Assembly: GCF_023277115.1 (NCBI RefSeq)
Contig: NZ_JALQCS010000001.1
Coordinates: 1,916,001-1,980,000, forward strand
DNA from: Acidithiobacillus acidisediminis
GTDB taxonomy: Bacteria > Pseudomonadota > Gammaproteobacteria > Acidithiobacillales > Acidithiobacillaceae
Direction of reading: 5' to 3'
DNA: 64,000 nucleotides
A program made the position numbers and the translations under genes. Positions 1 through 64,000 of the stretch are shown in pieces. Position 1 is the stretch's first letter. Each line of letters starts with the position of its first letter. A model generated the notes under the pieces. That model did not search any database. It was not told the DNA's origin and saw only the letters and a list, made by a program, of their open reading frames with translations.

Positions 1-138
1 GAACCGTGGAGTCACCCGGAGCGACTGCAGGCGCTAGGGGTCCGATTGGGGGAAGATTACCCGCGCCCCATCGTCGATCATCATGCGGCCCGAGAGCGGG
101 CGTTAGCAGCGTTTGCAACACTACAGGCAGGGCACTGA
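1..138 (+). CDS. phrB: Deoxyribodipyrimidine photolyase, C-terminal end (partial)
   Basis: Frame 1 is open from the first base to a TGA at 136-138 and encodes the last 45 residues of a protein. The segment EPWSHPERLQALGVRLG followed by YPRPIVDHHAARERAL is the typical C-terminal tail of FAD-binding DNA photolyases, which repair cyclobutane pyrimidine dimers using light. The start and the catalytic FAD pocket lie left of the window. This is the only piece of chromosome backbone besides the hydrolase and the tRNA. A cryptochrome-like paralogue cannot be excluded from the tail alone. Confidence 0.75.
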   Translation, partial: EPWSHPERLQALGVRLGEDYPRPIVDHHAARERALAAFATLQAGH

Positions 139-207
139 AACATGACGTAACAATTGCAGCAACAGCCGTCGGAACTTTCTTTGTTCCCATACCTCTAATC
201 TTTTGCA

Positions 208-290
208 AGCAGCTGTGATGGTTGCGAGCGCATGTTTCTTCCTCCTTTGGTGGTTTTGGGCGGCCCTTATGGTGCCGCCCTCTTTTTTTT
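208..290 (+). ncRNA. Candidate small RNA, tandem copy 1 (anti-Shine-Dalgarno motif)
   Basis: A block at 223-257 reads TGCGAGCGCATGTTTCTT followed by CCTCCTTTGG and a T-rich stretch. It ends in a strong intrinsic terminator at 258-290. The same block recurs at 361-395 with its own terminator, 138 bp downstream. CCUCCUUU is complementary to a Shine-Dalgarno sequence, as in known CUCCU-loop sRNAs. A weak -10 (TAATCT, 196-201) lies upstream. The 5' end is a guess. No protein-coding explanation is convincing. Confidence 0.5.
258..290 (+). terminator. Intrinsic terminator of sRNA candidate 1
   Basis: GGGCGGC (258-264) pairs perfectly with GCCGCCC (274-280) across a 9-nt loop and is followed directly by TCTTTTTTTT. 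Confidence 0.85.
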
Positions 291-309
291 CCGACCGGTC
301 GGAATGTTA

Positions 310-338
310 TTGCGCAGAGATCGAGCAAATGCTAATAT
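310..338 (+). promoter_or_regulatory. Sigma-70-like promoter for sRNA candidate 2
   Basis: TTGCGC (310-315) and TAATAT (333-338) are separated by exactly 17 bp, with a TG extended -10 just upstream. Transcription would begin near 345, placing the CCTCCTTTG motif about 35 nt into the RNA and the terminator at its end. Confidence 0.5.
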
Positions 339-344
339 TGCCAC

Positions 345-419
345 TCGTAGCCATTTTGGCTGCGAGCGCATGTTTCTTTCCTCCTTTGTGGTTTTGGGGC
401 TTCTGAAGCCCCTTTTTTT
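345..419 (+). ncRNA. Candidate small RNA, tandem copy 2 (anti-Shine-Dalgarno motif)
   Basis: This is the second copy of the repeat: the 18 bases at 361-378 are identical to 223-240, followed by CCTCCTTTG (380-388), TGGTTTTGG and a terminator. It has a recognisable promoter at 310-338, which gives a predicted RNA of about 75 nt. Its terminator sits only about 16 nt before the hydrolase start, so read-through could also feed that gene. Conservation of the stem and anti-SD block, with different terminator sequences, argues for function rather than a simple recent duplication. Confidence 0.55.
396..419 (+). terminator. Intrinsic terminator of sRNA candidate 2
   Basis: GGGGCTT (396-402) pairs with AAGCCCC (406-412) over a 3-nt loop and is followed by a run of seven T. 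It lies directly upstream of the hydrolase start and may attenuate it. Confidence 0.85.
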
Positions 420-435
420 GTGTCATCCTGCCCCT

Positions 436-1206
436 ATGCAACGGTCTACGGAAACTCTAATGGAGGTCCCGACTCCCAGCAGAGAAATGGTGCGCGCCTA
501 CTGGCAAGATTCGGGAGCGGGTCCGATTGGCATCTTCCTCCCCGGTTTCGCCTCTGACCTGCGTGGGAGCAAGTCACAACTGCTTGCCGAACGCGCGCAA
601 CAAAGCCAGCGTTCCTGGCTGCGTTTTGACTACCGGGGAATGGGCATCTCCGATGGGGATTTCACTGCACTCACCATCTCACGCTACGTGGAAGACATCG
701 GTGCTATCATTCGTGCCCTACCTTCTCGCTCGCTACTGCTGGTCGGCTCAAGCATGGGCGGTTGGGTTGCAACCCGAGCAGCGCAACTCTGGCCAGATCG
801 TGTCCGCGCGCTCGTGCTGATCGCCCCGGCATTCAATTTCATTCAAGACTATTACGCTGCCTTATCTCCGTCCGCCCAGAGCGAATGGCAACGTTCCGGT
901 ACGCACGCCTGGCAGCTTGGCGCGCATGGACCGGTATTCTCCTTGGGATTTTCCGCCGTGGAGGATGCCGCACGGCATGATTTACTCGCGGCACCACCCA
1001 GGCTAGACATCCCAGTGACGATTCTACATGGCTCCGACGACGATGCGGTACCGCTGCAGCGTAGCTTTGATTTTGCCTGCCACGCGTGCGCCAGCCTACT
1101 CGCCATACAAACTCTGCAAGGGGTGGGGCACCGACTGCAAGGAGCAGAACCGCAGCTTTTGAGCGCGGTAGATAGTAGCTTTCTCCGAATCACCCATTCC
1201 GGGTGA
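436..1206 (+). CDS. Alpha/beta hydrolase
   Basis: This is a 256-residue alpha/beta-hydrolase-fold protein (serine hydrolase; substrate unknown), probably cytoplasmic. The nucleophile elbow is GSSMGGW, the acid is in HGSDDDAVP and the histidine is in GVGHRL, so the triad is complete and in order. The N-terminal half has the FLPGF oxyanion strand and FDYRGMG. The frame is open from 232, but that upstream part overlaps the sRNA units. I therefore chose ATG 436; ATG 460 (MEVPTP) is an alternative. The leader after the upstream terminator is very short. It is the last chromosomal gene before the tRNA. Confidence 0.8.
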   Translation: MQRSTETLMEVPTPSREMVRAYWQDSGAGPIGIFLPGFASDLRGSKSQLLAERAQQSQRSWLRFDYRGMGISDGDFTALTISRYVEDIGAIIRALPSRSLLLVGSSMGGWVATRAAQLWPDRVRALVLIAPAFNFIQDYYAALSPSAQSEWQRSGTHAWQLGAHGPVFSLGFSAVEDAARHDLLAAPPRLDIPVTILHGSDDDAVPLQRSFDFACHACASLLAIQTLQGVGHRLQGAEPQLLSAVDSSFLRITHSG

Positions 1207-1274
1207 CCCGCACTCCCGCTTTTGGCGCTGACCCTTCTTCCATTATTCTGACGTTCTTGTATAATCCGGCACTC

Positions 1275-1350
<76 letters not shown>

Positions 1351-1358
1351 AATAAAAC

Positions 1359-1395
1359 AGGCACTTAGGATGATTTCCTCGGTGCCTTCATTTTT
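1359..1395 (+). terminator. Terminator after tRNA-Lys, supplied by island A
   Basis: AGGCAC (1359-1364) pairs with GTGCCT (1382-1387), with a partly paired inner stem, followed by CATTTTT. The same hairpin design follows the other two att copies. Confidence 0.7.
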
Positions 1396-1397
1396 CT

Positions 1398-1416
1398 ATC
1401 CAACCTATATCCAACC
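1398..1416. promoter_or_regulatory. Left-end arm-type integrase sites of island A
   Basis: ATCCAACCTAT is followed at once by ATCCAACC, a direct repeat with an 11-bp period. The identical 19 bp is found at 42457-42475 beside the island A integrase, as expected of arm sites at both element ends. Confidence 0.65.
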
Positions 1417-1660
1417 TCAGAGGGAAAACGGGCTATCCGGGCAGGCGGGGTCTAGGTATGCACGACTGGTCCCTGTCCGCATCGCATCCACGCGAGTATC
1501 GCTTACAAACGACGCGGGGCAGTAAATTGTCCAAGGGTGAGGAACGGCAACGCACGTCTCCGCGTAGATAATGGACCCGCGATCACCCCATATCGCAAAG
1601 GCGCGTAAGCGACTACTCAGACGCAGGCACGCCGCTTTTGTTGAAGCTCGAACCCGCTCC
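1417..1660. other. Island A left margin, no gene seen
   Basis: No open frame in this stretch looks coding, and I see no further repeats. It is the trailer of the leftward-transcribed STAND gene plus the element end. Confidence 0.6.
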
Positions 1661-3925
1661 TCAGACATCGACATCGTCGAAAATGCTCCGGGTGCCATGT
1701 GGCTTGTCGATGGTCTCGGCTGTGCCGAGCGATCGGGGTGCCCTATCTGGAAGTGTACGATCATTGTCGTTGATCCAGTCTTTCGCCAGATCGATCTCGC
1801 GATCAATGATTCGCACCGCTTCTGCGTCATCGCCGAACCTGTCCTTCAGCGTCTTGAAGCTTTCGAACATATGTTCCATGTATTCATCGGCAGGTTCGTC
1901 ACCCCTGTATCCATCTTGTTCCTCTTCGCGCACTCTGCTCAACCGTGGCAATAGGTCTGCGCGGACCCTGGCGATAAGCGCGTCGAATTCAGCATCTGTG
2001 AACACGCTGCGAATATCCTCGTTGTCGAGCGCGTACACGTCTTCGCCACTGATGGCATACGCGCCCACGGCTTGAACGAAGATTTTCCTGTACTCCTCTG
2101 GAAGCAATCCGAACTCATGCAAACGCACAGCGAGGGCTCCCTCGGAAGAAGAGCTCAAAAACAGGCCGGGACGGCAAACCTTGTCAATCAGTTCAGGGTT
2201 CGTCTGAAGATAGAGGGTCAGAAATTCCTTCGAGCACCGCCGGGTGAGGAATGAATGCAGCGACCGCTTCGCGCCCCAAATCGCCAGATACTGGGACTTG
2301 TACTTCTCGCTCGCAGTGAACTCCACAAGCCGCTCGACCATCTGCGGATAGAGCGGCTTTGGTACCATCACCGCTTGCTCAATACCGACATCGCCGCAGG
2401 TTACCTGCTCGATCAGATTCTCGGTGGCGCTTCCCAGCAGGAAGATGCCCAGAAGGTCCGGACTCCGAGCCAACACCGAAGCGAACGCGTCGCCGATCGT
2501 CGGATGTTTAAAGCGCCATACCGACTCACCGTCCGCCTGCTGGTGCAGGACAAGACTGCCATTCAAGGACTCCAGTGCCGTAATGCATTTTCCGAGGCTA
2601 CTGCCTAGCCTGCGCAGCGCATCTTCTTCCGTTTCATGCAATGAAACCGGACTTTCGAGATAGTCCTTCTTCATGTAGATAAGCGCTAGCGCCGCCATGC
2701 TGTCCTTATCCAGCCCGTCGAGCACTTCCTGCAGCAATTGCTCCCGCTTTTGCACAAACTGACCAAGGTGGTACTCCGTCAGATAGAGCCGCTTCGTGAA
2801 GGTTGGGTCCGCAAGCCGTCTGGCGATTTCGGGAATGAAGCGCGGGTGTGCCGCCACCGATGGAAGATGCGGCTTGATCTCGGCCTTGAACGCAGGGAGC
2901 TGACTACCGAGCTTCAGATGATTGTAGAGGATCTGCTGTTTCTCTTGGCTTGAGAGGTCGTGAACGTCGATTACTACTTGGCTCTCGTTGAACAACGGGA
3001 AGGCACCTTCTTTGAGGTCACGCCGGGCACGCTTGTAGATGTAGTCCCGCGAAGTCATCACGATCTTGGCCCCCTGGCGTAACATCGTCCTTACCTGTGG
3101 CAGGATGTGGTTCCACGAGTGCGCCAGAGACGATTCGTACTGCATGATGCCGAAGGCGTCATCGACCCAGAAGAACTGCGACGGCTCCTCCGGATTCCAT
3201 CGCTCCTCCACCTTGGCGGGATCATTCAGCTTCAGCACTGACGAGCCCCATTTGTCGGCAGCGGCCATGGCCAACATAGAGGCGATCGTTGTTTTGCCTG
3301 CCGCCGGCTCGCCAATCAGCATCACGAATCCGTGTTCGTTCAAGGCTTCTACCGCTTTGCCGTAGGAGGCCGTGACGACCACCTTAGCGAGGTCTTCGCG
3401 CATCGACTCTAGCACCGCTCGGGCTTGTGCATAAGCGCGCTCATCCAGAATTTGGCTCAGGTCTCCGAGCCCATACATGCGCGGCACATGCATGCGCAGG
3501 CTCTTCCTCTCCCTGACCTGCTGATTGATCCAGGTGGAGCCAAAAACCAACACATGCCGAACCCCTGCCTGGGCCAGCAGGGCTTTAACCTTGTCCGTCT
3601 GTACCCCCGAAACTCCGGCATTCGTCATCAGTACGTAAATGTCGCACTGACCTGCGGCTACGAGCTTGCGAACCTTCTCGATCTCGTCCTTGATGTCTGA
3701 TGGCTTAAGGTTATGCCCGGCGACCGCCGTGAACTTGCACTGGATCACGAAATGACCTGCATAGACTTTGCCTGGTATGGGAGTCCAGGTTCCGGTAAAC
3801 GCGCCATCCTTTCCCGCGTCATTCGAATCGAGGAACGATTCGACAGTCTGCCCCAGAACCTCGCGGCAGATTGTCTGGCACAGCTGCTGAAAGCTGTTCC
3901 ACCCTAGGCGGTGCAATTCGTACAT
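1661..3925 (-). CDS. Mrr-like nuclease fused to a STAND (nSTAND3-like) NTPase
   Basis: This 754-residue protein is a probable antiphage effector. Residues 1-100 form a PD-(D/E)XK nuclease of the Mrr type, with SFQQLCQTIC, GKDGAF (39-43) and the catalytic IQCKF (61-65). Residues 185-420 are a STAND P-loop NTPase with Walker A GEPAAGKTT (205-213) and Walker B FFWVDD (251-256). The C-terminal ~300 residues are helical without obvious repeats. In STAND proteins the NTPase holds the effector inactive until a trigger is sensed. The start follows the stop of the SMC-like gene by 2 nt, so the two are translationally coupled. At 754 residues it is much shorter than classical Avs proteins. The exact family is inferred. 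Confidence 0.75.
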   Translation of the reverse strand: MYELHRLGWNSFQQLCQTICREVLGQTVESFLDSNDAGKDGAFTGTWTPIPGKVYAGHFVIQCKFTAVAGHNLKPSDIKDEIEKVRKLVAAGQCDIYVLMTNAGVSGVQTDKVKALLAQAGVRHVLVFGSTWINQQVRERKSLRMHVPRMYGLGDLSQILDERAYAQARAVLESMREDLAKVVVTASYGKAVEALNEHGFVMLIGEPAAGKTTIASMLAMAAADKWGSSVLKLNDPAKVEERWNPEEPSQFFWVDDAFGIMQYESSLAHSWNHILPQVRTMLRQGAKIVMTSRDYIYKRARRDLKEGAFPLFNESQVVIDVHDLSSQEKQQILYNHLKLGSQLPAFKAEIKPHLPSVAAHPRFIPEIARRLADPTFTKRLYLTEYHLGQFVQKREQLLQEVLDGLDKDSMAALALIYMKKDYLESPVSLHETEEDALRRLGSSLGKCITALESLNGSLVLHQQADGESVWRFKHPTIGDAFASVLARSPDLLGIFLLGSATENLIEQVTCGDVGIEQAVMVPKPLYPQMVERLVEFTASEKYKSQYLAIWGAKRSLHSFLTRRCSKEFLTLYLQTNPELIDKVCRPGLFLSSSSEGALAVRLHEFGLLPEEYRKIFVQAVGAYAISGEDVYALDNEDIRSVFTDAEFDALIARVRADLLPRLSRVREEEQDGYRGDEPADEYMEHMFESFKTLKDRFGDDAEAVRIIDREIDLAKDWINDNDRTLPDRAPRSLGTAETIDKPHGTRSIFDDVDV

Positions 3926-3927
3926 GG

Positions 3928-6597
3928 CTACCTGCCTACGCGAAGGTCAAGGCCATCTAGCCTTTCGAGGGTTTGAACCACTATTTCCACAAGGGCAGCG
4001 TCAAAGTCATCACGGTTTGCTTCTTCGTGCGTGCCCTTGTTCAGATAGGTCCACACTAGATTAGCAGCCGGGATCCCAAGAATCTGACCGTAGGCGGCCA
4101 CCAGCAAGGGCTTGTTGGCGTGATTGAAGGTCGCTGCGTCGTTCAGCCGCTTTAAGAGCGCTTCGCAGAGGTTGCGCAAGCCGGGCTCAGCGCCGACGCC
4201 GGCGATCCGCAGATTCAGCACGCCCAGATCGTGGCTGGCGAGCCAGCGCCACACCTTCTCAGACAGCATCTCGAGGGCCTGCCGGCAAGACGCCAAGGCC
4301 TCGCGGTTGTCCAGTGCGTCTTTTGATGCCCTGGCCTTCACCACATAGTTCTTACTTTGGACATTGCCTCTCACGCGAGGCTGATAATTGCCGTTGTGGT
4401 TGCGGAACAAATAGACCTGGCAATCACCACGCCGCTGGGTGGGCAAGTGCTGCTGGATGTCTTTAATGAACTCGTTGCTGTGGCAAGTGACGATGAGCTG
4501 CGTTTGGGCAAAATGGTCGCTCTCGAAGATCGTCTCGCGGATGCCACTGCGGTGGTCGTGGTCGATAGCGTTGATCGCGTCGTCGAACACTATCAACGGG
4601 CTTTGGATACTCTGGGCCTTCGCGAGCAGGATCGCCAGGCCTAGGCACCGAATGTGGCCCTCGCTGAGGATTTGCAGTGCATCCACGCGAACGCCCGGAT
4701 TGCCTCGGAATGAAATCTCTATCTTCTGTTCGCCGGTTAGCGGCAGATGGAGCGCCGCGAGCTTGTCCGGCTCCAAGTCATTGCGGTTGAACTCGTTGTA
4801 GAGGTTCATAGCCGCGTCGTTGAGGCCAGCCATGAGGGTGCCAGGAAGCTGTTTGCGGTAGGCTCTTAGCAAGGCCAGGAAGCTGTCATATGCGGCCTTG
4901 ATGGGGGCATCGCGCTCGATGTCGCGCGCTTCCTGGGTCACGTCACTGATGAGCGTCGCGTTGTCAGCGTCGAAGGCCGCGATCCGGTCTTTGGCCGCCG
5001 CCACGTCCTCGACAAGTCGCTGACGTTTCGAATCCTGGGCTTGGAGAAGCAGTTGGAAAGCGATGAGACTGTCACGCTCGGCGATGTTGCGTTGGCGCTC
5101 CTGGTGGGCCAGCAACGAGCCAGCGTCTTGCGCCGCCACGCGGTCGGCGACCGCCAAAATCTGCTCGAGTGTCACGGCGGTGGCTTCAGTGCCGCTCTCC
5201 TGCGGCGCCCGGGTGGGGTAGACCGCCGCCCACCAATCTCCCCCAGGCTCGGCTGCCAGGCCGGCAAGGTATCGGCCCACCGGCGTCTCTTGTTCCCCAT
5301 GGGTCGCAACGAACGCGGTGAGGTTGGCAAGCTGCCGACGGAGCTCGCGCGACGCAGCGGCTACTTTGTCTAGCGCGATCTTGCGCTCCTCTTGCAATTC
5401 GCCGAGCTCCTTCAAGTGCGCCAGGCCGGTCATGGCCTTGTTGAAGGGGTTGGCTTTCGCGTCCGCCAACGGCGTGTCACATGCTGGGCAGTGGCCGCCT
5501 TCGGTGGCTTGCAGAGCTAGGACTGCCGTGTAGAGGTCTTTAAAAGAAACTTGACTACTACGGGCATCGAGCTTGGCGGCGATGCCTATGAGCACTTCTT
5601 GGCCTTGGTGCGACGCCTCGAAGGCGCTCAGTAGGCCTTCGCGCGAAAGACCGATCGCCGCTGGTGGCACGGCGTTAAGGATAGCTTCGAGCTGCTGCAG
5701 GCGACTGGGCGCATCGGCTGTGCCGATAAGTGCCTTGAGCCCCCCATACGTCATGCCCGCAGAGTGCGTAAGGGCGAGGGCAGCCTCCTCGTTCGCCAGG
5801 TCCAGCAGAGCTTGCGTCTCATCATTGACTATGCCTAGGTCAGCAGCCAGGGCGTTGCGCTTGCCGGTCAGCGCGAGTTGCTTGGTGGTGGTCAGTACGA
5901 GTTGCTGGTCAATAGATTCGTTGAAGTGGCCCACAAACTCGTTGAATTTGTCCATTCCGAACAGTGTAGCGATTAGTTCGGTGCGCTGAGCAGGCGGCCG
6001 AGCGGCGATTCGGGAGAATGCGTCAATCCGGTTCTTCTCGATGAAGCAGAACCGGAATGTGTCCGGATTAGAGTCGACCGCGACTTCCCGGTCCTGATTG
6101 TCCGTCGCCCGCAATGTCGGCGGCTCAAAGTGGCGCGCGTGGAGGTTGGCGAGATATATACGTCCGTCGATGCGTTTGGTCTCGGCCTCTTCGACCGAAC
6201 CAAGCAGGCTATATTCCAGACCTTCGCAAAAGCTGGTTTTGCCACTGCCGTTGGGGCCATAGAACAAGACGACTCGCTTCTGCAGATCGAACGGCTCGGG
6301 CGTCCTAAAGCCTCGGAAGGGGCCGATAGTCATGTTCCGCAGCCGTTGCCAAGGCCAAGTGCCATCAGCCGCTCCAGTTTGGATGTTGGGCGATCCGTCT
6401 GGCGTCTGGGCCAAGGCACTGCGAGCGCGATCAACTAAATATATAGACCGCTGACTGCGGTGACGAACGGTCCCAGCCAGCTCATCAAAATTTTCCAAGA
6501 CGAGGTTCGCCAGCCGCTTCACTTCTGGCGGAGTGTGGGTGGTTGGGAGATGCAGCCACGTTATAAACCGCTCAAAGTCTCGCCTAGCAGATGCCAT
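3928..6597 (-). CDS. SMC/Rad50-like ABC ATPase with zinc hook
   Basis: This 889-residue protein has Walker A GPNGSGKT at 114-121, a long middle region with a zinc-hook motif CPAC (370-373), an ABC signature region (LSEGHIRCLGLAILL) and Walker B LIVFDDAINAID. An ~180-residue C-terminal extension contains LNKGTHEE. Such hook ATPases sense or tether DNA ends (Rad50, LmuB of Lamassu, RloC). I chose ATG 6597 because AAAGGAGG lies 7 nt upstream; the frame also extends to a GTG at 6630. It heads a two-gene operon with the nuclease-STAND gene. RloC-type anticodon nuclease activity in the tail is possible but I cannot identify its residues. Confidence 0.78.
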   Translation of the reverse strand: MASARRDFERFITWLHLPTTHTPPEVKRLANLVLENFDELAGTVRHRSQRSIYLVDRARSALAQTPDGSPNIQTGAADGTWPWQRLRNMTIGPFRGFRTPEPFDLQKRVVLFYGPNGSGKTSFCEGLEYSLLGSVEEAETKRIDGRIYLANLHARHFEPPTLRATDNQDREVAVDSNPDTFRFCFIEKNRIDAFSRIAARPPAQRTELIATLFGMDKFNEFVGHFNESIDQQLVLTTTKQLALTGKRNALAADLGIVNDETQALLDLANEEAALALTHSAGMTYGGLKALIGTADAPSRLQQLEAILNAVPPAAIGLSREGLLSAFEASHQGQEVLIGIAAKLDARSSQVSFKDLYTAVLALQATEGGHCPACDTPLADAKANPFNKAMTGLAHLKELGELQEERKIALDKVAAASRELRRQLANLTAFVATHGEQETPVGRYLAGLAAEPGGDWWAAVYPTRAPQESGTEATAVTLEQILAVADRVAAQDAGSLLAHQERQRNIAERDSLIAFQLLLQAQDSKRQRLVEDVAAAKDRIAAFDADNATLISDVTQEARDIERDAPIKAAYDSFLALLRAYRKQLPGTLMAGLNDAAMNLYNEFNRNDLEPDKLAALHLPLTGEQKIEISFRGNPGVRVDALQILSEGHIRCLGLAILLAKAQSIQSPLIVFDDAINAIDHDHRSGIRETIFESDHFAQTQLIVTCHSNEFIKDIQQHLPTQRRGDCQVYLFRNHNGNYQPRVRGNVQSKNYVVKARASKDALDNREALASCRQALEMLSEKVWRWLASHDLGVLNLRIAGVGAEPGLRNLCEALLKRLNDAATFNHANKPLLVAAYGQILGIPAANLVWTYLNKGTHEEANRDDFDAALVEIVVQTLERLDGLDLRVGR

Positions 6598-7054
6598 ATA
6601 TCCTCCTTTGTATAGTTGCCCACAGTTCACGCACTACGTGAACTGGTTATGACGAGATCTCAGTGCCAAGTACGCCTTTGTGCCAATCCCAGAAGCTTGA
6701 CTGCACGAAAATGATCAGTGAAGTCCGGGATATTGACTTCAGGGTGCATTTTGAGGGACCGCGAAGCCGCCGATCACCAGTGTCGAGTAATGGTCGATAT
6801 TACTCATCGGCAACTTGGAGGTGAATGGCCATTTCCGCTGCATCACTGGCCATACCCCGACCATATTTTTACTGCTGGTTGAGGATTTCGTCCAGCAATC
6901 TCATCTGGTGTATCGCCCGGCTCGCTGCCTGGACGTGGACTAGCCCCCTCACAGTGATCCCGAGCGAGCGCGCGTATATGCCCTGGGGAACAGTCCGATC
7001 CAGTAGTTCTGGGCAGCATGGTACCTCCCTTTGCGGTGAAGTATGCAAGCCGAC
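6598..7054 (-). other. Intergenic gap between the DUF2130 and SMC-like genes
   Basis: No convincing gene is present. On the minus strand a short frame (about 7040 to 6869) ends in IHQMRLLDEILNQQ but lacks a usable ATG, so it looks like a remnant. A second frame from ATG 7019 has a fair ribosome site but unremarkable sequence. A hairpin-forming stretch TTCACGCACTACGTGAA at 6627-6643 lies just upstream of the SMC gene and could be an operator. Confidence 0.4.
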
Positions 7055-8347
7055 CTATTCCGAAAGCTCATCGAACTTTGCTTTCATGGTCGGGTTGCCC
7101 CGGGTGAGGCGCTTGATAGTAACGTTCTGCGCCTTATCGTTGGCTAGGCGCAGGTTGCGATCGGTGCCCATGAGGGCGTCCTTGGTTTTCTGCAGGTGGT
7201 CGATGGACTTGTCGATCTCGTCGATGGCGGCTTGAAACTTGCGAGCGGCCAAGTCGTAGTTTTTGGCGAAGGCGTCCTTGAAGCCTTCCAGCTCGGCCTC
7301 GAAGTTGGTGATGTCGATATTCTGCGCCTTGACTAGGGCAAGCTCCTGCCGGTAGCGGAGGCTATTGAGGGCAGCGTTACGCAGTAGGGTAATCATCGGC
7401 AGGAAGAACTGCGGGCGGATGACGTACATTTTGGGGTACCGGTGCGAGACATCGACGATGCCGGTGTTGTAGAGCTCGCTGTCGGACTCCAGGAGCGATA
7501 CCAGCACGGCGTACTCACAGCCCTTCTCGGAACGATCCTTGTCGAGTTCCTTGAAGAAGTCCTCGTTGCGCTTCTTGGTGGCCGTGGTGTCCGCCTCGTT
7601 CTTCATCTCGAACATGATGGACACGATCTCAATGGGGTTGGCGGGATCGGAGGCGTCGAAATCGCGGAAAATATAATCGCCCTTGCTGCCGGTGCGGGCG
7701 TCGGTGTCCTTCTCGAAGTAGGCATTCGGGAAGGCGGTGGCGCGGATCTGGTTGAAGGTGACTTCGCAGTGCTGCTCCAGGGTCTCGCCAAGCATCTTGG
7801 TGGAGAGCCGCGCCTTCATGTCGCGCAGCCGCTCGATAGCCTCGTCGCGATCCCGGATCTGCATCTCGTACCGTTCTGTCAGCGCCTTTTCGGCCAAATC
7901 CTTCTCGAGCCCTGCCCTTTGCAGTGCTGCGCGTAACTCGTCCCGTTCCTTTTGAACGCTTTCGACGGACTCCCGAATTGCCAGCGCTTTGCTGGTGTCG
8001 TGGGCCTGGACCTTGGCCTGCAGCGCCTGTATCTGGGCGTCTTTTTCGGCAGCGACGCGCTGGAGTTGGTTGAGTAGTTTGGCCTCCGAGAGCTCCGAGA
8101 GGGAGGCGATCTGCGCCTGGAGCTTGGCGATCTCGGCATCCTTGTCGGCTACGGATTGCTGGCGCTGCTGCTCAAGCTGCGCTCGGGCGAGTTGTAGCGC
8201 TGTCTCCTTGTCGCGCTCCGCCAGGGCTAGGCGTTCAGCGACCTGTTTGTTGAACTCCTTGTCGCGCACTTGGCGCAGGATCTCGGCGTAGCCAGACTCA
8301 TCGACCTGAAAGGCCGTGTGGCAGTGGGGGCAGACGATTTCGGGCAT
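7055..8347 (-). CDS. DUF2130 family protein (coiled coil plus nuclease-like domain)
   Basis: This is a 430-residue DUF2130 protein. The N-terminus has a zinc-ribbon half (CPHC). Residues ~25-185 are a charged coiled coil rich in A, E, K, Q and R. The C-terminal domain contains GDYIFRDFD and IMFEMKNE, a layout consistent with a PD-(D/E)XK nuclease fold. DUF2130 genes commonly sit beside restriction systems; the function is unknown. ATG 8347 (MPEIVCPHC) is preferred because AAAGGAA lies 8-9 nt upstream; the longer frame would need TTG. It is the last gene of the type III-like cluster. Confidence 0.75.
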
Positions 8348-8376
8348 GACGTGGTTCCTTTGCAAGTGTGAGCGAT

Positions 8377-8670
8377 CTAGCGGGGTGGCTTGAAGCTAGC
8401 CGTCTCCCGGTCGTAGACATAGTCGGTGATACTTCCATCCTTGATGCGCTCCATCGCCTCATCGATTACGAACGAGGGAACTAGAAGCCCCTCCTTTGGC
8501 AGCAGAGGCCGAATATCTTTGAAGCTTGTGATGGCGCGTTCTTCTCCGGCAGAACGTCCGTCTTTTTTTCTCAGGCGACGTAAAATTGGCCAGCTCCGCT
8601 GCGAGGCCGTCGAGACCGATATCACGTGCACCATCCCCTGAGTTTCCAGAGAAAAAAGACTCGAGCTCAT
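8377..8670 (-). CDS. Small hypothetical protein in type III-like R-M operon
   Basis: This 97-residue protein starts inside the last codons of the res gene (4-nt ATGA overlap) and lies 29 nt before the DUF2130 start, so it is clearly part of the operon. I see no signal peptide, membrane segment or known motif. The C-terminal half ([31 protein letters not shown]) looks like a small folded domain. It may be a small accessory subunit or inhibitor, but this is only suggested by position. Confidence 0.65.
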
Positions 8671-11600
8671 GTTTTAACTATCTCCATAAGCCTCCCGAAG
8701 CTGTCCACCACGTCGTACCTGACATTCTCCGGGGCGAAACGGCGGTTCATCTCATCAAAGAACTTGCGGGCGCATTTGATCTTGGTTTCTTCGATCTCGC
8801 GCAGATCCATCGAGGACATCGATCCTTTGGTTTCTGCAACGAAGTAGATGTGCTTCACCGCGCCTTCCTTGAACGAGATGGCCCAGTCCGGGTTGTAGTC
8901 TCCGACCGGGGTCGGGATCAGGAAACCGCGCGGTAGCTTGGCGTACACAATGACTTCGGTGCTGGCCTCCAACGCCTCTGCAAAATCACGCTCCCGCTTC
9001 GAGCCGGAATCTGGCAGTACGAAGTCGTAGATGTGGTGCCTGGGCGTCTTGACTGCGTTGCTGAAGTCCTGCTTGGTTTGCCCGGCAGTGAAGATGTCGA
9101 GGTCGAACTTGTCTTCGACCGGATCGTAGGCCAGATGCTCGATGATGACGGTAGCCTTCTGCTCGTTGATCAGGCGAATCGCTTCGGCGATGAAGCTCTC
9201 TGGGTTGGTCTTAAACTGCGCGAATACGGTCGCGTTGAGCCCCTTGAGGATCTCGGTCACCGTGCGTCGCGTCAGCTGAGTGCCTTCGGCAAGCTTACCG
9301 ATCAGGTCGTACTTGACCGCCGAATGGATCGAGGCGCGGTTGGTTTCCGTCTGTGTGGCTTTCAATTCGAAGGCATCGCCGGCCTTTATTTCGTCATAGG
9401 TCACGGCGGCTGCCTGTTCGCCGTGCTGGATGGTGTACTGCATCGGGGTCACACGAAGCCCAGCATCTTTGTCGTTGAGAGTCTTTACCGCTATCTGCAC
9501 CAGTTCATCGGAGTCGAAGTCGACGCTGTACACCGCCTTGCGATTGATCCGATGCCACAGCGCTTTGAACTCCTGCTTCTCGAAGTTGGCGTTGAGCGGG
9601 TTCTTCTTGGGTTTGCGATCGTCGCTAATGTCAGGCAGCTGGCTCTCGCTGAACACGCTGTCAATCAATTGGAAAACCTGCTCGGCGTGCGGAACCAGAT
9701 CCTCGGGCAAAGGCGCCAGTGTCCCGTCTTTTTTGGCCTCGTGGTAGACGCTGGTGATGCGGTCAGCGTCATCGGTGTAGTCGTGCTTGAGCAGGTATTT
9801 GTAGATCTGCTTGGCGAGTTGCGGTGTGACCTCGACATCACCAGTCGCCGTCTTCAGAACTTTGCCGGTGAAGTAGGCCTCGTCCGCTACGCGCGGACGC
9901 GCCGACAGCGACTCGCTGATGTCCTTCTGCAGCGCCGTGACAAACTCCCTGTAGCTCTCGCTGGCCACCACGGTCAAAACATTGATGTCGTGTACCGTGA
10001 CTGGGTTATCCATGCGGTCACCACTTTGGTTGACGCACAGCCGCAAGCCACGCCCCACCTCCTGGCGGCGGGAAATCGTGTTATCGCTATGCTTCAGTGC
10101 GCAGATGACAAACACGTTCGGGTTGTCCCAGCCTTCACGCAGTGCCGAGTGGGAGAAGATGAAGCGTACCGGCTCGGCGAACGACAGCAGCCGCTCCTTG
10201 TCCTTCAGGATCAGGTCGTAGGCGTCCACGTCGTCGGAAAGCCCCGCGTTCTCGCCACGCGCCGCGACCGTGGGGTCGGCCAGTCGTTTGCTCTTCTTGT
10301 CGATGGAGAAATAGCCGCTGTGCGTCTTTTCGGCAGAAATGCCTTTTAGGTACTTGATATACGGCGTCTCATCCAGATCTAGCACCTCGTTGAGGTAGAG
10401 CTGATACTCCTCCTCGAAGATGCGGGCGTACTCGCCTTTCTCGTCCGGTGCGCTGTAGTCGCGGTATTTGGCAACTTCGTCGATGAAGAAGAGCGTCAGC
10501 ACCTTCACGCCTTGCTCGAACAACGGCTGTTCTTTATCGAAGTGCGCCTTGATGGCCTCGCGAATTTGAATGCGGCGCAGCGCGGTCTCGGTCACATCAC
10601 CGATTGCATCCCCGACGGTGAGCTCGACACCATTGGTGAAGCTCAGGGTGTCGGAGTTGGCGTTGATGTCCGCGACTACATAGCCACGGTACTGATCCAG
10701 CTCGTTTGAAAAACCATCGGAGAAGAGGTTGTCTCCTTTGGAGATCTTGCGCACCACGCGCTTGATCTCGCCGCTTTTCAGCTTCTGCTCGAACTCAACA
10801 CGGGCCACAGGCGCCTTGCTCGAAATCTCGATGGACTGCAAGTACAGATAGCCCGCCGTGCCCGCCAGGCCTTTCACCGCGATGCCGCGCACCGCGATCT
10901 TCTTTACCAGCTTCTGGCTATAGGCGTCCAGCGCGTCTAGCCGGTGAATCTTGTTGTGCGTGGTCTTGTGGGTGGCCGAGTAGCGCAACACCATCAGCGC
11001 CTTGAACTCCTCCAGCGACTTCAACGTCGCCGCGCCTTCCATCTTCTGCGGTTCATCCAGGATCAGGATGGGGCGGTTAGCGCTGATCACGTCGATGGGC
11101 TTGCGCGACTGGAAATCGTCCAGCACGTCATAAATGCGGCGGTTGTCGGCTCCTCGCGCGGCGAAGGCCTGCACGTTGATCACCATCACGTTGATGCCCG
11201 CGTCAGACGAGAAGCTCTCCAGGTGGTGCAGCTGTTTCGAGTTGTAGATGAAGAATCGCGCCTTCTTGTGGTAAGTCTCCAGGAAGTGCTCTGCAGTGAT
11301 CTGCAGCGACTTGGCTACGCCTTCACGGATGGCGATGCTGGGTACCACGATGATGAACTTGCTCCAGCCGTATTGCTTGTTCAGCTCAAAGATCGTCTTG
11401 ATGTAGCAATAGGTCTTGCCGGTGCCAGTTTCCATCTCGATGTCGAGATTGACCCTTGCCACCTTGGTCTTGACCAGCGCGTCAGATACCGGCAGGTTCT
11501 GGCCGTGCTGCACGGCTCGGATGTTGTCGAGCAGCGCTGTTTCCGACAACGTGAAGTCGGCGTTGCGAAATGCAGCTTCCATGTCCAGTGCGGTTTCAGA

Positions 11601-11774
11601 CGCCCGGACCCCCAGCGGAAGCAGCCCCTGCGTACTCACGGGAGCAGTTTTCTGGCTACCGAGATCGAGCCGGTAGCGAACGCCGCCATGATGCGGAACC
11701 TGCCCCTTGAAGCAGTCGACCACAGCTTGCACTGCCGCCGTCTGGTAGGCCTGCGTCTTGAATTTGAGCTTCAT
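8667..11774 (-). CDS. res: Type III-like restriction subunit Res (DEAD/DEAH helicase-nuclease)
   Basis: This 1035-residue superfamily-2 helicase/endonuclease is the cutting and translocating subunit of type III R-M systems. It shows [11 protein letters not shown] (Walker A), [11 protein letters not shown] (motif II), RYSATH (motif III) and VGRGLRL (motif VI). Near the C-terminus NPDW and YFVAETKG form the PD-(D/E)XK nuclease. ATG 11774 is preferred over the upstream TTG of the same frame. Unlike textbook mod-res pairs, the partner mod is separated by an AlbA-type gene and a 133-bp gap with four TTCTCTGCA repeats. It is co-oriented with the whole cluster. Confidence 0.9.
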
Positions 11775-11776
11775 TT

Positions 11777-11926
11777 TTCTCTGCAATCCTTCCGTACATA
11801 TCTATGCATCTTCTCTGCACTGTCAGTTTTCAGAGAAGAACAACCAGTTGATTTACAAGAAGTTAATTTGGCGACGATTCCATAACCTCCGATTTCTTCT
11901 CTGCACATCATTCGCCCTTCTCTGCA
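11777..11926. repeat. Four TTCTCTGCA repeats between the AlbA-type gene and res
   Basis: Exact copies of TTCTCTGCA occur at 11777-11785, 11811-11819, 11897-11905 and 11918-11926. A partial inverted copy, CAGAGAAG, lies near 11830. The first abuts the res start and the last lies in the final codons of the upstream gene. The gap is more AT-rich than the genes. A regulator binding array controlling res separately is plausible. Confidence 0.55.
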
Positions 11927-13575
11927 AGCACCCACCGAGGGACATGGTCACTGCCCTGGTTCTCGATCAAACCCCGACGCCTCAATTTCGTGAGCAGATT
12001 ACTGATCTTATTGACTTTTTGCTTCTCATCCAGCGCATCGCTGAGCTTGTCCAGCAGTAGCTTGTTGACCTCCACGCGACTCGCCTGCCCAAACTTTTCG
12101 AGGTAATCCGTCAACAGCTTGGCGTAGAACGCATCATCCTGTGCCCGTGTCCGGATGTAGTCCGCTTTCCTCGCCGTAACGATGGCTACGGCGGCCGACA
12201 CATGGAAGTTGGGCTTGCGCCCCTCGATCAGTTGCATCCGTTTCAGACGAGCTGCGGCCTCATCGGGGATGGGCAGTTTCTTCTGCACCCGGTCCAGCGC
12301 CAGTACGTCGGCCAGCGGCAGGTCGGTTTTCTGGATTAACAGGCGGCTGTATGCCGGATCGACTACACCGCCGTAGACCGTCATCTTCACCACACCGGGT
12401 TCGCTCAGGTCGTAGTCGGGCAGCGGGAAATAACGCCGAGCCTGACCTTTGTAAATCTGGTGAATGCCGTAGCCCATCGTGTCGATCATGTTCAGCTCGG
12501 CCATTGCCTGGGCGAGGAACGGGTTTCGGTAGCGGCGCGGCGTCTTGTGCCCTTCGACGTATTCGTCAGGCAGACCCTCGAAGAAGCTGCCTTCATTCTC
12601 GAACAGCAACTTGTCCGGCAACTCGGTCACCAGAACACGGCCATTGCGTGTGTAGTCCTGATGGGCAATGCAGTTATGCAGCGCTTCCAGCACGATCTTC
12701 TGGTCGTACTTGGAGACCTCGACCAGGATCAGCTGATCCTGCGGCAAGATGCGCAACTGGATATTGCGGATGCGCTGGTACAAGCGCGTGGTGCTGAGCA
12801 AAAAAGGCGGGGCGAAGTGCTCGTAGGCGCGCTCCGCCCCCTCCAGCTTCCAGGTCAGTTGCGCGGGATGCGGCGACAGGTGAAAGGCCGCTTCGGCCTT
12901 GCCGAGCAAGAGTAAGGCGGCGCGTGTGACCTGCCCATTCTGGGTTAGCCGGGCGCGATCCAGAAAAGTCGCCAGCGGCCAGTTCGCCACCTCATCCGGT
13001 TTAAAACGATTGGCGTACTTCTGGGCGAAGGAATCGCGCGCCTTCTGTATGGCATCCGTATCCAGGTCTGCCAGGGTAGCGTCGGGCACCACCTGCGCTG
13101 TCCAGTCCTGCGCCAAGGTCTGGTGGCGTATTTCATCCTGCTTGTCCAGCCCCAGCGAAATCAGGCTTTCGCCTGCGCGGGCGTAGTAATGCCCCTTCCA
13201 TGCGATCGGAATGCCTCTGGGCGCGGCGGGAACCTCAAACAACACCACGCGGCCATCCGCATGATGCAGCTCGTGTATGTCGCGAAAGGTCATGCGTGGC
13301 TCGGCGTTTTCGGCAATCTGCATCTTCAGCGATTGCAGGCGATCGGCTTGCGGTCGGTAGTCGCTGCCCACCACGGAGCGGGTCTTGTTGCTCACGCCGA
13401 ACACCAGCCAGGCGGACTCAGCGCCGCGCAGGTTGGCTTCGTTTGCCAGCGCGGAGAAATACTTCCCGATGTCATCGGTGCTGTAGTCATTGTCCGCCTG
13501 TTTGAACTCGACCACCTCATTTTCCCAAGTGGCGATCAATTCCGACAGCAACTGAGCGAGCCTTGCCTGTTCCAT
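11908..13575 (-). CDS. AlbA_2/Schlafen-type putative DNA-binding ATP-binding protein
   Basis: This 555-residue protein has an N-terminal AlbA_2 (Schlafen-type) domain (EVVEFKQADNDYSTDDIGKY with FSALANEANLRG). It is followed by an ATPase-like C-terminal region of the HATPase_c_4 type (EALHNCIAHQDY, LLFENEGSFFEGLP, AMAELNMIDTMGYGI). A winged-helix-like tail ends the protein. These proteins are often annotated as transcriptional regulators and recur in defence islands between mod and res. It starts 10 nt after the mod stop. Its role here, regulator or extra effector, is unknown. Confidence 0.8.
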   Translation of the reverse strand: MEQARLAQLLSELIATWENEVVEFKQADNDYSTDDIGKYFSALANEANLRGAESAWLVFGVSNKTRSVVGSDYRPQADRLQSLKMQIAENAEPRMTFRDIHELHHADGRVVLFEVPAAPRGIPIAWKGHYYARAGESLISLGLDKQDEIRHQTLAQDWTAQVVPDATLADLDTDAIQKARDSFAQKYANRFKPDEVANWPLATFLDRARLTQNGQVTRAALLLLGKAEAAFHLSPHPAQLTWKLEGAERAYEHFAPPFLLSTTRLYQRIRNIQLRILPQDQLILVEVSKYDQKIVLEALHNCIAHQDYTRNGRVLVTELPDKLLFENEGSFFEGLPDEYVEGHKTPRRYRNPFLAQAMAELNMIDTMGYGIHQIYKGQARRYFPLPDYDLSEPGVVKMTVYGGVVDPAYSRLLIQKTDLPLADVLALDRVQKKLPIPDEAAARLKRMQLIEGRKPNFHVSAAVAIVTARKADYIRTRAQDDAFYAKLLTDYLEKFGQASRVEVNKLLLDKLSDALDEKQKVNKISNLLTKLRRRGLIENQGSDHVPRWVLAEKGE

Positions 13576-13585
13576 CCCGCCCTCC

Positions 13586-15574
13586 TCAGATGGACTTCAC
13601 TTCGGTGACGGGCGACAACAGCTTGAAAATCTGCTCCACGTTGATCTTGGTGGCGTCGTCCTTGAAGCCCGCATCGCGGAACACCACGCGCAGCGGTTGG
13701 CGCTTGGCCAGTTCTTTCACGAAGGCTTCGTCGATGCCACTGTGCGCGTCAAAGCAGGCGGCCAGTGCGTTGCCGTCGACAAAGAACACATCCTTGCCCT
13801 GAATGGACTGTTTGGTAATGGGCAGAGCCAGGTCGACGCCCCAATCCAGCATCACCTGGAACAGCAGGTCTTCCGGCGTGCGGTCGGGCTTGATGTTATC
13901 GACGAACAGTTCGAACTTGACCTTGTCGAACGCATCTGGGGCGTAGTAAACGTCGACCATGTTGGAGGTACCAAGTGTCAGGACACGAAAACCAAGGTCG
14001 ACCGTTTCTTCTCGGGCCGCTTCAGATATGGCCCTTGCTGCCCGCCTGATCCTCTCCTTTGTCAGAGAAGGTATGACTTTTGGAAAATTCTGCTTTTCGC
14101 AGAAGATATACCCATCCTTCTGATTCTTATCATCGAATTTAAGAGGCTCCGCTAGCTGGATCAGTAGCCACCGTACATTTTCACCAAACTCGGAGTTGTA
14201 ATCCATGACGCCGTGCGCAGTCGTTCCCGATCCCGCAAAAAAGTCCATAACCACTTCTCCGGACTTGACGCGCGATATTTCACATAGGTACTTAATCAAC
14301 GATGATGGCTTAGCAAAGCTAAACGGCACGCCGAGCTCCTTTAGCTCATGGGAGCTGTTTTGATTTATATGATCCTCAATAAGACTATTTGGCTTGGCAC
14401 TCGAATTGGCAATCACGTCACTCAAATAAGTCTTCGTGAATACGTTCCATAACACCGCATTGCCGTTTGAATCAACTAAATTAGAGGATCGAACTCTTTT
14501 AACGACAATCTTGTCCTTATTGTTGAGATACGTTTCTCGACTCCACCTCCACACCTTATCCGCACCCGTGACTGGAGCCACTCCTGCCCCATCCACCTTG
14601 GTTGCGGGAAAAGTGTTGCCGGGAGGAATTAGCAAAGTACCATCTGGGGCTTCTATGTAATATCGCTGATTGCTGCAACCTCGCATCGAGTCCAGGCTAG
14701 TCATGTACAGTCGAACAAGTTGATACTTTTCACCTTTCCGAGGACCATCCTCATCTGCATGCTTATAGGCACTTACATTGACACCGCCAAAGAACACCTC
14801 GCAGAATTCTTTGTTCTTTGCATATGTCAAAATGTAGTCAAAATTTGGCGACCAATAATCGCCTTGATTATTTGCCTTCTTTGATACTCGACATGCACAT
14901 CCTAGAAAATTTTCCTCACCGAAGACTTCGTCGCACAACTTCTTTAGAGATGCTTGTTCATCGTCGCCGATTGATATAAAGATGAGCCCATTGTCTGACA
15001 GTAAGCTTCTCGCAAGTCTGAGCCTTGGATAAATCATGCTAAGCCAGTCAGAGTGAAACCTTCCGTTCGATTCATTGTTTGCAACCAGCTTATTCCCAGC
15101 ATCATCTTGTTGAAAAGATCGAATAAAATATTCTTCCGCCGTCTCAACAAAACTGTCCTCATAGATGAAGTCGTTCCCCGTGTTGTAGGGGGGGTCGATG
15201 TAAATCATCTTGACCTTGCCTAGATAGGTTTCCTGCAAGAGCTTCAGCGCGTCGAGATTATCGCCCTCGATAAACAGGTTCTTCGTGGTATCAAAGTCCA
15301 CGCTTTCATCGCGGCAGGGGCGCAGCGTCTTGGCAATCGGCGCGTTGGCTGTGAGCAAGGCTTCACGCTTACCTGGCCAGTTCAGGTGGTAGCGTTCCTG
15401 CGGCCCTTCCACAATCGACTCGGCCAACTCTTGCCGCAACTGGTCAAAATCCACGGCCATTTTCACGCTGCCGTCCTCGCCCTTGGCTTCGGTGACGCAG
15501 CCCGGAAACAGCTCACGAATGCGGGCGATGTTGTCCTGCGTGAGATTCGGCGAGTGCATTTTCAGTTTTTCCAT
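13586..15574 (-). CDS. mod: Type III-like site-specific DNA methyltransferase Mod
   Basis: This 662-residue N6-adenine methyltransferase has the beta-class order: the catalytic DPPY motif (IDPPYNTGND, about 127-135) precedes the SAM-binding FFAGSGTT (about 443-450). The target recognition domain between them is encoded by a distinctly AT-rich stretch (about 14070-15170), while both ends match the GC-rich neighbours, suggesting domain exchange. ATG 15574 has AGAGGAG 7 nt upstream and is preferred over an upstream in-frame start. In type III systems Mod sets specificity for both methylation and cutting by Res. Confidence 0.92.
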   Translation of the reverse strand: MEKLKMHSPNLTQDNIARIRELFPGCVTEAKGEDGSVKMAVDFDQLRQELAESIVEGPQERYHLNWPGKREALLTANAPIAKTLRPCRDESVDFDTTKNLFIEGDNLDALKLLQETYLGKVKMIYIDPPYNTGNDFIYEDSFVETAEEYFIRSFQQDDAGNKLVANNESNGRFHSDWLSMIYPRLRLARSLLSDNGLIFISIGDDEQASLKKLCDEVFGEENFLGCACRVSKKANNQGDYWSPNFDYILTYAKNKEFCEVFFGGVNVSAYKHADEDGPRKGEKYQLVRLYMTSLDSMRGCSNQRYYIEAPDGTLLIPPGNTFPATKVDGAGVAPVTGADKVWRWSRETYLNNKDKIVVKRVRSSNLVDSNGNAVLWNVFTKTYLSDVIANSSAKPNSLIEDHINQNSSHELKELGVPFSFAKPSSLIKYLCEISRVKSGEVVMDFFAGSGTTAHGVMDYNSEFGENVRWLLIQLAEPLKFDDKNQKDGYIFCEKQNFPKVIPSLTKERIRRAARAISEAAREETVDLGFRVLTLGTSNMVDVYYAPDAFDKVKFELFVDNIKPDRTPEDLLFQVMLDWGVDLALPITKQSIQGKDVFFVDGNALAACFDAHSGIDEAFVKELAKRQPLRVVFRDAGFKDDATKINVEQIFKLLSPVTEVKSI

Positions 15575-15612
15575 ATTCACTCCTCTGGTCACTGCATTTC
15601 CGATATCAGGGC

Positions 15613-16299
15613 TCAGCAGCTCAATTGTTCAAGTTCAGTTTTCAATTGCCGCAGGGCCGCGTTGATCTCAACCTTGCGCTTAAATTGCTTTTCCTTAGCC
15701 AGTCTCGCCTGGGTCTTTTCCACTTCGCGGCGCTTGGCTTCTGCCTGCTCGATGCGCACGACCCAGTCGGACAAGGACTCCTGTGAACGTATCGGGAGCG
15801 GCAACAGGCCTTGCAACAAGCCGATGTAGAGGTTAGCCATGTCGAGGGCTACCGGCATAGCCGTCCGGACAGTGCTGGCTGGCATCCAGTCGCTGTGGAA
15901 GTAGCTGGAGAGCACCCAGCAACGGGCGTCGGCTTCGCTCGGCCGCTTGTACGCGGCAATCACCTGTGTTCGGCCATCAAAGCTCAGCTCGAAGATGATG
16001 GGAAACTGCACCGCTCTATCGATGCAGCGCAAAACGTCCAGATTCAGCTCCGACGTCTTGAGCTGGATCGAGAAAATCTGGATTTCCGGCACACCGGACC
16101 GCGCTGGCAGGTTGATCGTTTCTGGGGCGAGCTTGTACTGCCAGACGATCTGCTCCACCTGCCGGGTGAACAAGTCCTTCAGCCTCGTATTGGCACCGCT
16201 GTGTTCGTAGATCTTGTTCTTTGGCAGGGTGCGGCCAAAGGCGGCTTGCTTGGGATAGGCGATCAGCGCTAGTTTTTGTGTGGACGCTCTTTGACTCAT
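15613..16299 (-). CDS. DUF4391 domain protein
   Basis: This 228-residue DUF4391 family protein overlaps the upstream helicase gene by 4 nt (ATGA), implying coupled translation. The N-terminal part has the family pattern YPKQAAFGRTLPKNKIYEH. The C-terminal ~60 residues form a basic/acidic coiled coil (EAKRREVEKTQARLAKEKQF). DUF4391 genes typically sit between a PLD/SNF2-type helicase and a type III mod gene. The biochemical function is not known. Confidence 0.85.
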   Translation of the reverse strand: MSQRASTQKLALIAYPKQAAFGRTLPKNKIYEHSGANTRLKDLFTRQVEQIVWQYKLAPETINLPARSGVPEIQIFSIQLKTSELNLDVLRCIDRAVQFPIIFELSFDGRTQVIAAYKRPSEADARCWVLSSYFHSDWMPASTVRTAMPVALDMANLYIGLLQGLLPLPIRSQESLSDWVVRIEQAEAKRREVEKTQARLAKEKQFKRKVEINAALRQLKTELEQLSC

Positions 16300-19200
16300 C
16301 CGGCCTCCTGAATCACAAGGAAGCTAATGAGTTCGAAGTCGTCCAGGCCGGCGATGGTGTTAACCAGCGCGGTGGTCTTGCCGCCGCTGAACAGGCTGTC
16401 CAAGTCCTTTTCTTCCTTTACCTCGATCATCGAACGGATGGATTTTCCCAACAGATCCGAGTACGGCTGCATCCGGCGGCCATCTGCGGTTTCCTGATTG
16501 AAGCGCTGGCACACCTCGACAATGGGTTTGTCTTGGCCCTTGCAGCAACTGCGCACCAGATCGAGCAGGCGCTTGACCTCGGTATGGTCGTGAATGACTT
16601 CACCCTCGCGGTTGATGTAGACGAGGTAGTAAGGGTGCAGGCGGTTGTGTTGGTTGACGTTCACGCCGGGATTGCGGTTGCGCAAGGTAAAGATCACGCC
16701 TGGGCGCAGGCCCAACTCCGGCTTGGCAGGCACCACGGCGTGCATCCCGTTGGGCAAATGGCTGAGCTCGCCGTGGGCTTTGACGTAGTTGAGCAAGTCC
16801 ATGCGGAAGTCGTTCAGCCCCAGGTCAGTGATCGACACGCCAGTCTTCAAATCCTCCAGCTCGATCACTTCCTCCTGCAGGCGACGCAGTTGCTCCTTGC
16901 GGTAGGACACATCATTGGATTGGGCGCTCAGCACGTTGTCGTCGCCGGTGGCCGTGACGTCGGCAATCATCATCCGACTCTCAACCCGCTCCTTGAGGTT
17001 GATGTACTCGTCGAGCGAAATGTCGGGCCAGTAGTTGACCAGCTGGATACTGCTGTTGGGCGAGCCAATGCGATCTATCCGGCCAAAGCGCTGGATGATG
17101 CGCACTGGGTTCCAGTGGATGTCGTAGTTGATGAGGTAGTCGCAGTCCTGCAGGTTCTGGCCTTCGGAGATGCAATCAGTGCCGATCAGCAAGTCAATCT
17201 CTGCCGGTTCGTTCGGCAGCACGACGGCTTTCTCCTTCGAACGCGGCGAGAAGAGGGTGAGCAGTTCCTGGAAGTCGTAGCTCTTCTTGAGCGTGGACTG
17301 CGGCGCACCCTTGCCGGTGACCTTGGCCGTGTGGATGGCGAGCGTGGCCAGCAGCTCCGGCGCAAGGTTGGCGTACAGGTAATCAGCGGTGTCGGCAAAG
17401 GCCGTGAAGATCAGCACCTTCCTGTTGCCGGGGTTGATTGGGTTTGCAATCTTGCCAAGCAGTTGCACTTTGAGGTGCTGCAACTTGGCGTCGTCCTGCG
17501 GTGTGATCTTGTTCATTGAAGCCAGCAAGGCATCGATGACCTGTAAGTCCGCCTTCAGTTCGTGCTCCCAGGACGGCAAGTCCATGTCGGCGAGGCTGAT
17601 CTTGATCTTGGCGCCTATTTTTTCAGACTCGTCGCTGTCCCCAATGGTGGACAGGTCGTCGTCGTCCGCGTCGAGGTTTTCCAACTGGTCGGTCAGATCA
17701 TCAATGCTGGTGACGCTGCCGGTCTGATTGAACGTGCTGATCTTGGTCAGCGTATACGTGTGGTTCGCACGCAGGGACTGGAGCGTCAAGCGGAAAGACT
17801 CAATCGAGCTTTCTAGGCGCTTGAGCAGATTCGTTGTCATCAACGCCTGCAGGCTCTTTTCGCGGTCGGCTTGCTTGAGCTTGCCTTTGCCAGCGACCTG
17901 GGTGTCGTACATTTCCTCGTACTTCTTTAGCCGACTTGGCAGGATGTAGCTGATCGGGGCGTACACGGCGAGCTTGAGCAGGGACAGTTGCTCGAAGATC
18001 TCGTTGAAGCTCATCACGTCCGTTCGCTGCGTGAGCGGGCTGTGGAACGACAAAGGCTTGCGGCGCTCGGGGAATTGGCCGATGTCCTTGGTGTCGTAGA
18101 AGGTCTGAATATGCTTGCGCGAGCGTGCAATCGTGACGCTGTCGAGCAATTCGAAGAAGTCGAAGTCCAACGAGTCCAGGATGGCTCGCGCTGTGCGCTC
18201 TTCCGGTGGAAGCTTTGCCCATGCATTGAAGCTGGCCTGCGCACCACGGAAAATATCCTCTACCGTCTTGCCAGTGCGCAGCTTCTTGCTGAGGTTTTCT
18301 GAGTCGCCCTCGTAGGCCAGTGCCAGTTGGTTGCGCAAGTCGGTAAAGCGGTTGTTGACTGGCGTGGCCGACAACATCAGCACCTTGGTCTTGACCCCTT
18401 CCTGAATCACCTTGCGCATCAGCTTTTGGTAGCGGGTTTCCTTGTCCTTGTAGGCGTCGTTGTTGCGGAAGTTGTGCGACTCATCGATGACGACGAGGTC
18501 GTAGTTGCCCCAGTTGATGCGGTTCAGCGGTGTACCGAAGGACTCGCCGCTGATACGGGACAGATCCGTGTGGCAGAGGACGTCGTAGTTGAACCGGTCG
18601 CGGGCGAAGATGTTGGTCTTGAGGTTACGGTTGTAGTTCAGCCAGTTGTCCGCCAGCTTCTTGGGGCAGAGCACCAGCACAGATCGGTTTCGCAACTCGT
18701 AATACTTGATGACTGCCAGTGCGGTGAAGGTCTTGCCCAAGCCGACGCTGTCGGCAAGGATACAGCCGCTGTAGGTTTCCAGCTTGTTGATGATCCCGGT
18801 GGCAGCATCCTTCTGGTAGTTGAAGAGCTTGTTCCAGATCAGGGTGTCCTGGTAGCCGGTGCGGTCGTTGGGCAGGACGTCTTCGTCGATGTCGTCTAGG
18901 AACTCATTGAAAATGTTGTAGAGCATCAGGAAGTAGATGCTCTCGGGTGAGTTCTCTTGGTAAACCGAGGCGATGTGCTCACAAATCTGCGCTGTCACGT
19001 CCTCCAGCTTTTCGGGGTCATTCCAGATCTGATCGAACAGGCTCAGGTATGTAGCGGCAAAAGGTGCCTCATCCATCTTGTTGACGAGGTTGGACACCGC
19101 ATTGCCTTGCTGGTACCCGAGATCGACAGCGGTGAACCCGTGCAGAGGCATGTAAGCCGTGTCGGTGCCACCAGCCTGCACACAGGCGAACTGCTGCATT

Positions 19201-19613
19201 GGCGCTTTGGTGCGGTTACTCTTGAATTTGGCCTTGCGCCGTATCCACTCGGCGCACTCCTTGGCCACCGCCCGCTGGGTGAGCTTGTTGCGCAGCTGGA
19301 TTTCAAACTCGCTGCCGTAGAGGCTGCGTTCCCGGTCGAGCTTGGGGATGTGGAACTCCTTTCGCTCTTTGCGAATCTTGTCGGTGACCTCGTTGGCAAC
19401 AAAGGTGGGCGAGGTGAAGATGAAGTCCAGCTCGTCGATCTTTTCCAGCTCGGCTTTCAGCGCCTCGAAGGCGTACATCGAAAAGCACGAGGCCGCGATC
19501 TTCAGGCGCGCGCCTGGCCGGAGGGTCTTCTTGAGATCATCGCCAAGCAACCGGCTGATGTTGTCGATCAGCTCCATTAGTTCTTCTTTGTCGAGGTACG
19601 ATCTTTCAAGCAT
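16296..19613 (-). CDS. PLD-like domain plus SNF2-family helicase
   Basis: This 1105-residue protein starts with a phospholipase-D-like region (RLKIAASCFSMYAFEAL, FIFTSPTF, then LHGFTAVDLG, where the usual lysine of the HKD motif is absent). It is followed by an SNF2-type helicase with DSVGLGKTFTALA (Walker A), VVIDESHNF (motif II), LMLSATPVNN (motif III) and QRFGRIDRIGS (motif VI). Similar PLD/SNF2 proteins are found in antiphage loci next to DUF4391 and type III mod/res genes. It likely remodels or translocates along DNA. It begins 27 nt after the HigA stop, so antitoxin and defence genes may share a transcript. Confidence 0.85.
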   Translation of the reverse strand: MLERSYLDKEELMELIDNISRLLGDDLKKTLRPGARLKIAASCFSMYAFEALKAELEKIDELDFIFTSPTFVANEVTDKIRKERKEFHIPKLDRERSLYGSEFEIQLRNKLTQRAVAKECAEWIRRKAKFKSNRTKAPMQQFACVQAGGTDTAYMPLHGFTAVDLGYQQGNAVSNLVNKMDEAPFAATYLSLFDQIWNDPEKLEDVTAQICEHIASVYQENSPESIYFLMLYNIFNEFLDDIDEDVLPNDRTGYQDTLIWNKLFNYQKDAATGIINKLETYSGCILADSVGLGKTFTALAVIKYYELRNRSVLVLCPKKLADNWLNYNRNLKTNIFARDRFNYDVLCHTDLSRISGESFGTPLNRINWGNYDLVVIDESHNFRNNDAYKDKETRYQKLMRKVIQEGVKTKVLMLSATPVNNRFTDLRNQLALAYEGDSENLSKKLRTGKTVEDIFRGAQASFNAWAKLPPEERTARAILDSLDFDFFELLDSVTIARSRKHIQTFYDTKDIGQFPERRKPLSFHSPLTQRTDVMSFNEIFEQLSLLKLAVYAPISYILPSRLKKYEEMYDTQVAGKGKLKQADREKSLQALMTTNLLKRLESSIESFRLTLQSLRANHTYTLTKISTFNQTGSVTSIDDLTDQLENLDADDDDLSTIGDSDESEKIGAKIKISLADMDLPSWEHELKADLQVIDALLASMNKITPQDDAKLQHLKVQLLGKIANPINPGNRKVLIFTAFADTADYLYANLAPELLATLAIHTAKVTGKGAPQSTLKKSYDFQELLTLFSPRSKEKAVVLPNEPAEIDLLIGTDCISEGQNLQDCDYLINYDIHWNPVRIIQRFGRIDRIGSPNSSIQLVNYWPDISLDEYINLKERVESRMMIADVTATGDDNVLSAQSNDVSYRKEQLRRLQEEVIELEDLKTGVSITDLGLNDFRMDLLNYVKAHGELSHLPNGMHAVVPAKPELGLRPGVIFTLRNRNPGVNVNQHNRLHPYYLVYINREGEVIHDHTEVKRLLDLVRSCCKGQDKPIVEVCQRFNQETADGRRMQPYSDLLGKSIRSMIEVKEEKDLDSLFSGGKTTALVNTIAGLDDFELISFLVIQEAG

Positions 19614-19640
19614 TCACCCATGATTTGTGGCAGCATCGAA

Positions 19641-19940
19641 TCATTGGTCTACCGTCTTCAGATCCACTTTTTGGACCTTTTCCAGATTCACCCGCTGTCG
19701 CGCCTGCCACAAGTCAAAATGATCCTGCATGATCATCCAACTTTCCGCAGAGCGCCCTAGCGCCTTAGATAACCGTAGGGCCATCTCCGAGCTCACGCCG
19801 TTGCTACCATTGAGCACACGGGCCAAGGTAGAAGCCGATACCCCGAGTTTGGTCGCCAACTTCCGTCCGGTAATCCCATTCGGTTCTAGGTAGACTTCAC
19901 GGATAAATTCGCCGGGGTGTGGGGGATTGTGCATTTCCAT
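19641..19940 (-). CDS. higA: HigA-type antitoxin (XRE family, VapI-like)
   Basis: This 99-residue helix-turn-helix protein of the HigA/VapI class has HPGEFIREVYLEPNGITGRKLA, the recognition helix VSASTLARVLNG, and NGVSSEMALRLSKALGRSAESW. It would repress its own promoter at 20226-20254 and neutralise HigB. Its ATG overlaps the stop of the upstream higB remnant by one base (TAATG). Because that toxin is broken, the antitoxin may now serve as a repressor for the downstream restriction genes or as an antidote to related toxins. Confidence 0.9.
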   Translation of the reverse strand: MEMHNPPHPGEFIREVYLEPNGITGRKLATKLGVSASTLARVLNGSNGVSSEMALRLSKALGRSAESWMIMQDHFDLWQARQRVNLEKVQKVDLKTVDQ

Positions 19941-20218
19941 TAGTGGTAGTCCTCATAATCCAAGACATAGGCATGACCGTCCTGAAAATCGAAGGTCAAC
20001 CGCCAATTCGCGTTGACCCGAATCGACCAGCGCCCCTTCTCCGTACCTTGGGCAGGATGCAGGCGAAATCCGGGGATGTCCATGTCGCCGATCGACTGTT
20101 CAGTATCCAAGGCCGCAAGTAGCGTGCGGAGCCGCTTGGCGTGCTGTGCTTGGATGCCGGCGAGAGAGCCCGACGCATAGAACGCCTCCAGCCCCTTGTG
20201 GCGGAACGATCAAATCAT
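19940..20218 (-). pseudogene. higB: HigB/RelE-type toxin with stop at codon 3
   Basis: The ATG at 20218 reads ATG ATT TGA, then continues in the same frame as a perfect HigB: SFRHKGLEAFYASGS, GFRLHPAQGTEKGRW, then VNANWRLTFDFQDGHAYVLDYEDYH, to a TAA overlapping higA. Only codon 3 (TGA, 20210-20212) interrupts it; the family normally has lysine or arginine there (MIKSF/MIRSF), so CGA to TGA is the simplest explanation. The rest shows no decay. Restart at a downstream near-cognate codon or readthrough could still give active toxin, and a sequencing error should be considered. Confidence 0.75.
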
Positions 20219-20225
20219 GGCTTGG

Positions 20226-20254
20226 AGTATACGGTGATGCGCTGTCCGCAACAA
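20226..20254 (-). promoter_or_regulatory. higBA promoter
   Basis: Read on the minus strand, TTGTTG and TATACT are separated by 17 bp just upstream of the higB ATG. The -10 sits in a GTATAC palindrome, a likely HigA operator. Confidence 0.5.
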
Positions 20255-20421
20255 GGCGGGAAGTGTGTACCAGGGTACCCGTCAGGGGAAACCTCTCGCC
20301 CGCCATGAGGGGAGGAATATTTTGACGTTTTCGTGCCCGAGACCCGCCACTGCCAACACGCCCATCTTTGTTGACACCACGCCAGCTATACACAGGAAAC
20401 ATGGATTAGTTGGGGTGGATA
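20255..20421. promoter_or_regulatory. Intergenic region upstream of the relaxase, promoter/oriT candidate
   Basis: The region separates divergent higBA and the relaxase. GTTGACACCACGCCAGCTAT at 20370-20389 matches 17 of 20 bases of 23678-23697, upstream of the next mobilisation operon. Both copies contain TTGACA, so a shared promoter or relaxosome-protein site is likely. I cannot identify a nic site. Confidence 0.4.
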
Positions 20422-23283
20422 ATGATTCGGGTCAAACCTATCAAGAGCCGTGGCGGTGCGGCAGGGGTTGCGAACTATCTGCGCAATGAACGCCCGAGCG
20501 AGTCGGCAGAACAGGCGGTTGGTTATTATAGCGAGCGTGGTGGGGCGCCCTCCTTTTGGGCGGGCCGCGGTGCGGAAGCCCTGGGTCTGTCTGGAGCCGT
20601 GGATGCCGACCAGTTCCAGGCGCTACTGGAAGGCAAGCTGCCGGATGGAACGGATTTGGCGGGCCGGCACCAAAATCGTCGCATGGGCGACGGGTACGTC
20701 ATCAGTGCTCCCAAATCGGTATCCATGATGGCCTGCGAGGATGAGCGCTGGAAAGTATGGCACGACGAGGGGGTCAAGGCCGCAGTTGAGTTTCTGCAGG
20801 AACGCATGGTCTATGCTCGTCTTGGCAAGGGCGGCAGGGTATCGGAGTACAACGGGGACATCATCGCCGCCGTGCACCGGCATGAGGATGCCCGTCCAGT
20901 CGATGGGCTCGTGGATATGGACCTGCATAGCCATGTGACGGTGCTCAACGCCATGCGACGGTCCGATGGGCAGTGGACCAGCATCAATAACGACCAAGGC
21001 GTCGATTGCGAACTCCAGAAAGAGGCCGATGCCATTTATCTGGCCACCATGGCCCGATTGGCCGTGGAGCACGGCTATGAACTGGAGCAAAGCGCCACCG
21101 GTTTTGAAGTGGCGGGTATCACTCGAGACCAGATCGAGGCATTCAGTCGGCGGCGGGGGCAAATCCAGGCGGACCTAACCGACAAGGGCGGCATCGAGGG
21201 CGCCAGCGTCGCGCAACGCGACGCGGCCTGGTCTGCCACCCGCGCCGAGAAACGACAACTGAGCCAAGCGGAGCAACGTTGGGAGTGGCGGCAACGGCTG
21301 CGGGAGGCCAAGGTCCCCACCCACAACCTATTGGTGAGGAGCATGGAGCGAGCCAAGCAGCCTAACAGGCCTCACCCAGACAGGGCAGCAATAGCTGTGC
21401 GACAGGCGCTGGATCATTGCAGTGAACGCGATACGGTCTTTTCGGCGTCGGCCGTCCGAGCCGAGGCTCTGCGCCAGGGCATGGCGGAAGGTATTCCAAT
21501 CGAGGCCATCGACGCTGCCCTGCACGCGACCCCAGAACTGCTGGATGGCGGAGCAGTGGATCGGGACGGAACCAACAAGATGCGCAAGATGCACACCACC
21601 ACGCTGGCCGTCGAGGAAGAGCTGGCGATCCAGGCTATTGCTGCCCAGGGCCAGGTCCAAGCCCTGCAACCCCCGGAAGCCGTATCAGCGCTACTGGAGC
21701 AAAGACAGAACGCGCAAGGCTGGAACTATTCCGATGGGCAGGTCGAGGCCATACGGATGGCCCTCACCGGCAGGGAACCACATCAGGGAATCGTGGGTGC
21801 AGCGGGCGCTGGAAAAACCACCAGCATGGCCGTCATCGTGGAACAGTACCGACAGGCTGGATACGAGGTAATCGGGCTTGCCCCCTCGGCCAAAGCAGCG
21901 GCAGAGCTGCAATCCGCAGGCTGTACCACGCAGACCCTGGAATCGTTCCTGCGCAGCAAGCCGGCAGAGACCCCCGGCAAGACCCTCTACATCCTGGATG
22001 AAGCGGGCATGGTATCCCGCCAGGACCTGCTGCGATTTTATCGGCGTGCCGAACAGGATGGGGCACGGACACTGGCCGTGGGCGACCCCAAGCAATTACA
22101 AGCCGTGCAGGCCGGCAATCCCTTCGAACAACTGTTACAGCGTAACGACTTCCGTCAGACCAGTATCTCCAAGATCAACCGCCAGGAAAATAAGGCGCTA
22201 TTGGCCATTGCCGAAGCCTTCGCCAGGGGGGACGCAGAGGAAGGATTGCGATTTGCCGGCCACTATACGCGGGAGATTCCCCTGCCCGATCCCGTACTGG
22301 GTCAAAAGCAGCTCGACAAAGCCATCAAACAGGAGCTACTGGCGAGAGCCGCTGCCGAATCCTACCTTCGGCTGTCTCCCGAGGACCGAGGGCAAACCCT
22401 AGTCCTCGCGGCCAGCAATGGCACCAGACAAGTCGCCAATGCTGAGATACGCAAGGGCCTCATCGATCGTGGCGAGCTGGGCCAAGACGCCATCGTGATC
22501 ACCGCACTCGACAAGGTCAGCCTGAGTGCAACCCACCAGGGGCAGGCAGCCTTCTATCAGCCAGGGCAAGTGGTGGAGCTTGGCCGAGAGGAGCAAGGTG
22601 TTGGCGATCGCGGCACGCGCTGGAAGATTGTGGGAACCGAAAAGGGAAAGCTGCAAGTCGTCCCACTTCTCGACACGGGAAAAGCGCCGGTGAACCTCAC
22701 GCCCTCACAAAAACTGCAGCTATACAATGTGCGCCAAATGGAATTGCGCCAGGGGGACAAGGTCCTGTTCCGAAAGAATGACAAGACTCGAGATATCGAT
22801 CTACGCAACGGCGATGATGCCGTCATTGCAATAAAGGATGGAAAAGCGTTCGCCAACATGAGCGACGGCAGAACGGTGGAACTGAAAACTAGCGAAGTGA
22901 TGGATTACGGGTACTGCCGAACCGTGCATGCCTCGCAGGGGGCGACGGTGGATCGTGCCATCGTCATTGCCGAAAAAACCAAGGCCGGTGCCAATCTCGG
23001 ATACGTCGCTCTGAGCCGAGAAAAGCACCATCTGGAAATCATCACCGATAACAAAGAAAAGCTGGCAGAGAGTTGGGGCAAATACGTTCAGCAGGAATCT
23101 GCGCGGGATGCGGCAATGCGCGGTACCGCCCAGGCAGCCAGACAACAAAACCGCGAAGCCCTATCCTTCCAACGCGCACGTGCAGAGGAGAAACGTCGGC
23201 GCGAAACTCAGGAAAGGGAGCGATACAGCCGGATTATCGAACAAAAAGACGACCGAGGCCGAGGCCAGGGAATGACTCTCTAA
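20422..23283 (+). CDS. MobF-family (TrwC/TraI-type) conjugative relaxase-helicase
   Basis: This 953-residue relaxase nicks oriT and unwinds the transferred strand. The N-terminal TrwC domain has candidate catalytic tyrosines Y19 (GVANYL) and Y35/Y36, and the metal-binding histidines H152, H169 and H171 (DMDLHSHVTVLNA). The helicase half has Walker A GAAGAGKTT (about 459-467), LDEAGMVS, GDPKQLQAV and HASQGATVDRA. ATG 20422 places the tyrosine at the usual position; the upstream TTG adds only four residues. No coupling protein or type IV secretion genes follow, so transfer would depend on a helper element. Confidence 0.93.
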   Translation: MIRVKPIKSRGGAAGVANYLRNERPSESAEQAVGYYSERGGAPSFWAGRGAEALGLSGAVDADQFQALLEGKLPDGTDLAGRHQNRRMGDGYVISAPKSVSMMACEDERWKVWHDEGVKAAVEFLQERMVYARLGKGGRVSEYNGDIIAAVHRHEDARPVDGLVDMDLHSHVTVLNAMRRSDGQWTSINNDQGVDCELQKEADAIYLATMARLAVEHGYELEQSATGFEVAGITRDQIEAFSRRRGQIQADLTDKGGIEGASVAQRDAAWSATRAEKRQLSQAEQRWEWRQRLREAKVPTHNLLVRSMERAKQPNRPHPDRAAIAVRQALDHCSERDTVFSASAVRAEALRQGMAEGIPIEAIDAALHATPELLDGGAVDRDGTNKMRKMHTTTLAVEEELAIQAIAAQGQVQALQPPEAVSALLEQRQNAQGWNYSDGQVEAIRMALTGREPHQGIVGAAGAGKTTSMAVIVEQYRQAGYEVIGLAPSAKAAAELQSAGCTTQTLESFLRSKPAETPGKTLYILDEAGMVSRQDLLRFYRRAEQDGARTLAVGDPKQLQAVQAGNPFEQLLQRNDFRQTSISKINRQENKALLAIAEAFARGDAEEGLRFAGHYTREIPLPDPVLGQKQLDKAIKQELLARAAAESYLRLSPEDRGQTLVLAASNGTRQVANAEIRKGLIDRGELGQDAIVITALDKVSLSATHQGQAAFYQPGQVVELGREEQGVGDRGTRWKIVGTEKGKLQVVPLLDTGKAPVNLTPSQKLQLYNVRQMELRQGDKVLFRKNDKTRDIDLRNGDDAVIAIKDGKAFANMSDGRTVELKTSEVMDYGYCRTVHASQGATVDRAIVIAEKTKAGANLGYVALSREKHHLEIITDNKEKLAESWGKYVQQESARDAAMRGTAQAARQQNREALSFQRARAEEKRRRETQERERYSRIIEQKDDRGRGQGMTL

Positions 23284-23754
23284 CTGCCACACCACGGATA
23301 TGCCCAAACAAAAGCGAGCGCGAAGCGATCGCCAGTGCGAGGTCGTGGGACTCTGCACGTCGTGAAGCGCGGATTCAAGAAAGAGCGAACCCCGTCCTTC
23401 GGGCGCGTCGTGCAGCCAATACCAGCCCCCATGCCAAGGACGCTGGGCACAGGTATCGTCACAGCGGACCGGCGAGTTGCCTCGGCAGCACAAGCGCAAG
23501 CGGAGCGTACCCAACAGGGTGCGTTTGTGCGGATAAAAGCCTACCCGCAGGGTGGGCGTAAACCAACGTGCATATATGAAAGAGGCCCTAGGTACACGGC
23601 AAAGCGTGTGAATCAACGCCCTTTGTGAGGCATTCCCGTGCCACTCCGTGTCAACCCAAAGTCAAACCGTGTTTTGGGTTGACATTCCGCCAGCTATGGG
23701 TAGGCGGCGTAAATCTGGCACGGGGCACAGATGCCGCTTTCAGGAGGGTATGGC
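23284..23754. other. 470-bp non-coding region after the relaxase, possible oriT
   Basis: No credible gene is present; a minus-strand frame here has no coding character. The region contains several imperfect inverted repeats, including ACCCGC/GGGTGGG around 23545-23565. It also has a strong hairpin at 23650-23683 and a repeated 20-mer at 23678-23697. Its position between relaxase and accessory mobilisation genes fits an origin of transfer, but no known nic consensus is recognisable. Confidence 0.35.
23650..23683. promoter_or_regulatory. Perfect 11-bp inverted repeat upstream of mobilisation operon
   Basis: GTCAACCCAAA (23650-23660) pairs perfectly with TTTGGGTTGAC (23673-23683) around a 12-nt loop. 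There is no T-run, so an operator or relaxosome site is more likely than a terminator. The right arm overlaps the 20-mer shared with the relaxase promoter region. Confidence 0.6.
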
Positions 23755-24066
23755 ATGGCGCGAACGCTCACCGCAAAGGTGCTTCCCTACCTCGAAGCCA
23801 TCGAGGCGGCGCACCGAGCCGGCGAATCGTGGAAGGATATTGGTGCATTGGTGGAAGCGGCTATAGACGTGCGTTTCGGGTCGCCCATTTGTTTTGCGAA
23901 TGCGGTCCGACGGGCACGCAAAGGGGTGGACGATGGGCGCCTATGGGTCGAGCAACGGCCCTTGCCCGGCATGGCGGACAAGCCTGTGGGTCTATCGCCA
24001 ATTCATAAAACACCGATATCACAGGAACCACGTAAATCACTTTCTGTTGATCTGGATAAACCGTAA
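23755..24066 (+). CDS. Small hypothetical mobilisation-associated protein
   Basis: This 103-residue protein starts at ATG 23755, chosen because GGAGG lies 7-8 nt upstream and the sequence MARTLTAKVLPYLEAIEAAHRAG looks like a natural N-terminus. The segment SWKDIGALVEAAIDVRF resembles a helix-turn-helix, and the C-terminus is polar. It ends 10 nt before the ParA-like gene, forming an operon with it. Position suggests a DNA-binding accessory of the relaxosome. I do not recognise a named family. Confidence 0.6.
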   Translation: MARTLTAKVLPYLEAIEAAHRAGESWKDIGALVEAAIDVRFGSPICFANAVRRARKGVDDGRLWVEQRPLPGMADKPVGLSPIHKTPISQEPRKSLSVDLDKP

Positions 24067-24076
24067 AGGAGAGTTT

Positions 24077-24793
24077 ATGAAACATCTGGTCATTAGCCAT
24101 GGCGATAAAGGTGGCGTAGGGAAGAGTATATTTTCCATGCTGGCAGTCGAGTTCGGACTGTTCTCCGGGCGGAACGTTGCGCTTGTGGAGGGCGATACCA
24201 AAATCGGGGATGTGAAGGCACGCTATGAGAATGTGGTTTCCGTCTTGTCGGTAAATCTGGACAAAAGCGGCAAGGACGCCGAGAACGCGATAGCCACCCT
24301 GTTTAGCCACCTGGAAGCCCTGCAGAGTGATTTTGTGGTGATGAACCTGCCTGCCAATTCCCACAAGGCGATTGACGCCTATGCGGAGATTATCGCGCCC
24401 GTTGCGCACGAGTTGGGGTTGCAGATCTGTGTGGCGTGGATGATCGGGCGCGAGTCCAGCAGCGCGACCCTGGCGAACGAATCCGCCATCTGCCAGTTGG
24501 CGGATCGCAAAATGGCCGTGGTCAATCGCCACGAATCCGATTTTGACCGGGATTACTATTGGTTCACGGTTCCGCAGTATCGGGAAGAGTGGATCGCATC
24601 GGGTGGTTTGACCGGAGAAATCCCTGAACTCGCCTCGCGGGTCGGGGCAAGGGTGAAGGAATACCAGGGCCAGTCTTTTGCCTCGCTGACGGGTCCGGAA
24701 AGCCCGCTCTTCATTGTCGAGCGACAGATCATCAAGCACTGGCTGCAAAAATCTTGGCAAGGGTCGGTGATCCCCTTGCTGGAAGGGGAATGA
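24077..24793 (+). CDS. ParA/MinD-like ATPase of a mobilisation module
   Basis: This 238-residue P-loop protein has the deviant Walker A GDKGGVGKS at residues 8-16 and the conserved FVVMNLPAN, marking the ParA/MinD superfamily. Length and context resemble the ParA-like proteins carried with mobilisation genes on small broad-host-range plasmids of acidophiles. No ParB partner follows, so a role in positioning the relaxosome or DNA before transfer is more likely than classical partition. AAGGAGA lies upstream of ATG 24077. It is followed 3 nt later by a membrane protein gene. Confidence 0.8.
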   Translation: MKHLVISHGDKGGVGKSIFSMLAVEFGLFSGRNVALVEGDTKIGDVKARYENVVSVLSVNLDKSGKDAENAIATLFSHLEALQSDFVVMNLPANSHKAIDAYAEIIAPVAHELGLQICVAWMIGRESSSATLANESAICQLADRKMAVVNRHESDFDRDYYWFTVPQYREEWIASGGLTGEIPELASRVGARVKEYQGQSFASLTGPESPLFIVERQIIKHWLQKSWQGSVIPLLEGE

Positions 24794-24796
24794 ATC

Positions 24797-25576
24797 ATGC
24801 GCGATGAGACCCAGAAAGAGACGACGAACACGGAACCGATGTCCCAGGTACTGAAGGGGATCAGTGCGGAGGATCTTGGTGGATTCCTCGGCTGGTCAAC
24901 GCGCTTTCGGATCGGCCCGGACGACCCGATGTGGGGCGCGGTACTGGCGACGAAGATCTCCTACCAGGCGGCGGCAGTGTCCATGGAGGCGGCGACCGAT
25001 TTATCCACCCAGGTGGCGAAAATCCCGGAGGTCATCTACCGGGGCGCGAAACGAGCGGCCAACGAGGTGTCGGCAAGCATCGCGGGGCAATCTGACGCAT
25101 TTATGACGCGACTCGAGGCAGGGGGTGGTAAGTTCGCCCGGAACTTTTATGCGGAGGTGGAGCCCCTCCTCGACCAGTCTATGAAGAAAGGCGGGGAAAC
25201 CCTGGGAAAGGCCTTGCAGAGCGGCAGCCTCAAGCTGGAGAAAGCAGAGCAGGCGCTTGCGTCCCAGCTTTCGGGAGAGGCTGTGCAACGCTATATCCAA
25301 GGTGCAAAGCAGGAGGCGCTGGCCACCTTCACCGACGAGGCGAGGAAAGCTGCCCAGGCGGCTGTGCGAGCAGATCTCACCTGGTCATACGCAGCTACCG
25401 GGGCGGTGATTCTGGTGCTGATCCTGACCGGCTGGATCGCCAACGACATCTACCTGCATGCCACCGACCGGGTCACACCCGAACCCATCCAGCGGTACAC
25501 CAATGGCAAGCGATATTGCCATCAGGCAGGGCCAGACTATGTGTGCGTGCTCACCAAGGCACCGCCGGGACCTTGA
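24797..25576 (+). CDS. Mobilisation-associated membrane protein
   Basis: This 259-residue protein consists of a long amphipathic, alanine-rich helical region (about 50-190) and one transmembrane helix (AATGAVILVLILTGWIA). A short C-terminal domain has two cysteines (KRYCHQAGPDYVCVL). It is translated right after the ParA-like gene and probably works with it. The layout recalls MobE/KfrA-like accessory membrane proteins next to ParA-like genes on mobilisable plasmids. Its function is unproven; it may dock the relaxosome at the membrane. Confidence 0.7.
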   Translation: MRDETQKETTNTEPMSQVLKGISAEDLGGFLGWSTRFRIGPDDPMWGAVLATKISYQAAAVSMEAATDLSTQVAKIPEVIYRGAKRAANEVSASIAGQSDAFMTRLEAGGGKFARNFYAEVEPLLDQSMKKGGETLGKALQSGSLKLEKAEQALASQLSGEAVQRYIQGAKQEALATFTDEARKAAQAAVRADLTWSYAATGAVILVLILTGWIANDIYLHATDRVTPEPIQRYTNGKRYCHQAGPDYVCVLTKAPPGP

Positions 25577-25916
25577 GGCTCCAGCATCACCTTCCATCCT
25601 CTTTAGCCTGGCAAGGTCGGTTGATTCTCTGCCGGGCCATTCGTATGATGAGAAACCAAGCACGAATGGTCCACGCCAAGTGTATACCTGCGACGATCGC
25701 CGGTAGCTGCGGGACATTGCAGACGCTGAAATCTTATACTAGGCTCAACACCCGAGAGTTCTTGAAGATGAGGATTGACGTGATCTCAAAGGACTGAAAA
25801 AGACTGAAAGCGGTCATTGGGAACATATGCCACAAGCGGTAGAGTACGGGGCGTGGGCGCTACTCGTCGGCAGTGCTCTGGCGGAGCTTGTATAGCGCCA
25901 AATTGTCTAGCACGCT
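25577..25916. other. Non-coding stretch before an IS30 remnant
   Basis: I see no intact gene and no clear repeat. It probably contains further decayed insertion-sequence DNA. Confidence 0.4.
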
Positions 25917-26213
25917 TGGTCACCGGAGCAGATTGTCGGGAGATTGCGTATGGAGCACCCGGAAGACCCCAGTCAGCGGGTTTCACTCGAGGCTATATAT
26001 CAAGCGCTGTGAAAGACCCTGACCTACGACTAAGGTAAGAAAATGCCGCGACACGAAGAGCTGTAGAAGCGTATCCTGCTGCGTGAGTATTTTGCTGACC
26101 CACATAGCCCCTGGCAGCGGCCCACTTACCTAATTGCCAATGGGCGTGCTGCGTCAGCACTGCCCGAAGGGTACAGATTTGGCGCTACACTCCCAGTAAT
26201 ACTTGACTATTGA
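25917..26213 (+). pseudogene. IS30-family transposase remnant
   Basis: Two fragments in order match the C-terminal half of IS30 transposases. The first is WSPEQIVGRLRMEHPEDP followed by SQRVSLEAIYQAL, then a stop at 26010-26012. The second, from 26091, is [11 protein letters not shown], where the family has [20 protein letters not shown], followed by a blurred LPEGYRF. The middle, with its catalytic residues, is missing or frameshifted, and upstream frames contain stops. This is an old, inactive insertion-sequence scar between the mobilisation module and the periplasmic-protein cluster. Confidence 0.75.
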
Positions 26214-26338
26214 AAATCTCTGGTTTCCTAACGCCAGCTAAAGTCTTGCCTAGAAATCAGCTCGTTAAATAGGCGTGTTGCGGCAAAATTGAAATCGACT
26301 TTCAATGCTCATATGCTCCCTGCCATCAGCCAATTTGG

Positions 26339-26836
26339 CTAGGGTTTTACGTAGTCAAATCCATGGCTCTCTAATTGCATAATTCTGACTATGCCAGCAG
26401 GGACAATAACCGCAGAAGGAACCAACTTTGGCATATGCCCTAACTTCTTTTTAAACTGGAGCATGGTGTTGTGGCATGCATCAAATTCAACGCCTTCTGC
26501 ATTCAATGCCGCTATTCTTTGTTTCATCGGGCTGTTCGCCAGCAAGAATTTCAGACCGGGCCCGAATGCGACTATCACTACTTGGACTTTTTCTTGCCCG
26601 AAATAGTTTAAAATATTCTGGCTGGTATTCAGAGCCAAGTTCCATCGCGCCGGGTTATCCTGACTGATTTGTACCACTAGCTTTCTGTTCGCAAACGGGT
26701 GATCGTGAACGAAAGCGGGATGATCGAAATGAAAATCATGTAGCATTGAAACATTGGCTACCGCCAATGTTGTTCCGAAGATAATGAACAACATCCCCAG
26801 AAACAGTTTATTCACTGCGTGTTTTAGAAACATCAT
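26339..26836 (-). CDS. Periplasmic DsrE-family protein
   Basis: This 165-residue protein has an N-terminal signal peptide (NKLFLGMLFIIFGTTLAVA). The mature domain is of the DsrE/COG1416 type: KVQVVIVAFGPGLKFLL, then GVEFDACHNTM with the conserved cysteine, then VPAGIVRIMQLESHGFDYVKP. DsrE-like proteins bind or carry sulfur or sit near sulfur-oxidation genes, but this periplasmic subgroup is poorly defined. It follows the porin gene by 18 nt on the same strand, suggesting co-transcription. A paralogue lies at 28975-29469. Confidence 0.8.
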   Translation of the reverse strand: MMFLKHAVNKLFLGMLFIIFGTTLAVANVSMLHDFHFDHPAFVHDHPFANRKLVVQISQDNPARWNLALNTSQNILNYFGQEKVQVVIVAFGPGLKFLLANSPMKQRIAALNAEGVEFDACHNTMLQFKKKLGHMPKLVPSAVIVPAGIVRIMQLESHGFDYVKP

Positions 26837-26854
26837 TAGGTTGGCCTCCTCGCC

Positions 26855-28216
26855 TCAAAAACTGATCATCGCCTGCATGGCAAACTCATTGTCGGTTGCA
26901 GCGCTAACGGCTGCGCCGGGGCTGTTTGGTGCCACCCCTGGGGCCTTGAGCGTGCGGAAATAGTATCCCGCCATCAATTTTGTGAACGGTGTGAAGTGGT
27001 ACTGCAGGGCAAGAGCCCAGGTCTTGAAAATTCGCTCCTGACCCGCTGCCTCTAAGTTGGGGAGACGATTGTAATAGTCATAGCGAACATCCGCCTCAAT
27101 CCGTTTGGTGAGGAAAAGCCCTCCCTCGATATAATATCCGTTGGCAGTGTTGTTAATGTTCGTATACAACTGATCATTGTACAGTGCTGGCTGCAAGCCG
27201 AGTGCTTGACTGAAGGCGGCAGGCGCAGAGATCCATCCATTACCTCGCATATACTCGAATTTCAGCCTGCGACCCCATTGGTGCATGTAGCCTTGCAGGT
27301 ACTGAAATCCAGCCCCCTCCCGCTGCATGGTATATGCGTGGCCAAGATAGTCCGGCTGTGCGTTCTGGTACCAAACCCAAGCGGTGACATCACTGCGGAA
27401 CGGGCCGTGCCCACCGAAGATATATGATCCCTGAAGTCGGGCTGCATACAGGGGACTATTGGAGAGATTCCCCGCCGCTACGCTTCCATACATGCCGACC
27501 ATGGCCCCGTAAGCGACCTGCCAGTGTCCCCATGTCTTCCAGTCAAAAAGCTGAATACCTGGGTACCGGAACGCGTTGACTCCGAGGGCTTCAGAAGAGG
27601 GGACAAGCACAGATCCACTGGGACCTGTTGCATAGGGCGATGACGGACTCGCCTCATAAAATGGTTGCAGCATTAGCTGATTGATGACTGTGGGGAAAAC
27701 CACATAGTTGTAGCTCATGTACCCATTCATGGCATCTTCCGCACTCGGTGCGCGGATTATTCCTGCTTCAATGCGCACCCCGGGAACGTAGCCACTGAAC
27801 GTGAAACGACCATCTTGCAGTTGTGGAGTATACTGCCCCCTGACCATAGTAGCGGCATTATTCCCAAATTCACCCGCAAAAAAGTAAGAAATATGTGGAT
27901 TGATCCACCCTCGGATCATTAAACGAGCACGCTGGATAATACCCGTAGTGCTATTTGAAAAATTCGGCCCCACCAAATTGTCATGGGGTACAGCGGAAAT
28001 ATATCGTTTCAGAGCTGGATTATAGATCTCTGCCGGCGTTCCCGCCATCGCGAAAACATCTGGTTCGATAAACCCAGAAATCAGAGGAACATTCTTGGTG
28101 TTGGTATCCTGAATTTTAAACCAGTTTGCTGCCGACGCTGTTGTGAAGCATATGCCAATCGAACTTACCGCCAGAGCGATAGCGAGTCGACGTTTTGCCG
28201 CGACGGGACCATTCAT
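26855..28216 (-). CDS. Outer-membrane porin
   Basis: This 453-residue protein has a signal peptide (RRLAIALAVSSIGICFTTASA), alternating beta-strand sequence throughout and a C-terminal aromatic residue (MQAMISF), as required by the BAM machinery. It resembles porins of the OprP/OprO type, but its substrate is not evident. ATG 28216 is chosen because AAGGAG lies 8 nt upstream; the frame extends further without support. It is divergent from the DUF302 gene and probably in an operon with the downstream DsrE-family gene. Confidence 0.8.
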   Translation of the reverse strand: MNGPVAAKRRLAIALAVSSIGICFTTASAANWFKIQDTNTKNVPLISGFIEPDVFAMAGTPAEIYNPALKRYISAVPHDNLVGPNFSNSTTGIIQRARLMIRGWINPHISYFFAGEFGNNAATMVRGQYTPQLQDGRFTFSGYVPGVRIEAGIIRAPSAEDAMNGYMSYNYVVFPTVINQLMLQPFYEASPSSPYATGPSGSVLVPSSEALGVNAFRYPGIQLFDWKTWGHWQVAYGAMVGMYGSVAAGNLSNSPLYAARLQGSYIFGGHGPFRSDVTAWVWYQNAQPDYLGHAYTMQREGAGFQYLQGYMHQWGRRLKFEYMRGNGWISAPAAFSQALGLQPALYNDQLYTNINNTANGYYIEGGLFLTKRIEADVRYDYYNRLPNLEAAGQERIFKTWALALQYHFTPFTKLMAGYYFRTLKAPGVAPNSPGAAVSAATDNEFAMQAMISF

Positions 28217-28339
28217 TGTTCCACTCCTTTGGACTTGTGTTAATTGGTTGTTCGTGTAAGCATTATTCGTGCCGCTTTGAAAATATTGACAACCATCCTC
28301 AGAGTGGCGCGAAATGGCGCAGCTAGGCCTTGTACTAAT

Positions 28340-28353
28340 GTCCGACAAGGAAC
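28340..28353 (+). promoter_or_regulatory. Shared leader motif GTCCGACAAGGAAC, copy 1
   Basis: The 14-base motif GTCCGACAAGGAAC begins 62 bp upstream of the DUF302 start. An exact copy at 33629-33642 lies 51 bp upstream of another periplasmic-protein gene, and both leaders end in TTTAGGAGAT before the start codon. Confidence 0.55.
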
Positions 28354-28401
28354 AGCGCAATCTGTTTTTATTATGATTTACTTATTTTTAGGAGATGTGA
28401 A

Positions 28402-28881
28402 ATGAGAAGCTCTGTAACAATTCTTGCAGGTATCACAGCCGCCATATTCATGACGTCTGTAGCCGGCGCGACCGACCTGTATGTTGAGACCATTTCGGCA
28501 CCAATCAATCAAGTCGCCCCAGAGCTGGCGCGCGCCTTGGCTGCACACCACTTCAAGGTCGTGATGCATCTGGACATATTGAAGCGAATCGAAGCGAAAG
28601 AAATGCAGTTGCATATCCCTCACCTGAATAAGGGTCAGTTCACCGATGTACAGGCTTTTGTATTTTGCAACCCAATGTTTTTTAGTCAGTTACTCAACAG
28701 TGACTGGAAGTCCGCTTCGCTCTGCCCCTTGAATCTAACAGTGTACGGAAAGGGTATGTCTACCACGATCGTGTATCCTGAGCGCATCGCGTATGTTCAG
28801 AAGACTCCCGCCAATAGGACAGCACAGCGTATCGACTCCGCAGTTATCGCAGCTCTGAAAAGTATTCCCAAAGCAAACTGA
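28402..28881 (+). CDS. Periplasmic DUF302 protein
   Basis: This 159-residue protein has a signal peptide (SVTILAGITAAIFMTSVAGA) and a DUF302 domain. The domain includes LARALAAHHFKVVMHLDILKRI, the FCNPMFFSQLLNSDW core, CPLNLTVYGKG and TTIVYPERIAYV. DUF302 proteins are small alpha/beta proteins of unknown function, often found with sulfur or metal metabolism genes. AGGAG lies 8-9 nt upstream. It is divergent from the porin gene and shares its leader motif with the gene at 33680. Confidence 0.82.
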   Translation: MRSSVTILAGITAAIFMTSVAGATDLYVETISAPINQVAPELARALAAHHFKVVMHLDILKRIEAKEMQLHIPHLNKGQFTDVQAFVFCNPMFFSQLLNSDWKSASLCPLNLTVYGKGMSTTIVYPERIAYVQKTPANRTAQRIDSAVIAALKSIPKAN

Positions 28882-28974
28882 TCCTCACAACGAAACGCTC
28901 TTACTCTTGGCGCCAGGGTTGACATCAGGGCGCCAGGATGATGAGCGTTAGGCACAGCGTGGGATATTGAGCCA

Positions 28975-29469
28975 TCAATACACGGGAACCAAGGCGTATC
29001 CTCGCTGCTGGTAAGCAATCACCGAGATGAAGCCACTCTCGACAGGCTGTACAGTTGGTATCAACGCAGAGGGATGAACATCCATGCCATGGAGAGCAAC
29101 ACCGCAGGCCTGGAAGCGGATACCTTCCTTGGTGAGCATACCAATCTCATGCTCGATAGTTGCAACAGCTCGTTCCTCGGTATACGGGATTCCCCTACGG
29201 TTTTTTGTCAAGAAGGCAACGTCTGGTCCAATAAAGACCACGATGAAATGTGGCGTTACCTTCTGTTGTAGAAGCTGTTTACGGGTTAGGCCGATAACTT
29301 TTACCAAGTGGGCAACAGCATTGGGATTTTTGATGTTAACCAGAAACACCGCCTTGGCTAAATGAAGACCAGAAAGTGCCTGTGCATCGGATAGGGTGTT
29401 ACCCTGACTGATGCAGGAAAAGAGGCCTGACGATATAATCAAAATAATTGCTAATATTCTGAAGTTCAT
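28975..29469 (-). CDS. DsrE-family lipoprotein-like protein
   Basis: This 164-residue paralogue of the DsrE-family protein at 26339 carries VTPHFIVVFIGPDVAFL, GIRFQACGVALHGM with the conserved cysteine, and a C-terminal GFISVIAYQQRGYALVPVY. The signal sequence ends in ISSGLFSC, a plausible lipobox, so it may be membrane-anchored. It ends convergently about 90 bp from the DUF302 gene. With the porin, DUF302 and the first DsrE-like gene it forms a cell-envelope group that looks chromosomal in origin. Confidence 0.78.
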   Translation of the reverse strand: MNFRILAIILIISSGLFSCISQGNTLSDAQALSGLHLAKAVFLVNIKNPNAVAHLVKVIGLTRKQLLQQKVTPHFIVVFIGPDVAFLTKNRRGIPYTEERAVATIEHEIGMLTKEGIRFQACGVALHGMDVHPSALIPTVQPVESGFISVIAYQQRGYALVPVY

Positions 29470-29597
29470 GTCGTTTCCTCTCCAAGTTAAAAGTCAGCCT
29501 GCCATCCACGAAGCAAAATCAGTACCGACGTCTTTGCGCCCCGTAAGAAAGGTGTTTTGGCTGAGTAAGCGCTAAGACTGAACGACAGCTTACGCTG

Positions 29598-29876
29598 CTA
29601 TTTTGGCCTGATTACCGGCAGTACATGCAACATGTATCCGCCGAAAAGTCCTACCATGGCACCAAGCAGAACTTCGCCCATCCGCATGGTAGCATTCAGC
29701 CATGGAGGGCTAGTATTCAAATGGGATAAAATCACGATCAGCAGTAGTGTCGATACGACCTACCGCCCGCGGTCAGCAAACCCTAATATTTGGCTGAGTA
29801 GTAAGGATAGACCTATCACCACGGCCAAGGATCCCATGTTCGGCGGAAGGTAAATTAATGTGAAAGAAACAGCCTG
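29598..29876 (-). pseudogene. C-terminal remnant of FUSC/aromatic acid exporter-like protein
   Basis: The minus strand reads QAVSFTLIYLPPNMGSLAV, then VIGLSLLLSQILGFADRGR, a TAG stop, then VVSTLLLIVILSHL and MRMGEVLLGAMVGLFGGYM. The last part is the typical repeat of FUSC-type membrane exporters. It has one internal stop and no start. The matching N-terminal half is at 31316-31699, on the other side of the IS110 element, same strand. An original single gene was therefore probably split by IS110 and is now decaying. Confidence 0.6.
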
Positions 29877-29930
29877 AGGGGCGCACGCATCCCTGACCGA
29901 TTTTGGCCATAGGTTGTAAGCGGGATGAAG

Positions 29931-31154
29931 CTAGGCTGGATCGGGGAGGAATCCGAACTTGATCAGCTTTTTCACCCAGCGGGAGGCATTGCGTTGCACG
30001 CTCAACGCTTCATAGTCGGTGGCGGCATCCCGGTAATATGTACCGCGAGAGAGCATGAAGTAGATGATGCGGAGCATTTTATGGGCCAGGGCGACAATGG
30101 ATCGTTTATGCCCACGGCGCACCACGAGGCTTTGAAATTTGGATTGTAAGGCGCATCGGGTGCGACTGGCGGCATGGGCGCATTCACAGAGCACGCGCCG
30201 CACATAGGGATTGCCTTTCCGCGTGCGTCCGCTTTTCCGTTTGCCCGCTGACTCGTTGTTCCCAGGGCAAAGTCCGGTCCACGAAGCCAGGCGATCGGCG
30301 CTGCCGAAGACACTCATGTCGTCGCCCATTTCCACCAGCAGCAAGGCCGCTCCCATAAGGTCCACTCCCGGCAAGGTCTGCAGCAAGGTCAGCGCGTGCT
30401 GTTGTGGTTGCAAACCCTCCAGTAATCGGGCGTCAAAGCGGGCGATCTGGGCCTCCAGGGCTTCGATATGACGCATCGTTTCTTCCAGCACAAAACCATG
30501 GCTGGCACTCAAATCGCCCTGCAGCGCATCCAGTATCTCCGCCCGGCTGGCCTTGAGGCGACGGCTCGCCAGGGACAGCACTTCCTGGGCAGTGGCGCCC
30601 TGAATCAGCGCCTTGATCATGGCCCGCGCCGATTGTCCGTGAATGTCGCTGACGACGACACCCAAGCGAATGCCACCATCGGTCAGCACCTTGTGCAGCC
30701 GGTTCTTCTCTGCCGCCAGCATGCCCACCAACTTTTGTCGCTGACGGGCAATCAGGCGTAATTCCCGCAGCGCGGCAGGCGGGACAAACGAACCTCGTAA
30801 CAAGCCCGCACGTGCCAACATGGCCAACCACTCCGCATCCCCCACATCGGTCTTGCGACCGGGCACCTGTTTGACATGACGGGCATTCACCACTTTGGCC
30901 TGGATGCCCACCTTTTCCAGTGCGGCATAGGGGCTTTTCCAATAAATCCCTGTGCTCTCCATGACCACCTCATCCGGCTGAAAGGACAAACACCATTCCG
31001 CCAGAGCGCGGCGGTCCTTCTTGAAAGCACCGAACTGGCGACGCTCTACATGAATCTGGCCATCAGGGTCGGCCACGATAGCGCAAGCCGTCACTTGCGC
31101 CTGATGGATATCCAGACCGATGACCCGTTGAAAAATTGGTTGTAGTTCCATCAC
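29931..31154 (-). mobile_element. IS110-family insertion sequence (transposase intact)
   Basis: The 407-residue transposase is of the IS110 type with a DEDD (RuvC-like) N-terminal domain: GLDIHQ, VVMESTGIYW and KTDVGDAEWL supply acidic residues. The C-terminal Transposase_20 domain contains LPGVDLMGAALLLVEMGD, FGSADRLASWTGLCPGNNES and KRKSGRTRKGN with the catalytic serine region. The frame is intact, so it could be active. I cannot define the ends, because IS110 elements lack standard inverted repeats. It lies between the two halves of a FUSC-like gene. Confidence 0.9.
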
Positions 31155-31315
31155 ATTCCCTCTCGCTCTATACTGGTAAGTCGGGAGGCGGCGGATGCCG
31201 AGACCGAATCAACCAGCCTGCAGCAAGCCACAGACGGTCCTTTTAATGTGCGCTCTCTGAGAGGCAATCCGGGGTACGAGTCGGTCCGGCGGGTCACGTT
31301 AGATACGGGATCAAG

Positions 31316-31699
31316 TCACCAAAATTTTGCGCGATCTCTACCCGCCACCACCCACTCGCATTTTCTTTCATTCTCCGGGGTGGCGCGAGTCGCAATGTAC
31401 GTTAGATAAATCACCGCGGCAAGGGCGCCCAGGATGCCTGAGATCAAGGTGGCCCAAATACTGGATCGTGTTTCCTGCCAGTGATCCTTGAAGACGGCCA
31501 AGACCGTGACCGCTGACCATAATGCGCCAATGACTGCTGCTGTAACATGGGTGGGTACCAGTTCATCAAGGCCATAGCCCATGAAATACGCGATGAGAAC
31601 CAGGACGGTGATGATCGTACTGCGCAAATACGGATCCCGGCGCTGCAATTGCATTTGCTTTTCTTTTAGCTGCAGAAAACTTCGTGCAAACAATGGCAT
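31316..31699 (-). pseudogene. N-terminal part of FUSC/aromatic acid exporter-like protein
   Basis: This 127-residue frame has two or three membrane helices (STIITVLVLIAYFMGYG, AAVIGALWSAVTVLAVF, LISGILGALAAVIYLTYIA) in the order seen at the start of FUSC-type exporters. After residue ~95 it turns polar (ENERKCEWVVAGRDRAKFW), which looks like out-of-family sequence at the break. The C-terminal continuation lies at 29598-29876 beyond IS110. It may still be translated as a short membrane protein. The start could be the first ATG or MQLQRRD at 31654. Confidence 0.6.
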
Positions 31700-31735
31700 G
31701 ACAGTGGCAAATCCCCCATTTTCAGTGTCGTCGAC

Positions 31736-32641
31736 TTACCTCGGACCAAGTTCGTCGAGAGTGTAGCCCGTAGGGTAGCTTGGCCGACGTAATCGTGTAC
31801 GTAGAACAGGTCTTTGGTGCAGAGGCAATGCGGCAGCAACTCTCCCTCGCAGGCGTAGTGCTTGGGTCAGTGTCCAGGTCCGCCAGGTAGGTTGAGAGGG
31901 AATGCCCAAGGCGGATAGCAGGGGCGCATCGAGCAAGGCATGGATGGCGGGGCGGCCCAAAGCGAAGAAGGCACGAGGCAGATAGAATCCGAGCAGCAGA
32001 TCAGAGGTCTGCCGGGCAACGTCGCGGTTGGACTGAGCAAAGCGGAATCGCGCGCTTTCATAGGCGATGTTGAACCGCTCGAACTCCCCATAGTCCATGG
32101 GGATGTCTTGAATGTGCATGCGCTCACCGACGGCACGCCAAAAGTAGAACCAGGCCAGTCGTTCGCGCCCCCGCAGGGGGCGGTACCCATAGCGGTCTAT
32201 CCAGCGGATCGGTTCGTAGACGAAGGTGGACAGCACATAGAGATAGTCTTCATTCCGAATGGGATAGCGTGCGTGTTGGCCATTGATGTTGGCGATGGCG
32301 GCCTTCCCCCTTGGGCTATCGTAGCCGTGCTCGATGATCTCGCTGAGCAAGAGATCGGTGTCGTCGTAGCGTTTTCGGGTTCGTTCTGTGAGCTCACCTG
32401 TGCTGCGCAACAGTGCGGATATCCGTGGAACGGCGTAGGTCCGGAACAATGCCAACTCCAATGAGCGGGCTACATCGAAGGGAAACGCGCAGGTGGCGAT
32501 CAGGAAGGTCATGCGGCAGTGATCGGCCAGGGGGTCGAGCTGCAGGAGTTCCTGGGTATAGGCGGTATCGGGACGGATGAGTCCTCCACGGAGGATGACG
32601 GTGAAGGGTAGGATGGTGCCCGAAGAGTCCTCCGGGAGCAA
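31736..32641 (-). CDS. MpaB/DUF2236-family oxygenase-like protein
   Basis: This frame of about 301 residues matches the DUF2236 (MpaB, rubber-oxygenase-like) family: IIEHGYDSPRGKAAIANING, then DYLYVLSTFVYEPIRWIDRYG, FYFWRAVGERMHI and the C-terminal LLLGFYLPRAF. Members are haem- or metal-dependent oxygenases or of unknown function. The N-terminus is uncertain: the frame opens with TTG at 32641 after an in-frame stop, with no good ribosome site, so the gene may be 5'-truncated. It ends near the FUSC-like fragment on the same strand. Confidence 0.7.
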   Translation of the reverse strand: MLPEDSSGTILPFTVILRGGLIRPDTAYTQELLQLDPLADHCRMTFLIATCAFPFDVARSLELALFRTYAVPRISALLRSTGELTERTRKRYDDTDLLLSEIIEHGYDSPRGKAAIANINGQHARYPIRNEDYLYVLSTFVYEPIRWIDRYGYRPLRGRERLAWFYFWRAVGERMHIQDIPMDYGEFERFNIAYESARFRFAQSNRDVARQTSDLLLGFYLPRAFFALGRPAIHALLDAPLLSALGIPSQPTWRTWTLTQALRLRGRVAAALPLHQRPVLRTRLRRPSYPTGYTLDELGPR

Positions 32642-32897
32642 ACGACGGACTGGGGATTATCGTCGTATCGGGATGCGCAGGTTGCCGGCGTCCGGCATAT
32701 CCCCGGATGGGCCACTGAAGAGAGCCCCGCGCAAGATCACGGACTCCGCTGGTAGCGTCAACCCGGTTTGGGCGAGTTGTCGCTAAGCGCGTAAGTTTCG
32801 TCGCTACCGAGAGGGAACCAGAAACGGATCCACTGTCGACGAACCATTTGGTGTTGGTTCCCTTGCCAACAATGCTGCCCATGGCTACTCTTAGCCC
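32642..32897. other. Gap between the MpaB-like and TumE genes
   Basis: On the minus strand a short frame reads LPAESVILRGALFSGP and then stops. It resembles the LPFTVILRGGLIRP segment at the start of the MpaB-like frame. It may be a displaced 5' end or duplicated piece of that gene. The promoter of the tumE operon should also lie here. Confidence 0.35.
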
Positions 32898-33194
32898 ATG
32901 AAGGCCACAAAACTGGCTCAACGCCGAGTCGTTCTTTCGGAGACGCGCTTCGCCGAGATCGTGGTCTGGCATGTTGCTAACCCGGTACCAGGCAGCGCGC
33001 ACTCATTCAAATATCGGCTCGCTTATGTGGTTCTCGGCGAGTGCGTACTGCGCTACGACAACGAGGCTGGGAAAGGAGACCATCGGCACCTGGGCAGCAA
33101 GGAAGAAGTTTACCGATTCTTCAGCCCGCGGCAGTTGATGGCCGATTTCTTCGAAGATATTGCGAGGTGGAATGATGAACACCCTGACGATTGA
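32898..33194 (+). CDS. tumE: TumE-family toxin
   Basis: This 98-residue protein matches the TumE (DUF6516) toxin family: VVWHVANPVPGSAHSFKYRLAYV, then VLRYDNEAGKGDHRH and a C-terminal LMADFFEDIARW. Its coding end overlaps the start of the antitoxin gene, a typical toxin-first two-gene unit. The target of TumE toxins is not well established; they inhibit growth. In this context it would stabilise the island. The short leader lacks a strong ribosome site. Confidence 0.8.
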   Translation: MKATKLAQRRVVLSETRFAEIVVWHVANPVPGSAHSFKYRLAYVVLGECVLRYDNEAGKGDHRHLGSKEEVYRFFSPRQLMADFFEDIARWNDEHPDD

Positions 33195-33516
33195 GGTCCG
33201 GTCCCTACGCGACAGCCTAGCGAACGCCGCGCAGGCTATGGAGGACTTGACGCCGACCGAGACCTCTATCAGCTTTGATTCTCCCGAGCTGCTCTGGAAG
33301 GTTTTGACCGCAAAGCGGTGGGAACTCCTGAAGGTCATGGTGGGTGCGGGTCCGCTGGCGTTACGTGAAATCACACGGCGGACGGGGCGCGACGTGAAAT
33401 CTGTCCATCTTGATGTTCATGCACTGTTGGATGCGGGGATCATCGAGCGCCAGGCGGCGGGTTTTATTTTACCGTACGATGCCGTGCACGTTGATTTTTT
33501 TCTCAAAGCCGGATGA
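33172..33516 (+). CDS. tumA: TumA-family antitoxin (MarR/winged-helix type)
   Basis: This 114-residue winged-helix protein has LREITRRTGRDVKSVHLDVHAL as its recognition helix, followed by LLDAGIIERQAAGF as its wing. It resembles HVO_A0114/MarR-like antitoxins paired with TumE. GAGGTGG upstream and two adjacent ATGs (33172, 33175) mark the start within the toxin gene. It would neutralise TumE and autoregulate the pair. No extra partner gene follows before the leader of the next gene. Confidence 0.78.
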   Translation: MMNTLTIEVRSLRDSLANAAQAMEDLTPTETSISFDSPELLWKVLTAKRWELLKVMVGAGPLALREITRRTGRDVKSVHLDVHALLDAGIIERQAAGFILPYDAVHVDFFLKAG

Positions 33517-33628
33517 TGTGCCAACTATGGCAGATCTGCGGGAACATTGCACCTACGGGGCTTGCGGAGATATTATCGAATGCGGAGAATGGCAAATTCA
33601 GACTGGGAGCAGCCACTCCATTAGACTA

Positions 33629-33642
33629 GTCCGACAAGGAAC
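33629..33642 (+). promoter_or_regulatory. Shared leader motif GTCCGACAAGGAAC, copy 2
   Basis: This is an exact 14-base copy of the motif at 28340-28353, lying 51 bp upstream of the gene at 33680. It is followed by the same TTTAGGAGAT ribosome-site sequence. Common regulation of two exported proteins is likely. Confidence 0.55.
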
Positions 33643-33679
33643 GGTTCGCGTAGTAAATGAACATTTAGGAGATAATCGT

Positions 33680-34207
33680 ATGAAACGAAGTATTCTAGTA
33701 TATGGCTTATCCGTAGCGATAATTGGCCTTTTTAGCTCTTCATCATATGCGCTCACAACAATGCAACTATCGCATATGACAAAAGAACAAAAAATGCAAG
33801 CTCAGAAATATTTCCGAGCTCATTCATTGGGATTTTCACAAATTTTTAAGCGATATCATCCTGGCCCTTACTGGATACTACATAACGCCAAGGAATTTGG
33901 CCTAACCAAGAATCAAGTTGCTCAGGAAGAAAAGCTCAAGGATGGCATGGCTATCAGCACCATTACTGATGATAAAAAATTGCAGAAAGCCTATGCTATT
34001 TACAAGAGAAATGCAGCAGCTAGAACGCCTGATGAGTCGGTATTAAAACGTGATATTTACAATGTTGGGAAAGCTGAGACACTCCTCGCATGGGAAATGG
34101 TTCCGTATCACTTGAAAGGTTATTCGCTCCTAACTCCAGCACAAAAAAAGATATACACTATGTTGGCAAAGAAAACCTGGATGGAACGCACAAAGAGGAA
34201 ACAGTAA
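33680..34207 (+). CDS. Exported CpxP/Spy-like hypothetical protein
   Basis: This 175-residue protein has a clear signal peptide (SILVYGLSVAIIGLFSSSSYA) and a mature helical domain with repeated M, K, Q and A. FGLTKNQVAQEEKLKDGM recalls the L-T-x-x-Q motif of CpxP/Spy-type periplasmic chaperones and metal-stress proteins. It is clearly more AT-rich than its neighbours. TTTAGGAGA supports ATG 33680. Its leader shares a 14-base motif with the DUF302 gene. Family assignment is tentative. Confidence 0.65.
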   Translation: MKRSILVYGLSVAIIGLFSSSSYALTTMQLSHMTKEQKMQAQKYFRAHSLGFSQIFKRYHPGPYWILHNAKEFGLTKNQVAQEEKLKDGMAISTITDDKKLQKAYAIYKRNAAARTPDESVLKRDIYNVGKAETLLAWEMVPYHLKGYSLLTPAQKKIYTMLAKKTWMERTKRKQ

Positions 34208-34359
34208 TTCTTACCTGAATTTCTATAGGCTAGACGGTTGGGAAACTTGTTGGTGGATGCTCACTATTTAGTGTGCGCAATACTATGCAGTTGCTCAACC
34301 GTAGTTTTCTGTGGCTCGTCTTAGTAGTGGGGTTTTGATACGCAGAACTGGAGAAAAAC

Positions 34360-34587
34360 GTGAATCTCCTGACGATATACGGCGCATCGGTGGTAACTTT
34401 GATGATGGTATTTTATGCTCTGGAGCAAAAATCATCGTGGTTTACCCTCGCATTTGGAATAAGCTGCATCGGTTCTGCGATCTACGGGTTTCTTGCCGGA
34501 ACGTGGCCGTTTGGCATCGTAGAATCCATCTGGAGTTTGGTGGTTTTTCGGAAATGGTATTCTGTGCGGAACAATCCTGAGAAATAG
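34360..34587 (+). CDS. Small membrane protein, hypothetical
   Basis: This 75-residue frame starts with GTG and contains two hydrophobic helices (LTIYGASVVTLMMVFYAL and FTLAFGISCIGSAIYGFLA), ending FGIVESIWSLVVFRKWYSV. Such short proteins with a conserved FGIVEAIW-type end are widespread and uncharacterised. It probably forms a helical hairpin in the inner membrane. There is no clear partner gene. The upstream GGAGAAAAAC is a modest ribosome site. Confidence 0.6.
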   Translation: MNLLTIYGASVVTLMMVFYALEQKSSWFTLAFGISCIGSAIYGFLAGTWPFGIVESIWSLVVFRKWYSVRNNPEK

Positions 34588-34822
34588 AGTACTCCTGAGT
34601 CGATAATATGGATCTCGCGAACGACTGCTTCCGCTGCGTTCCTGCCATTGGCACGTTCTCTACAGAATAATCGCGTGGCCAGTCTTTACAGTGACAACGG
34701 ACATGGTCGCTACTATCGTCAGCGCTGTGCGCATGAACAAAGGCGATTGTTCCCACCCAGCTAACTCGATTACAGAACGACCAGCCAAGGAAAATACGCA
34801 TCCTGACGTCCGCATTCATGTC
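34588..34822. other. Gap with possible IS21-end scar
   Basis: No gene is seen. CAGTGACAACGGACAT near 34690 also occurs in the IS21-like remnant of island B (near 51640), so this may be a small transposon scar. Confidence 0.3.
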
Positions 34823-35284
34823 CTACTCACACTCTATAAAATCCCAAGCGAGTTGTCCATTGGGCTCCATAAAATAGGGTGCTGCCGTGACCGATCCGGA
34901 TGTTTGGGTGAGAGGGCATGCCGCCATGGCCTCGAGATAGGCCAACAGCCGTCGGCGTTTTTTGCTTACCGCTTGCCGTGAGCAGCCCATCATCCTACCC
35001 AGTTGTGCCTGGCTTGCACTCGGGAACTCCAGACGCAAGGCCACCAGCTTGCGGATTGCGGGCGGGGCCAGCCGAATGAGACGCTCTGCGGTTCGGTCAT
35101 CCTCCAGAAACGGTGCGGCTGCCCCTGACGCCACTACCGCATCCTTCAGTAGCGCCATGCCCTGAGCATGCTGTTGCCGGATACGACGATTTGCGAGAGC
35201 CTCGGACGTGGTCTTGGAGAGCAGTGGATCATGCTCGAGCAACCACCGATCCGCATCGTCAAGATGAGAGGGTCGTTTGATCAT
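34823..35284 (-). CDS. HTH-containing replication-module protein, hypothetical
   Basis: This 153-residue protein starts at ATG 35284, supported by AGGAGGGAG 4-6 nt upstream. The middle contains a resolvase-like helix-turn-helix, FPSASQAQLGRMMGCSRQAVSKKRRRLLAYL. It is the last gene of the leftward replication operon and overlaps the preceding gene by 26 nt. It could be a replication repressor or initiator accessory comparable in position to RepC of RSF1010-like plasmids, but it is shorter and I do not see RepC homology. Confidence 0.6.
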   Translation of the reverse strand: MIKRPSHLDDADRWLLEHDPLLSKTTSEALANRRIRQQHAQGMALLKDAVVASGAAAPFLEDDRTAERLIRLAPPAIRKLVALRLEFPSASQAQLGRMMGCSRQAVSKKRRRLLAYLEAMAACPLTQTSGSVTAAPYFMEPNGQLAWDFIECE

Positions 35285-35522
35285 CTTCTCCCTCCTTGAT
35301 GAGTTCATAGTGCGTGCAAACGCGCAGGCTGAAGGGATAGCAGACGCCGTACCCCGATCCGCCCTTGGGCGGCAAACCGGAGAGCGTGCGCGTGCAACGG
35401 CCTAACCCTTGTGGCGGGTTGATGGTATCGGGTTGGAAGTGGGCGCAGGTGCCACAAGACACACGAGTAGGTGCTCCCACGCAGGATGATTCCGCCAAAG
35501 AGAGAGAAGGGTTATTGCCCAT
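35259..35522 (-). CDS. Small cysteine-rich protein of the replication operon
   Basis: This 87-residue protein has a four-to-five cysteine pattern (SCGTCAHFQPD, GLGRCTRTLSG, YGVCYPFSLRVCTHYE) suggesting one structural zinc site. It overlaps both neighbours (11 nt with the RepA-like gene and 26 nt with the HTH gene), so it is translated as part of the operon. Similar small C-x2-C proteins accompany replication or mobilisation genes on plasmids. I do not recognise a defined function. Confidence 0.6.
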   Translation of the reverse strand: MGNNPSLSLAESSCVGAPTRVSCGTCAHFQPDTINPPQGLGRCTRTLSGLPPKGGSGYGVCYPFSLRVCTHYELIKEGEDDQTTLSS

Positions 35523-36894
35523 CGGCTACACCTCCTAGTGCGCCTTCATGGGCGCGCTCTCTATCCCCCATACCCCCTGCTCTATGTGAGGGCGCAGAAG
35601 GCGCGCTCACATGAGTGGCTGTGACAGGTGCGCTCTCATCATATGAAGGCGCAGAGGACGCAGAAGGCGCACTTTCTCCGACAGCCTCCCATCCTTTGGC
35701 GGTCAAAGCCCATGCCGTTCGGGACTTGCGGTAGGCATCGCGATAGTCCTCCCGGCTGATGAGTCCTTCCCGCTCGAGTTGCCTCATGGCGGTGAGTAGT
35801 GCGCCGGCGTTGCGGTATTTTTTGCGCGGGAACCCCACTTCGTCTCGCAGCATGGCCCATGCGTTGGTGTGGGCTTTTGGCTCCGGGCTGACACGCTCCC
35901 CTCGCCTAACGAAATCCGCCAGGAGGCGCAGCAGGGTGCTGGTCGGCGGTTCGTTGGCCGCGTCCTCCGCGTCGTGTGCGTTCTCATCCAGCTCCAGCAC
36001 TCCACCATGAGAGCGCACCAGATGCAGCGGCTCGGCAGTTCGCGGGCCAATGTTCAACTTGTCGAGGCTCAGGGTTAGGCGGCTGTCGTCATCCTTGGCG
36101 GGTGTGAGCGATAGGCGCGCGCGTGCGGAATTGTGCCAGGCTGTGCTGCCGCTGTAGCTTTCGCCCCGACCGTTCACGGCCTGCTTGGGCGTATGGGTCA
36201 GCAGCAGGATCGCTGGATGACTCTCCAATTGGCGGCATATCCTCGCCAGGGATCGCACAAAACCTCGGACCTGTGATCGATCGTTTTCGTTACCCTCAAA
36301 AACATCGCTGGCATTGTCCACAATGACGAAGACGGGCTGGTGCTCGGTAAGAATTTCCCACAGTCGCTTATATATGGTGGTCGGCGCGATAAAATCGCGA
36401 CCCGTTTCCCGATCGCGAACCGATTCGCCAAGCGCGGGATTTTCGGTTGCATCCAGCACCAGCAGACGCTCGGCCAGGGCATGTGGATTTACGTCCAGAG
36501 CGTGGCAGAGGGTGGCCAGGCGATGGCGCAGCAAAGGCTCCGCATCCTCCCCAGAGAAAACCAGCACACGGCCAGGCGTTGTCGGTACTCCCAGGAGAGG
36601 CATGCCCATTGCCACCGCAACGGCCAGTTGCAGCGCGAGGGTGCTCTTGCCGCTCCCACCATGCCCAGATAGCAGACAGATGTGACCACGGGGCACCATG
36701 CCGTTCCAGACAAAATCCGGTGGCGGCGAGGGGGTATCGATCACCCCGGCCACATCCACGCGCGGCAGGTCCACCAGTGGCTGTGGTTCTGGAAAGCCAC
36801 CGTCCACACCAGCGGGCTCAGATGGGGACTTGCGGCAGGGTGCGCACCCATCACCGTAGGGCAGGACGTTTCGCGTCCAGTCGCTCTCAAGCAT
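35512..36894 (-). CDS. RepA-like AAA ATPase (replicative helicase)
   Basis: This 460-residue protein has a RepA/AAA_25 core: Walker A SGHGGSGKSTLALQ, VFSGEDAEPLLRHRL, then FVIVDNASDVFEGNEND (Walker B) and LLLTHTPKQAVNGRGESYSGSTAWHN. The C-terminal ~150 residues form a winged-helix-like domain and an acidic, serine-rich tail. RSF1010 RepA is a hexameric helicase of this class. It overlaps the Toprim primase gene by 8 nt, giving a coupled primase-helicase module that would allow rolling or theta replication of the excised island. Confidence 0.85.
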   Translation of the reverse strand: MLESDWTRNVLPYGDGCAPCRKSPSEPAGVDGGFPEPQPLVDLPRVDVAGVIDTPSPPPDFVWNGMVPRGHICLLSGHGGSGKSTLALQLAVAVAMGMPLLGVPTTPGRVLVFSGEDAEPLLRHRLATLCHALDVNPHALAERLLVLDATENPALGESVRDRETGRDFIAPTTIYKRLWEILTEHQPVFVIVDNASDVFEGNENDRSQVRGFVRSLARICRQLESHPAILLLTHTPKQAVNGRGESYSGSTAWHNSARARLSLTPAKDDDSRLTLSLDKLNIGPRTAEPLHLVRSHGGVLELDENAHDAEDAANEPPTSTLLRLLADFVRRGERVSPEPKAHTNAWAMLRDEVGFPRKKYRNAGALLTAMRQLEREGLISREDYRDAYRKSRTAWALTAKGWEAVGESAPSASSAPSYDESAPVTATHVSAPSAPSHRAGGMGDRERAHEGALGGVADGQ

Positions 36895-37774
36895 GGATCA
36901 CCGCCTGCCGTCTGAAGGCCATAAAATCGTTCCAATCGGTGCAGCCCGGTGGGATCTCAGCGGGCGGTGGCAGAATACGGGCGCGAGCGGCAAGGGCCGC
37001 ATCCCGGCCCTTGGTGGTACCAACGCTGTCGAAGTCCGGACATACCACGATGTCCAGCGCAGGCCATCGGCGGCGGGCTTCAATGGCCACGCTGGCAAGG
37101 TTGCCGGCGTCGAGTCCGGCAATGACGCAGACGAGCGGGCGCAAGGCTTGGAGAGTACAGGCGGTGGCCCAGCCCTCGGCAATCCATAGTTGGCGTTTTC
37201 CGTCCGGCTTTTCTGCTACTGGGATAAAAGCCCCGGCCTTTTTCATGCCGCTGAGGAATCGCTTTTGACCGTCCGGCCGGATGTACTGCACTCCGCGCAG
37301 ATATCCCGGGAAATCCAGCACAGGCAGGACCAAAGCGTCACCGCGTTGGCGGGCAATGCCGGGCTCTACGCCTTTTCTGCGTAGGTAATCGTGGTCTGGG
37401 GTGGTAGGCCTGGCATGCTTCCAGACCCATGCACCACGCTTGGCGGCGTCCCAGTATTGAGCTTCCCTTTCGGCCTGAGCGGCAGCGCGCTCCTGATCGA
37501 TTCGGCGGCGCAGAATGGCTAGTTCGATGGCGGTGAGGGTTTGTCTGCGATTGGCGCACCACTTCACCCGGCGACCGGTCCGCCAGTCACCAGCAACGCC
37601 AGCAGGCGGTGGGTCGGAGTGTAAACGGTACCAGCCTGTCCGTTGCCCCGGCTTGTCACCGGCGAGACGCACCCGGTGCAGTTTTCCGTCTGGGTTTATG
37701 CTCTGGCCTGGGGCAAGCTCAATGCCCCCAGCAGCCAGGGCCTGAGTAAATTGCTCAATGATATCTGAGGCCAT
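36887..37774 (-). CDS. Toprim-domain primase-like protein
   Basis: This 295-residue protein has a C-terminal Toprim domain: LWIAEGWATACTL carries the catalytic glutamate, then VIAGLDAGNL, then VVCPDFDSVGTTKGRDAA carries the acidic DxD pair. The N-terminus matches plasmid and phage primases (DWRTGRRVKWCANRR, DYLRRKGVEPG, RGVQYIRPDGQKRFLSG). ATG 37774 is preferred; the upstream frame overlaps the AlpA gene. It sits between AlpA and the RepA-like ATPase in one operon. Confidence 0.85.
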   Translation of the reverse strand: MASDIIEQFTQALAAGGIELAPGQSINPDGKLHRVRLAGDKPGQRTGWYRLHSDPPPAGVAGDWRTGRRVKWCANRRQTLTAIELAILRRRIDQERAAAQAEREAQYWDAAKRGAWVWKHARPTTPDHDYLRRKGVEPGIARQRGDALVLPVLDFPGYLRGVQYIRPDGQKRFLSGMKKAGAFIPVAEKPDGKRQLWIAEGWATACTLQALRPLVCVIAGLDAGNLASVAIEARRRWPALDIVVCPDFDSVGTTKGRDAALAARARILPPPAEIPPGCTDWNDFMAFRRQAVIHA

Positions 37775-37778
37775 TGGA

Positions 37779-38039
37779 TCAGCTCTCAGCACCCTGTCGG
37801 CGCTTAGCAAGCCAAGCGGCAAGATCTGCTACTCGATAACGCACCAATCGGCCAACTTTTATGTAGGGCAAGTTATAACGCCCAGTGGTGCGCCAGTTAG
37901 TCAGGGTAGAGACTTTGACGCCCAACACTTCAGAAGCAAGCTTTTCGTTGATTTGTACGGGGATGGCTTCAGGTGGGTAGCCGAGGGTACGACCAATCTC
38001 CGCCACAATCGTGTCCACAGATTCAGTGTTACTATGCAT
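37779..38039 (-). CDS. AlpA-like helix-turn-helix regulator
   Basis: This 86-residue MerR/AlpA-type HTH protein has INEKLASEVLGVKVSTLTNWRTTG, then LPYIKVGRLVRYRVADLAAWLAKR, the standard HTH_17 pattern. ATG 38039 has GAGG upstream; a longer TTG start is possible. It begins the replication operon, ending 4 nt before the primase start, and could act as an excisionase for the island A integrase or as an activator of replication genes. Confidence 0.8.
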   Translation of the reverse strand: MHSNTESVDTIVAEIGRTLGYPPEAIPVQINEKLASEVLGVKVSTLTNWRTTGRYNLPYIKVGRLVRYRVADLAAWLAKRRQGAES

Positions 38040-38101
38040 TGGGATTGCCTCACAATTCCAGATATCGTGAGACAATGATGGCGGGAGAATTCAGGGCGAT
38101 G

Positions 38102-38123
38102 CGGCAAATAGACCTATTTGCCG
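38102..38123. promoter_or_regulatory. Inverted repeat upstream of the AlpA-primase operon
   Basis: CGGCAAATA (38102-38110) and TATTTGCCG (38115-38123) form a perfect 9-bp inverted repeat with a 4-bp spacer. There is no T-run. Its place about 60 bp upstream of the operon's first ATG fits an operator. Confidence 0.6.
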
Positions 38124-38142
38124 TTTGCCGTTTTGAAAAGAG

Positions 38143-39036
38143 CTATTTTTCCTTGCGGCAGCGCATAGCTTCCGGGATGTCATTTTTCAGGTCACGGATG
38201 GTGCGCTCTGAGGCAGGCGTTCCTTGCAACTCGAGCAAACGGGTCATCTTGCTAGTAAACCCGCGATCCTTGGGGTTGATTCCGGCTTCCTTACAAAGCG
38301 CGTGGATGATGGTCAGCAAGATCTTCCGGCTATTCTGTGCACTACCTGGCAATATATCATTCTTGGCTACCTTTTCTGCTTCCTCACGCTGATTTTCTAC
38401 GCGCCGGACCTCAGAACTGAGCACGGCCAGTTCATCGACCGTTATGAGTGACGCAGTCTCGAAATGATATCCCGCTGGCAAAGGTGGAAGCAGACCACCA
38501 TAGGAGGTTGTTGAGTCTCGAACTTCATACATCCAAAACGACCGTTCATCTGGCACATCAAAGATCCTATTCTCGGCCCCAGTAAAATGACTGACGCTCT
38601 CCAACACATTATCGCCTAGCCCTCTAATCTCTTTATCCCAGGCCTGGAGAGAGCTTTGGGATAAAACGGCCATACCAGATACGCTAATTTCAATTCTGTG
38701 CGCTTTTATTTTGCGCCATATTTCGTGCGCAACACGCACTCTACCTCTCTCAAATGGCCTTATTTCTTGACCTTCAAGTCCTTTTTCTGCTTTACGAGAA
38801 ACTCGAATACAAAGGTGCCCATATGGCAGACTGGGAAAAAGACTTTCTAGATTTTCTACCGTATCCGGATCATCAGAATCACCAGCGACCCAGACCCATA
38901 TGTTATGCGGTATTGGCCATACGAACTGTAGCTTACCTTCAGCCCCGAGCCGTAAAAGGTATGATTCCGAGACATCCCATCTCTTGGTAAGTTCCGCCAA
39001 CTCGTAGTAGTCAGGTTCCGGGAGTGTCAGTGTCAT
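38143..39036 (-). CDS. Hypothetical plasmid/phage-type protein next to replication operon
   Basis: This 297-residue protein has no recognised catalytic motif. The N-terminus (YYELAELTKRWDVSESYLLRLGAEGKL) is a helix-turn-helix-like domain. The C-terminus (RKILLTIIHALCKEAGINP) resembles the tail of many phage and plasmid HTH proteins. The ATG directly abuts the IS5 element, so the native promoter and ribosome site now lie 1.26 kb away on the other side. The gene may be silent or truncated. Confidence 0.6.
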   Translation of the reverse strand: MTLTLPEPDYYELAELTKRWDVSESYLLRLGAEGKLQFVWPIPHNIWVWVAGDSDDPDTVENLESLFPSLPYGHLCIRVSRKAEKGLEGQEIRPFERGRVRVAHEIWRKIKAHRIEISVSGMAVLSQSSLQAWDKEIRGLGDNVLESVSHFTGAENRIFDVPDERSFWMYEVRDSTTSYGGLLPPLPAGYHFETASLITVDELAVLSSEVRRVENQREEAEKVAKNDILPGSAQNSRKILLTIIHALCKEAGINPKDRGFTSKMTRLLELQGTPASERTIRDLKNDIPEAMRCRKEK

Positions 39037-40302
39037 TAAGACGGTGATGAAAAAGTCGGTGGTATACTGGGCAAAATGGTGCAGCGGGGGTTGGAAAGAT
39101 GCGTGGAGCGAAGGTAGAGACCCAAGGGTTGTTCAGCTACGTTTCCCCGGAGCAACGGGTGCCCCAGGACCATCCGCTGAGAGCGATCCGAGCTATCGTG
39201 GATCGCTCCCTGGCGGAGATGGATAGCCACTTCAGCACGATGTACTCGACCTACGGTCGCCCCTCCATTCCCCCGGAGTTTCTCCTGCGGGCGCTACTGC
39301 TGCAGGTGTTTTACAGCATCCGCTCGGAACGGCAGCTGATGGAGCAACTCAACTACAACCTGCTGTTCCGTTGGTTTGTCGGTTTGGGAATGGACGACGA
39401 CGTCTGGGTGCCCACGGTCTTTACTAAGAATCGCGATCGGTTGCTGGATCATGGGACGGTACGGGAATTCTTCCGATCCGTACTGGAACAGGCCCGCGGC
39501 CAGAATCTGCTTTCCGAAGAGCATTTCTCCGTCGATGGCACCCTGCTGGAAGCTTGGGCTTCGCAGAAGTCCTTCCGGCCGAAAGATCCCGAGGACCGTG
39601 AGGGCGATGGTTCCGATTTCCGCGGCCAGTCGCGCAGTAACGAGACTCACGCCTCGGTGACCGACCCCGATGCCCGGCTCTACAAAAAGGCGCCCGGCGA
39701 AGCTTCCCGCTTGGCCTATCTTGGGCATGTGCTCATGGATAATCGGCATGGATTGATTGCCGGAGAGCAGGTCACCACCGCCGACGGTACGGCGGAAGTC
39801 GACGCCGCCGTCCAACTCGTGGACGATCTGGGCGGGAACCAGCGCATCACCCTCGGTGCCGACAAGGGCTATGACCGCCACGGCTTCGTCCAGAATCTCC
39901 GGGATCGGAATGTGACCCCTCATGTAGCCCGCAAGCGAAAAGGCTCGGCCATCGATGCCCGGACTACTCGCCACCGGGGCTATGCCATGAGCATCCACGT
40001 CCGGCGGCGGATAGAATCCATCTTCGGCTGGATGAAGACTGTGGGAGGGATGCGGAAAACCCGATTCCGTGGTTTGGAACGGGTCGGTCTGCACTTTTCC
40101 TTGGTCACCGTCGCCTACAACCTGGTCCGCATGGTGCGGTTGGGGGTGGCCTGATGGGAGTACTGCGTCTGGAATCCCAAAATGGCCCCAAAAAGACTGC
40201 AACAGCGGGCAAAACAGGCCTGATAGGGCTGCCTATTCGGCAATTTTTGACCAAATCCGATAGCGCCAGGGCGTTTCTACGGATTTTTTCCGCATCCTCT
40301 TA
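39037..40302 (+). mobile_element. IS5-family insertion sequence
   Basis: The element encloses the transposase at 39099-40154. Its ends match imperfectly: GACGGTGATGAAAAAGTC (left, from 39040) against the complement of the right end, GAGGATGCGGAAAAAATC (to 40299), about 19 of 25 bases including the flanks. TTAA is present at both junctions (39036-39039 and 40300-40303), consistent with a short target duplication. It inserted exactly at the start of the leftward gene at 38143. Confidence 0.85.
39099..40154 (+). CDS. IS5-family transposase (DDE)
   Basis: This 351-residue DDE transposase has an N-terminal DUF772 domain (HPLRAIRAIVDRSLAEMDSHF, then LLRALLLQVFYSIRSERQL). The catalytic core includes FSVDGTLLEAWAS (first D), LGADKGYDRHGFV (second D), then IESIFGWMKTVGGMRKTRFRG (E). 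The reading frame is intact with no frameshift, so the element may still move. It mediates cut-and-paste transposition of its own ends. Confidence 0.93.
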   Translation: MRGAKVETQGLFSYVSPEQRVPQDHPLRAIRAIVDRSLAEMDSHFSTMYSTYGRPSIPPEFLLRALLLQVFYSIRSERQLMEQLNYNLLFRWFVGLGMDDDVWVPTVFTKNRDRLLDHGTVREFFRSVLEQARGQNLLSEEHFSVDGTLLEAWASQKSFRPKDPEDREGDGSDFRGQSRSNETHASVTDPDARLYKKAPGEASRLAYLGHVLMDNRHGLIAGEQVTTADGTAEVDAAVQLVDDLGGNQRITLGADKGYDRHGFVQNLRDRNVTPHVARKRKGSAIDARTTRHRGYAMSIHVRRRIESIFGWMKTVGGMRKTRFRGLERVGLHFSLVTVAYNLVRMVRLGVA

Positions 40303-40339
40303 AGTGCGTCCCGTTGGAAATAAGAATGGGAGGAGTGTA

Positions 40340-40471
40340 ATGGTCGCAATCTGCTACATCCTTGGCGGCGACCGCCTTAGCAATTCTGAGGAGCAAGATA
40401 GGGTTTTCATTCGCGATGAATCGCCAATCGGCTCCCGCGCATTCGCTGCTCAGTCAACGTGTTCTCGGTGA
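40340..40471 (+). CDS. Possible 43-residue peptide gene
   Basis: ATG 40340 follows GGGAGGAG with 4 nt spacing and opens a 43-codon frame starting MVAICYILGGDRLSNSEEQD. It converges on the higA-like gene. I know no family. The IS5 insertion lies 38 bp upstream, so it may be an interrupted leader or a chance frame. Confidence 0.25.
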   Translation: MVAICYILGGDRLSNSEEQDRVFIRDESPIGSRAFAAQSTCSR

Positions 40472-40495
40472 TCTGCGCGTCTGTGACGCACTCAT

Positions 40496-40777
40496 TCAAG
40501 GGCGCGGCTCCAGCCGCACTACGGCCCGGCTTCCGGTAGCTTCTGCGATCCGCGCAATGGTTCGCATGGATGGCGGGGATTTGCCACTTTCCAGGCGGGC
40601 AATAGCCGATTGGGTGGTGCCCATGCGTTGCGCCAACTCCGCTTGCGACAATCCAGCGCGGGTCCGGGCTTCGATCAACTCGCGGGCAAGGTTGAACTCA
40701 CCTTCCAGCGCGTCGTACTCCGTTTTGAACGCGGGGTCTTTCATCCATTGCTCTTTCAGTTCCGATAAGCGGCTCAT
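40496..40777 (-). CDS. HigA-like antitoxin (XRE HTH)
   Basis: This 93-residue XRE-type protein has RAGLSQAELAQRMGTTQSAIARLESG and KSPPSMRTIARIAEATG, a complete helix-turn-helix. It overlaps the toxin gene by 4 nt (ATGA) and is the second gene of a toxin-first pair of the HigBA/Gp49 type. The pair is itself coupled to the integrase gene, so loss of the island would expose the cell to the more stable toxin. Confidence 0.85.
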   Translation of the reverse strand: MSRLSELKEQWMKDPAFKTEYDALEGEFNLARELIEARTRAGLSQAELAQRMGTTQSAIARLESGKSPPSMRTIARIAEATGSRAVVRLEPRP

Positions 40778-41100
40778 TGCAAAACCTCCTTGGCGCGTTG
40801 CCGTGCCGTCTCTATGGCCCGCTTGGGCGTCTTCTGCGCTTTCTTGACGAAAGCATGCAGGATGACCAGCCGTCTCCCTGTTGCAGTGACATATATTGCT
40901 CTGGCAATCCCATCCGGCGCCTTGGCGCGTATTTCCCAGAGCTTGTCTTCCAGGTGCTTGATGTGTGGCTCGTGGACCTGCTCCAGCCCCACCTGCTCAA
41001 TGAGCTCCACTATCCGCAACAGTCGCGCGCGCAACGCGGACGGCAGGGCTTTGAGTTCATCATCAACACACTTGTCGAGGGTCTCTGCGCTCCACTTCAT
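40774..41100 (-). CDS. RelE/Gp49-type HigB-like toxin
   Basis: This 108-residue protein of the phage-derived Gp49-like (PF05973) toxin family contains the core LEDKLWEIRAKAPDGIARAIYVTATGRRLVILHAFVKKAQKTP, with the basic and aromatic residues typical of ribosome-dependent mRNA interferases. It overlaps the integrase gene by 4 nt upstream and the antitoxin by 4 nt downstream. The three genes are therefore translated as one unit. Confidence 0.85.
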   Translation of the reverse strand: MKWSAETLDKCVDDELKALPSALRARLLRIVELIEQVGLEQVHEPHIKHLEDKLWEIRAKAPDGIARAIYVTATGRRLVILHAFVKKAQKTPKRAIETARQRAKEVLQ

Positions 41101-42323
41101 ACTATAGCGTTTTTGCGATGACTGGGCAATTTCTTCATCGGCGTGATCTCAACAGATTGCTTGACCCCAGCCGCGACCAGGATGGCGTCCGTACCTTTCT
41201 GCCAGGCATCGGCAACGGGGTCTTGCGCCAACCTTGCGTAGACGGCAGTGGTTTGCTGCGAGTGGTGTCCCAGCCCCTTGCCGATGACGGCCAGAGATAC
41301 CCCGGCATCGATCTGAAAGGATGCGAGCGAACGGCGCAAGTCATGGATGCGTAGGTCATCAATGCCTGCTCGCTGCAATAGACGTTGCCAGCCTTTTTTG
41401 GGTTCTACGAGATGGCCTGTCCTGCCCGGTCCGGGGAATACCCACCCCTGCGCCCCGGATGTCTCTGCGCGGGACTGCAGCACCTCTATGGCGGCGTCGG
41501 TGAGAGGTACGGCGATGCTATCGCCAGCCTTTGCCTTGGAGCTTGGAATGGTCCAGGTTTTGCGCTCTAGATTGATCTCCTGCCAATGCATCGCCAGCAC
41601 GTTGGCCCGACGTGCCCCGGTCAGCAGCGACAGCATGACATAGTCGCGCACGTCCGGACTTTCCTCGGCGGCCAGTGCCTCAAAGAATCTTGGCATTTCA
41701 TCGGCGTGCAGGCGACGATCCCGGCTTTCCTCTCGGTTCATCTTAAGGCCAGCAGCCGGATTGGCCAGTCGCGGAATATCCAGCGTGTTGATTCCGAAAT
41801 TGAACACGGCACGGACCAAGGCCAAGACACGGTTGCCCTGATAGATCCCGGCTCCCGTGCTGACCTTCCGGTGCAGCGCGCGAATATGCTGACGTTCGAT
41901 TTCGGACAGTTTCTTCTTGGCGATCTCTTGCAGGTGTAGACGAAAGTTGCGCTCGTCGTTGCCCAGGCTTTTTTTGCCCTTGGCGCGGCAATCCTTCACC
42001 CATTCGCTGAACAGATCGGAGAACGTCATCTCTGCCTTCTTGATGCGCCTCTGCTCAGCCGGGTTAGTCCCTGCGGCAATCTGGTTGATGATCCCAGCAG
42101 CGGTTGTGCGAGCTGTCTCAATGGTCACGGTAGCGGCATCGCCTATGCGAATTTCCTCCACCCTGCCGTCTACCTTGCGAATGCAATAGAAGGTCTTGGT
42201 CCCGGCTGGGGAAACATATACGGCCAAGCCCTTCTGTTTTTCGTCATAGACGCGGCGCCGCTTGCCGGGGATTGGTTCCAGCGCCGAAAGACTGGCCTTG
42301 GTGAAGTTCACTTTTTCAGTCAT
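41097..42323 (-). CDS. int: Tyrosine integrase of island A
   Basis: This 408-residue tyrosine recombinase has an N-terminal Arm-DNA-binding domain (DUF4102 type: DEKQKGLAVYVSPAGTKTFY), a core-binding domain, and the catalytic residues R (LLTGARRANVLAM), H-x-x-R (RIHDLRRSLAS), H (GLGHHSQQTT) and Y (AVYARL). It catalyses recombination between the tRNA-Lys att sites. It lies about 260 bp from the att repeat at 42582, with arm sites in between. The downstream coupling to a toxin-antitoxin pair is unusual. Confidence 0.95.
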   Translation of the reverse strand: MTEKVNFTKASLSALEPIPGKRRRVYDEKQKGLAVYVSPAGTKTFYCIRKVDGRVEEIRIGDAATVTIETARTTAAGIINQIAAGTNPAEQRRIKKAEMTFSDLFSEWVKDCRAKGKKSLGNDERNFRLHLQEIAKKKLSEIERQHIRALHRKVSTGAGIYQGNRVLALVRAVFNFGINTLDIPRLANPAAGLKMNREESRDRRLHADEMPRFFEALAAEESPDVRDYVMLSLLTGARRANVLAMHWQEINLERKTWTIPSSKAKAGDSIAVPLTDAAIEVLQSRAETSGAQGWVFPGPGRTGHLVEPKKGWQRLLQRAGIDDLRIHDLRRSLASFQIDAGVSLAVIGKGLGHHSQQTTAVYARLAQDPVADAWQKGTDAILVAAGVKQSVEITPMKKLPSHRKNAIV

Positions 42324-42447
42324 CGTGGTCTCCTTTCAAAATCTGGAACCAGTGATTTTCAGTCATTCGATCGCGCATCCAGTCTATCATTATAAAAAAC
42401 ATTATGTTACGAGCACGATCAACAGAACGATCAGACCTACTGATTCC

Positions 42448-42475
42448 GGTTGGATCATCCAACCTATATCCAACC
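42448..42475. promoter_or_regulatory. Right-end arm sites of island A with palindrome
   Basis: GGTTGGAT (42448-42455) and ATCCAACC (42457-42464) form a perfect 8-bp palindrome around one base. A second direct ATCCAACC follows at 42468-42475, 11 bp on. The segment 42457-42475 equals the left-end site at 1398-1416. It lies between the int start and att, so it may also autoregulate int. Confidence 0.65.
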
Positions 42476-42581
42476 AAATTACGGTAAATACGTCAAATTT
42501 GGTAAGGGTAGTATCTTTATAACTATCTGATAAATATAGATACATGAGAGTCGATAAACCGTCATAAATGCCAGACCGCAA

Positions 42582-42628
42582 GACTCTTAATCAGCGGGTC
42601 GTGGGTTCGATCCCCTCACAACCCACCA
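42582..42628 (+). repeat. att copy 2: boundary of islands A and B
   Basis: This is identical to tRNA bases 1304-1350 (47 of 47) but lacks the 5' half of a tRNA, so it is a recombination scar rather than a gene. It serves as attR of island A and attL of island B. Confidence 0.92.
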
Positions 42629-42636
42629 AACAAAAC

Positions 42637-42670
42637 AGGCACTTAGGAAGTTCTCCTAGGTGCCTTTTTT
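42637..42670 (+). terminator. Terminator at the left end of island B
   Basis: AGGCACTTAGGA (42637-42648) pairs perfectly with TCCTAGGTGCCT apart from G-T pairs, followed by TTTTTT. This is the best preserved of the three hairpins that follow the tRNA-end repeats. Confidence 0.85.
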
Positions 42671-42676
42671 CATGTC

Positions 42677-42700
42677 AGTAGACGTATAGTAGACGCTTGG
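42677..42700. promoter_or_regulatory. Left-end arm-type integrase sites of island B
   Basis: AGTAGACGTAT is followed directly by AGTAGACGCTTGG: a direct repeat with an 11-bp period. The full 24 bp recurs exactly at 57333-57356, beside the island B integrase. Confidence 0.7.
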
Positions 42701-42824
42701 CGTCCAATTCCAGGCACGCTCATGCCGGGTAAAGCAAGAACCAGACGGTGAGTGGTGCCCCCCTCCCCCATTTTGTGGGAAGAAGAGGTGTTCACGTACA
42801 GACATAATTTCCATGTCCGAACCA

Positions 42825-43625
42825 CTAAACCCCCGCAACCACCCGTAGTGAAGCACGTTTGCACTCCAAAGCGGCCATCAGGTACTGTAGCCTACGCAGA
42901 TATTGCTTCGCATTCTGCGGAGAGGACCACGGCTCAGAACGCGAGTTATAAAGCCAGATATGGCCTTGATCCATATTTACGATCATACGCGGGTCAAATT
43001 CCAGAACAAAACCAAGCTCATTTACCTGCGGACTGACATATTTTTCCGGATGGTTCTGGTCCCGGACCAGGTAATACCGATTCACCAGATGAAGCACCTC
43101 GGTACCGTCATAATATGTTCCCCTTTTCAGTCCATAAGGTAAGCGTTGGCACCATGCAGAATACAGCTCGGCCTTTGCTTGGCGTTTCTTGGTGGGTTTG
43201 CCATAGACCATGTTATCCAGGCTGAGTTCTTTCTTATGGTACTTAAGCAGGTTCTTTTTAGTGCTTAACGTATCTTTCACCATTTGCTCTGCTTCTCTGC
43301 ACAGATCCAGAGCATCCTCAATTGCACGCAACTCTGCACGCGCCTCCCGAATGATCCACTGATCCATGGCCATTGCTTTGGCCTGTTCCATGTCTTCTAT
43401 CCAGATTTCAGAAGGGTCACTATATGGCTCACGATATGTCCCGCCGTCATTAAAACTGCAAGATTCAGAATAATTGTCACTCAAATTAAAACCAGTGTTT
43501 TCTTCAGGGTTCATGGTGTGTTTTCCAGTTAGATTAAAAGGGGTGGAACTGACGAGTTCTTCAGCATATTCATTTGCGTGAAAACTCTGCGCGTCAGTCA
43601 TAAACTTACTACTTTGTATGCTCAT
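42825..43625 (-). CDS. Hypothetical protein, island B
   Basis: This 266-residue protein is of unknown family. Residues 1-90 are acidic and low in structure. Residues 90-150 look helical (EARAELRAIEDALDLCREAEQMVKDTL), with a basic patch (KPTKKRQAKAEL). The C-terminal half is a globular domain rich in Y and W (YYDGTEVLHLVNRYYLVRD, HIWLYNSRSEPW). It overlaps the preceding small HTH gene by 4 nt, so the HTH protein probably controls it. It is AT-richer than the flanking genes. Confidence 0.6.
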   Translation of the reverse strand: MSIQSSKFMTDAQSFHANEYAEELVSSTPFNLTGKHTMNPEENTGFNLSDNYSESCSFNDGGTYREPYSDPSEIWIEDMEQAKAMAMDQWIIREARAELRAIEDALDLCREAEQMVKDTLSTKKNLLKYHKKELSLDNMVYGKPTKKRQAKAELYSAWCQRLPYGLKRGTYYDGTEVLHLVNRYYLVRDQNHPEKYVSPQVNELGFVLEFDPRMIVNMDQGHIWLYNSRSEPWSSPQNAKQYLRRLQYLMAALECKRASLRVVAGV

Positions 43626-43813
43626 TTCAAATACTCCTCTACTTTTTTAACTAATTGAATCAACTGAATGTGGCGTTGAGCAGAAGGAACCCGCCCCTCC
43701 CGCATCCAGCTATGTAAGGTTGAAGAAGAAACGCGTAGCTGGGAAGCTACGAAGGTTGGCCCACCGGCCCGGTGGACTAGTTTGTAGACTTCACTACTGC
43801 CAGTGTCACTCAT
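43622..43813 (-). CDS. Small HTH (Cro-like) regulator
   Basis: This 63-residue helix-turn-helix protein has YKLVHRAGGPTFVASQLRVSSSTLHSWMREG, which matches the Cro/YdaS-type fold. ATG 43813 has GGAGG 8 nt upstream; the longer frame lacks this. It is divergent from the DUF932 operon and likely represses one or both directions in the manner of a prophage repressor. Confidence 0.75.
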   Translation of the reverse strand: MSDTGSSEVYKLVHRAGGPTFVASQLRVSSSTLHSWMREGRVPSAQRHIQLIQLVKKVEEYLK

Positions 43814-43988
43814 AAGAAACCTCCATGTCTGAGATTGGCTTCGGAAACGACAAAAACCACTTATGCAGTTTCTGTCCACTTACGCATTAATTTTAGTGTG
43901 TGTTTTTTTATTGAACCTAATTTTTCTCAAAAAAATGGTATAAGAATCCAGGAGCAACACCGCCCCGTTATTTCATTCGGAGGATTCA

Positions 43989-44072
43989 ATGAAATGGATA
44001 TACAATTTACGGTTTTGGCTGGGTCTGGCCATACAGGTGGCCAGTCATCTTTTGGATCGGGAAATGGATTAA
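43989..44072 (+). CDS. 27-residue hydrophobic leader peptide
   Basis: A short frame starts at ATG 43989 after CGGAGGATTCA and encodes MKWIYNLRFWLGLAIQVAS plus HLLDREMD. Its TAA overlaps AAGGAGG, the ribosome site of the DUF932 gene, so the two are translationally linked. The hydrophobic centre suits a membrane peptide. The excellent ribosome site argues that it is real; the function is unknown. Confidence 0.5.
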   Translation: MKWIYNLRFWLGLAIQVASHLLDREMD

Positions 44073-44085
44073 GGAGGATTGTGTT

Positions 44086-45045
44086 ATGGCCCATTTGGTA
44101 GAAACAATGGCATTTATAAGAGAGACCCCATGGCACGGCTTGGGGAATCGGCTGTTGGAAAAGCAGCCTTTGGACGTCTGGCTGCAGGCGGCGGGCATGG
44201 ACTGGGAGATCAAGACCACTGATGTCCTGTTTCGTGTCGGTACCGGCAGTAATTTCAACATCCATCCCAACCCGGATGCCAAGGTGCTGTATCGGTCGGA
44301 TACCTTGGCCCCCCTGTCCGTAGTTTCTCCCCGTTATAAGGTGGTTCAACCCAGGGAGATTCTGGAGTTTTACCGTGATCTGGTGGAGGTCGGTGGCTTT
44401 GCCCTGGAGACTGCCGGTGTCTTGAAGGGTGGCAAGAAACTCTGGGCGCTGGCACGTACTGGAGAGGAGTTTCTGCTGCGTGGTGCTGATCGGGTCAAAG
44501 GCTATCTGCTGCTGGCCACCAGCTGTGACGGCACCCTGGCCACCACGGCGCAGTTCACTTCGGTGCGGGTGGTCTGCAACAACACCCTGCAGCTTTCATT
44601 GGAGCAAGGCAAAGATGGCGCCATCAAGGTACCCCATTCCACGACGTTTGATCCCGATGCCGTCAAAGCGGCATTGGGTGTGGGTGTTACGGCCTGGAAC
44701 CGTTTTGCCGAGTCCGCTCAGGTGCTGGCCGAACGGAAGGTCAACCGCCTGGATGTGACGAAGTTCGTCATCAGCGTGCTGGGAGACCGGGATGCGCCCT
44801 TAACGGCACAGCCCAACGAAAAGGCGCTGAAGGGCGTCATTGAACTCTTTGCCGGTCAAGGCAAGGGCAGTCAGTTGGCATCCAGTAATGGCACCGCATG
44901 GGGACTGGTCAATGCCGTCACCGAATATGTAGACCACCACCGCCGGGCCAAGAGTCAGGATACCCGTTTGGACTCTGCCTGGTTTGGTCAGGGTGCGGGC
45001 ATCAAGGCCAAAGCCTGGACGGAGGCGCTGAAACTGGTGGCTTGA
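44086..45045 (+). CDS. DUF932 phage/plasmid-like protein
   Basis: This 319-residue protein of the DUF932 (TIGR03299) family begins MAHLVETMAFIRETPWHGLGNRL and contains VSPRYKVVQPREILEFYRDLVE and LLLATSCDGTLATTAQFTSVRVVCNNTL. These proteins are common on phages and plasmids, often near recombination genes, but have no proven activity. AAGGAGG provides a strong ribosome site. It is followed by an intrinsic terminator and then the YqaJ gene. Confidence 0.85.
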   Translation: MAHLVETMAFIRETPWHGLGNRLLEKQPLDVWLQAAGMDWEIKTTDVLFRVGTGSNFNIHPNPDAKVLYRSDTLAPLSVVSPRYKVVQPREILEFYRDLVEVGGFALETAGVLKGGKKLWALARTGEEFLLRGADRVKGYLLLATSCDGTLATTAQFTSVRVVCNNTLQLSLEQGKDGAIKVPHSTTFDPDAVKAALGVGVTAWNRFAESAQVLAERKVNRLDVTKFVISVLGDRDAPLTAQPNEKALKGVIELFAGQGKGSQLASSNGTAWGLVNAVTEYVDHHRRAKSQDTRLDSAWFGQGAGIKAKAWTEALKLVA

Positions 45046-45082
45046 GTGCCGGCAGCCTTTCCCGCAGTAATCTCTCTCAACC

Positions 45083-45113
45083 GCCCTCAAGGTTTTTACC
45101 TTGGGGGCTTTTT
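45083..45113 (+). terminator. Intrinsic terminator after DUF932 gene
   Basis: GCCCTCAAGGT (45083-45093) pairs with ACCTTGGGGGC, ending at 45108, followed by TTTTT. Confidence 0.8.
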
Positions 45114-45131
45114 CATTTTTGGAGGAACACC

Positions 45132-46076
45132 ATGAGTGCATTGAAATTAGTTTCTACCCGCAGCCTGTCCCGAGAGGAGTGGCTGCAATGGCGGCACAAG
45201 GGCATTGGCTCCAGTGATGCCGCCGCCGCCATCGGCAAGTCTCCCTACACCGCACCTTTGGCACTATGGTTGGAGAAGACAAGCCGTAAGTCCGCAGAGG
45301 ACCTCTCCCAGAAAGATGCCGTCCGTTGGGGCACCTTACTGGAACCGCTCATTGCCCAAGCCTATGCCGAACAGACCGGCAAGAAGGTGCGGCGGGTGAA
45401 TGCCATTCTGCAACATCCCGAGCATCCCTATCTGTTGGCCAATCTGGACCGGATCATTGAGGGGGGTGGGATCCTCGAAATCAAAACGGCGGGACTGCGT
45501 AGTCAGGGCTTCTGGGAAGAAGGGGTACCCGAGCATTACCGCATCCAGGTACTGCATCAGCTCCTCGTGACCGGCAAAAGCTGGGCCGAAGTGGCGGTGC
45601 TCATTGGGGGGCAGGAGTTTCGGACCTACCGGATAGAACCGGACGGTGGGGAGTTGTCCGAATTGCTGCACGCTGAGCAGGCATTCTGGCATTACGTCAG
45701 CTCTGACACCCCCCCCGAAGCAGATGGCACGGAATCCAGTGGCAAGGCCCTGCAATGGCTCTATCCCCGCTCCACGGCCACTTTGGTGGATTACACCGAG
45801 CATGGGGCCATGAATGCCCTCTTCCGGGAGCTTATCCAAGCCCGTGCCAAGAGCAAGGCCGCCGAAGTCCACGAAGCCATTCTGGAGCAGCGCATGAAGG
45901 AAAGTCTCGGGGATGCCGAAGGCGCTCTGTTCCTGCAAGGCAAGGTGCTGTGGAAAACCAGCAAGGACAGCCGAACTCTGGACACTCAGAGCCTTATTCA
46001 AGAACACCCGGATTGGGTAGCGCCGTATTGGATCACCAAACCCGGCAGTCGCCGATTCACCGTACAAGCAGAGTAA
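45132..46076 (+). CDS. YqaJ-family recombination exonuclease
   Basis: This 314-residue protein has the YqaJ/lambda-exonuclease fold: the N-terminal LSREEWLQWRHKGIGSSDAAAAIGKSPY, then RWGTLLEPLIAQAYAEQTG, the catalytic D in LLANLDRII and E-x-K in GGILEIKTAG. It would degrade one strand of double-stranded ends to feed single-strand annealing. GGAGG precedes ATG 45132. It is followed 12 nt later by the directionality-factor-like gene. No RecT/Bet annealing partner is seen. Confidence 0.9.
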   Translation: MSALKLVSTRSLSREEWLQWRHKGIGSSDAAAAIGKSPYTAPLALWLEKTSRKSAEDLSQKDAVRWGTLLEPLIAQAYAEQTGKKVRRVNAILQHPEHPYLLANLDRIIEGGGILEIKTAGLRSQGFWEEGVPEHYRIQVLHQLLVTGKSWAEVAVLIGGQEFRTYRIEPDGGELSELLHAEQAFWHYVSSDTPPEADGTESSGKALQWLYPRSTATLVDYTEHGAMNALFRELIQARAKSKAAEVHEAILEQRMKESLGDAEGALFLQGKVLWKTSKDSRTLDTQSLIQEHPDWVAPYWITKPGSRRFTVQAE

Positions 46077-46088
46077 GGAGACATTATC

Positions 46089-46886
46089 ATGATCAAAGGA
46101 CTCGCCATCACCCCGCCCGTATTGGGGCGGATTGCCATCGGCAAGGTTGTAGAGAAGAACGGCAAGCGCCTGCCCGAAAAGGATGACGCCTTCACCATCA
46201 CCACCCAGGTGCAGCAGCAGGGAGAATGGATGCTGCATCCGCTGCATCTGCAATTACAACAGCAACAAGGCACTCAAAAGCTGCGGTCTATTCCCGTGAC
46301 GTTGCTCTTCAATGACCCCGATCTGAACCTCCGGGCGGATTATAGCGCCTTTGACAAAACCACGGGCAGGCCGCTTTGTGTGGGCAACGGAGAAAGCGCC
46401 CGGCGGATGACGCAGGACGGCATGCAGTCGGTAACTTGTCCGGGGCCACAACTCTGTGGTTTTGGGCAGGAAGCGCGGTGCAAGCCTTATGGGCGGCTCA
46501 ACGTGCAGATTGAAGGACAGGATGATCCCTTGGCGTCATTCATCTTTCGTACCACGGGCTTCAACAGTATCCGCACCCTGGCGGCACGGCTCAGCTACTG
46601 GAACGCCGTGACGCAGGGCGCCGCAAAGTATCTGCCGCTGTCCCTAAAGCTGCGGGCCAAGAGTACGACACAAAGTCATCGGGCACCCATCTACTACGTG
46701 GACCTGACCCTACGGGAGGGAGTAGACACCGCCGAGGTGCTGGGGCAAGCTACAATCCATGGGAAGGAACATCAAGAGGCGGATCATGCATTGGAAGCCG
46801 CAGCCAGACAAGGCCTCAGTAACGGGATCTTGGAAGAGACCGACGAGGAACGGGAGGCTGTGCTGGAGGAGTTTTTTTCAGAGTAA
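46089..46886 (+). CDS. Gp3-like recombination directionality factor family protein
   Basis: This 265-residue protein contains the pattern VTCPGPQLCGFGQEARCKPYG and RLNVQIEGQ, with FIFRTTGFNSIRTLAARLSYW, typical of the Gp3-like directionality-factor family (often annotated as hydrolase or metal-binding protein). Four cysteines suggest a metal site. Such factors usually partner serine integrases, whereas this island has a tyrosine integrase. The last 35 residues (EETDEEREAVLEEFFSE) recur in a diverged copy at 47568-47741, suggesting 3'-end exchange. Confidence 0.65.
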   Translation: MIKGLAITPPVLGRIAIGKVVEKNGKRLPEKDDAFTITTQVQQQGEWMLHPLHLQLQQQQGTQKLRSIPVTLLFNDPDLNLRADYSAFDKTTGRPLCVGNGESARRMTQDGMQSVTCPGPQLCGFGQEARCKPYGRLNVQIEGQDDPLASFIFRTTGFNSIRTLAARLSYWNAVTQGAAKYLPLSLKLRAKSTTQSHRAPIYYVDLTLREGVDTAEVLGQATIHGKEHQEADHALEAAARQGLSNGILEETDEEREAVLEEFFSE

Positions 46887-46958
46887 GTTCCCGCTTGCGT
46901 ATAGTGCTTTGACAAGCGCTGCCATCGCCCTTAAAAAGCTTCTGATTGTACCTACCGG

Positions 46959-46992
46959 AAAGCGCTATGAATACAATCATAGCGCTTTTTTT
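46959..46992 (+). terminator. Intrinsic terminator upstream of cargo gene
   Basis: A perfect 12-bp stem, AAAGCGCTATGA / TCATAGCGCTTT, with a 6-nt loop is followed by a T-run. It isolates the downstream cargo gene from the nuclease operon. Confidence 0.9.
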
Positions 46993-47035
46993 ATGCTCAA
47001 TAAAAAGCGACCATAGTCACCCAAAGGAAATCAAA

Positions 47036-47470
47036 ATGAACGAAGACATTATCAACATCGGAGTCAAGCTCATAAAACATATCGCTTCGAGGCAGCAGGT
47101 CGGGGTAGAGAACGAGCAAATTAGTCAGCGACTAAGTGATGATCTGTTCAACTTTAAAGAGTTACTATTAAGCCAAACGACTGGAGTGGCAGAAATTTTT
47201 TCAAATATAATTCTAAAAGCTTCGGAAGAGATTGACGCAAAACGACTACGCAACGCAGAATCGTTTTTAGCCTTATACATTGACCCAAACTGGAATGAAG
47301 AGTCTAAGGTTAGGGTCACGGAAGCGCAAATAAAAAGTGACACTGTAAATTCCGTTGCTGAAAAAGCATCTATAGCGACTGTGGCCACTGTAGCTATTGG
47401 GGCACTTGGATGGATAATAAAAACGATTATAGACAACAAAACAAAGCCAAAGAAGTTTTGGGAGAAATAA
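47036..47470 (+). CDS. Small membrane-associated cargo protein, hypothetical
   Basis: This 144-residue protein starts at ATG 47036 after AAAGGAAA. The first 110 residues are helical and charged, and residues ~113-135 form one transmembrane helix (IATVATVAIGALGWIIKTII) followed by a basic tail. The gene is AT-rich and sits between the directionality-factor gene and a second copy of that gene's 3' end, so it looks like inserted cargo. A soluble domain joined to one membrane helix is common in small defence or superinfection-exclusion proteins, but there is no direct evidence. Confidence 0.65.
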   Translation: MNEDIINIGVKLIKHIASRQQVGVENEQISQRLSDDLFNFKELLLSQTTGVAEIFSNIILKASEEIDAKRLRNAESFLALYIDPNWNEESKVRVTEAQIKSDTVNSVAEKASIATVATVAIGALGWIIKTIIDNKTKPKKFWEK

Positions 47471-47567
47471 TTTTTTACCATAACGAGTATAAATAGCAAA
47501 GCTTCCAATCAAGGAAACTACAAATGCACAGAACAAGAAACCATCTTTTCTCTTGGCAAGCAAACAA

Positions 47568-47741
47568 GAGACAGATAAAGAGACCAACCATGCATGGGAA
47601 GCCGCAGCCAGACTGGGACTCAGCAATGGGCTCCTGGAAGAAACCGACGAGGAACGGGAGGCCGTGCTGGAGGAGTTTTTCAGTGGTGAGGACGCTTCTG
47701 GTCAATCTGTCGGCCGCAAATCGGAACAAGCTGCGGCGTAG
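47568..47741 (+). pseudogene. Second 3' end of the directionality-factor gene
   Basis: The frame ending at 47741 reads NHAWEAAARLGLSNGLLEE, then TDEEREAVLEEFFSGEDASG, closely matching the C-terminus of the gene at 46089 (DHALEAAARQGLSNGILEE...). It has an extra 15-residue tail absent there. The DNA is similar but clearly diverged. It lacks the rest of the gene and is followed by a terminator (47766-47803). It is most likely the original or a foreign 3' end left when cargo was inserted. Confidence 0.7.
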
Positions 47742-47765
47742 GAAGCCTTCCAGTGAGAGCCAGAG

Positions 47766-47803
47766 GAAGCAGGCTGCCCATGGAGTGGCTTGCTTCTTTT
47801 TTT
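47766..47803 (+). terminator. Intrinsic terminator after the directionality-factor remnant
   Basis: GAAGCA (47766-47771) pairs with TGCTTC (47791-47796), with further inner pairing, and is followed by seven T. Confidence 0.65.
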
Positions 47804-48073
47804 AGCCAAGGTGTGTCGCGTTAGACTGAAAGCGGACATGTGGATGGGTTACCTTGGCCCTTTGTGCGTACCCAGGCTGGGGGGGGGGGTCATTGTTTTG
47901 TCTTATGTTGGCCGTTCATGACAAACCTTTGAAAAACAACCGGTTGGAGTTATCATCGAGGGCGCACCATGGGACAGAATGATCTTCTGTGCCAGGTGTT
48001 GAACATGCATGGATGCCGATAAGTCGTCTGTGATATCATTCAACCATCTATAAAACCTAATCAAAGGCTGGAA
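47804..48073. other. Leader region of gtr cassette with G11 tract
   Basis: No gene is seen. It contains an uninterrupted run of eleven G at 47879-47889, about 185 bp upstream of the gtrB start. Promoter elements for the cassette should lie here but are not clear to me. Confidence 0.5.
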
Positions 48074-49048
48074 GTGGCTGCAGAACATCACGAGGTTTCC
48101 CTGGTCGTACCCTGTCATAACGAGGCGGGCAATCTTTCCGTCCTCTACGAGCGCGCCCTTGCCATCATGGAGCAAACGCAGAAGTCGTGGGAACTAGTGT
48201 GCGTCAACGATGGCAGCAAAGACGATACACTGGATCGTCTGCTGGCTCTGCACCAAACGGATCCCAGAGTGGTGGTCATCGATCTCTCCCGTAATTTTGG
48301 CAAAGAAGCTGCGCTCACTGCGGGGCTGGATCACGCCCGTGGAGACTGCGCCATTCCGCTCGATGCTGACCTCCAAGACCCTCCAGAGCTTATCCCAGAT
48401 CTTCTGGCCAAGTGGCAAGAAGGGTATGACGTTGTCAACGCGGTGCGCCTATCAAGAAAAGGGGAGTCATGGCTCAAGCGGGCCAGTGCTCACGCATTCT
48501 ATCGGTTTATCAACCGGATGAGTGACATACCGATACCTGAAGACACCGGGGACTTCCGACTCCTTTCCCGACCGGTATTGGAAGCATTGCAAAGACTTCC
48601 TGAGCGCCGCAGGTTCATGAAGGGCCTTTTTGCATGGGTGGGTTTCCGAACAACCGTTGTGTATTACCATAGAGATCCTCGTCTATCTGGGAAAACCACC
48701 TGGAACTACTGGAAGCTCTGGAATTTTGCTGTGGAGGGCATCACATCCTTCAGTAAGGTACCACTACAGCTCGCGGCACATCTAGGACTGATCGTTTCGG
48801 GCCTGGCATTCCTCTACGCGATCTATCTAATTATCGGGACCCTAGTATATGGAAACCCTGTCAAGGGCTACCCATCCATGATGGTTACCGTCTTATTCCT
48901 GGGCGGTGTGCAGCTGATCGCGCTCGGTGTCATCGGTGAGTACCTTGGCAGAATCTATGAAGAGACAAAAGGTAGACCAGTGTATTTGGTGCGCAACGTC
49001 TCAACGAACTCTCAGTATCCCAACGGTGATCAGCATGATCAGGAATAA
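48074..49048 (+). CDS. gtrB: GtrB-like bactoprenol glucosyltransferase
   Basis: This 324-residue family-2 glycosyltransferase has VSLVVPCHNEAGNLSVLYE, VCVNDGSKDDT, LDADLQDPPEL (D-x-D metal site), RLLSRPVLEAL and RRRFMKGLFAWVGF. Two C-terminal transmembrane helices follow. GtrB/DPM1-type enzymes transfer glucose from UDP-glucose to undecaprenyl phosphate on the cytoplasmic face. The start is GTG 48074. It overlaps gtrA by 14 nt, and gtrA is followed by a large membrane protein gene: the three-gene layout of O-antigen modification clusters. Confidence 0.9.
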   Translation: MAAEHHEVSLVVPCHNEAGNLSVLYERALAIMEQTQKSWELVCVNDGSKDDTLDRLLALHQTDPRVVVIDLSRNFGKEAALTAGLDHARGDCAIPLDADLQDPPELIPDLLAKWQEGYDVVNAVRLSRKGESWLKRASAHAFYRFINRMSDIPIPEDTGDFRLLSRPVLEALQRLPERRRFMKGLFAWVGFRTTVVYYHRDPRLSGKTTWNYWKLWNFAVEGITSFSKVPLQLAAHLGLIVSGLAFLYAIYLIIGTLVYGNPVKGYPSMMVTVLFLGGVQLIALGVIGEYLGRIYEETKGRPVYLVRNVSTNSQYPNGDQHDQE

Positions 49049-49448
49049 ACAAATTCACCAGATGGTTCGATTCGGGATCTCTGGTGTGGCAGGTTTTCTC
49101 GTAGATGCTGGCCTCGTTGCTCTATGTACTCAGGTACTCAGCATTGGTCCCATACTCGCCCAGGTAATCGCGTTCAGTGTAGCGGTCACTGTAACATGGC
49201 TAATCAACCGTCATTGGACCTTTGCGGAGCACGCAAGCGATAGATGGCTGTATGAGTTGGCCCGATATGTGACGGCTAATTCTGTTGGCGCGGCAGCGAA
49301 TAATGCCGTCTACGTTTCCTTGGTTCTCACTATAACCGCATTTTCAAAGGATCCAGTCCTCGCTGTAGCTGCTGGCTCTTTGGCTGGAATGAGTCTTAAT
49401 TTTGCATCCTCAAAACTCATAGTATTCAAACCACGGCGAGCAGCGTAG
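49035..49448 (+). CDS. gtrA: GtrA-like flippase
   Basis: This 137-residue protein has four transmembrane helices and the GtrA pattern: MVRFGISGVAGFLVDAGLVAL, then TWLINRHWTFAEH, ELARYVTANSVGAAANNAVY, and FASSKLIVFK. GtrA is thought to flip the glucosylated lipid carrier to the periplasm. ATG 49035 lies within the end of gtrB, implying coupling. It is much shorter than gtrB and of normal length for the family. Confidence 0.9.
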   Translation: MIRNKQIHQMVRFGISGVAGFLVDAGLVALCTQVLSIGPILAQVIAFSVAVTVTWLINRHWTFAEHASDRWLYELARYVTANSVGAAANNAVYVSLVLTITAFSKDPVLAVAAGSLAGMSLNFASSKLIVFKPRRAA

Positions 49449-49477
49449 TGCATAATATTACACATCAAGGACTCTGA

Positions 49478-51478
49478 ATGACCACCACCAGAAAGAACAC
49501 CAATATATTTTTTATATTATCATTTTGTTTTTTATATATTTTTATTAATATAGTTTATTTTCACCCATTTTCTCACAACTTTGAACACACTATATTTATG
49601 CCTGGAGGTGATCAGGAGTCATTCATATGGTTTATAAAGTGGTGGCCATATGCTATTTCTCATGGGTTAAATCCTTTTATTGCGCGATATATATGGAGCC
49701 CTAGTGGATTTAACCTAACTTGGGCGACATCCATCCCAACATTATCAATACTCGCAGCCCCATTAACAATACTATTTGGTCCAATATTTAGTTGGAATTT
49801 GTTAAGTTTGTTGGCGGCACCGCTCAATGCAATCTGTGCATTTCTTTTGTTGAGATATCTATATAAGAATAATTTTGCTGCTTTCCTGGGCGGCTATGTG
49901 TTCGGCTTTGGCTCATATGTAATGGGTCAGTTGCTTGGACACCTAAACCTAGATTTTGTCTGTTTAGTTCCATTGGCCATATTATTATTTGTGATGAGCG
50001 TTAAAGATGACATAAACAGATACTATTTTGTAATAATTATGGCGTTCATTATTTTTCTTGAAGCCGGAATATCAACAGAGATTTTGGCGACAAGCACATT
50101 GTTTGGATTTATTTCTATAGCGGTGTTCGTCTTCCTTCAAAACGTGGCGCGCAAAAAGATACTGGTGTCGGCCTTATATTTATCTATATCATATGTTCTT
50201 GCAGCGATTTTATTATTTCCATTTCTATATTTTCTGATCAAAGGCTTTTCTGGCGTTCCGAAAATAATTAACAGCCCAACAGCCTACTCATCAGACCTAC
50301 TAAATTATATAATTCCAACACCAGTAACAAGAATTGGAAGAAGTGTTTTTTCCAGCATCGCTTCTCGATTCACGGGAAACTATGCGGAAGAAGGCGCATA
50401 CATTGGATTGCCGTTACTTTTATTTACGTCATTCGCTATTAGAGATTACATTGCTGAACAAAAGAGAACAGGCATTGCTCTGTTCATCATTTTTATAGTG
50501 ATTATCGTTTTTTCATTAGGCCCATATTTGCAAGTCAATGGTGTGAATACACACGTTATAATGCCATGGACATTTTTTACGCATGTACCGCTGATAAGGG
50601 GAGCTCTGCCCACCAGGTTTACAAATTATGTAAGCCTAATGGTGGCCATTTTTGTTGGATTCTGGCTTTCCACACAAAAAGTGACTAAGAAAAGATATAT
50701 GGCAGCAATTGCGTCAATTGTTTTCATTATTCCAAATATTTCTATTTACAATTGGGGTGGTCAACACGTCCCAAGCATTTTCACCAAACATAAAATATTA
50801 GCAGGATCTAATGTTATAGTATTGCCTTTCGGGTATACCGGGCCATCCATGTTTTGGCAATTAGAATCAGGAATGAGTTTCAACATGGTTGGTGGATATG
50901 TTGGTTTTTCTCCCCTGCCATTTAGAAGACTTCCAGTCACGTCAGACCTTTTTTCTGGTATTCCAGGCGGAAATTTCAACGATTTATTTAGAGCATACTG
51001 TTCGCAATTTCATGTAAAATATGTGGTTGTATGCCATAATACTCCGGCTTCGTTGGCTAAAGCTGTGAAAAATGAAGGTTGGGACAGTAAAGAATATGGC
51101 CAATGCATGGCTTATCATGTCCCAAGCCATATGAAATATTACGTGTATTCTGGAAATGTGTGGGGGAGTTATGATAGATATGGGTGGATCGGGAAGAACG
51201 TAATCCTAAAGACCCAAAACGAACCGATAAAAATAATTCTTACTGGGCAATTCATCCCGCATGGTGCACCTAACGTCAAAATAAGGTTATATGAGGCCGA
51301 CGGAAAAGTCATAAAAAAGACTTTTATTCCAGGGAAAAAGCAATCACTGGCTGTAAATATGAGAGGGGTTAAGCGTATATATATATCTGCAGGTAACACG
51401 TGGATCCCAAAAAATATAATCCATAGTGGTGACACTAGGAAACTATCTGTCAGCATGAAGATAGAAAAACAGAGATAG
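49478..51478 (+). CDS. GtrC-like polytopic membrane glycosyltransferase (GT-C type)
   Basis: This 666-residue protein has about ten to eleven transmembrane helices and a C-terminal soluble domain. The first periplasmic loop has acidic residues (FMPGGDQESFIWFIKWWPY), as in GT-C enzymes. Its place after gtrB and gtrA is that of the serotype-specific gtr gene, which adds the glucosyl unit to O-antigen. It is markedly more AT-rich than gtrBA, indicating a separate origin, as is usual for the variable gene of such cassettes. Family naming is by position; the sequence also recalls YfhO-type proteins. Confidence 0.75.
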   Translation: MTTTRKNTNIFFILSFCFLYIFINIVYFHPFSHNFEHTIFMPGGDQESFIWFIKWWPYAISHGLNPFIARYIWSPSGFNLTWATSIPTLSILAAPLTILFGPIFSWNLLSLLAAPLNAICAFLLLRYLYKNNFAAFLGGYVFGFGSYVMGQLLGHLNLDFVCLVPLAILLFVMSVKDDINRYYFVIIMAFIIFLEAGISTEILATSTLFGFISIAVFVFLQNVARKKILVSALYLSISYVLAAILLFPFLYFLIKGFSGVPKIINSPTAYSSDLLNYIIPTPVTRIGRSVFSSIASRFTGNYAEEGAYIGLPLLLFTSFAIRDYIAEQKRTGIALFIIFIVIIVFSLGPYLQVNGVNTHVIMPWTFFTHVPLIRGALPTRFTNYVSLMVAIFVGFWLSTQKVTKKRYMAAIASIVFIIPNISIYNWGGQHVPSIFTKHKILAGSNVIVLPFGYTGPSMFWQLESGMSFNMVGGYVGFSPLPFRRLPVTSDLFSGIPGGNFNDLFRAYCSQFHVKYVVVCHNTPASLAKAVKNEGWDSKEYGQCMAYHVPSHMKYYVYSGNVWGSYDRYGWIGKNVILKTQNEPIKIILTGQFIPHGAPNVKIRLYEADGKVIKKTFIPGKKQSLAVNMRGVKRIYISAGNTWIPKNIIHSGDTRKLSVSMKIEKQR

Positions 51479-51545
51479 GGTTAATAGAATCTCTGATCCT
51501 GTTTTTTAGGCATTATATGGCTGAACCGGGAATAGTAAGGTTTCT

Positions 51546-51845
51546 TCATGTTTGTCTGCCCGCTATCGCTATGAAGAATGCGATACATTGATAACCTACG
51601 ATGAGGATCCAGACATAGGTAGAAATGTCCGTTGTCACTGACCGGCAATATGGCGCCACCGATGTGCGGCGTAATGGCGCCATTTTCAAAGTGCCTGAAA
51701 TGGGGTCTCGAACAGTGTTAAGAATGGGTGTTTTTTGCTCCTTTCGCAATGATGTTTTTTTGGGGGGGGGGCGAAAACTATCGCCCTCCAGGATCAGCCG
51801 ATAAGCATCGTGACGTAGACGATCCAACGTGGCCCACCCCGAGCA
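51546..51845 (-). mobile_element. IS21-family remnant (IstB 3' end and terminus)
   Basis: The minus strand reads ATLDRLRHDAYRLILEGDSF, matching the C-terminus of IstB (typically LDRLVHNAHRIELKGESLR). It then runs into a C10 tract, CAAAAAAACATC, and a terminal region with GGCGCCATTACGCC and GGTGGCGCCAT repeats typical of IS21-like ends. The rest of istB and istA are missing. It marks an old insertion just downstream of the gtr cassette. Confidence 0.6.
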
Positions 51846-52140
51846 TGCGGTTGGCTGGAAGACGTCTCGGCTTTATTGCGCGTCTGGCTCCGGTGCGGTA
51901 GTAAGGTTTCTATGGAGTCCACTGATGGGCGTCGGCTGAACTGCCGGGCATCCACAGGTCAGGCGTGGGGGTGCAGGTGCGTTCGGTCGTGGATGTCACC
52001 GGCACACCGCGGTGGCGGTTTTTTTTGAGGAACTTTCAGTGACCGTCTGTTTGAACGCCAACAGGCACAACCGCGGTTGGCCCAACGGCGAATTCGGAGT
52101 CACGGCGGGGTGTGGGAGCCGTGAGCGAAGACTGGGGCTC
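51846..52140. other. Non-coding stretch between the IS21 remnant and origin candidate
   Basis: No gene is seen. ACCGCGGTGGCGGTTTTTTTT near 52005-52025 looks like a short terminator-like hairpin with a T-run. Confidence 0.35.
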
Positions 52141-52332
52141 AAGCTGTAACGCGCGTAACGCACGGATTTTCCTTCCGTTACAATAAAAATCAATATAAAC
52201 AATCTTGTAACGCTGTAACGCCTGTTACGTTCTTTTAATTAATTAATAAAGAAAATATCATCTCTCTATAAAGCTCATATATATTCAGCTCTCTCCCCTA
52301 GAGGCGCGTTACAGGCGTTACAGCGTTACAAG
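52141..52332. other. Candidate replication origin (iterons around AT-rich core)
   Basis: TGTAACGC-type iterons occur at 52145, 52154 (CGTAACGC), 52206 and 52214. Inverted forms GCGTTACA lie at 52306, 52315 and 52323, with CGTTACA at 52176. The block 52204-52225 is a perfect 22-bp inverted repeat of 52311-52332. Between them lies about 80 bp of very AT-rich DNA (TTTTAATTAATTAATAAAG). It lies 70 bp beyond the 3' end of the primase-helicase gene. Paired iterons plus an AT-rich melting zone are the hallmark of an initiator-dependent origin. Confidence 0.75.
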
Positions 52333-52403
52333 CTGCATCTGAGGGTCCTTCGGCGGCCACCAAAGTGGCACCCTGGCAACCGCCGACTTGACATCACTCT
52401 TCC

Positions 52404-55358
52404 CTAACCGCTGCCCCCCCCTGTCACCTCAAAAACGGCAGTATCTAATTGCTCCTCGGGCAATTCTCCGGAAAGGATTGCACCTTTGACGGCGTACACC
52501 CGCATTGGTCTCATATCTGGGACTCGTCGTGTATCGGCCTTAGGCAGGTCCATGAAGCCCTTAGCTACCAAGTGTTCCGCCAGCTGTTGCTTCGTCACCC
52601 CCTGGCAAAACTCGGCCTCAAAAGTCGGCACAGGAATCCAAAACTCAAACTGCGGGTTGGCTTCGCTGCTATCTATCCACTTGCCATAACCCCAGCACGG
52701 GTTTGGGACCCTGGTGCCTTCCCCCAGACCAATTTGTCCAGAGCGGTTTATCCACTCAAAGCGGGCAGAGCCGTAGAGATGCAATTTTTGCACCAATGCC
52801 TCATAAGCGCGGATGATATCAGTGGATTCCGAACCCCCTCGTTCATTCAGCCAGGCCTGGAAACACCACTGTGCTGCCGCAATGGCTTCACCCTCTTGAA
52901 AAGGAAGAATATGCCATAAAATTGCCAGTTCCCCAGCGGCAGCTACAGCAGCGAAGCGTTGAGCAACGCGATGCACTTGGTTGTCTCCACCTCGGACGTG
53001 CCAGTCCGCCTGCAGGCGGTGGATCTGCGCATCGAAACGCGCAACGGTCCAATCCTTATCCTCGGTTGTAGCCAGTAACCGAGTCAAGAAGGCCCTGATG
53101 GGTGTGCCATAGAACCGACGGCTGGCCTCATCAAGATGATCCACCAACTCCCGGGCGCTTTGAAAGCCGTTGAGGCTTTGAATGATGCCCATCCCCGCCC
53201 CAGCGTCGGCCTTGACGTCAAGCAAACGCACCTCATGTCCTGCCATAGAACGCTGGTTGGTCTGGTGAAGCAACTGATTCAGTGAGATTTCCCCAGAAGA
53301 CAGAAAAACCAGCCGGAATTTCGTCACCGGTCTTGCGGAAGCATCCGCCCGCATTCGCCCCTTTCCTTGCCCATTACCAAGCAAATATGTAGCATCCCCT
53401 GCCGAAGCTGCTGAAAGGGAACCCAGTTCGTCCAGCGTCAAGAGTGCATCGTTGCGGGCCGCAGCCAAGGTTTCCAGTGCATTATCCGTCGTCCGCCAAC
53501 TATTGATATATTGCTGCGGATCCCCCCACACCGATGAGGCCACCTTAAGCAACCTGGTCTTACCTGAGCTGCTGGGGCCACGGAAATGGACACCAATATT
53601 TTCCATTCCCGTCAGGCGTAGCAGAGGGGGCAGAAAAGCAGCAGACAACGCCAGCACCAAGAGCGGATTGCCCTGGCACAATGCCGCCACATGGGTCTGC
53701 CACTCATCCAAAGTCCCCGCCTGCCCGTAGGCCTGCATAAATTCCATTAGGCGCTCTGCCATGTGGTACCCGTCAGTTCCTTGGTCACCTGCAATCCCAA
53801 AAACAGCATCGGGCAGAGCAAAGACGGCGCATTCCTCATCCAGCCAGCCGCTGGATTCCACCAGAGTCAGACGACGGTTTACGGGAAAGTCTTGGATAAA
53901 ATATGCCAGAAGCTCCCGGCCTTTAGTCGTCGTATTGCATCGAACACCGTGATCCATCAGCGCCCGCCTGAAATTTTCAGAGGTCAAATCGGTAGCTAAG
54001 AGGCGGATGTTATGGCAACTCCCATCGGGATCCCAGACCTTCAGCAGGTATGACCACTGTCCGGATGACAGATCTCGAACCAAGGCATCCACAATGATGG
54101 GCGTTGCCAGCCAAGTGACCACCGGAATGTCCTTCTTGCCAACACTATGATGGGTCACCGCCTTCTCATCCACTTGGAAAGGACCAAAGCGCAAAGAGGG
54201 AAATTCGACCTCGTCGTCTCTTGCGTCACGAATCTCCTCGATCCAGCCCAGTTCTCGCACCTTATCGACGGCTGCCGGACACAACTCCTCAAGAGGAATC
54301 TCCGTCTCGTCACCATAACGCCGGGCGAGCCAAGGCTTACCCTTGGTTACAAACCAGGACCCGGGGGTGTTTTCGTCCGTGAAATAGAGCACCAAGATGG
54401 CGCCATTCCCCCGCAACCTCGTATCCTGCAAAGTCCGTCCTGTGCGGACCGCATTGGGATCAGTAGGCACCAGACAGGTGTAACGGCGGCGTTGCCCATC
54501 CACCTCGGCAACTCGGCTTTGCAACTGATGGCCATGTTCCACCGCCCAGGTTTCCCTGATCTCCCTTCTTTGCCGATTTACCGCGCCTGGCAAGTCGGAT
54601 GCAATATCCGGCAGGTTCACGCTGTCTGCGGGTTTAGCCACGAAACCCAGACGCTCCTGGTGGGTGATGTCACAATTGATTCCGCTATCAATCATCGGTT
54701 CCGCCGTATAGTGCAGCTGGTTTGATGATTTGATCGGCGCCATATCAATACCAAGTACCACCATGGGTATGCCACCCTTGTTCAAGTCCACACTGTAGAA
54801 TCCAGTCTGAAAGCAGAATTGTTCCAGGTGGGCGGCCAACATGGCCCCTCGGACGGGGCGGGTCAGCCAGAAGAAGAGGTGTACCCGGATACCGGGTTTT
54901 AAGTAACTGCCGCCCGGATTCATGATGCCCGCTGAATTTGAAAACATGTACACGTAGCTGACCTGCTGAAATTCGGGAGGCAGCATTGAGACCACATATT
55001 CCACCGCTTGCAGGCTGCAGGGCGCAATACCCTCAGGAGCGGGTATGCCGTCGATGTCCAGCATTACCCAGGGCGTGCCCTCCGGGGCCTCGGGAAAGGC
55101 TTCGCTGGTACGCCTGGTCACTTTTTCCGTTTGCGGCGTGGGCAACCCCCGAATTATTGCACAGCGCCGATTCCGATAGATGTCCTGTAACAGGGTATGA
55201 AACTCCCTGATACCCTCTACCGGCCGCTGCTCCCAAACAAACTCGGCGCAGTTCGGGTAGGGGTCGGTTTTCACCACGTTGTTTTCGGTTAGCTGAAAGT
55301 CCTTGGAAAGTGGAATGAGTTCGTCAGTGGGTCGCAAAACGGTGATGTATGTTGTCAT
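52404..55358 (-). CDS. Primase-helicase (DUF927 type) of island B
   Basis: This 984-residue protein has an N-terminal primase-polymerase-like domain (WVMLDIDG with the acidic pair, then GIRVHLFFWLTRPV) and a C-terminal DUF927/helicase part: Walker A GPSSSGKTRLL, LLTLDELGSLS (Walker B) and FRLVFLSSGE. It would start replication at the iteron region just past its 3' end. ATG 55358 is chosen because AGAGGAG lies 9 nt upstream and it overlaps the AlpA stop (ATGA). The longer frame lacks support. This fits satellite- and plasmid-type replication. Confidence 0.85.
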   Translation of the reverse strand: MTTYITVLRPTDELIPLSKDFQLTENNVVKTDPYPNCAEFVWEQRPVEGIREFHTLLQDIYRNRRCAIIRGLPTPQTEKVTRRTSEAFPEAPEGTPWVMLDIDGIPAPEGIAPCSLQAVEYVVSMLPPEFQQVSYVYMFSNSAGIMNPGGSYLKPGIRVHLFFWLTRPVRGAMLAAHLEQFCFQTGFYSVDLNKGGIPMVVLGIDMAPIKSSNQLHYTAEPMIDSGINCDITHQERLGFVAKPADSVNLPDIASDLPGAVNRQRREIRETWAVEHGHQLQSRVAEVDGQRRRYTCLVPTDPNAVRTGRTLQDTRLRGNGAILVLYFTDENTPGSWFVTKGKPWLARRYGDETEIPLEELCPAAVDKVRELGWIEEIRDARDDEVEFPSLRFGPFQVDEKAVTHHSVGKKDIPVVTWLATPIIVDALVRDLSSGQWSYLLKVWDPDGSCHNIRLLATDLTSENFRRALMDHGVRCNTTTKGRELLAYFIQDFPVNRRLTLVESSGWLDEECAVFALPDAVFGIAGDQGTDGYHMAERLMEFMQAYGQAGTLDEWQTHVAALCQGNPLLVLALSAAFLPPLLRLTGMENIGVHFRGPSSSGKTRLLKVASSVWGDPQQYINSWRTTDNALETLAAARNDALLTLDELGSLSAASAGDATYLLGNGQGKGRMRADASARPVTKFRLVFLSSGEISLNQLLHQTNQRSMAGHEVRLLDVKADAGAGMGIIQSLNGFQSARELVDHLDEASRRFYGTPIRAFLTRLLATTEDKDWTVARFDAQIHRLQADWHVRGGDNQVHRVAQRFAAVAAAGELAILWHILPFQEGEAIAAAQWCFQAWLNERGGSESTDIIRAYEALVQKLHLYGSARFEWINRSGQIGLGEGTRVPNPCWGYGKWIDSSEANPQFEFWIPVPTFEAEFCQGVTKQQLAEHLVAKGFMDLPKADTRRVPDMRPMRVYAVKGAILSGELPEEQLDTAVFEVTGGGSG

Positions 55359-55570
55359 TGCGTAACTCCTCTGCGGTCTGAAGTGGATAGGTGTTGGCAC
55401 TGGGCTATGAATTGCTCCAAGTCGTGCTGGCGGTATCTGACCGCTCGGCCGATGCGAACGAAGGGGATGCGGCCGGTAAGGACGCGGTCTTTGTTGAGCC
55501 ACGACTCGGAGAGCCGCAGGTAGGCTGCGGCATCGCGGGTTGTTAAGAGATTGCTGATACTCTGTTGCAT
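55355..55570 (-). CDS. AlpA-like excisionase/regulator
   Basis: This 71-residue HTH_17 protein has LLTTRDAAAYLRLSESWLNKDR, then IPFVRIGRAVRYRQHDLEQFI. It overlaps the primase-helicase gene by 4 nt. AlpA-like proteins act as excisionases or activators for satellite and plasmid elements. It likely links excision by the island B integrase to replication. Confidence 0.82.
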   Translation of the reverse strand: MQQSISNLLTTRDAAAYLRLSESWLNKDRVLTGRIPFVRIGRAVRYRQHDLEQFIAQCQHLSTSDRRGVTQ

Positions 55571-55744
55571 TTGTATTTCACCTCATGCGGTGGCAGCCCA
55601 ATTGCTGCCGACAAGAGCAGCTTAACCCTCTTTAAACTACATTACAATGTAGCACGCCATCATAAAAATGTAGCTGGTGATTATTTCTATGCTTGCGTGC
55701 CAGCCATACAAGATGGTATCCTAATTGAAAAGAAGGGAGGTGAT
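55571..55744. promoter_or_regulatory. Divergent promoter region between AlpA and DUF6471 genes
   Basis: The segment CTACATTACAATGTAG (55637-55652) is a perfect palindrome. With CATAAAAATGTAGC following, it suggests repressor binding between the two divergent operons. Confidence 0.5.
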
Positions 55745-56125
55745 ATGGAAAAAAAGGCTGGAAGGAAGCCCTTGAAGCAAGCGGACTTGGTTGCATATGA
55801 GAAGGCAAGGAAACTCCTAAAAGGGGAGATGCTCCGTCTCGGATTCACAACTACAGACTTGGCGCGCAGCCTTCAGCTGGGTGGAGTAGAGATTGATGTC
55901 AACGGTCTCGGGAGGAAAATCCATAAGGGTGGCTTTTCTTTGGCATTTTTCCTCCAGTGCATGGAGGCCATGGGTATTACCCAGCTTGATCTCTACAATG
56001 CCCGCCCCCCAGAATCCCGCTTCTCCCCGGAGCTAGGTATTCAGCGTGGCGAAAAGATGAAGCTCATCGATGATGAAGACCCCGCCTATCAACGGAAGGG
56101 AGGGGAATCTGATCCAGAGACCTGA
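55745..56125 (+). CDS. DUF6471-type protein
   Basis: This 126-residue protein contains ARKLLKGEMLRLGFTTTDLARSL, then GLGRKIHKGGFSLAFFLQCMEAMG, the DUF6471 signature and helix-turn-helix-like. GGGAGGTGATATG is an excellent ribosome site for ATG 55745. It is divergent from the AlpA operon and converges with the integrase gene, overlapping it by 37 nt. It is probably the repressor that controls the AlpA-replication operon. Confidence 0.8.
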   Translation: MEKKAGRKPLKQADLVAYEKARKLLKGEMLRLGFTTTDLARSLQLGGVEIDVNGLGRKIHKGGFSLAFFLQCMEAMGITQLDLYNARPPESRFSPELGIQRGEKMKLIDDEDPAYQRKGGESDPET

Positions 56126-57312
56126 GCAAGAATAGCTCCGGCAATCCGGTCCATAGGCTCCCGTAGCCGCTCCACGCCGCTAACGATATAGCCCGCTGTG
56201 ACATCTCCCCGGTCGGTGCGGTGGTTCACCAGCCGCTTCAGGGCGTAAGCGCTAATGTCCAGGCTGTCGGCAACGGTGATGAAGGTGCGCCGCAGGTCGT
56301 GAACGGTGACGCTGACCCCTGTTTTTTTCGCCACCGCCGCAAGGGCCTTCCGAGGTTCCTGCACGTAGCCCTTCGCCCCACTGCTGGAGAATACAAAAGG
56401 GCTTCCCGCTTGACCAGCCTCAGCACGGCGCTGGATCAAAAGGTCCACCAAGAACTCCGGCAAGGGCAGCTCCAGCGGGTCGTGATTCTTGGTATTGGTG
56501 ATGGTCACCATGCGGTTGGCCAAGTCCACCTGCTCCCAGGTCAGGCTGGCCGCCTCTTCCCGCCGCAGGCCGGTAAATAAAAGGAACAGCAAATAATCCC
56601 GCAGGGTGGCGTTGCCCAGTTCCTTGACCGCCGCCATCCAACGGCCCAAGTCCCCCGGCCTCAGGCAACCCTGCCGCCGGGGAATCTTTTTCCATGCGCG
56701 GGTGTGGGAAAGCGTCTGCACCGGGTTTTCTCGAAGCAAGGGGCGCTCCGCGGTGCCGTACTGATGCATAGCGAAATTCATGATGGCCCGCAAGGCCCGC
56801 ATCACCACGTTGGCCGTGGCGGCACCCCTCTCTTCCGCAAGACTGCTGAACCGCTCACTGACCTTTTCCCGTGTGATGCTGGCCAGGGGACGGTCCGCCC
56901 AGTCGGCCAGATAGAGATCCACTGCCCGCTGATATTCTTTGATGGTCTTAGGGGTCAGACCCCGCACTTGAACGTATTGTAGAAACGCCTCCCTGAGCGT
57001 GATCCCTTTGACACGTTCCTGCCGCTTTTTTTCCGTCGGCAGTTCACCACCGGCCATCTCCGCCAACAATTGCTGTGCCCTGTTGCGGGCATTCTCAGGC
57101 GTCCATGGAGCGCCATAAGCACCGATGGTCACCCGCTTGGGTTTGCCGTTGACCCGGCGTTCGGCAACGAAGATTTTGTTGTGCTCCGTCACCTTGAGTC
57201 CAAACCCACGGAGCTCGTTATCCCGGTAAAACCTCGGCGGCTGGCCGGGTGCTTGCAAGGGGATGGCGTCTACTGCCCGCTTGGAAATCTTGATTCTGTC
57301 TACCATGGTCAC
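56089..57312 (-). CDS. int: Tyrosine integrase of island B
   Basis: This 407-residue tyrosine recombinase has a DUF4102 arm-binding N-terminus (RFYRDNELRGFGLKVTEHNK) and the catalytic residues R (LFTGLRREEAASL), H-x-x-R (VTVHDLRRTFI), H (RLVNHRTDRGD) and Y (AGYIVSG). It is only distantly related to the island A integrase, yet uses the same tRNA-Lys site with different arm sequences. It could start at the first or third codon. Its 3' end overlaps the convergent DUF6471 gene. Confidence 0.95.
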   Translation of the reverse strand: MTMVDRIKISKRAVDAIPLQAPGQPPRFYRDNELRGFGLKVTEHNKIFVAERRVNGKPKRVTIGAYGAPWTPENARNRAQQLLAEMAGGELPTEKKRQERVKGITLREAFLQYVQVRGLTPKTIKEYQRAVDLYLADWADRPLASITREKVSERFSSLAEERGAATANVVMRALRAIMNFAMHQYGTAERPLLRENPVQTLSHTRAWKKIPRRQGCLRPGDLGRWMAAVKELGNATLRDYLLFLLFTGLRREEAASLTWEQVDLANRMVTITNTKNHDPLELPLPEFLVDLLIQRRAEAGQAGSPFVFSSSGAKGYVQEPRKALAAVAKKTGVSVTVHDLRRTFITVADSLDISAYALKRLVNHRTDRGDVTAGYIVSGVERLREPMDRIAGAILAQVSGSDSPPFR

Positions 57313-57332
57313 GACCCGCTGATTGTTTCCGT

Positions 57333-57356
57333 AGTAGACGTATAGTAGACGCTTGG
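57333..57356. promoter_or_regulatory. Right-end arm-type integrase sites of island B
   Basis: This is an exact copy of the 24-bp segment at 42677-42700 (AGTAGACGTAT, then AGTAGACGCTTGG), about 20 bp upstream of the integrase start. Confidence 0.7.
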
Positions 57357-57480
57357 GAGGAAATCACAACCCAGACAGTGCTAGATGATGCAAAAGAATG
57401 ACTGTTTAACTACATGATATGTAATAGATTATGATAGAAGGTGCAAAATGGTGAGAGACTGTGAAACAAGTCTTCCGCTA

Positions 57481-57526
57481 ACTCTTAATCAGCGGGTCGT
57501 GGGTTCGATCCCCTCACAACCCACCA
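57481..57526 (+). repeat. att copy 3: boundary of island B and region C
   Basis: The sequence ACTCTTAATCAGCGGG through ACCCACCA is identical to bases 1305-1350 of the tRNA (46 of 46). It lacks the 5' part of a tRNA. Confidence 0.92.
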
Positions 57527-57534
57527 AATAAAAC

Positions 57535-57569
57535 AGGCGCTTAGAGAGATTTTCTAGGTGCCTTAGTTT
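57535..57569 (+). terminator. Terminator-like hairpin at the left end of region C
   Basis: AGGCGCTTAGA pairs with TCTAGGTGCCT with one G-T pair, followed by TAGTTTTT. It corresponds to the hairpins at 1359 and 42637. Confidence 0.65.
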
Positions 57570-57574
57570 TTGCC

Positions 57575-57594
57575 ATCCACCCCATATCCACCCA
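57575..57594. promoter_or_regulatory. Arm-like repeats at the left end of region C
   Basis: ATCCACCCCAT is followed directly by ATCCACCCA, again with an 11-bp period. It is a diverged version of the island A motif in the same position relative to att. Confidence 0.55.
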
Positions 57595-57693
57595 CAAGCC
57601 AAGGCGGCTCAACCCATAAACCCGACGACTGGTTTAGCGCATTCCAGCACGGTGAAGAGCGCCCCGACGTCATCGGCCACCTGGAATAGGCGG

Positions 57694-58641
57694 TCAATCG
57701 TTCAGTTCCAGAACGTCCCAGTCCGCCGGGCGCGCCTCGCCGGTCTGGTAGAACTGCTTCACCAGCTTCAAGTATTCCAAAAAATCCCGGCTCTCCGTGG
57801 CCAGTCGATTGGCCATGTCCCAATCGATCTCATCGCGCTCGCGGGCCGGAATCAGCACCTGACTGTCGGCAGGATTGTCCACGTCCAGCTTGATGAAGCC
57901 GATGCCGTGGGCGGCAAACAGCATCCGTAGCTCCTTTAACGTATCGGTGCCGCCGATTTCAGCCGCGACCAGGTAGCCGAAATTTGCCCACGACGAATTC
58001 GAAACCGCCTGAAAAAAACACTCGCGCACGTTCGAACGGTTTATCAGCAGCTTGGCCTCGAATGACCACAGCTTGGTGCGCTTGTCGGAATACTGCGTGA
58101 CGCAATCGCGGACTTCGCGGTGCCATTCCTTGCTCAAATCCTCCATGCCGACCACATCCGGGTACAGCCAACGGTTGCCGTTGGGTCCGCGTTTGTTCGA
58201 GGAGCGCTTTTCGTCGATGCGTTTGGAGAACACGCCGAATTCCTCCCAAAGGTATTGAGAGAGCATCGGGTACAGCGCGTGCTCGCCGATTTTTGATGCA
58301 TGCGTATCTGCTGCCGACGCTGCCCCTTCGCTTTCGACCGCAGCCACCTCTGCGCTGTCCGTTCGCTCCGAGTAGTAGTACTTGCGCGGCCGCCCCTCGG
58401 TGGTTTTTAGCTCTGGATGCCGTGCTTGCATGCGTGGGCGCTGCGAGCTGATTTCTGCGACGAGCTGCTGCACCAAATCCGCATCAGACTTGATGTAGTC
58501 GCCTCGACTTTTGGATTTCTTTTCCTTACACTCGACGGGATAGTTTTCAAAAATCCACTCGGCGATTTGTCTCGCCGTCAGCTTTTCGGCGGAACGCGAC
58601 TTCAATAATTCCAATACGGTTTTTGCCAGATTCAACGCCAT
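57694..58641 (-). CDS. COG2958-type (HrgA-like) HARE-HTH and nuclease-like protein
   Basis: This 315-residue protein has an N-terminal HARE-HTH domain (ARQIAEWIFENYPVECKEKK) and a C-terminal domain with DVVGME and LWSFEAKLL in the order of a PD-(D/E)XK nuclease, then NFGYLVAAEI. This is the COG2958 family, linked to restriction loci (HrgA of Helicobacter). It ends the leftward operon, 11 nt after the CD-NTase stop. It may be an accessory nuclease of either the type I system or the CBASS-like pair. Confidence 0.78.
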   Translation of the reverse strand: MALNLAKTVLELLKSRSAEKLTARQIAEWIFENYPVECKEKKSKSRGDYIKSDADLVQQLVAEISSQRPRMQARHPELKTTEGRPRKYYYSERTDSAEVAAVESEGAASAADTHASKIGEHALYPMLSQYLWEEFGVFSKRIDEKRSSNKRGPNGNRWLYPDVVGMEDLSKEWHREVRDCVTQYSDKRTKLWSFEAKLLINRSNVRECFFQAVSNSSWANFGYLVAAEIGGTDTLKELRMLFAAHGIGFIKLDVDNPADSQVLIPARERDEIDWDMANRLATESRDFLEYLKLVKQFYQTGEARPADWDVLELND

Positions 58642-58652
58642 AGAAATTCCCC

Positions 58653-59429
58653 TCAGAGCCTGAACAACTTCTTGACCTCATTCTCTGCCGTTATCGGCAA
58701 ATCATCCTTTTCGTATTGTCTGACATTAGCCACGATATTCCTTGCGCGCGTGATCTCATTGTTCACCCACTGTGAGTACGACGAGCTGGTGTTCAGGTTA
58801 TCAATGACGGCAAGGAAGTAGTCCTTCTGATTTGCCAGAAACCAAAAACGCAGGCCGCAGACCCATTTCTCCATCTTAAAGGATTGGAACGGGAATCCAG
58901 CGGTTGCATTCCAGTACTTAAATAGCCGAATGGTTGGTTTAATCAGCGACTTGTGTTCCTTGTTTTTCGCCTCAAGAGTCGCGTTGAAGTCGTTCGGATT
59001 CGTAATCATCCAGCCACCTGTACCATTGGGAATCCGAAGTCCTCCGAGCCATGTTTTTATCGCAGGCACCAAGTCGAATTTGATATGGTTCAGCTCAAGC
59101 ACAATAGTTGGAGTTGACTGATAAATTTCCGACGATCCATAACGCTTTTCGACGAAATCCTTTAATCGATTCAGGTACGTCTGCGGGGCAGCGCTGCCAT
59201 CGCTGAAGACCACCATGTAATCAATATCAGACTGCTCATCCATCGAACGGGGCAGGATCGTGCCTCGAGTCGACGACCCGAAGCGAAAGTGCTGGTTAAT
59301 AACACCGTTGGCGAAATGCGACGACATCCGCGACTGCAATGTCGAGATCGAGGTCGTGATTGACGACTGCTCAGTAGTAGAAAGCACTGCGCTGCTGGCG
59401 GTACTGGTGAGAAAACTCAATACCGACAT
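58653..59429 (-). CDS. CD-NTase-like nucleotidyltransferase (SMODS type)
   Basis: This 258-residue protein has the nucleotidyltransferase motif RFGSSTRGTILPRS followed by SDIDYMVVF (two metal-binding Asp) and a third Asp in IKFDLVPAI. The C-terminal half is helical, with the OAS1-like LIKPTIRLFKYWNATAG. It would make a cyclic or linear oligonucleotide signal on infection. It follows the SLATT gene by 4 nt with GGAAGG as ribosome site. It is short for a CD-NTase, but the active site is complete. Confidence 0.85.
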   Translation of the reverse strand: MSVLSFLTSTASSAVLSTTEQSSITTSISTLQSRMSSHFANGVINQHFRFGSSTRGTILPRSMDEQSDIDYMVVFSDGSAAPQTYLNRLKDFVEKRYGSSEIYQSTPTIVLELNHIKFDLVPAIKTWLGGLRIPNGTGGWMITNPNDFNATLEAKNKEHKSLIKPTIRLFKYWNATAGFPFQSFKMEKWVCGLRFWFLANQKDYFLAVIDNLNTSSSYSQWVNNEITRARNIVANVRQYEKDDLPITAENEVKKLFRL

Positions 59430-59433
59430 ACTT

Positions 59434-59955
59434 TCAACCTTCCTTATCTACCTTGTGAGTCGCTTCGCCTTCTTCGATGCCTTTGCGGGCGGAATCAAAC
59501 GCGCTACGCGGGACGCTTGGGCTTTTTTGGTTCAATTCGTTGCGCGTGGCCGAAAGCGCCTTCAGGCGTTCGGGCAGTTTCCCCAGAAGTTCCACCTGCA
59601 GCAATTCGACTTCACGGAAAATGCGGGCATCGTTGCGCAGTGCCAGAAACTGTCCCGCCGCAACCCGATGCATCGCAGCCCGCTCGTTTGGCTTGAGAAA
59701 CGTCATGAGACCGGCCAGCAGCGAGGCCAGCAGTGCCAATGCACTACCCACCTCGGCATAGCTCTTGAACAGAGCCGCCCCCGCGATAGCGGCAAATGCA
59801 GTGGCCGGAATACCCAACCAGTAATGGCAGCGTTCCCACACCTGCGCGGCATTAAAATGGCTCTTGCTGGAATAAGTCGCGTCTTCCTCGATCCGCTCGG
59901 CTTCCCGACGCAAGGCCGCAACCTTTTCCTGTTGGTTGGCTTGGGGTTCGTTCAT
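59434..59955 (-). CDS. SLATT-domain two-transmembrane effector
   Basis: This 173-residue protein has a helical N-terminus (RREAERIEEDATYSSKSHFNAAQVW), then two membrane helices (YWLGIPATAFAAIAGAALF and ALALLASLLAGLMTFLKP) and a C-terminal helical region (FREVELLQVELLGKLPERL). This is the SLATT layout (SMODS- and SLOG-associating 2TM effector), predicted to form pores on second-messenger binding. ATG 59955 has AGGAA upstream; ATG 59979 is an alternative. It precedes the CD-NTase directly. Confidence 0.85.
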   Translation of the reverse strand: MNEPQANQQEKVAALRREAERIEEDATYSSKSHFNAAQVWERCHYWLGIPATAFAAIAGAALFKSYAEVGSALALLASLLAGLMTFLKPNERAAMHRVAAGQFLALRNDARIFREVELLQVELLGKLPERLKALSATRNELNQKSPSVPRSAFDSARKGIEEGEATHKVDKEG

Positions 59956-59980
59956 CCCGTTTGTTTCCTGTAAGGACATT

Positions 59981-62900
59981 TCACGCCGACACCCCAGTCG
60001 GCGGCGGTGACTTTGGTGGCACCGCCCCCGGGTGGTAAGTCGCATCGAACACCGTGTCCGTCAGCCAACGCTTGAAGTTGGGGTTGTCGCTGAACTGCTT
60101 GAACAGTTCGGTGTGGTCAGACAGCAGCTCCAGCACAACGCGGTTCAGCGCTTTGTCGTGCTCCAGCTTGGCGTTTTGCTTGTCGGAGTTCGCTTGTGCG
60201 TTCTGGTAGGCCTTGTCCTGCGCCACCCGCGCCGGGATCTCCTCGGCGATGACCTTGCGGATCTTGTCCTCGTCCTTCCACTCGATGTTGCCGAAGAGGT
60301 CGTTGAAGGTCTTGATGATTGCGGAGAGCCTGTCGATGTCTGCCTCGCCTTTGCCGCCTCCACCACCGGGTGGCACCGGCTCGACGGTGGCGTCGGCGTC
60401 GGCCATCGCCATCTTCAGCGCAGCTTTGGCCTCAACCCGGTAGCTGTCCATGTCGATGGTCTCCAGCACCCCCTTGGAAAGATCTTCCTCCTTGGGCGCG
60501 GGCAGCTTGGGGATAAGGAAATTCAGGAAGATCGACAGCTTCTCCCACGTCGGGTGACCGTAGCTCAGGATCGCGGCGAGGAAGCCGTAGCTGCGCACGA
60601 AGGCCTTGGCCTTGCCCTTGAATTTGACCTGATCGTCCTCGCCGAGCTTGTCGGTGTATTCGGCCACGCAAGCATCGAGGATGGGGTCGAGTTTGTCCCG
60701 ATCTGCGCCGCTCAGGTACAGCGCCACCAAGTCTTCCACCTGCTGCCAGCTGTACACCTGCTGCCCGTCGAGTTCGGGTTTCAGGTCGTGCAGCTTGTTG
60801 GCGTCGGTTTCGCCGGTCTGTATGGTGGCGCGGTAGTAGTCCTGAAACGCCGCCTTCACCGCCTCGGCATTTTCAGCGAAGTCGAGCACGAAAGTGTCGT
60901 GCTTTTGCGGGTGCGCGCGGTTCAGGCGTGACAGGGTCTGCACCGCCAGTACGCCCGCCAGCGGCTTGTCCACGTACATCGTGTGCAGCAAGGGCTCATC
61001 AAAGCCGGTGACGAACTTGTTCGCAACGATCAGGAAGCGATACGGGTCTTGTTTGAGATTGGCCGGAATGTCCTTGCTCGGAAACCCGTTGAGGTCGGCC
61101 TCGGTCTTCTTCTGTCCGCCAATCTCGAAGTCGCCCGAGTACGCCACGATGGCCTTGTACGGGCTCTTGATCTGCGTGAGGTAGTCCGACACCTCGCGCC
61201 AGTAGTCGATGGCCCGCGCGATGCCGTTGCACACGATCATCGCCCGTGCCTTGCCACCGATCTTCTGCTTGCCCGCCACCTGCGCGATGAAGTGATCGAC
61301 CATGATCTCGGCCTTGCGACGGATGGCCTTGTCGTGCGATTCGACGTAGTGGCGGATCTTCTTCAGCGCCTTCACCTTGTCGAATTCCGGGTCGTCCGCC
61401 ACCGTCTTGGCCACTTGGTAGAAGCTGTCGTAAGTGGTGTAGTTCTCCACGACGTCGAGGATGAACTTCTCCTGGATGGCCTGCTTGGTGGTGTAGGTCA
61501 GTTCCTCGGGCGAGCGGAACTGCACTTTGTCGCCAACCAGGGTCTTCTCGCCGAACAACTCCAGCGTCTTGTTCTTGGGTGTGGCCGTGAATGCGAAGTA
61601 GCTGGCGTTGGCCAGCAATTTGCGCGAGGCAATGCGCTTCTCGATTTCGGCATTGACCGCATCCTGCGTGCTGTCCTCTTCGAACTCCTCTTCGGCAGCC
61701 TTGCCGCTGGAATCGTGAGCGGCGGCTTTGCCGCCAAGGGCTTCGTGCATCCGCGCCGTGGTCTTGCCGCCCTGGCTGGAATGCGCTTCGTCGATCAACA
61801 GCGCAAACTTCTTGTCGCTGAGGTCACCCAGCTCATCGAGGATGAACGGGAATTTCTGCACCGTGGTGACGATGATCTTCTTGCCCCGGCGCAGGTACTC
61901 ACGCAGTTCCTGCGCGTTGTCGGAGTGGCCGAAGATCGCCGCCACGTGGTCGTAACCCTTGATGGTGCGGGCAATCTGCGTGTCCAGCGCGCGCCGGTCG
62001 GTGATGACGATGATGGAGTCGAACTGCGCCGTCATCGGGTCGTCCTTGCGGCGCAGTTCCACCAGTTGGTGCGCCAGCCAGGCAATCGTGTTGCTCTTGC
62101 CGCTGCCTGCCGAATGCTGGATCAGATAGCGCTTGCCCACCCCATCGGTGTGGGCACGGCGCAGCAGTGCACGCACCGTGCGCAACTGATGGAAGCGCGG
62201 GAAGATCTGCTTGCGTTTCTTGCGTTTCTTGCCGCTGGCGTCTGCTTCTTCCTCCTCCACCACCTGCGCGTAGCTCTCGATGATGTTGGCCAGCGACTCG
62301 CGGGTCAGCACCTGCTTCCACAGGTAATCAGTCTTCAGGCCATCCGGGTTGGGCAGGTTGCCTGCGCCGCTGTTCCAGCCCTGGTTGAACGGCAGGAACC
62401 ACGACGCCTTGCCCTTCAGCTCGGTGCAGAACGCGGCCTCCGCGTCATCCACCGCGAAGTGCGCCACGCAACGCCCCAGCTGGAACAGCAGTTCCCGGGG
62501 CTCTCGCGTGGTCTGGTACTGGACGATGGCGTCGGCCAGGGTCTGCTTAGTCAGCGAATTCTTCAGCTCGAAGGTCAGCACCGGCAGGCCGTTGATGAAG
62601 ACAACCAAGTCCAGTTCGTTGCCGGAATCGTTGCTGTAGCGCACCTGCCGGGTGACGCTGAAGATGTTCTTGCCGAAGGCGTCCGCAGCGGCAGCGTTGC
62701 CCGGCGTGGGCAGCAACTTATAGAGATCGACGTGTACCGGCCCATGGCTCACGCCGTGGCGCAAACAGTCCACCACGCCGCGCTTGGTGATCTCGCCCTG
62801 CAGCCGGTGCAGGAACTGGGTGCGATTGATGCCGTCCGCCGCCAGTTCCAGCGTTTCCACCGCCTTGGGCTGGGTGGCCTGTAAGAAAGCCAGCAACTGC

Positions 62901-63079
62901 ACCACATCCAGCGCCACGTCGCGGTTGTAGTCGGTGGGTTTGCCCTGAACATAGCCGTTGTGGGTGGCGGCGAAGTCCGTGGGAGCCAGCGCATGGCTGT
63001 ACTCGGGCTGCGGCACACCGGTCAGGCCGCGCACCACGCGCGCCTCGAACCAGCGCTCGCTGGTGTCAGTCTTCGCCAT
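59981..63079 (-). CDS. hsdR: Type I restriction enzyme R subunit
   Basis: This 1032-residue protein has an N-terminal nuclease (ELDLVVFINGLPVLTFELKNS, the D...E-x-K site) and an SF2 translocase with Walker A HSAGSGKSNT, motif II LLIDEAHSSQ and AFTATPKNK. The later motifs TGFDEPLLHTMYVDK and LSRLNRAHPQK follow. ATG 63079 is preferred because GAGGAGG directly abuts the upstream in-frame ATG 63085. It overlaps the hsdS gene by about 14 nt and is followed after 25 nt by the SLATT gene. It cuts unmethylated DNA after translocation. Confidence 0.95.
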   Translation of the reverse strand: MAKTDTSERWFEARVVRGLTGVPQPEYSHALAPTDFAATHNGYVQGKPTDYNRDVALDVVQLLAFLQATQPKAVETLELAADGINRTQFLHRLQGEITKRGVVDCLRHGVSHGPVHVDLYKLLPTPGNAAAADAFGKNIFSVTRQVRYSNDSGNELDLVVFINGLPVLTFELKNSLTKQTLADAIVQYQTTREPRELLFQLGRCVAHFAVDDAEAAFCTELKGKASWFLPFNQGWNSGAGNLPNPDGLKTDYLWKQVLTRESLANIIESYAQVVEEEEADASGKKRKKRKQIFPRFHQLRTVRALLRRAHTDGVGKRYLIQHSAGSGKSNTIAWLAHQLVELRRKDDPMTAQFDSIIVITDRRALDTQIARTIKGYDHVAAIFGHSDNAQELREYLRRGKKIIVTTVQKFPFILDELGDLSDKKFALLIDEAHSSQGGKTTARMHEALGGKAAAHDSSGKAAEEEFEEDSTQDAVNAEIEKRIASRKLLANASYFAFTATPKNKTLELFGEKTLVGDKVQFRSPEELTYTTKQAIQEKFILDVVENYTTYDSFYQVAKTVADDPEFDKVKALKKIRHYVESHDKAIRRKAEIMVDHFIAQVAGKQKIGGKARAMIVCNGIARAIDYWREVSDYLTQIKSPYKAIVAYSGDFEIGGQKKTEADLNGFPSKDIPANLKQDPYRFLIVANKFVTGFDEPLLHTMYVDKPLAGVLAVQTLSRLNRAHPQKHDTFVLDFAENAEAVKAAFQDYYRATIQTGETDANKLHDLKPELDGQQVYSWQQVEDLVALYLSGADRDKLDPILDACVAEYTDKLGEDDQVKFKGKAKAFVRSYGFLAAILSYGHPTWEKLSIFLNFLIPKLPAPKEEDLSKGVLETIDMDSYRVEAKAALKMAMADADATVEPVPPGGGGGKGEADIDRLSAIIKTFNDLFGNIEWKDEDKIRKVIAEEIPARVAQDKAYQNAQANSDKQNAKLEHDKALNRVVLELLSDHTELFKQFSDNPNFKRWLTDTVFDATYHPGAVPPKSPPPTGVSA

Positions 63080-63998
63080 CGCCATCCTCCTCTTCGGTCA
63101 CATCTTCTGAATCATCAACGAGCGCAGCCAGCGCCGTGTCGTCCACCACGTCCTCCGGGCCGGGCTGCCAGCCCCGCACGTCCACTTGGCCCGTGACCAC
63201 ATCGGCAATCAGGCGATCGCGGTATTCCCGGATTAGCTTGATTTCTTCTTCGGTGCGGGTAATGGCGTCGTCCAGCGGCTGGCATTCGTCGGTGATCCAG
63301 CGGCAGATGGCTTTTTGCTCCTCGATGGGTGGTAACGCGATGACTGCGTTCTTCACATCGTGCTTGCCGAGTGCAAAGCGCGTGACGCCGGTGGCGAGAA
63401 CGTGGAACTGCTGCGCCGTGCGCGCCGAGCCGATGGCGCGAAACAGGAACTCTCCCAACACGCGATCCGGTACGGGACGCAGCAGGCCGAGGTGATACGC
63501 GCAAACCACGCCGGGCAAATCCTCCGGCACCCACGCGGGTACACCGATGTCGTCCGGCGTTTCGGAATCTTTCGTCAGAATGACATCGCCCGCGTTCAGC
63601 GTCAGGCGGGCGATCTCCGCCGCCGTCGCTGTGGCGCGCATCAAGTCCATATCGTCGGTGATGCGGTCATTCTTGTAGACGTCGGTGTAATTGCACAGGC
63701 GCACCGGTGTTTCGTGGTCGTGTGAATGTTTGTCCACACCGCTGAAGCGCACGTCCGCGACGTGCTTAATGAGGGCTACCTCCCAATGCTCGGGCACCTC
63801 GCCCAGCCATTCGATGCCTGACGGCTTCAGCGCTACTGATGAATCAAGGCCGCGCGTGACAGCGTGGTCGATGATGCGCAGCTTCTGCTCGGTGAGCAGC
63901 TTGATCAGATCACGCTTGGTCTTGATGAAGCGGGCGATGTGCGCGTCCTGCGCGCGCAGGTAGGCGACGATCTGGTCTTGCTCGGGGCGCGGCGGCTG
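63066..63998 (-). CDS. hsdS: Type I restriction enzyme S subunit (partial)
   Basis: This is the C-terminal part of HsdS; the frame runs off the right edge. The central conserved region (RPEQDQIVAYLRAQDAHIARF, then KTKRDLIKLLTEQKLRIIDHAVTRGL) is followed by GIEWLGEVPEHWEV and a second target recognition domain. The C-terminal conserved helix (IEEQKAICRWITDECQPLDDAI, then EIKLIREYRDRLIADVVTGQVDV) completes it. The apparent start at 63797 is internal (GTG) and should not be used. HsdS sets sequence specificity; hsdM is expected further right. Confidence 0.93.
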   Translation of the reverse strand, partial: QPPRPEQDQIVAYLRAQDAHIARFIKTKRDLIKLLTEQKLRIIDHAVTRGLDSSVALKPSGIEWLGEVPEHWEVALIKHVADVRFSGVDKHSHDHETPVRLCNYTDVYKNDRITDDMDLMRATATAAEIARLTLNAGDVILTKDSETPDDIGVPAWVPEDLPGVVCAYHLGLLRPVPDRVLGEFLFRAIGSARTAQQFHVLATGVTRFALGKHDVKNAVIALPPIEEQKAICRWITDECQPLDDAITRTEEEIKLIREYRDRLIADVVTGQVDVRGWQPGPEDVVDDTALAALVDDSEDVTEEEDGDGED

Positions 63999-64000
63999 GA

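Follow-up and report, generated by a model that had tools for sequence, protein, structure and literature searches.

A doubled Gp3-like 3′ end in a tandem tRNA-Lys island array of Acidithiobacillus acidisediminis: a possible scar of recombination between two islands

Why should the 3′ end of one gene occur twice in a genomic island, with a foreign gene in between? The locus lies in a window of 64,000 nucleotides (the whole stretch analysed here; contig NZ_JALQCS010000001.1, positions 1,916,001 to 1,980,000) of Acidithiobacillus acidisediminis. It was originally predicted to be a swap site, at which cargo enters by recombination within the 3′ end of a directionality-factor gene while the host gene is restored. 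Comparison of the window with itself aligns copy 1 of the repeated end (46771-46876, + strand) with 47575-47680 at 85.8% identity over 106 bp and an E value of 2e-28, which places the repeat far beyond chance. Copy 1 closes the gene at 46089-46886, the protein of which ends in EETDEEREAVLEEFFSE before the stop codon. Copy 2, a displaced end with a long tail and its own stop (47575-47741, + strand), continues in frame to EEFFSGEDASGQSVGRKSEQAAA and the stop codon at 47741, and is open through the entire tail, with no stop or frameshift. It is followed by terminator 2, a strong hairpin with a T-run (47759-47806, + strand; −21.0 kcal/mol). The recurrence of the same C-terminus, diverged and longer-tailed, ahead of a terminator was thus correctly described, and the repeat distance given as 800 bp amounts to exactly 804 bp in register. 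A run of about ten G residues is seen at 47880-47890, past terminator 2.

Between the copies lie a hairpin, a gene of 144 codons and about 100 AT-rich bases. The hairpin (terminator 1; 46959-46995, + strand) resembles an intrinsic terminator, with 12 perfect pairs, a run of seven T and −16.6 kcal/mol. The cargo gene (47036-47470, + strand) is preceded by AAAGGAAATCAAAATG and is AT-rich (39.8% GC; the GC content of the Gp3-like gene upstream is 57.8%). According to hydropathy analysis the 144-residue product has one predicted membrane helix near its C-terminus, its sole hydrophobic stretch being residues 113-132 with a peak hydropathy of 1.8. A terminator and a single AT-rich gene for a one-helix protein are therefore present as predicted. 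A single-sequence fold predicts the protein to be all-helical, with low confidence (pLDDT 61.6). No relatives of the gene were found in Pfam, PHROGs, NCBIfam, PADLOC, PDB sequences, IMG/VR, phages or plasmids, nor, its own genome aside, in 56 relatives and 368 class and 397 phylum genomes; a part in phage exclusion or toxicity, for which the protein had been proposed as a candidate, would be a guess. On reading the remaining bases, a possible second foreign gene start can be recognised (CAAGGAAACTACAAATG; 47524-47572, + strand, with the ATG at 47524), apparently cut at the right junction. The segment can be regarded as foreign AT-rich DNA of about 0.7 kb that holds a terminator, a single complete orphan gene and perhaps the beginning of another. 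It encodes no recombinase, and neither its own genome nor any of 29 relatives has a further copy of it.

The gene that carries copy 1 is the third and last of a conserved block on the + strand. The first gene encodes a DUF932 protein (44086-45045; Pfam PF06067, 1.2e-69; TIGR03299, 9.7e-112) and the second a member of the YqaJ/lambda-exonuclease family (45132-46076; PF09588, 1.7e-42; TIGR03033, 5.7e-40). The third, Gp3-like gene (46089-46886) matches PF18897 at 1.3e-44 and 152.8 bits against a gathering threshold of 23.6; ‘recombination directionality factor-like’ is only the Pfam name of this family and the function is putative. Its product shares 88% amino acid identity with the homologue in a second species of the genus (G002). 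Plasmids from Aeromonas, Pseudomonas and Acinetobacter and islands within the bacterial family carry proteobacterial blocks with the same DUF932-YqaJ-Gp3-like order, but only in the window is the last gene shortened and its 3′ end doubled. A scan of viral contigs for the Gp3-like gene gave no matches, and in the literature on the gene block a single paper was found to mention both names.

The gene at 46089-46886 had been taken to be intact. Comparison with the related loci reverses this tempting reading. In all 39 related loci with a readable C-terminus (including G001 and G026, where the gene is decayed or frameshifted) residues follow the end of the conserved domain, whereas the window gene, although its body is conserved, stops at once. 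Among the other homologues, those that are undecayed and readable at the C-terminus have the tail that it lacks. G002 has one 3′ end only, with a longer tail (GAECTPEQFVGRARPQTAA before the stop codon), and its terminator and flank align with those of copy 2: 47577-47839 corresponds to the single 3′ end of G002 and its flank, the identity of copy 2 with tail, terminator and flank being 74.8% over 266 bp, and the tail itself is 65% identical over 60 amino acids. G001, of the same genus, has a single, decayed 3′ end with a flank similar to that of copy 2, and terminator 2 occupies the same place in both G002 and G001, as the ancestral terminator of the gene. Because tail, terminator and flank match the single 3′ ends of G002 and G001, copy 2 represents the ancestral end. 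To judge from these alignments, it is the gene with copy 1 that has been altered, and the original state survives in the displaced fragment. The host gene was not restored, since its tail was lost. Similarity between the islands reaches its limit in the flank shared with G002 (AAGGYGTGTCGYGTTTAGACTGAAAGCGG; 47807-47839, + strand), of which the G001 version is more diverged. No further copy of GTGTCGYGTTTAGACTGAAAGCGG as a repeated boundary element was found in the 11 genomes scanned, and this flank is therefore read as a sign of common descent.

Both edges of the foreign segment are junctions. The left one lies at approximately 46880, where the similarity to copy 2 and to the relatives drops to chance level (matches in 10-base windows fall from 10 and 7 to 3-4), and the 3′ flank that is common to G001, G002 and copy 2 is absent there. 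This is unlikely to be slow divergence: in G023, where two copies of the gene are 87.6% identical, similarity persists for about 120 bp beyond the stop codon, so that the different flank of copy 1 is to be regarded as a junction. The right one lies at approximately 47573, the Gp3-like similarity starting between about 47556 and 47575, and thus falls just inside the possible second gene start CAAGGAAACTACAAATG.

The divergence of the two ends carries information on their origin. Over the last 96 nt (32 codons) the three pairwise identities among copy 1, copy 2 and G002 are 86.5, 86.5 and 87.5%, making the sequences equidistant, and each of them shows five or six changes of its own. Third codon positions account for 8 of 13, 9 of 13 and 9 of 12 differences in the three comparisons. 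Equidistance together with this third-position bias indicates that the two ends evolved separately in working coding genes, and on these sequence grounds they derive from two island lineages.

The setting offers a way for two lineages to meet. The window contains a tandem array of two islands at a tRNA-Lys gene, with an integrase at the right end of each, and the doubled 3′ end sits near the left end of island 2. The array begins with the tRNA-Lys gene and its att repeat (1275-1388, att at 1304-1388; + strand). A second att repeat (42582-42666, + strand), 94% identical to the end of the tRNA-Lys gene, separates islands 1 and 2, and a third (57481-57564, + strand) marks the right end of island 2. 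The tyrosine integrase of island 1 is encoded at 41097-42323 (− strand; PF00589, 4.6e-24) and that of island 2, the island with the doubled 3′ end, at 56089-57312 (− strand; tyrosine-recombinase family models, 3.4e-16). A relative, G023, carries two DUF932-YqaJ-Gp3-like blocks that point the same way, lie 38.5 kb from each other and are 88% identical over 3,030 bp (L025 and L026; G023:C1:2271593-2274615 and 2310055-2313080). They belong to tandem islands, and between them lie an integrase and a 36-bp att-like repeat. The block of G026, too, has an integrase and an att repeat directly to its left.

Several other genes of the array were noted in passing. An IS5-family transposase lies at 39099-40154 and shares 91% identity with ISAtc5 from plasmids of Acidithiobacillus caldus. 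Two overlapping minus-strand genes beside the integrase (40496-41100) read as toxin-antitoxin-like, with a RelE/HigB-like and an HTH protein. The 1032-residue protein encoded at 52404-55502 has a weak match, far below the cut-off, to the cassette chromosome replicative helicase Cch1 (2.2e-09), in view of which the island may replicate after excision.

The explanation we favour is that the doubled 3′ end is a one-off recombination scar, which joined two related tRNA-targeting islands and trapped a foreign gene between them; we give it about an even chance. In this model one island lineage would have contributed the DNA to the left of about 46880, a DUF932-YqaJ-Gp3-like block whose last gene has been shortened, and a second lineage that to the right of about 47573, namely a 3′ end with its terminator followed by cargo in the form of sugar-transfer genes. 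Two block-bearing islands would have accreted in tandem at one tRNA-Lys gene, and an illegitimate deletion would then have run from foreign DNA downstream of the gene of the first island into the 3′ end of the second. Such a deletion would have taken the remainder of the first island with its integrase and att site as well as most of the second block, and would have left of the second Gp3-like gene a 62-codon remnant without function, consisting of the last 40 or so codons and the tail. We infer both the deletion itself and the loss of the tail of copy 1, in the same or an earlier event. The two blocks of G023, in tandem and of similar divergence, provide the parental arrangement proposed for the window, and a single accident would be expected to leave no double end in the 39 other loci, as is the case. 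The junction at about 46880, where the flank of copy 1 departs, requires the fusion model to include a second junction, at some cost in simplicity compared with a single deletion.

That islands accrete and undergo deletion is well documented (PMC5704250). As in the CIME/ICE/IME elements described there, the islands of the window are stacked at one tRNA gene, att sites are repeated and remnants adjoin elements. The remnant considered here differs from those in being a fragment of a conserved gene inside an island, not bounded by att sites, with junctions away from att. If the fusion is correctly reconstructed, it documents how stacked islands that share one tRNA gene recombine and take up orphan genes.

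The same product could have been assembled from incoming DNA. In this alternative, a partial Gp3-like 3′ end and a foreign gene from another island were imported by a homology-facilitated or single-crossover event, with a homologous joint on one side and an illegitimate one on the other. The presence of two alleles, a foreign AT-rich segment and a non-homologous right junction fits such an import, and for the two altered junctions it is roughly as good an explanation as tandem deletion. The imported DNA that it requires has left no trace, however, and the repeat offers only about 106 bp of homology with identical runs of 20 bp or less, unless the crossover took place further upstream in the block. 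We consider import unlikely.

The swap site of the original prediction takes the form of an 804-bp non-autonomous cassette, which inserts site-specifically into the 3′ end of Gp3-like genes, supplies a substitute end and displaces the native one. Islands insert in tRNA genes and in some protein genes with a substitute 3′ end, and the window shares features with these integration systems, whether they target tRNA, tmRNA or protein genes: diverged 3′ ends surround foreign DNA and the distal copy is the native one. The displaced end still has its native tail along with terminator and flank, the substitute has diverged, the corresponding site in relatives is empty (a single 3′ end without cargo) and the segment has a junction at either edge. 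Against this, the segment differs from 3′-end-targeting islands in having no integrase, and neither its genome nor the 29 relatives held a second copy. The two ends match without interruption over at most 20 bp, about what chance gives (20.3 bp expected for 15 mismatches in 106 bp), and the substitute end leaves the gene without its tail. The arrangement is also known from a single instance. The absence of a second 3′ end from other copies had been named as speaking against a swap site, and it is what we find at all 39 related loci; isolated 3′-end copies were likewise not found in any of the genomes searched. The other observation so named, the same cargo in all relatives, was not made, the cargo gene being present in no relative. 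Matches that at first resembled second 3′ ends proved to be the tail of each locus itself: they started at base 1 with 100% identity, the downstream stretch compared having begun 60 bases past the match and so within the tail, and were set aside.

Different small genes had been expected at the same site in related islands. Cargo does differ between islands (by sequence reading, G002 has mercury genes, G022 a GTPase-like gene and G026 a DNA methylase), but its place is downstream of the terminator and not between doubled ends. What survives of the original idea is recombination inside the 3′ end, in keeping with foreign DNA between diverged ends and an empty site in relatives; recurrent swapping, with 0 of 39 loci, is not supported. 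We regard the site-specific cassette as quite unlikely, while rare recurrent use of the site is conceivable given that copies of the Gp3-like gene are few in the genus and only six others were found in the bacterial family. A more specific version, in which an integrase-less one-gene cassette of 804 bp is dedicated to Gp3-like 3′ ends, is moved by a recombinase acting in trans and carries an orphan membrane protein perhaps directed against phages or rival islands, appears highly doubtful. It would constitute a very small mobile unit inside islands; the evidence presented here gives it no support.

Finally, part of the 3′ end could have been duplicated locally, with a foreign gene inserted and one copy decaying afterwards, and a direct repeat around an insertion is formally what such an event would produce. 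This was rejected as very improbable indeed: had the duplication followed the split from G002, the copies would be closer to each other than to G002, whereas their distance equals that to the gene of another species, the differences are mostly at third positions and copy 2 has stayed open through its whole tail.

Two points concern the Gp3-like proteins themselves. The Gp3 protein of phiC31 partners a serine integrase; the integrases in the window are of the tyrosine type. The usual neighbour of the Gp3-like gene is a lambda-type exonuclease, within tyrosine-integrase elements, and the protein encoded at 46089-46886 contains a cysteine-rich stretch (CPGPQLCGFGQEARCKPYGRL). It may act in recombination as something other than a directionality factor. 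In two other loci, G252:C1:3174439-3175392 and G574:C22:92057-93118, the Gp3-like match is split in two with an offset near query residue 62-74, which suggests an internal insertion or an extra domain in these genes.

Follow-up and report, generated by a model that had tools for sequence, protein, structure and literature searches.

The DNA analysed here, a 64-kb stretch referred to as the window, contains a 48-bp 3' part of a tRNA-Lys gene that occurs in three exact copies genome-wide, one in the tRNA gene itself (1275-1350) and the others at positions 42583 and 57481. Therefore, two islands lie in tandem, A (approximately 41 kb) and B (14.9 kb). Island A spans approximately 1303-42630, occupies the same tRNA-Lys site as island B and has its own integrase (41097-42323). 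Its genes include type III restriction-modification genes, transposases, a Toprim primase and an AAA_25 ATPase. At 11777-11925, four copies of TTCTCTGCA plus a reversed partial copy, possibly an operator, surround the point (11786) where a type III restriction gene begins. Island B is flanked by att sites that directly repeat the 3' end of the tRNA and has an integrase at one end, as expected of an integrative element in a tRNA gene; judging from its sequence, it is a bounded 14.9-kb integrative element in the tRNA-Lys array. Its main features are the following:

42583 to 42630, plus strand: att copy bounding island B on the left, a 48-bp stretch from the 3' part of tRNA-Lys, identical in all three copies
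42677 to 42700, plus strand: probable integrase arm sites of the left end, a 24-bp block identical to the right-end block
44086 to 45045, plus strand: DUF932 / TIGR03299 phage-plasmid-like protein
44898 to 46076, plus strand: YqaJ/RecE-like exonuclease, its start probably later than that of the mechanical ORF
46089 to 46886, plus strand: Gp3-like recombination directionality factor
48074 to 51478, plus strand: cargo genes for GtrB, GtrA and a 666-aa membrane protein, a surface-sugar modification cassette
52404 to 55358, minus strand: primase-helicase (DUF927 Rep), 984 aa, with its ATG at 55358, a GAGGAG ribosome site upstream and an ATGA overlap with the AlpA gene
55355 to 55570, minus strand: 71-aa HTH_17 protein of the AlpA/excisionase type, its gene coupled to that of the primase-helicase
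55745 to 56125, plus strand: DUF6471 protein, a possible regulator
56089 to 57312, minus strand: tyrosine integrase of island B, sharing 44-46% identity with integrases encoded next to Legionella DUF927 genes
57333 to 57356, plus strand: probable integrase arm sites of the right end, AGTAGACG twice, 11 bp apart
57481 to 57528, plus strand: att copy at the right end of island B, 48 bp, the same tRNA-Lys part

Elsewhere in the window AGTAGACG was found once only, on the opposite strand beside the integrase start, and the two 24-bp blocks are probable integrase arm sites that would mark island B as one excision unit. The gene order of the island is not unidirectional, the genes at 44086-51478 being on the plus strand and the replication genes on the minus strand. 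Its GtrB/GtrA/666-aa cassette (48074-51478) is a phage-type cargo resembling those of serotype conversion, in which the 666-aa multi-pass membrane protein would be the type-specific glycosyltransferase. A 106-nt direct repeat (46771-46876 and 47575-47680, 86% identical) places a second copy of the end of the Gp3-like gene within a 93-aa ORF, about 800 nt further downstream. Among the island B proteins we found no match to relaxase, capsid or terminase families, no ParA or ParB and no PHROGs match to packaging or structural families, and four proteins fell into no family at all. The assembly contained no second or excised copy of the island, and our searches found no closely related island. Just beyond it (57694-63797), a SMODS nucleotide cyclase and a two-TM SLATT effector form a CBASS-like pair adjoining type I restriction genes.

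An iteron array occupies the gap between the convergent cargo and primase-helicase genes, which end at 51478 and 52404, respectively. Direct reading and repeat finding revealed, between 52145 and 52330, six exact 8-mers TGTAACGC/GCGTTACA, three per strand, accompanied by near-copies. Exact TGTAACGC begins at 52145, 52206 and 52214 on the plus strand and exact GCGTTACA at 52306, 52315 and 52323 on the minus strand, and the near-copies are at 52154 (CGTAACGC), 52176 (CGTTACA) and 52223 (TGTTACG). The array is organised as follows:

52145 to 52182, unstranded: outer iterons, identified by sequence and pattern count, namely TGTAACGC (52145-52152), CGTAACGC (52154-52161) and CGTTACA on the minus strand (52176-52182)
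52204 to 52229, plus strand: left arm of the inverted repeat, with three iterons (52206, 52214 and 52223, the third with one mismatch)
52230 to 52306, unstranded: AT-rich core, the presumed melting site, 30% GC, its role being inferred from the PICI layout (PMC6092414)
52307 to 52332, minus strand: right arm of the inverted repeat, with three exact iterons (52306, 52315 and 52323)

The preliminary description had reported a perfect 22-bp inverted repeat around an AT-rich core, iterons spaced by 8-9 bp and a location directly behind a primase-helicase gene, and all three were borne out. The arms (52204-52229 and 52307-52332) match at 25 of their 26 bp, the perfect portion being 22 bp long (52204-52225 and 52311-52332); the iterons within them are spaced by 8-9 bp; the 77-bp core has 30% GC, compared with 55% in the window; and the array lies 73 nt past the primase-helicase stop codon. 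Its picture of mirrored iteron clusters held for the arms, which pair over 26 bp with the mismatch in the third left-arm iteron as the sole departure from symmetry, but not for the extra iterons at 52145-52182, which are present on one side only. The inverted repeat was the sole exact one of at least 14 bp (arms at most 150 bp apart) in the 64-kb window, and the two-iteron 16-mer had no other occurrence in the 2.8-Mb genome. The best clustered 8-mer count was 6, far above chance: it reached 2-3 when the island was shuffled 60 times and 1-3 when the flanks were shuffled 500 times.

The neighbouring gene had been called mechanically as a 1032-aa ORF starting at GTG 55502 and extending into the AlpA gene; translation probably begins at the ATG at 55358. 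Its product contains a DUF927 domain (PF06048, E 3e-69), with a Walker A motif GPSSSGKT at residues 642-649 of the 1032-aa ORF, and the DUF927 helicase makes up the C-terminal 600 residues. Profile comparison matched the protein to SaPI Rep (8tch, 5e-34) and SCCmec Cch (5dgk, 2e-25). We modelled the helicase part with AlphaFold (AF2) from an alignment of 42 sequences (pLDDT 89), and the predicted structure aligned with SCCmec Cch (5dgk) across model residues 11-584 (Z 31.8) and with SaPIBov1 Rep (8tch) across residues 14-590 (Z 29.3), the next-best matches being MCM helicases with Z of about 14 or lower. In this predicted model the whole helicase fold, including the C-terminal domain, matches the SaPI Rep and Cch initiator helicases, and the gene is predicted to encode an MCM-like DUF927 initiator helicase. 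The N-terminal part gave PHROG profile matches to primases and to 'replication origin binding' proteins of T5-like phages, and its VMLDID and RVHLFFW stretches resemble, in our reading, those of archaeo-eukaryotic primases. On these profiles and this motif reading the N-terminal domain appears primase-like; a single-sequence model of it was unusable (pLDDT 38.5). Viral contigs, scanned with one protein sequence at a time (the entire protein, then its N-terminal domain alone), yielded no relatives.

The association of such genes with iterons was evaluated at about 90 mostly proteobacterial loci, 80 of them DUF927 loci from named bacterial genomes and the others from plasmids, phages and relatives, by scoring clustered 8-mers in 600 nt at both gene ends and in random windows. 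An exact 8-mer in at least four copies was present in 37 of 89 3' flanks versus 2 of 87 5' flanks (Fisher p 4e-11) and 49 of 1050 random windows (p 8e-22 for the 3' excess), with the reservation that the loci are interrelated and the p-values do not come from independent samples. A tolerant score gave 36/90, 3/91 and 19/358 for 3' flanks, 5' flanks and random windows, respectively. A dense 3' iteron cluster thus accompanies about 40% of DUF927 loci, whereas such clusters occur in only 2-3% of the 5' flanks and in about 5% of the random windows. About half of the loci had no clear 3' cluster at these thresholds, for which divergence, degenerate repeats, errors in gene calling or another location of the iterons may be responsible. 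No iterons were seen at locus L021, and at L008 and L018 they were present but not at the computed gene end; the misplacement at these last two probably reflects gene-end or reading-frame problems. The commonest iteron spacing was 9 bp, and the clusters, which lay a median of 52 nt past the stop codon, were often in opposite orientation; the gap between them was inconsistently AT-rich, falling below the locus GC in 19 of 36 cases.

The iterons of these loci (GGGTTACA, GGGTAACA, GCGTGACA, TGGGGACA, CGGGGACA and CCGGGACA) have in common a G-rich NNGxNACA-like form, and one genome (G039, locus L006) carries the identical iteron GCGTTACA behind its DUF927 gene. Islands beside tmRNA in E. coli and Salmonella bear GTGGTACA iterons in the same place, 3' of the DUF927 gene. 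An uncharacterised DUF927 gene with GTGGTACA iterons (near tmRNA in locus L135) was present in 133 of 5,426 complete E. coli genomes, in 131 of them at an identity of at least 99%. Separately, a Pigmentiphaga humi locus (L048, 6490-17655) was seen to combine AlpA and DUF927 with the same DUF932-YqaJ-Gp3 module as island B (identities of 57% for DUF932, 49% for YqaJ and 69% for Gp3), which suggests a recurring type of element.

Several natural circles carry a DUF927 gene with iterons. Plasmid III of Legionella fallonii LLAP-10 (NZ_LN614829) is a 14.6-kb circle with an int-HTH_17-DUF927-iteron module whose iterons, CTGGGACA, begin 5 nt past the DUF927 stop, and by Pfam it encodes no replication initiator besides the DUF927 gene. 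In the circular Methylobacterium plasmid pMNOD05, which has a DUF927 gene and iterons, the DUF927 gene is the sole recognisable initiator gene, the only extras among the genes scanned being ParA and a weak DnaG zinc-ribbon protein. The DUF927-plus-iterons layout is likewise found in a 16-kb circular, satellite-like element of K. pneumoniae with capsid genes. These circles, as deposited in assemblies, support, without proving, autonomous replication by the DUF927-iteron module. A plasmid of Ca. Nitrosoglobus (L016) was rejected as further support, since it carries RepM with its own repeats.

In phage P4, the alpha protein is a fused primase-helicase with iterons around AT-rich DNA, a layout resembling that of island B; unlike the island B protein, however, P4 alpha is not known to belong to the DUF927 family, and P4 also possesses crr, another iteron region, of which motif counts found no counterpart in the window. 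Among the systems compared, the L. fallonii plasmid and related Legionella islands share with island B an integrase (45% identical), an HTH_17 gene before DUF927 and the 3' iterons, whereas the plasmid's DUF927 protein is shorter, 32% identical and devoid of a matching N-terminal domain, and its own cargo consists of a UvrD helicase and an OLD-like ATPase. The rep-ori of SaPIs shares a DUF927 MCM-like helicase with the same fold over nearly its full length (SaPIBov1 Rep, 8tch) and, immediately past the 3' end of its gene, two sets of iterons with an AT-rich stretch between them. It differs in that structural alignment gives only 15-17% sequence identity to the island B helicase, which adds the N-terminal primase-like domain, uses iteron GCGTTACA and belongs to a non-staphylococcal host. 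SCCmec provides the top structural match, Cch (5dgk), and the repeats on which its Cch2 acts immediately follow the gene for Cch2 itself, although SCCmec elements use serine recombinases and other priming enzymes and Cch2 is from another helicase family. The C-terminal domain of SaPI Rep recognises iterons directly downstream of rep, and Cch, bearing DUF927, is related to SaPIBov1 Rep (PMC7581432).

In Gram-negative PICIs, the AT-rich region 3' of the initiator gene always lies between two iteron sets, and the pri-ori segment of EcCICFT073 is able to maintain a plasmid (PMC6092414). Island B has the same arrangement of int, an AlpA-type regulator, a fused primase-helicase and an immediately 3' origin within an element of 10-20 kb, with two iteron sets around an AT-rich region. 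In contrast to those elements, no capsid, terminase or other packaging gene was found in it, half of the island is transcribed in the opposite orientation, converging on the origin, and it sits in a tRNA-Lys tandem. Because the gene order is not unidirectional and no packaging gene was matched, we did not file island B as a PICI, and we considered the status of a phage satellite without claiming it; its inducibility by phage finds no backing from any packaging gene in the island.

Since the site at 52145-52332 matches the published origin layout of SaPIs and Gram-negative PICIs, it is best read as the ori of island B, and we consider this assignment very probable. The earlier suggestion of a replicating island with its origin behind its primase-helicase gained support from the 3' iteron excess at DUF927 loci and from the closest solved structures, those of the Cch helicase of SCCmec and of the replication initiator of SaPIBov1. 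We regard it as unlikely that the anatomy of an origin has merely been retained by an island that no longer excises or replicates. The lack of an excised or second copy in the assembly and the locking of island B in tandem with island A would fit such decay, but the reading frames of int, AlpA and the primase-helicase are open throughout, and the preservation of the inverted repeat (25/26), of the att copies (identical over 48 bp) and of the arm blocks (24 bp) disfavours a decay of long standing.

That the iterons instead form an operator, at which AlpA, the initiator or the DUF6471 protein would control transcription, is highly improbable: inverted repeats are classic operators and one weak promoter-like match overlaps the iterons, but promoter-like matches at the site occur only at the shuffled rate, neither of the two convergent genes needs a promoter there, and in relatives the helicase gene has the iterons at its 3' rather than its 5' end. 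Iteron arrays also have partition roles, and one of the strands of the 129-bp inverted-repeat unit can fold into a long, strong hairpin (-33 kcal/mol as DNA, z -9.2), so that a centromere-like partition site or a transfer origin might be envisaged; we give this even less credence, as neither ParA/ParB nor a relaxase was found among the island B proteins and the array goes with the initiator helicase in relatives of differing cargo. Least probable of all is a miniature transposable element or terminator hairpin, to which the 129 bp between 26-bp inverted repeats in a convergent gap might point. The unit has a single genomic copy, no visible target duplication and iterons beyond the repeat, an intrinsic terminator would require a loop much shorter than its 77 nt, and a terminator-like match is located elsewhere, at 51994-52019.

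Returning to the origin, and given the island ends, arm sites, integrase and AlpA, excision followed by replication appears the most likely life cycle of island B. From the repeat anatomy, the protein family and fold, the recurrent 3' iteron clusters and the island ends, all shown by the present analysis, we infer a cycle in which Int would act with an excisionase (AlpA, the Gp3-like factor or both) to free island B as a circle, and the C-terminal domain of the DUF927 primase-helicase would bind the GCGTTACA iterons on both sides. The protein would then melt the AT-rich core and self-load as MCM-like hexamers, without DnaA or DnaC, and its N-terminal primase domain might prime the host polymerase.

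The origin clearly adds a new case to a design familiar from phage satellites, the staphylococcal pathogenicity islands among them. With its ends, initiator and origin defined, island B becomes a replicon that can be put to the test. More tentatively, and just short of an even call in our judgement, the DUF927 proteins of proteobacterial islands may be one class of self-loading initiators, with the origin directly behind the gene and NNGxNACA-like iterons, and many such islands, including island B, may be cargo islands that replicate after excision rather than phage satellites. In IncC- and SXT-mobilised islands, a conserved DUF927 gene is described as dispensable for mobilisation and its role as puzzling or elusive (PMC7449626). 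If true, the class reading would also account for those genes, which the 3' iteron pattern of the family suggests may be replication initiators, and would offer a hypothesis for the unexplained DUF927 genes on resistance islands. DUF927, formally a domain of unknown function, is linked here to adjacent iteron origins in many proteobacterial islands, and iterons 3' of a DUF927 gene would provide a simple rule for recognising islands that copy themselves.
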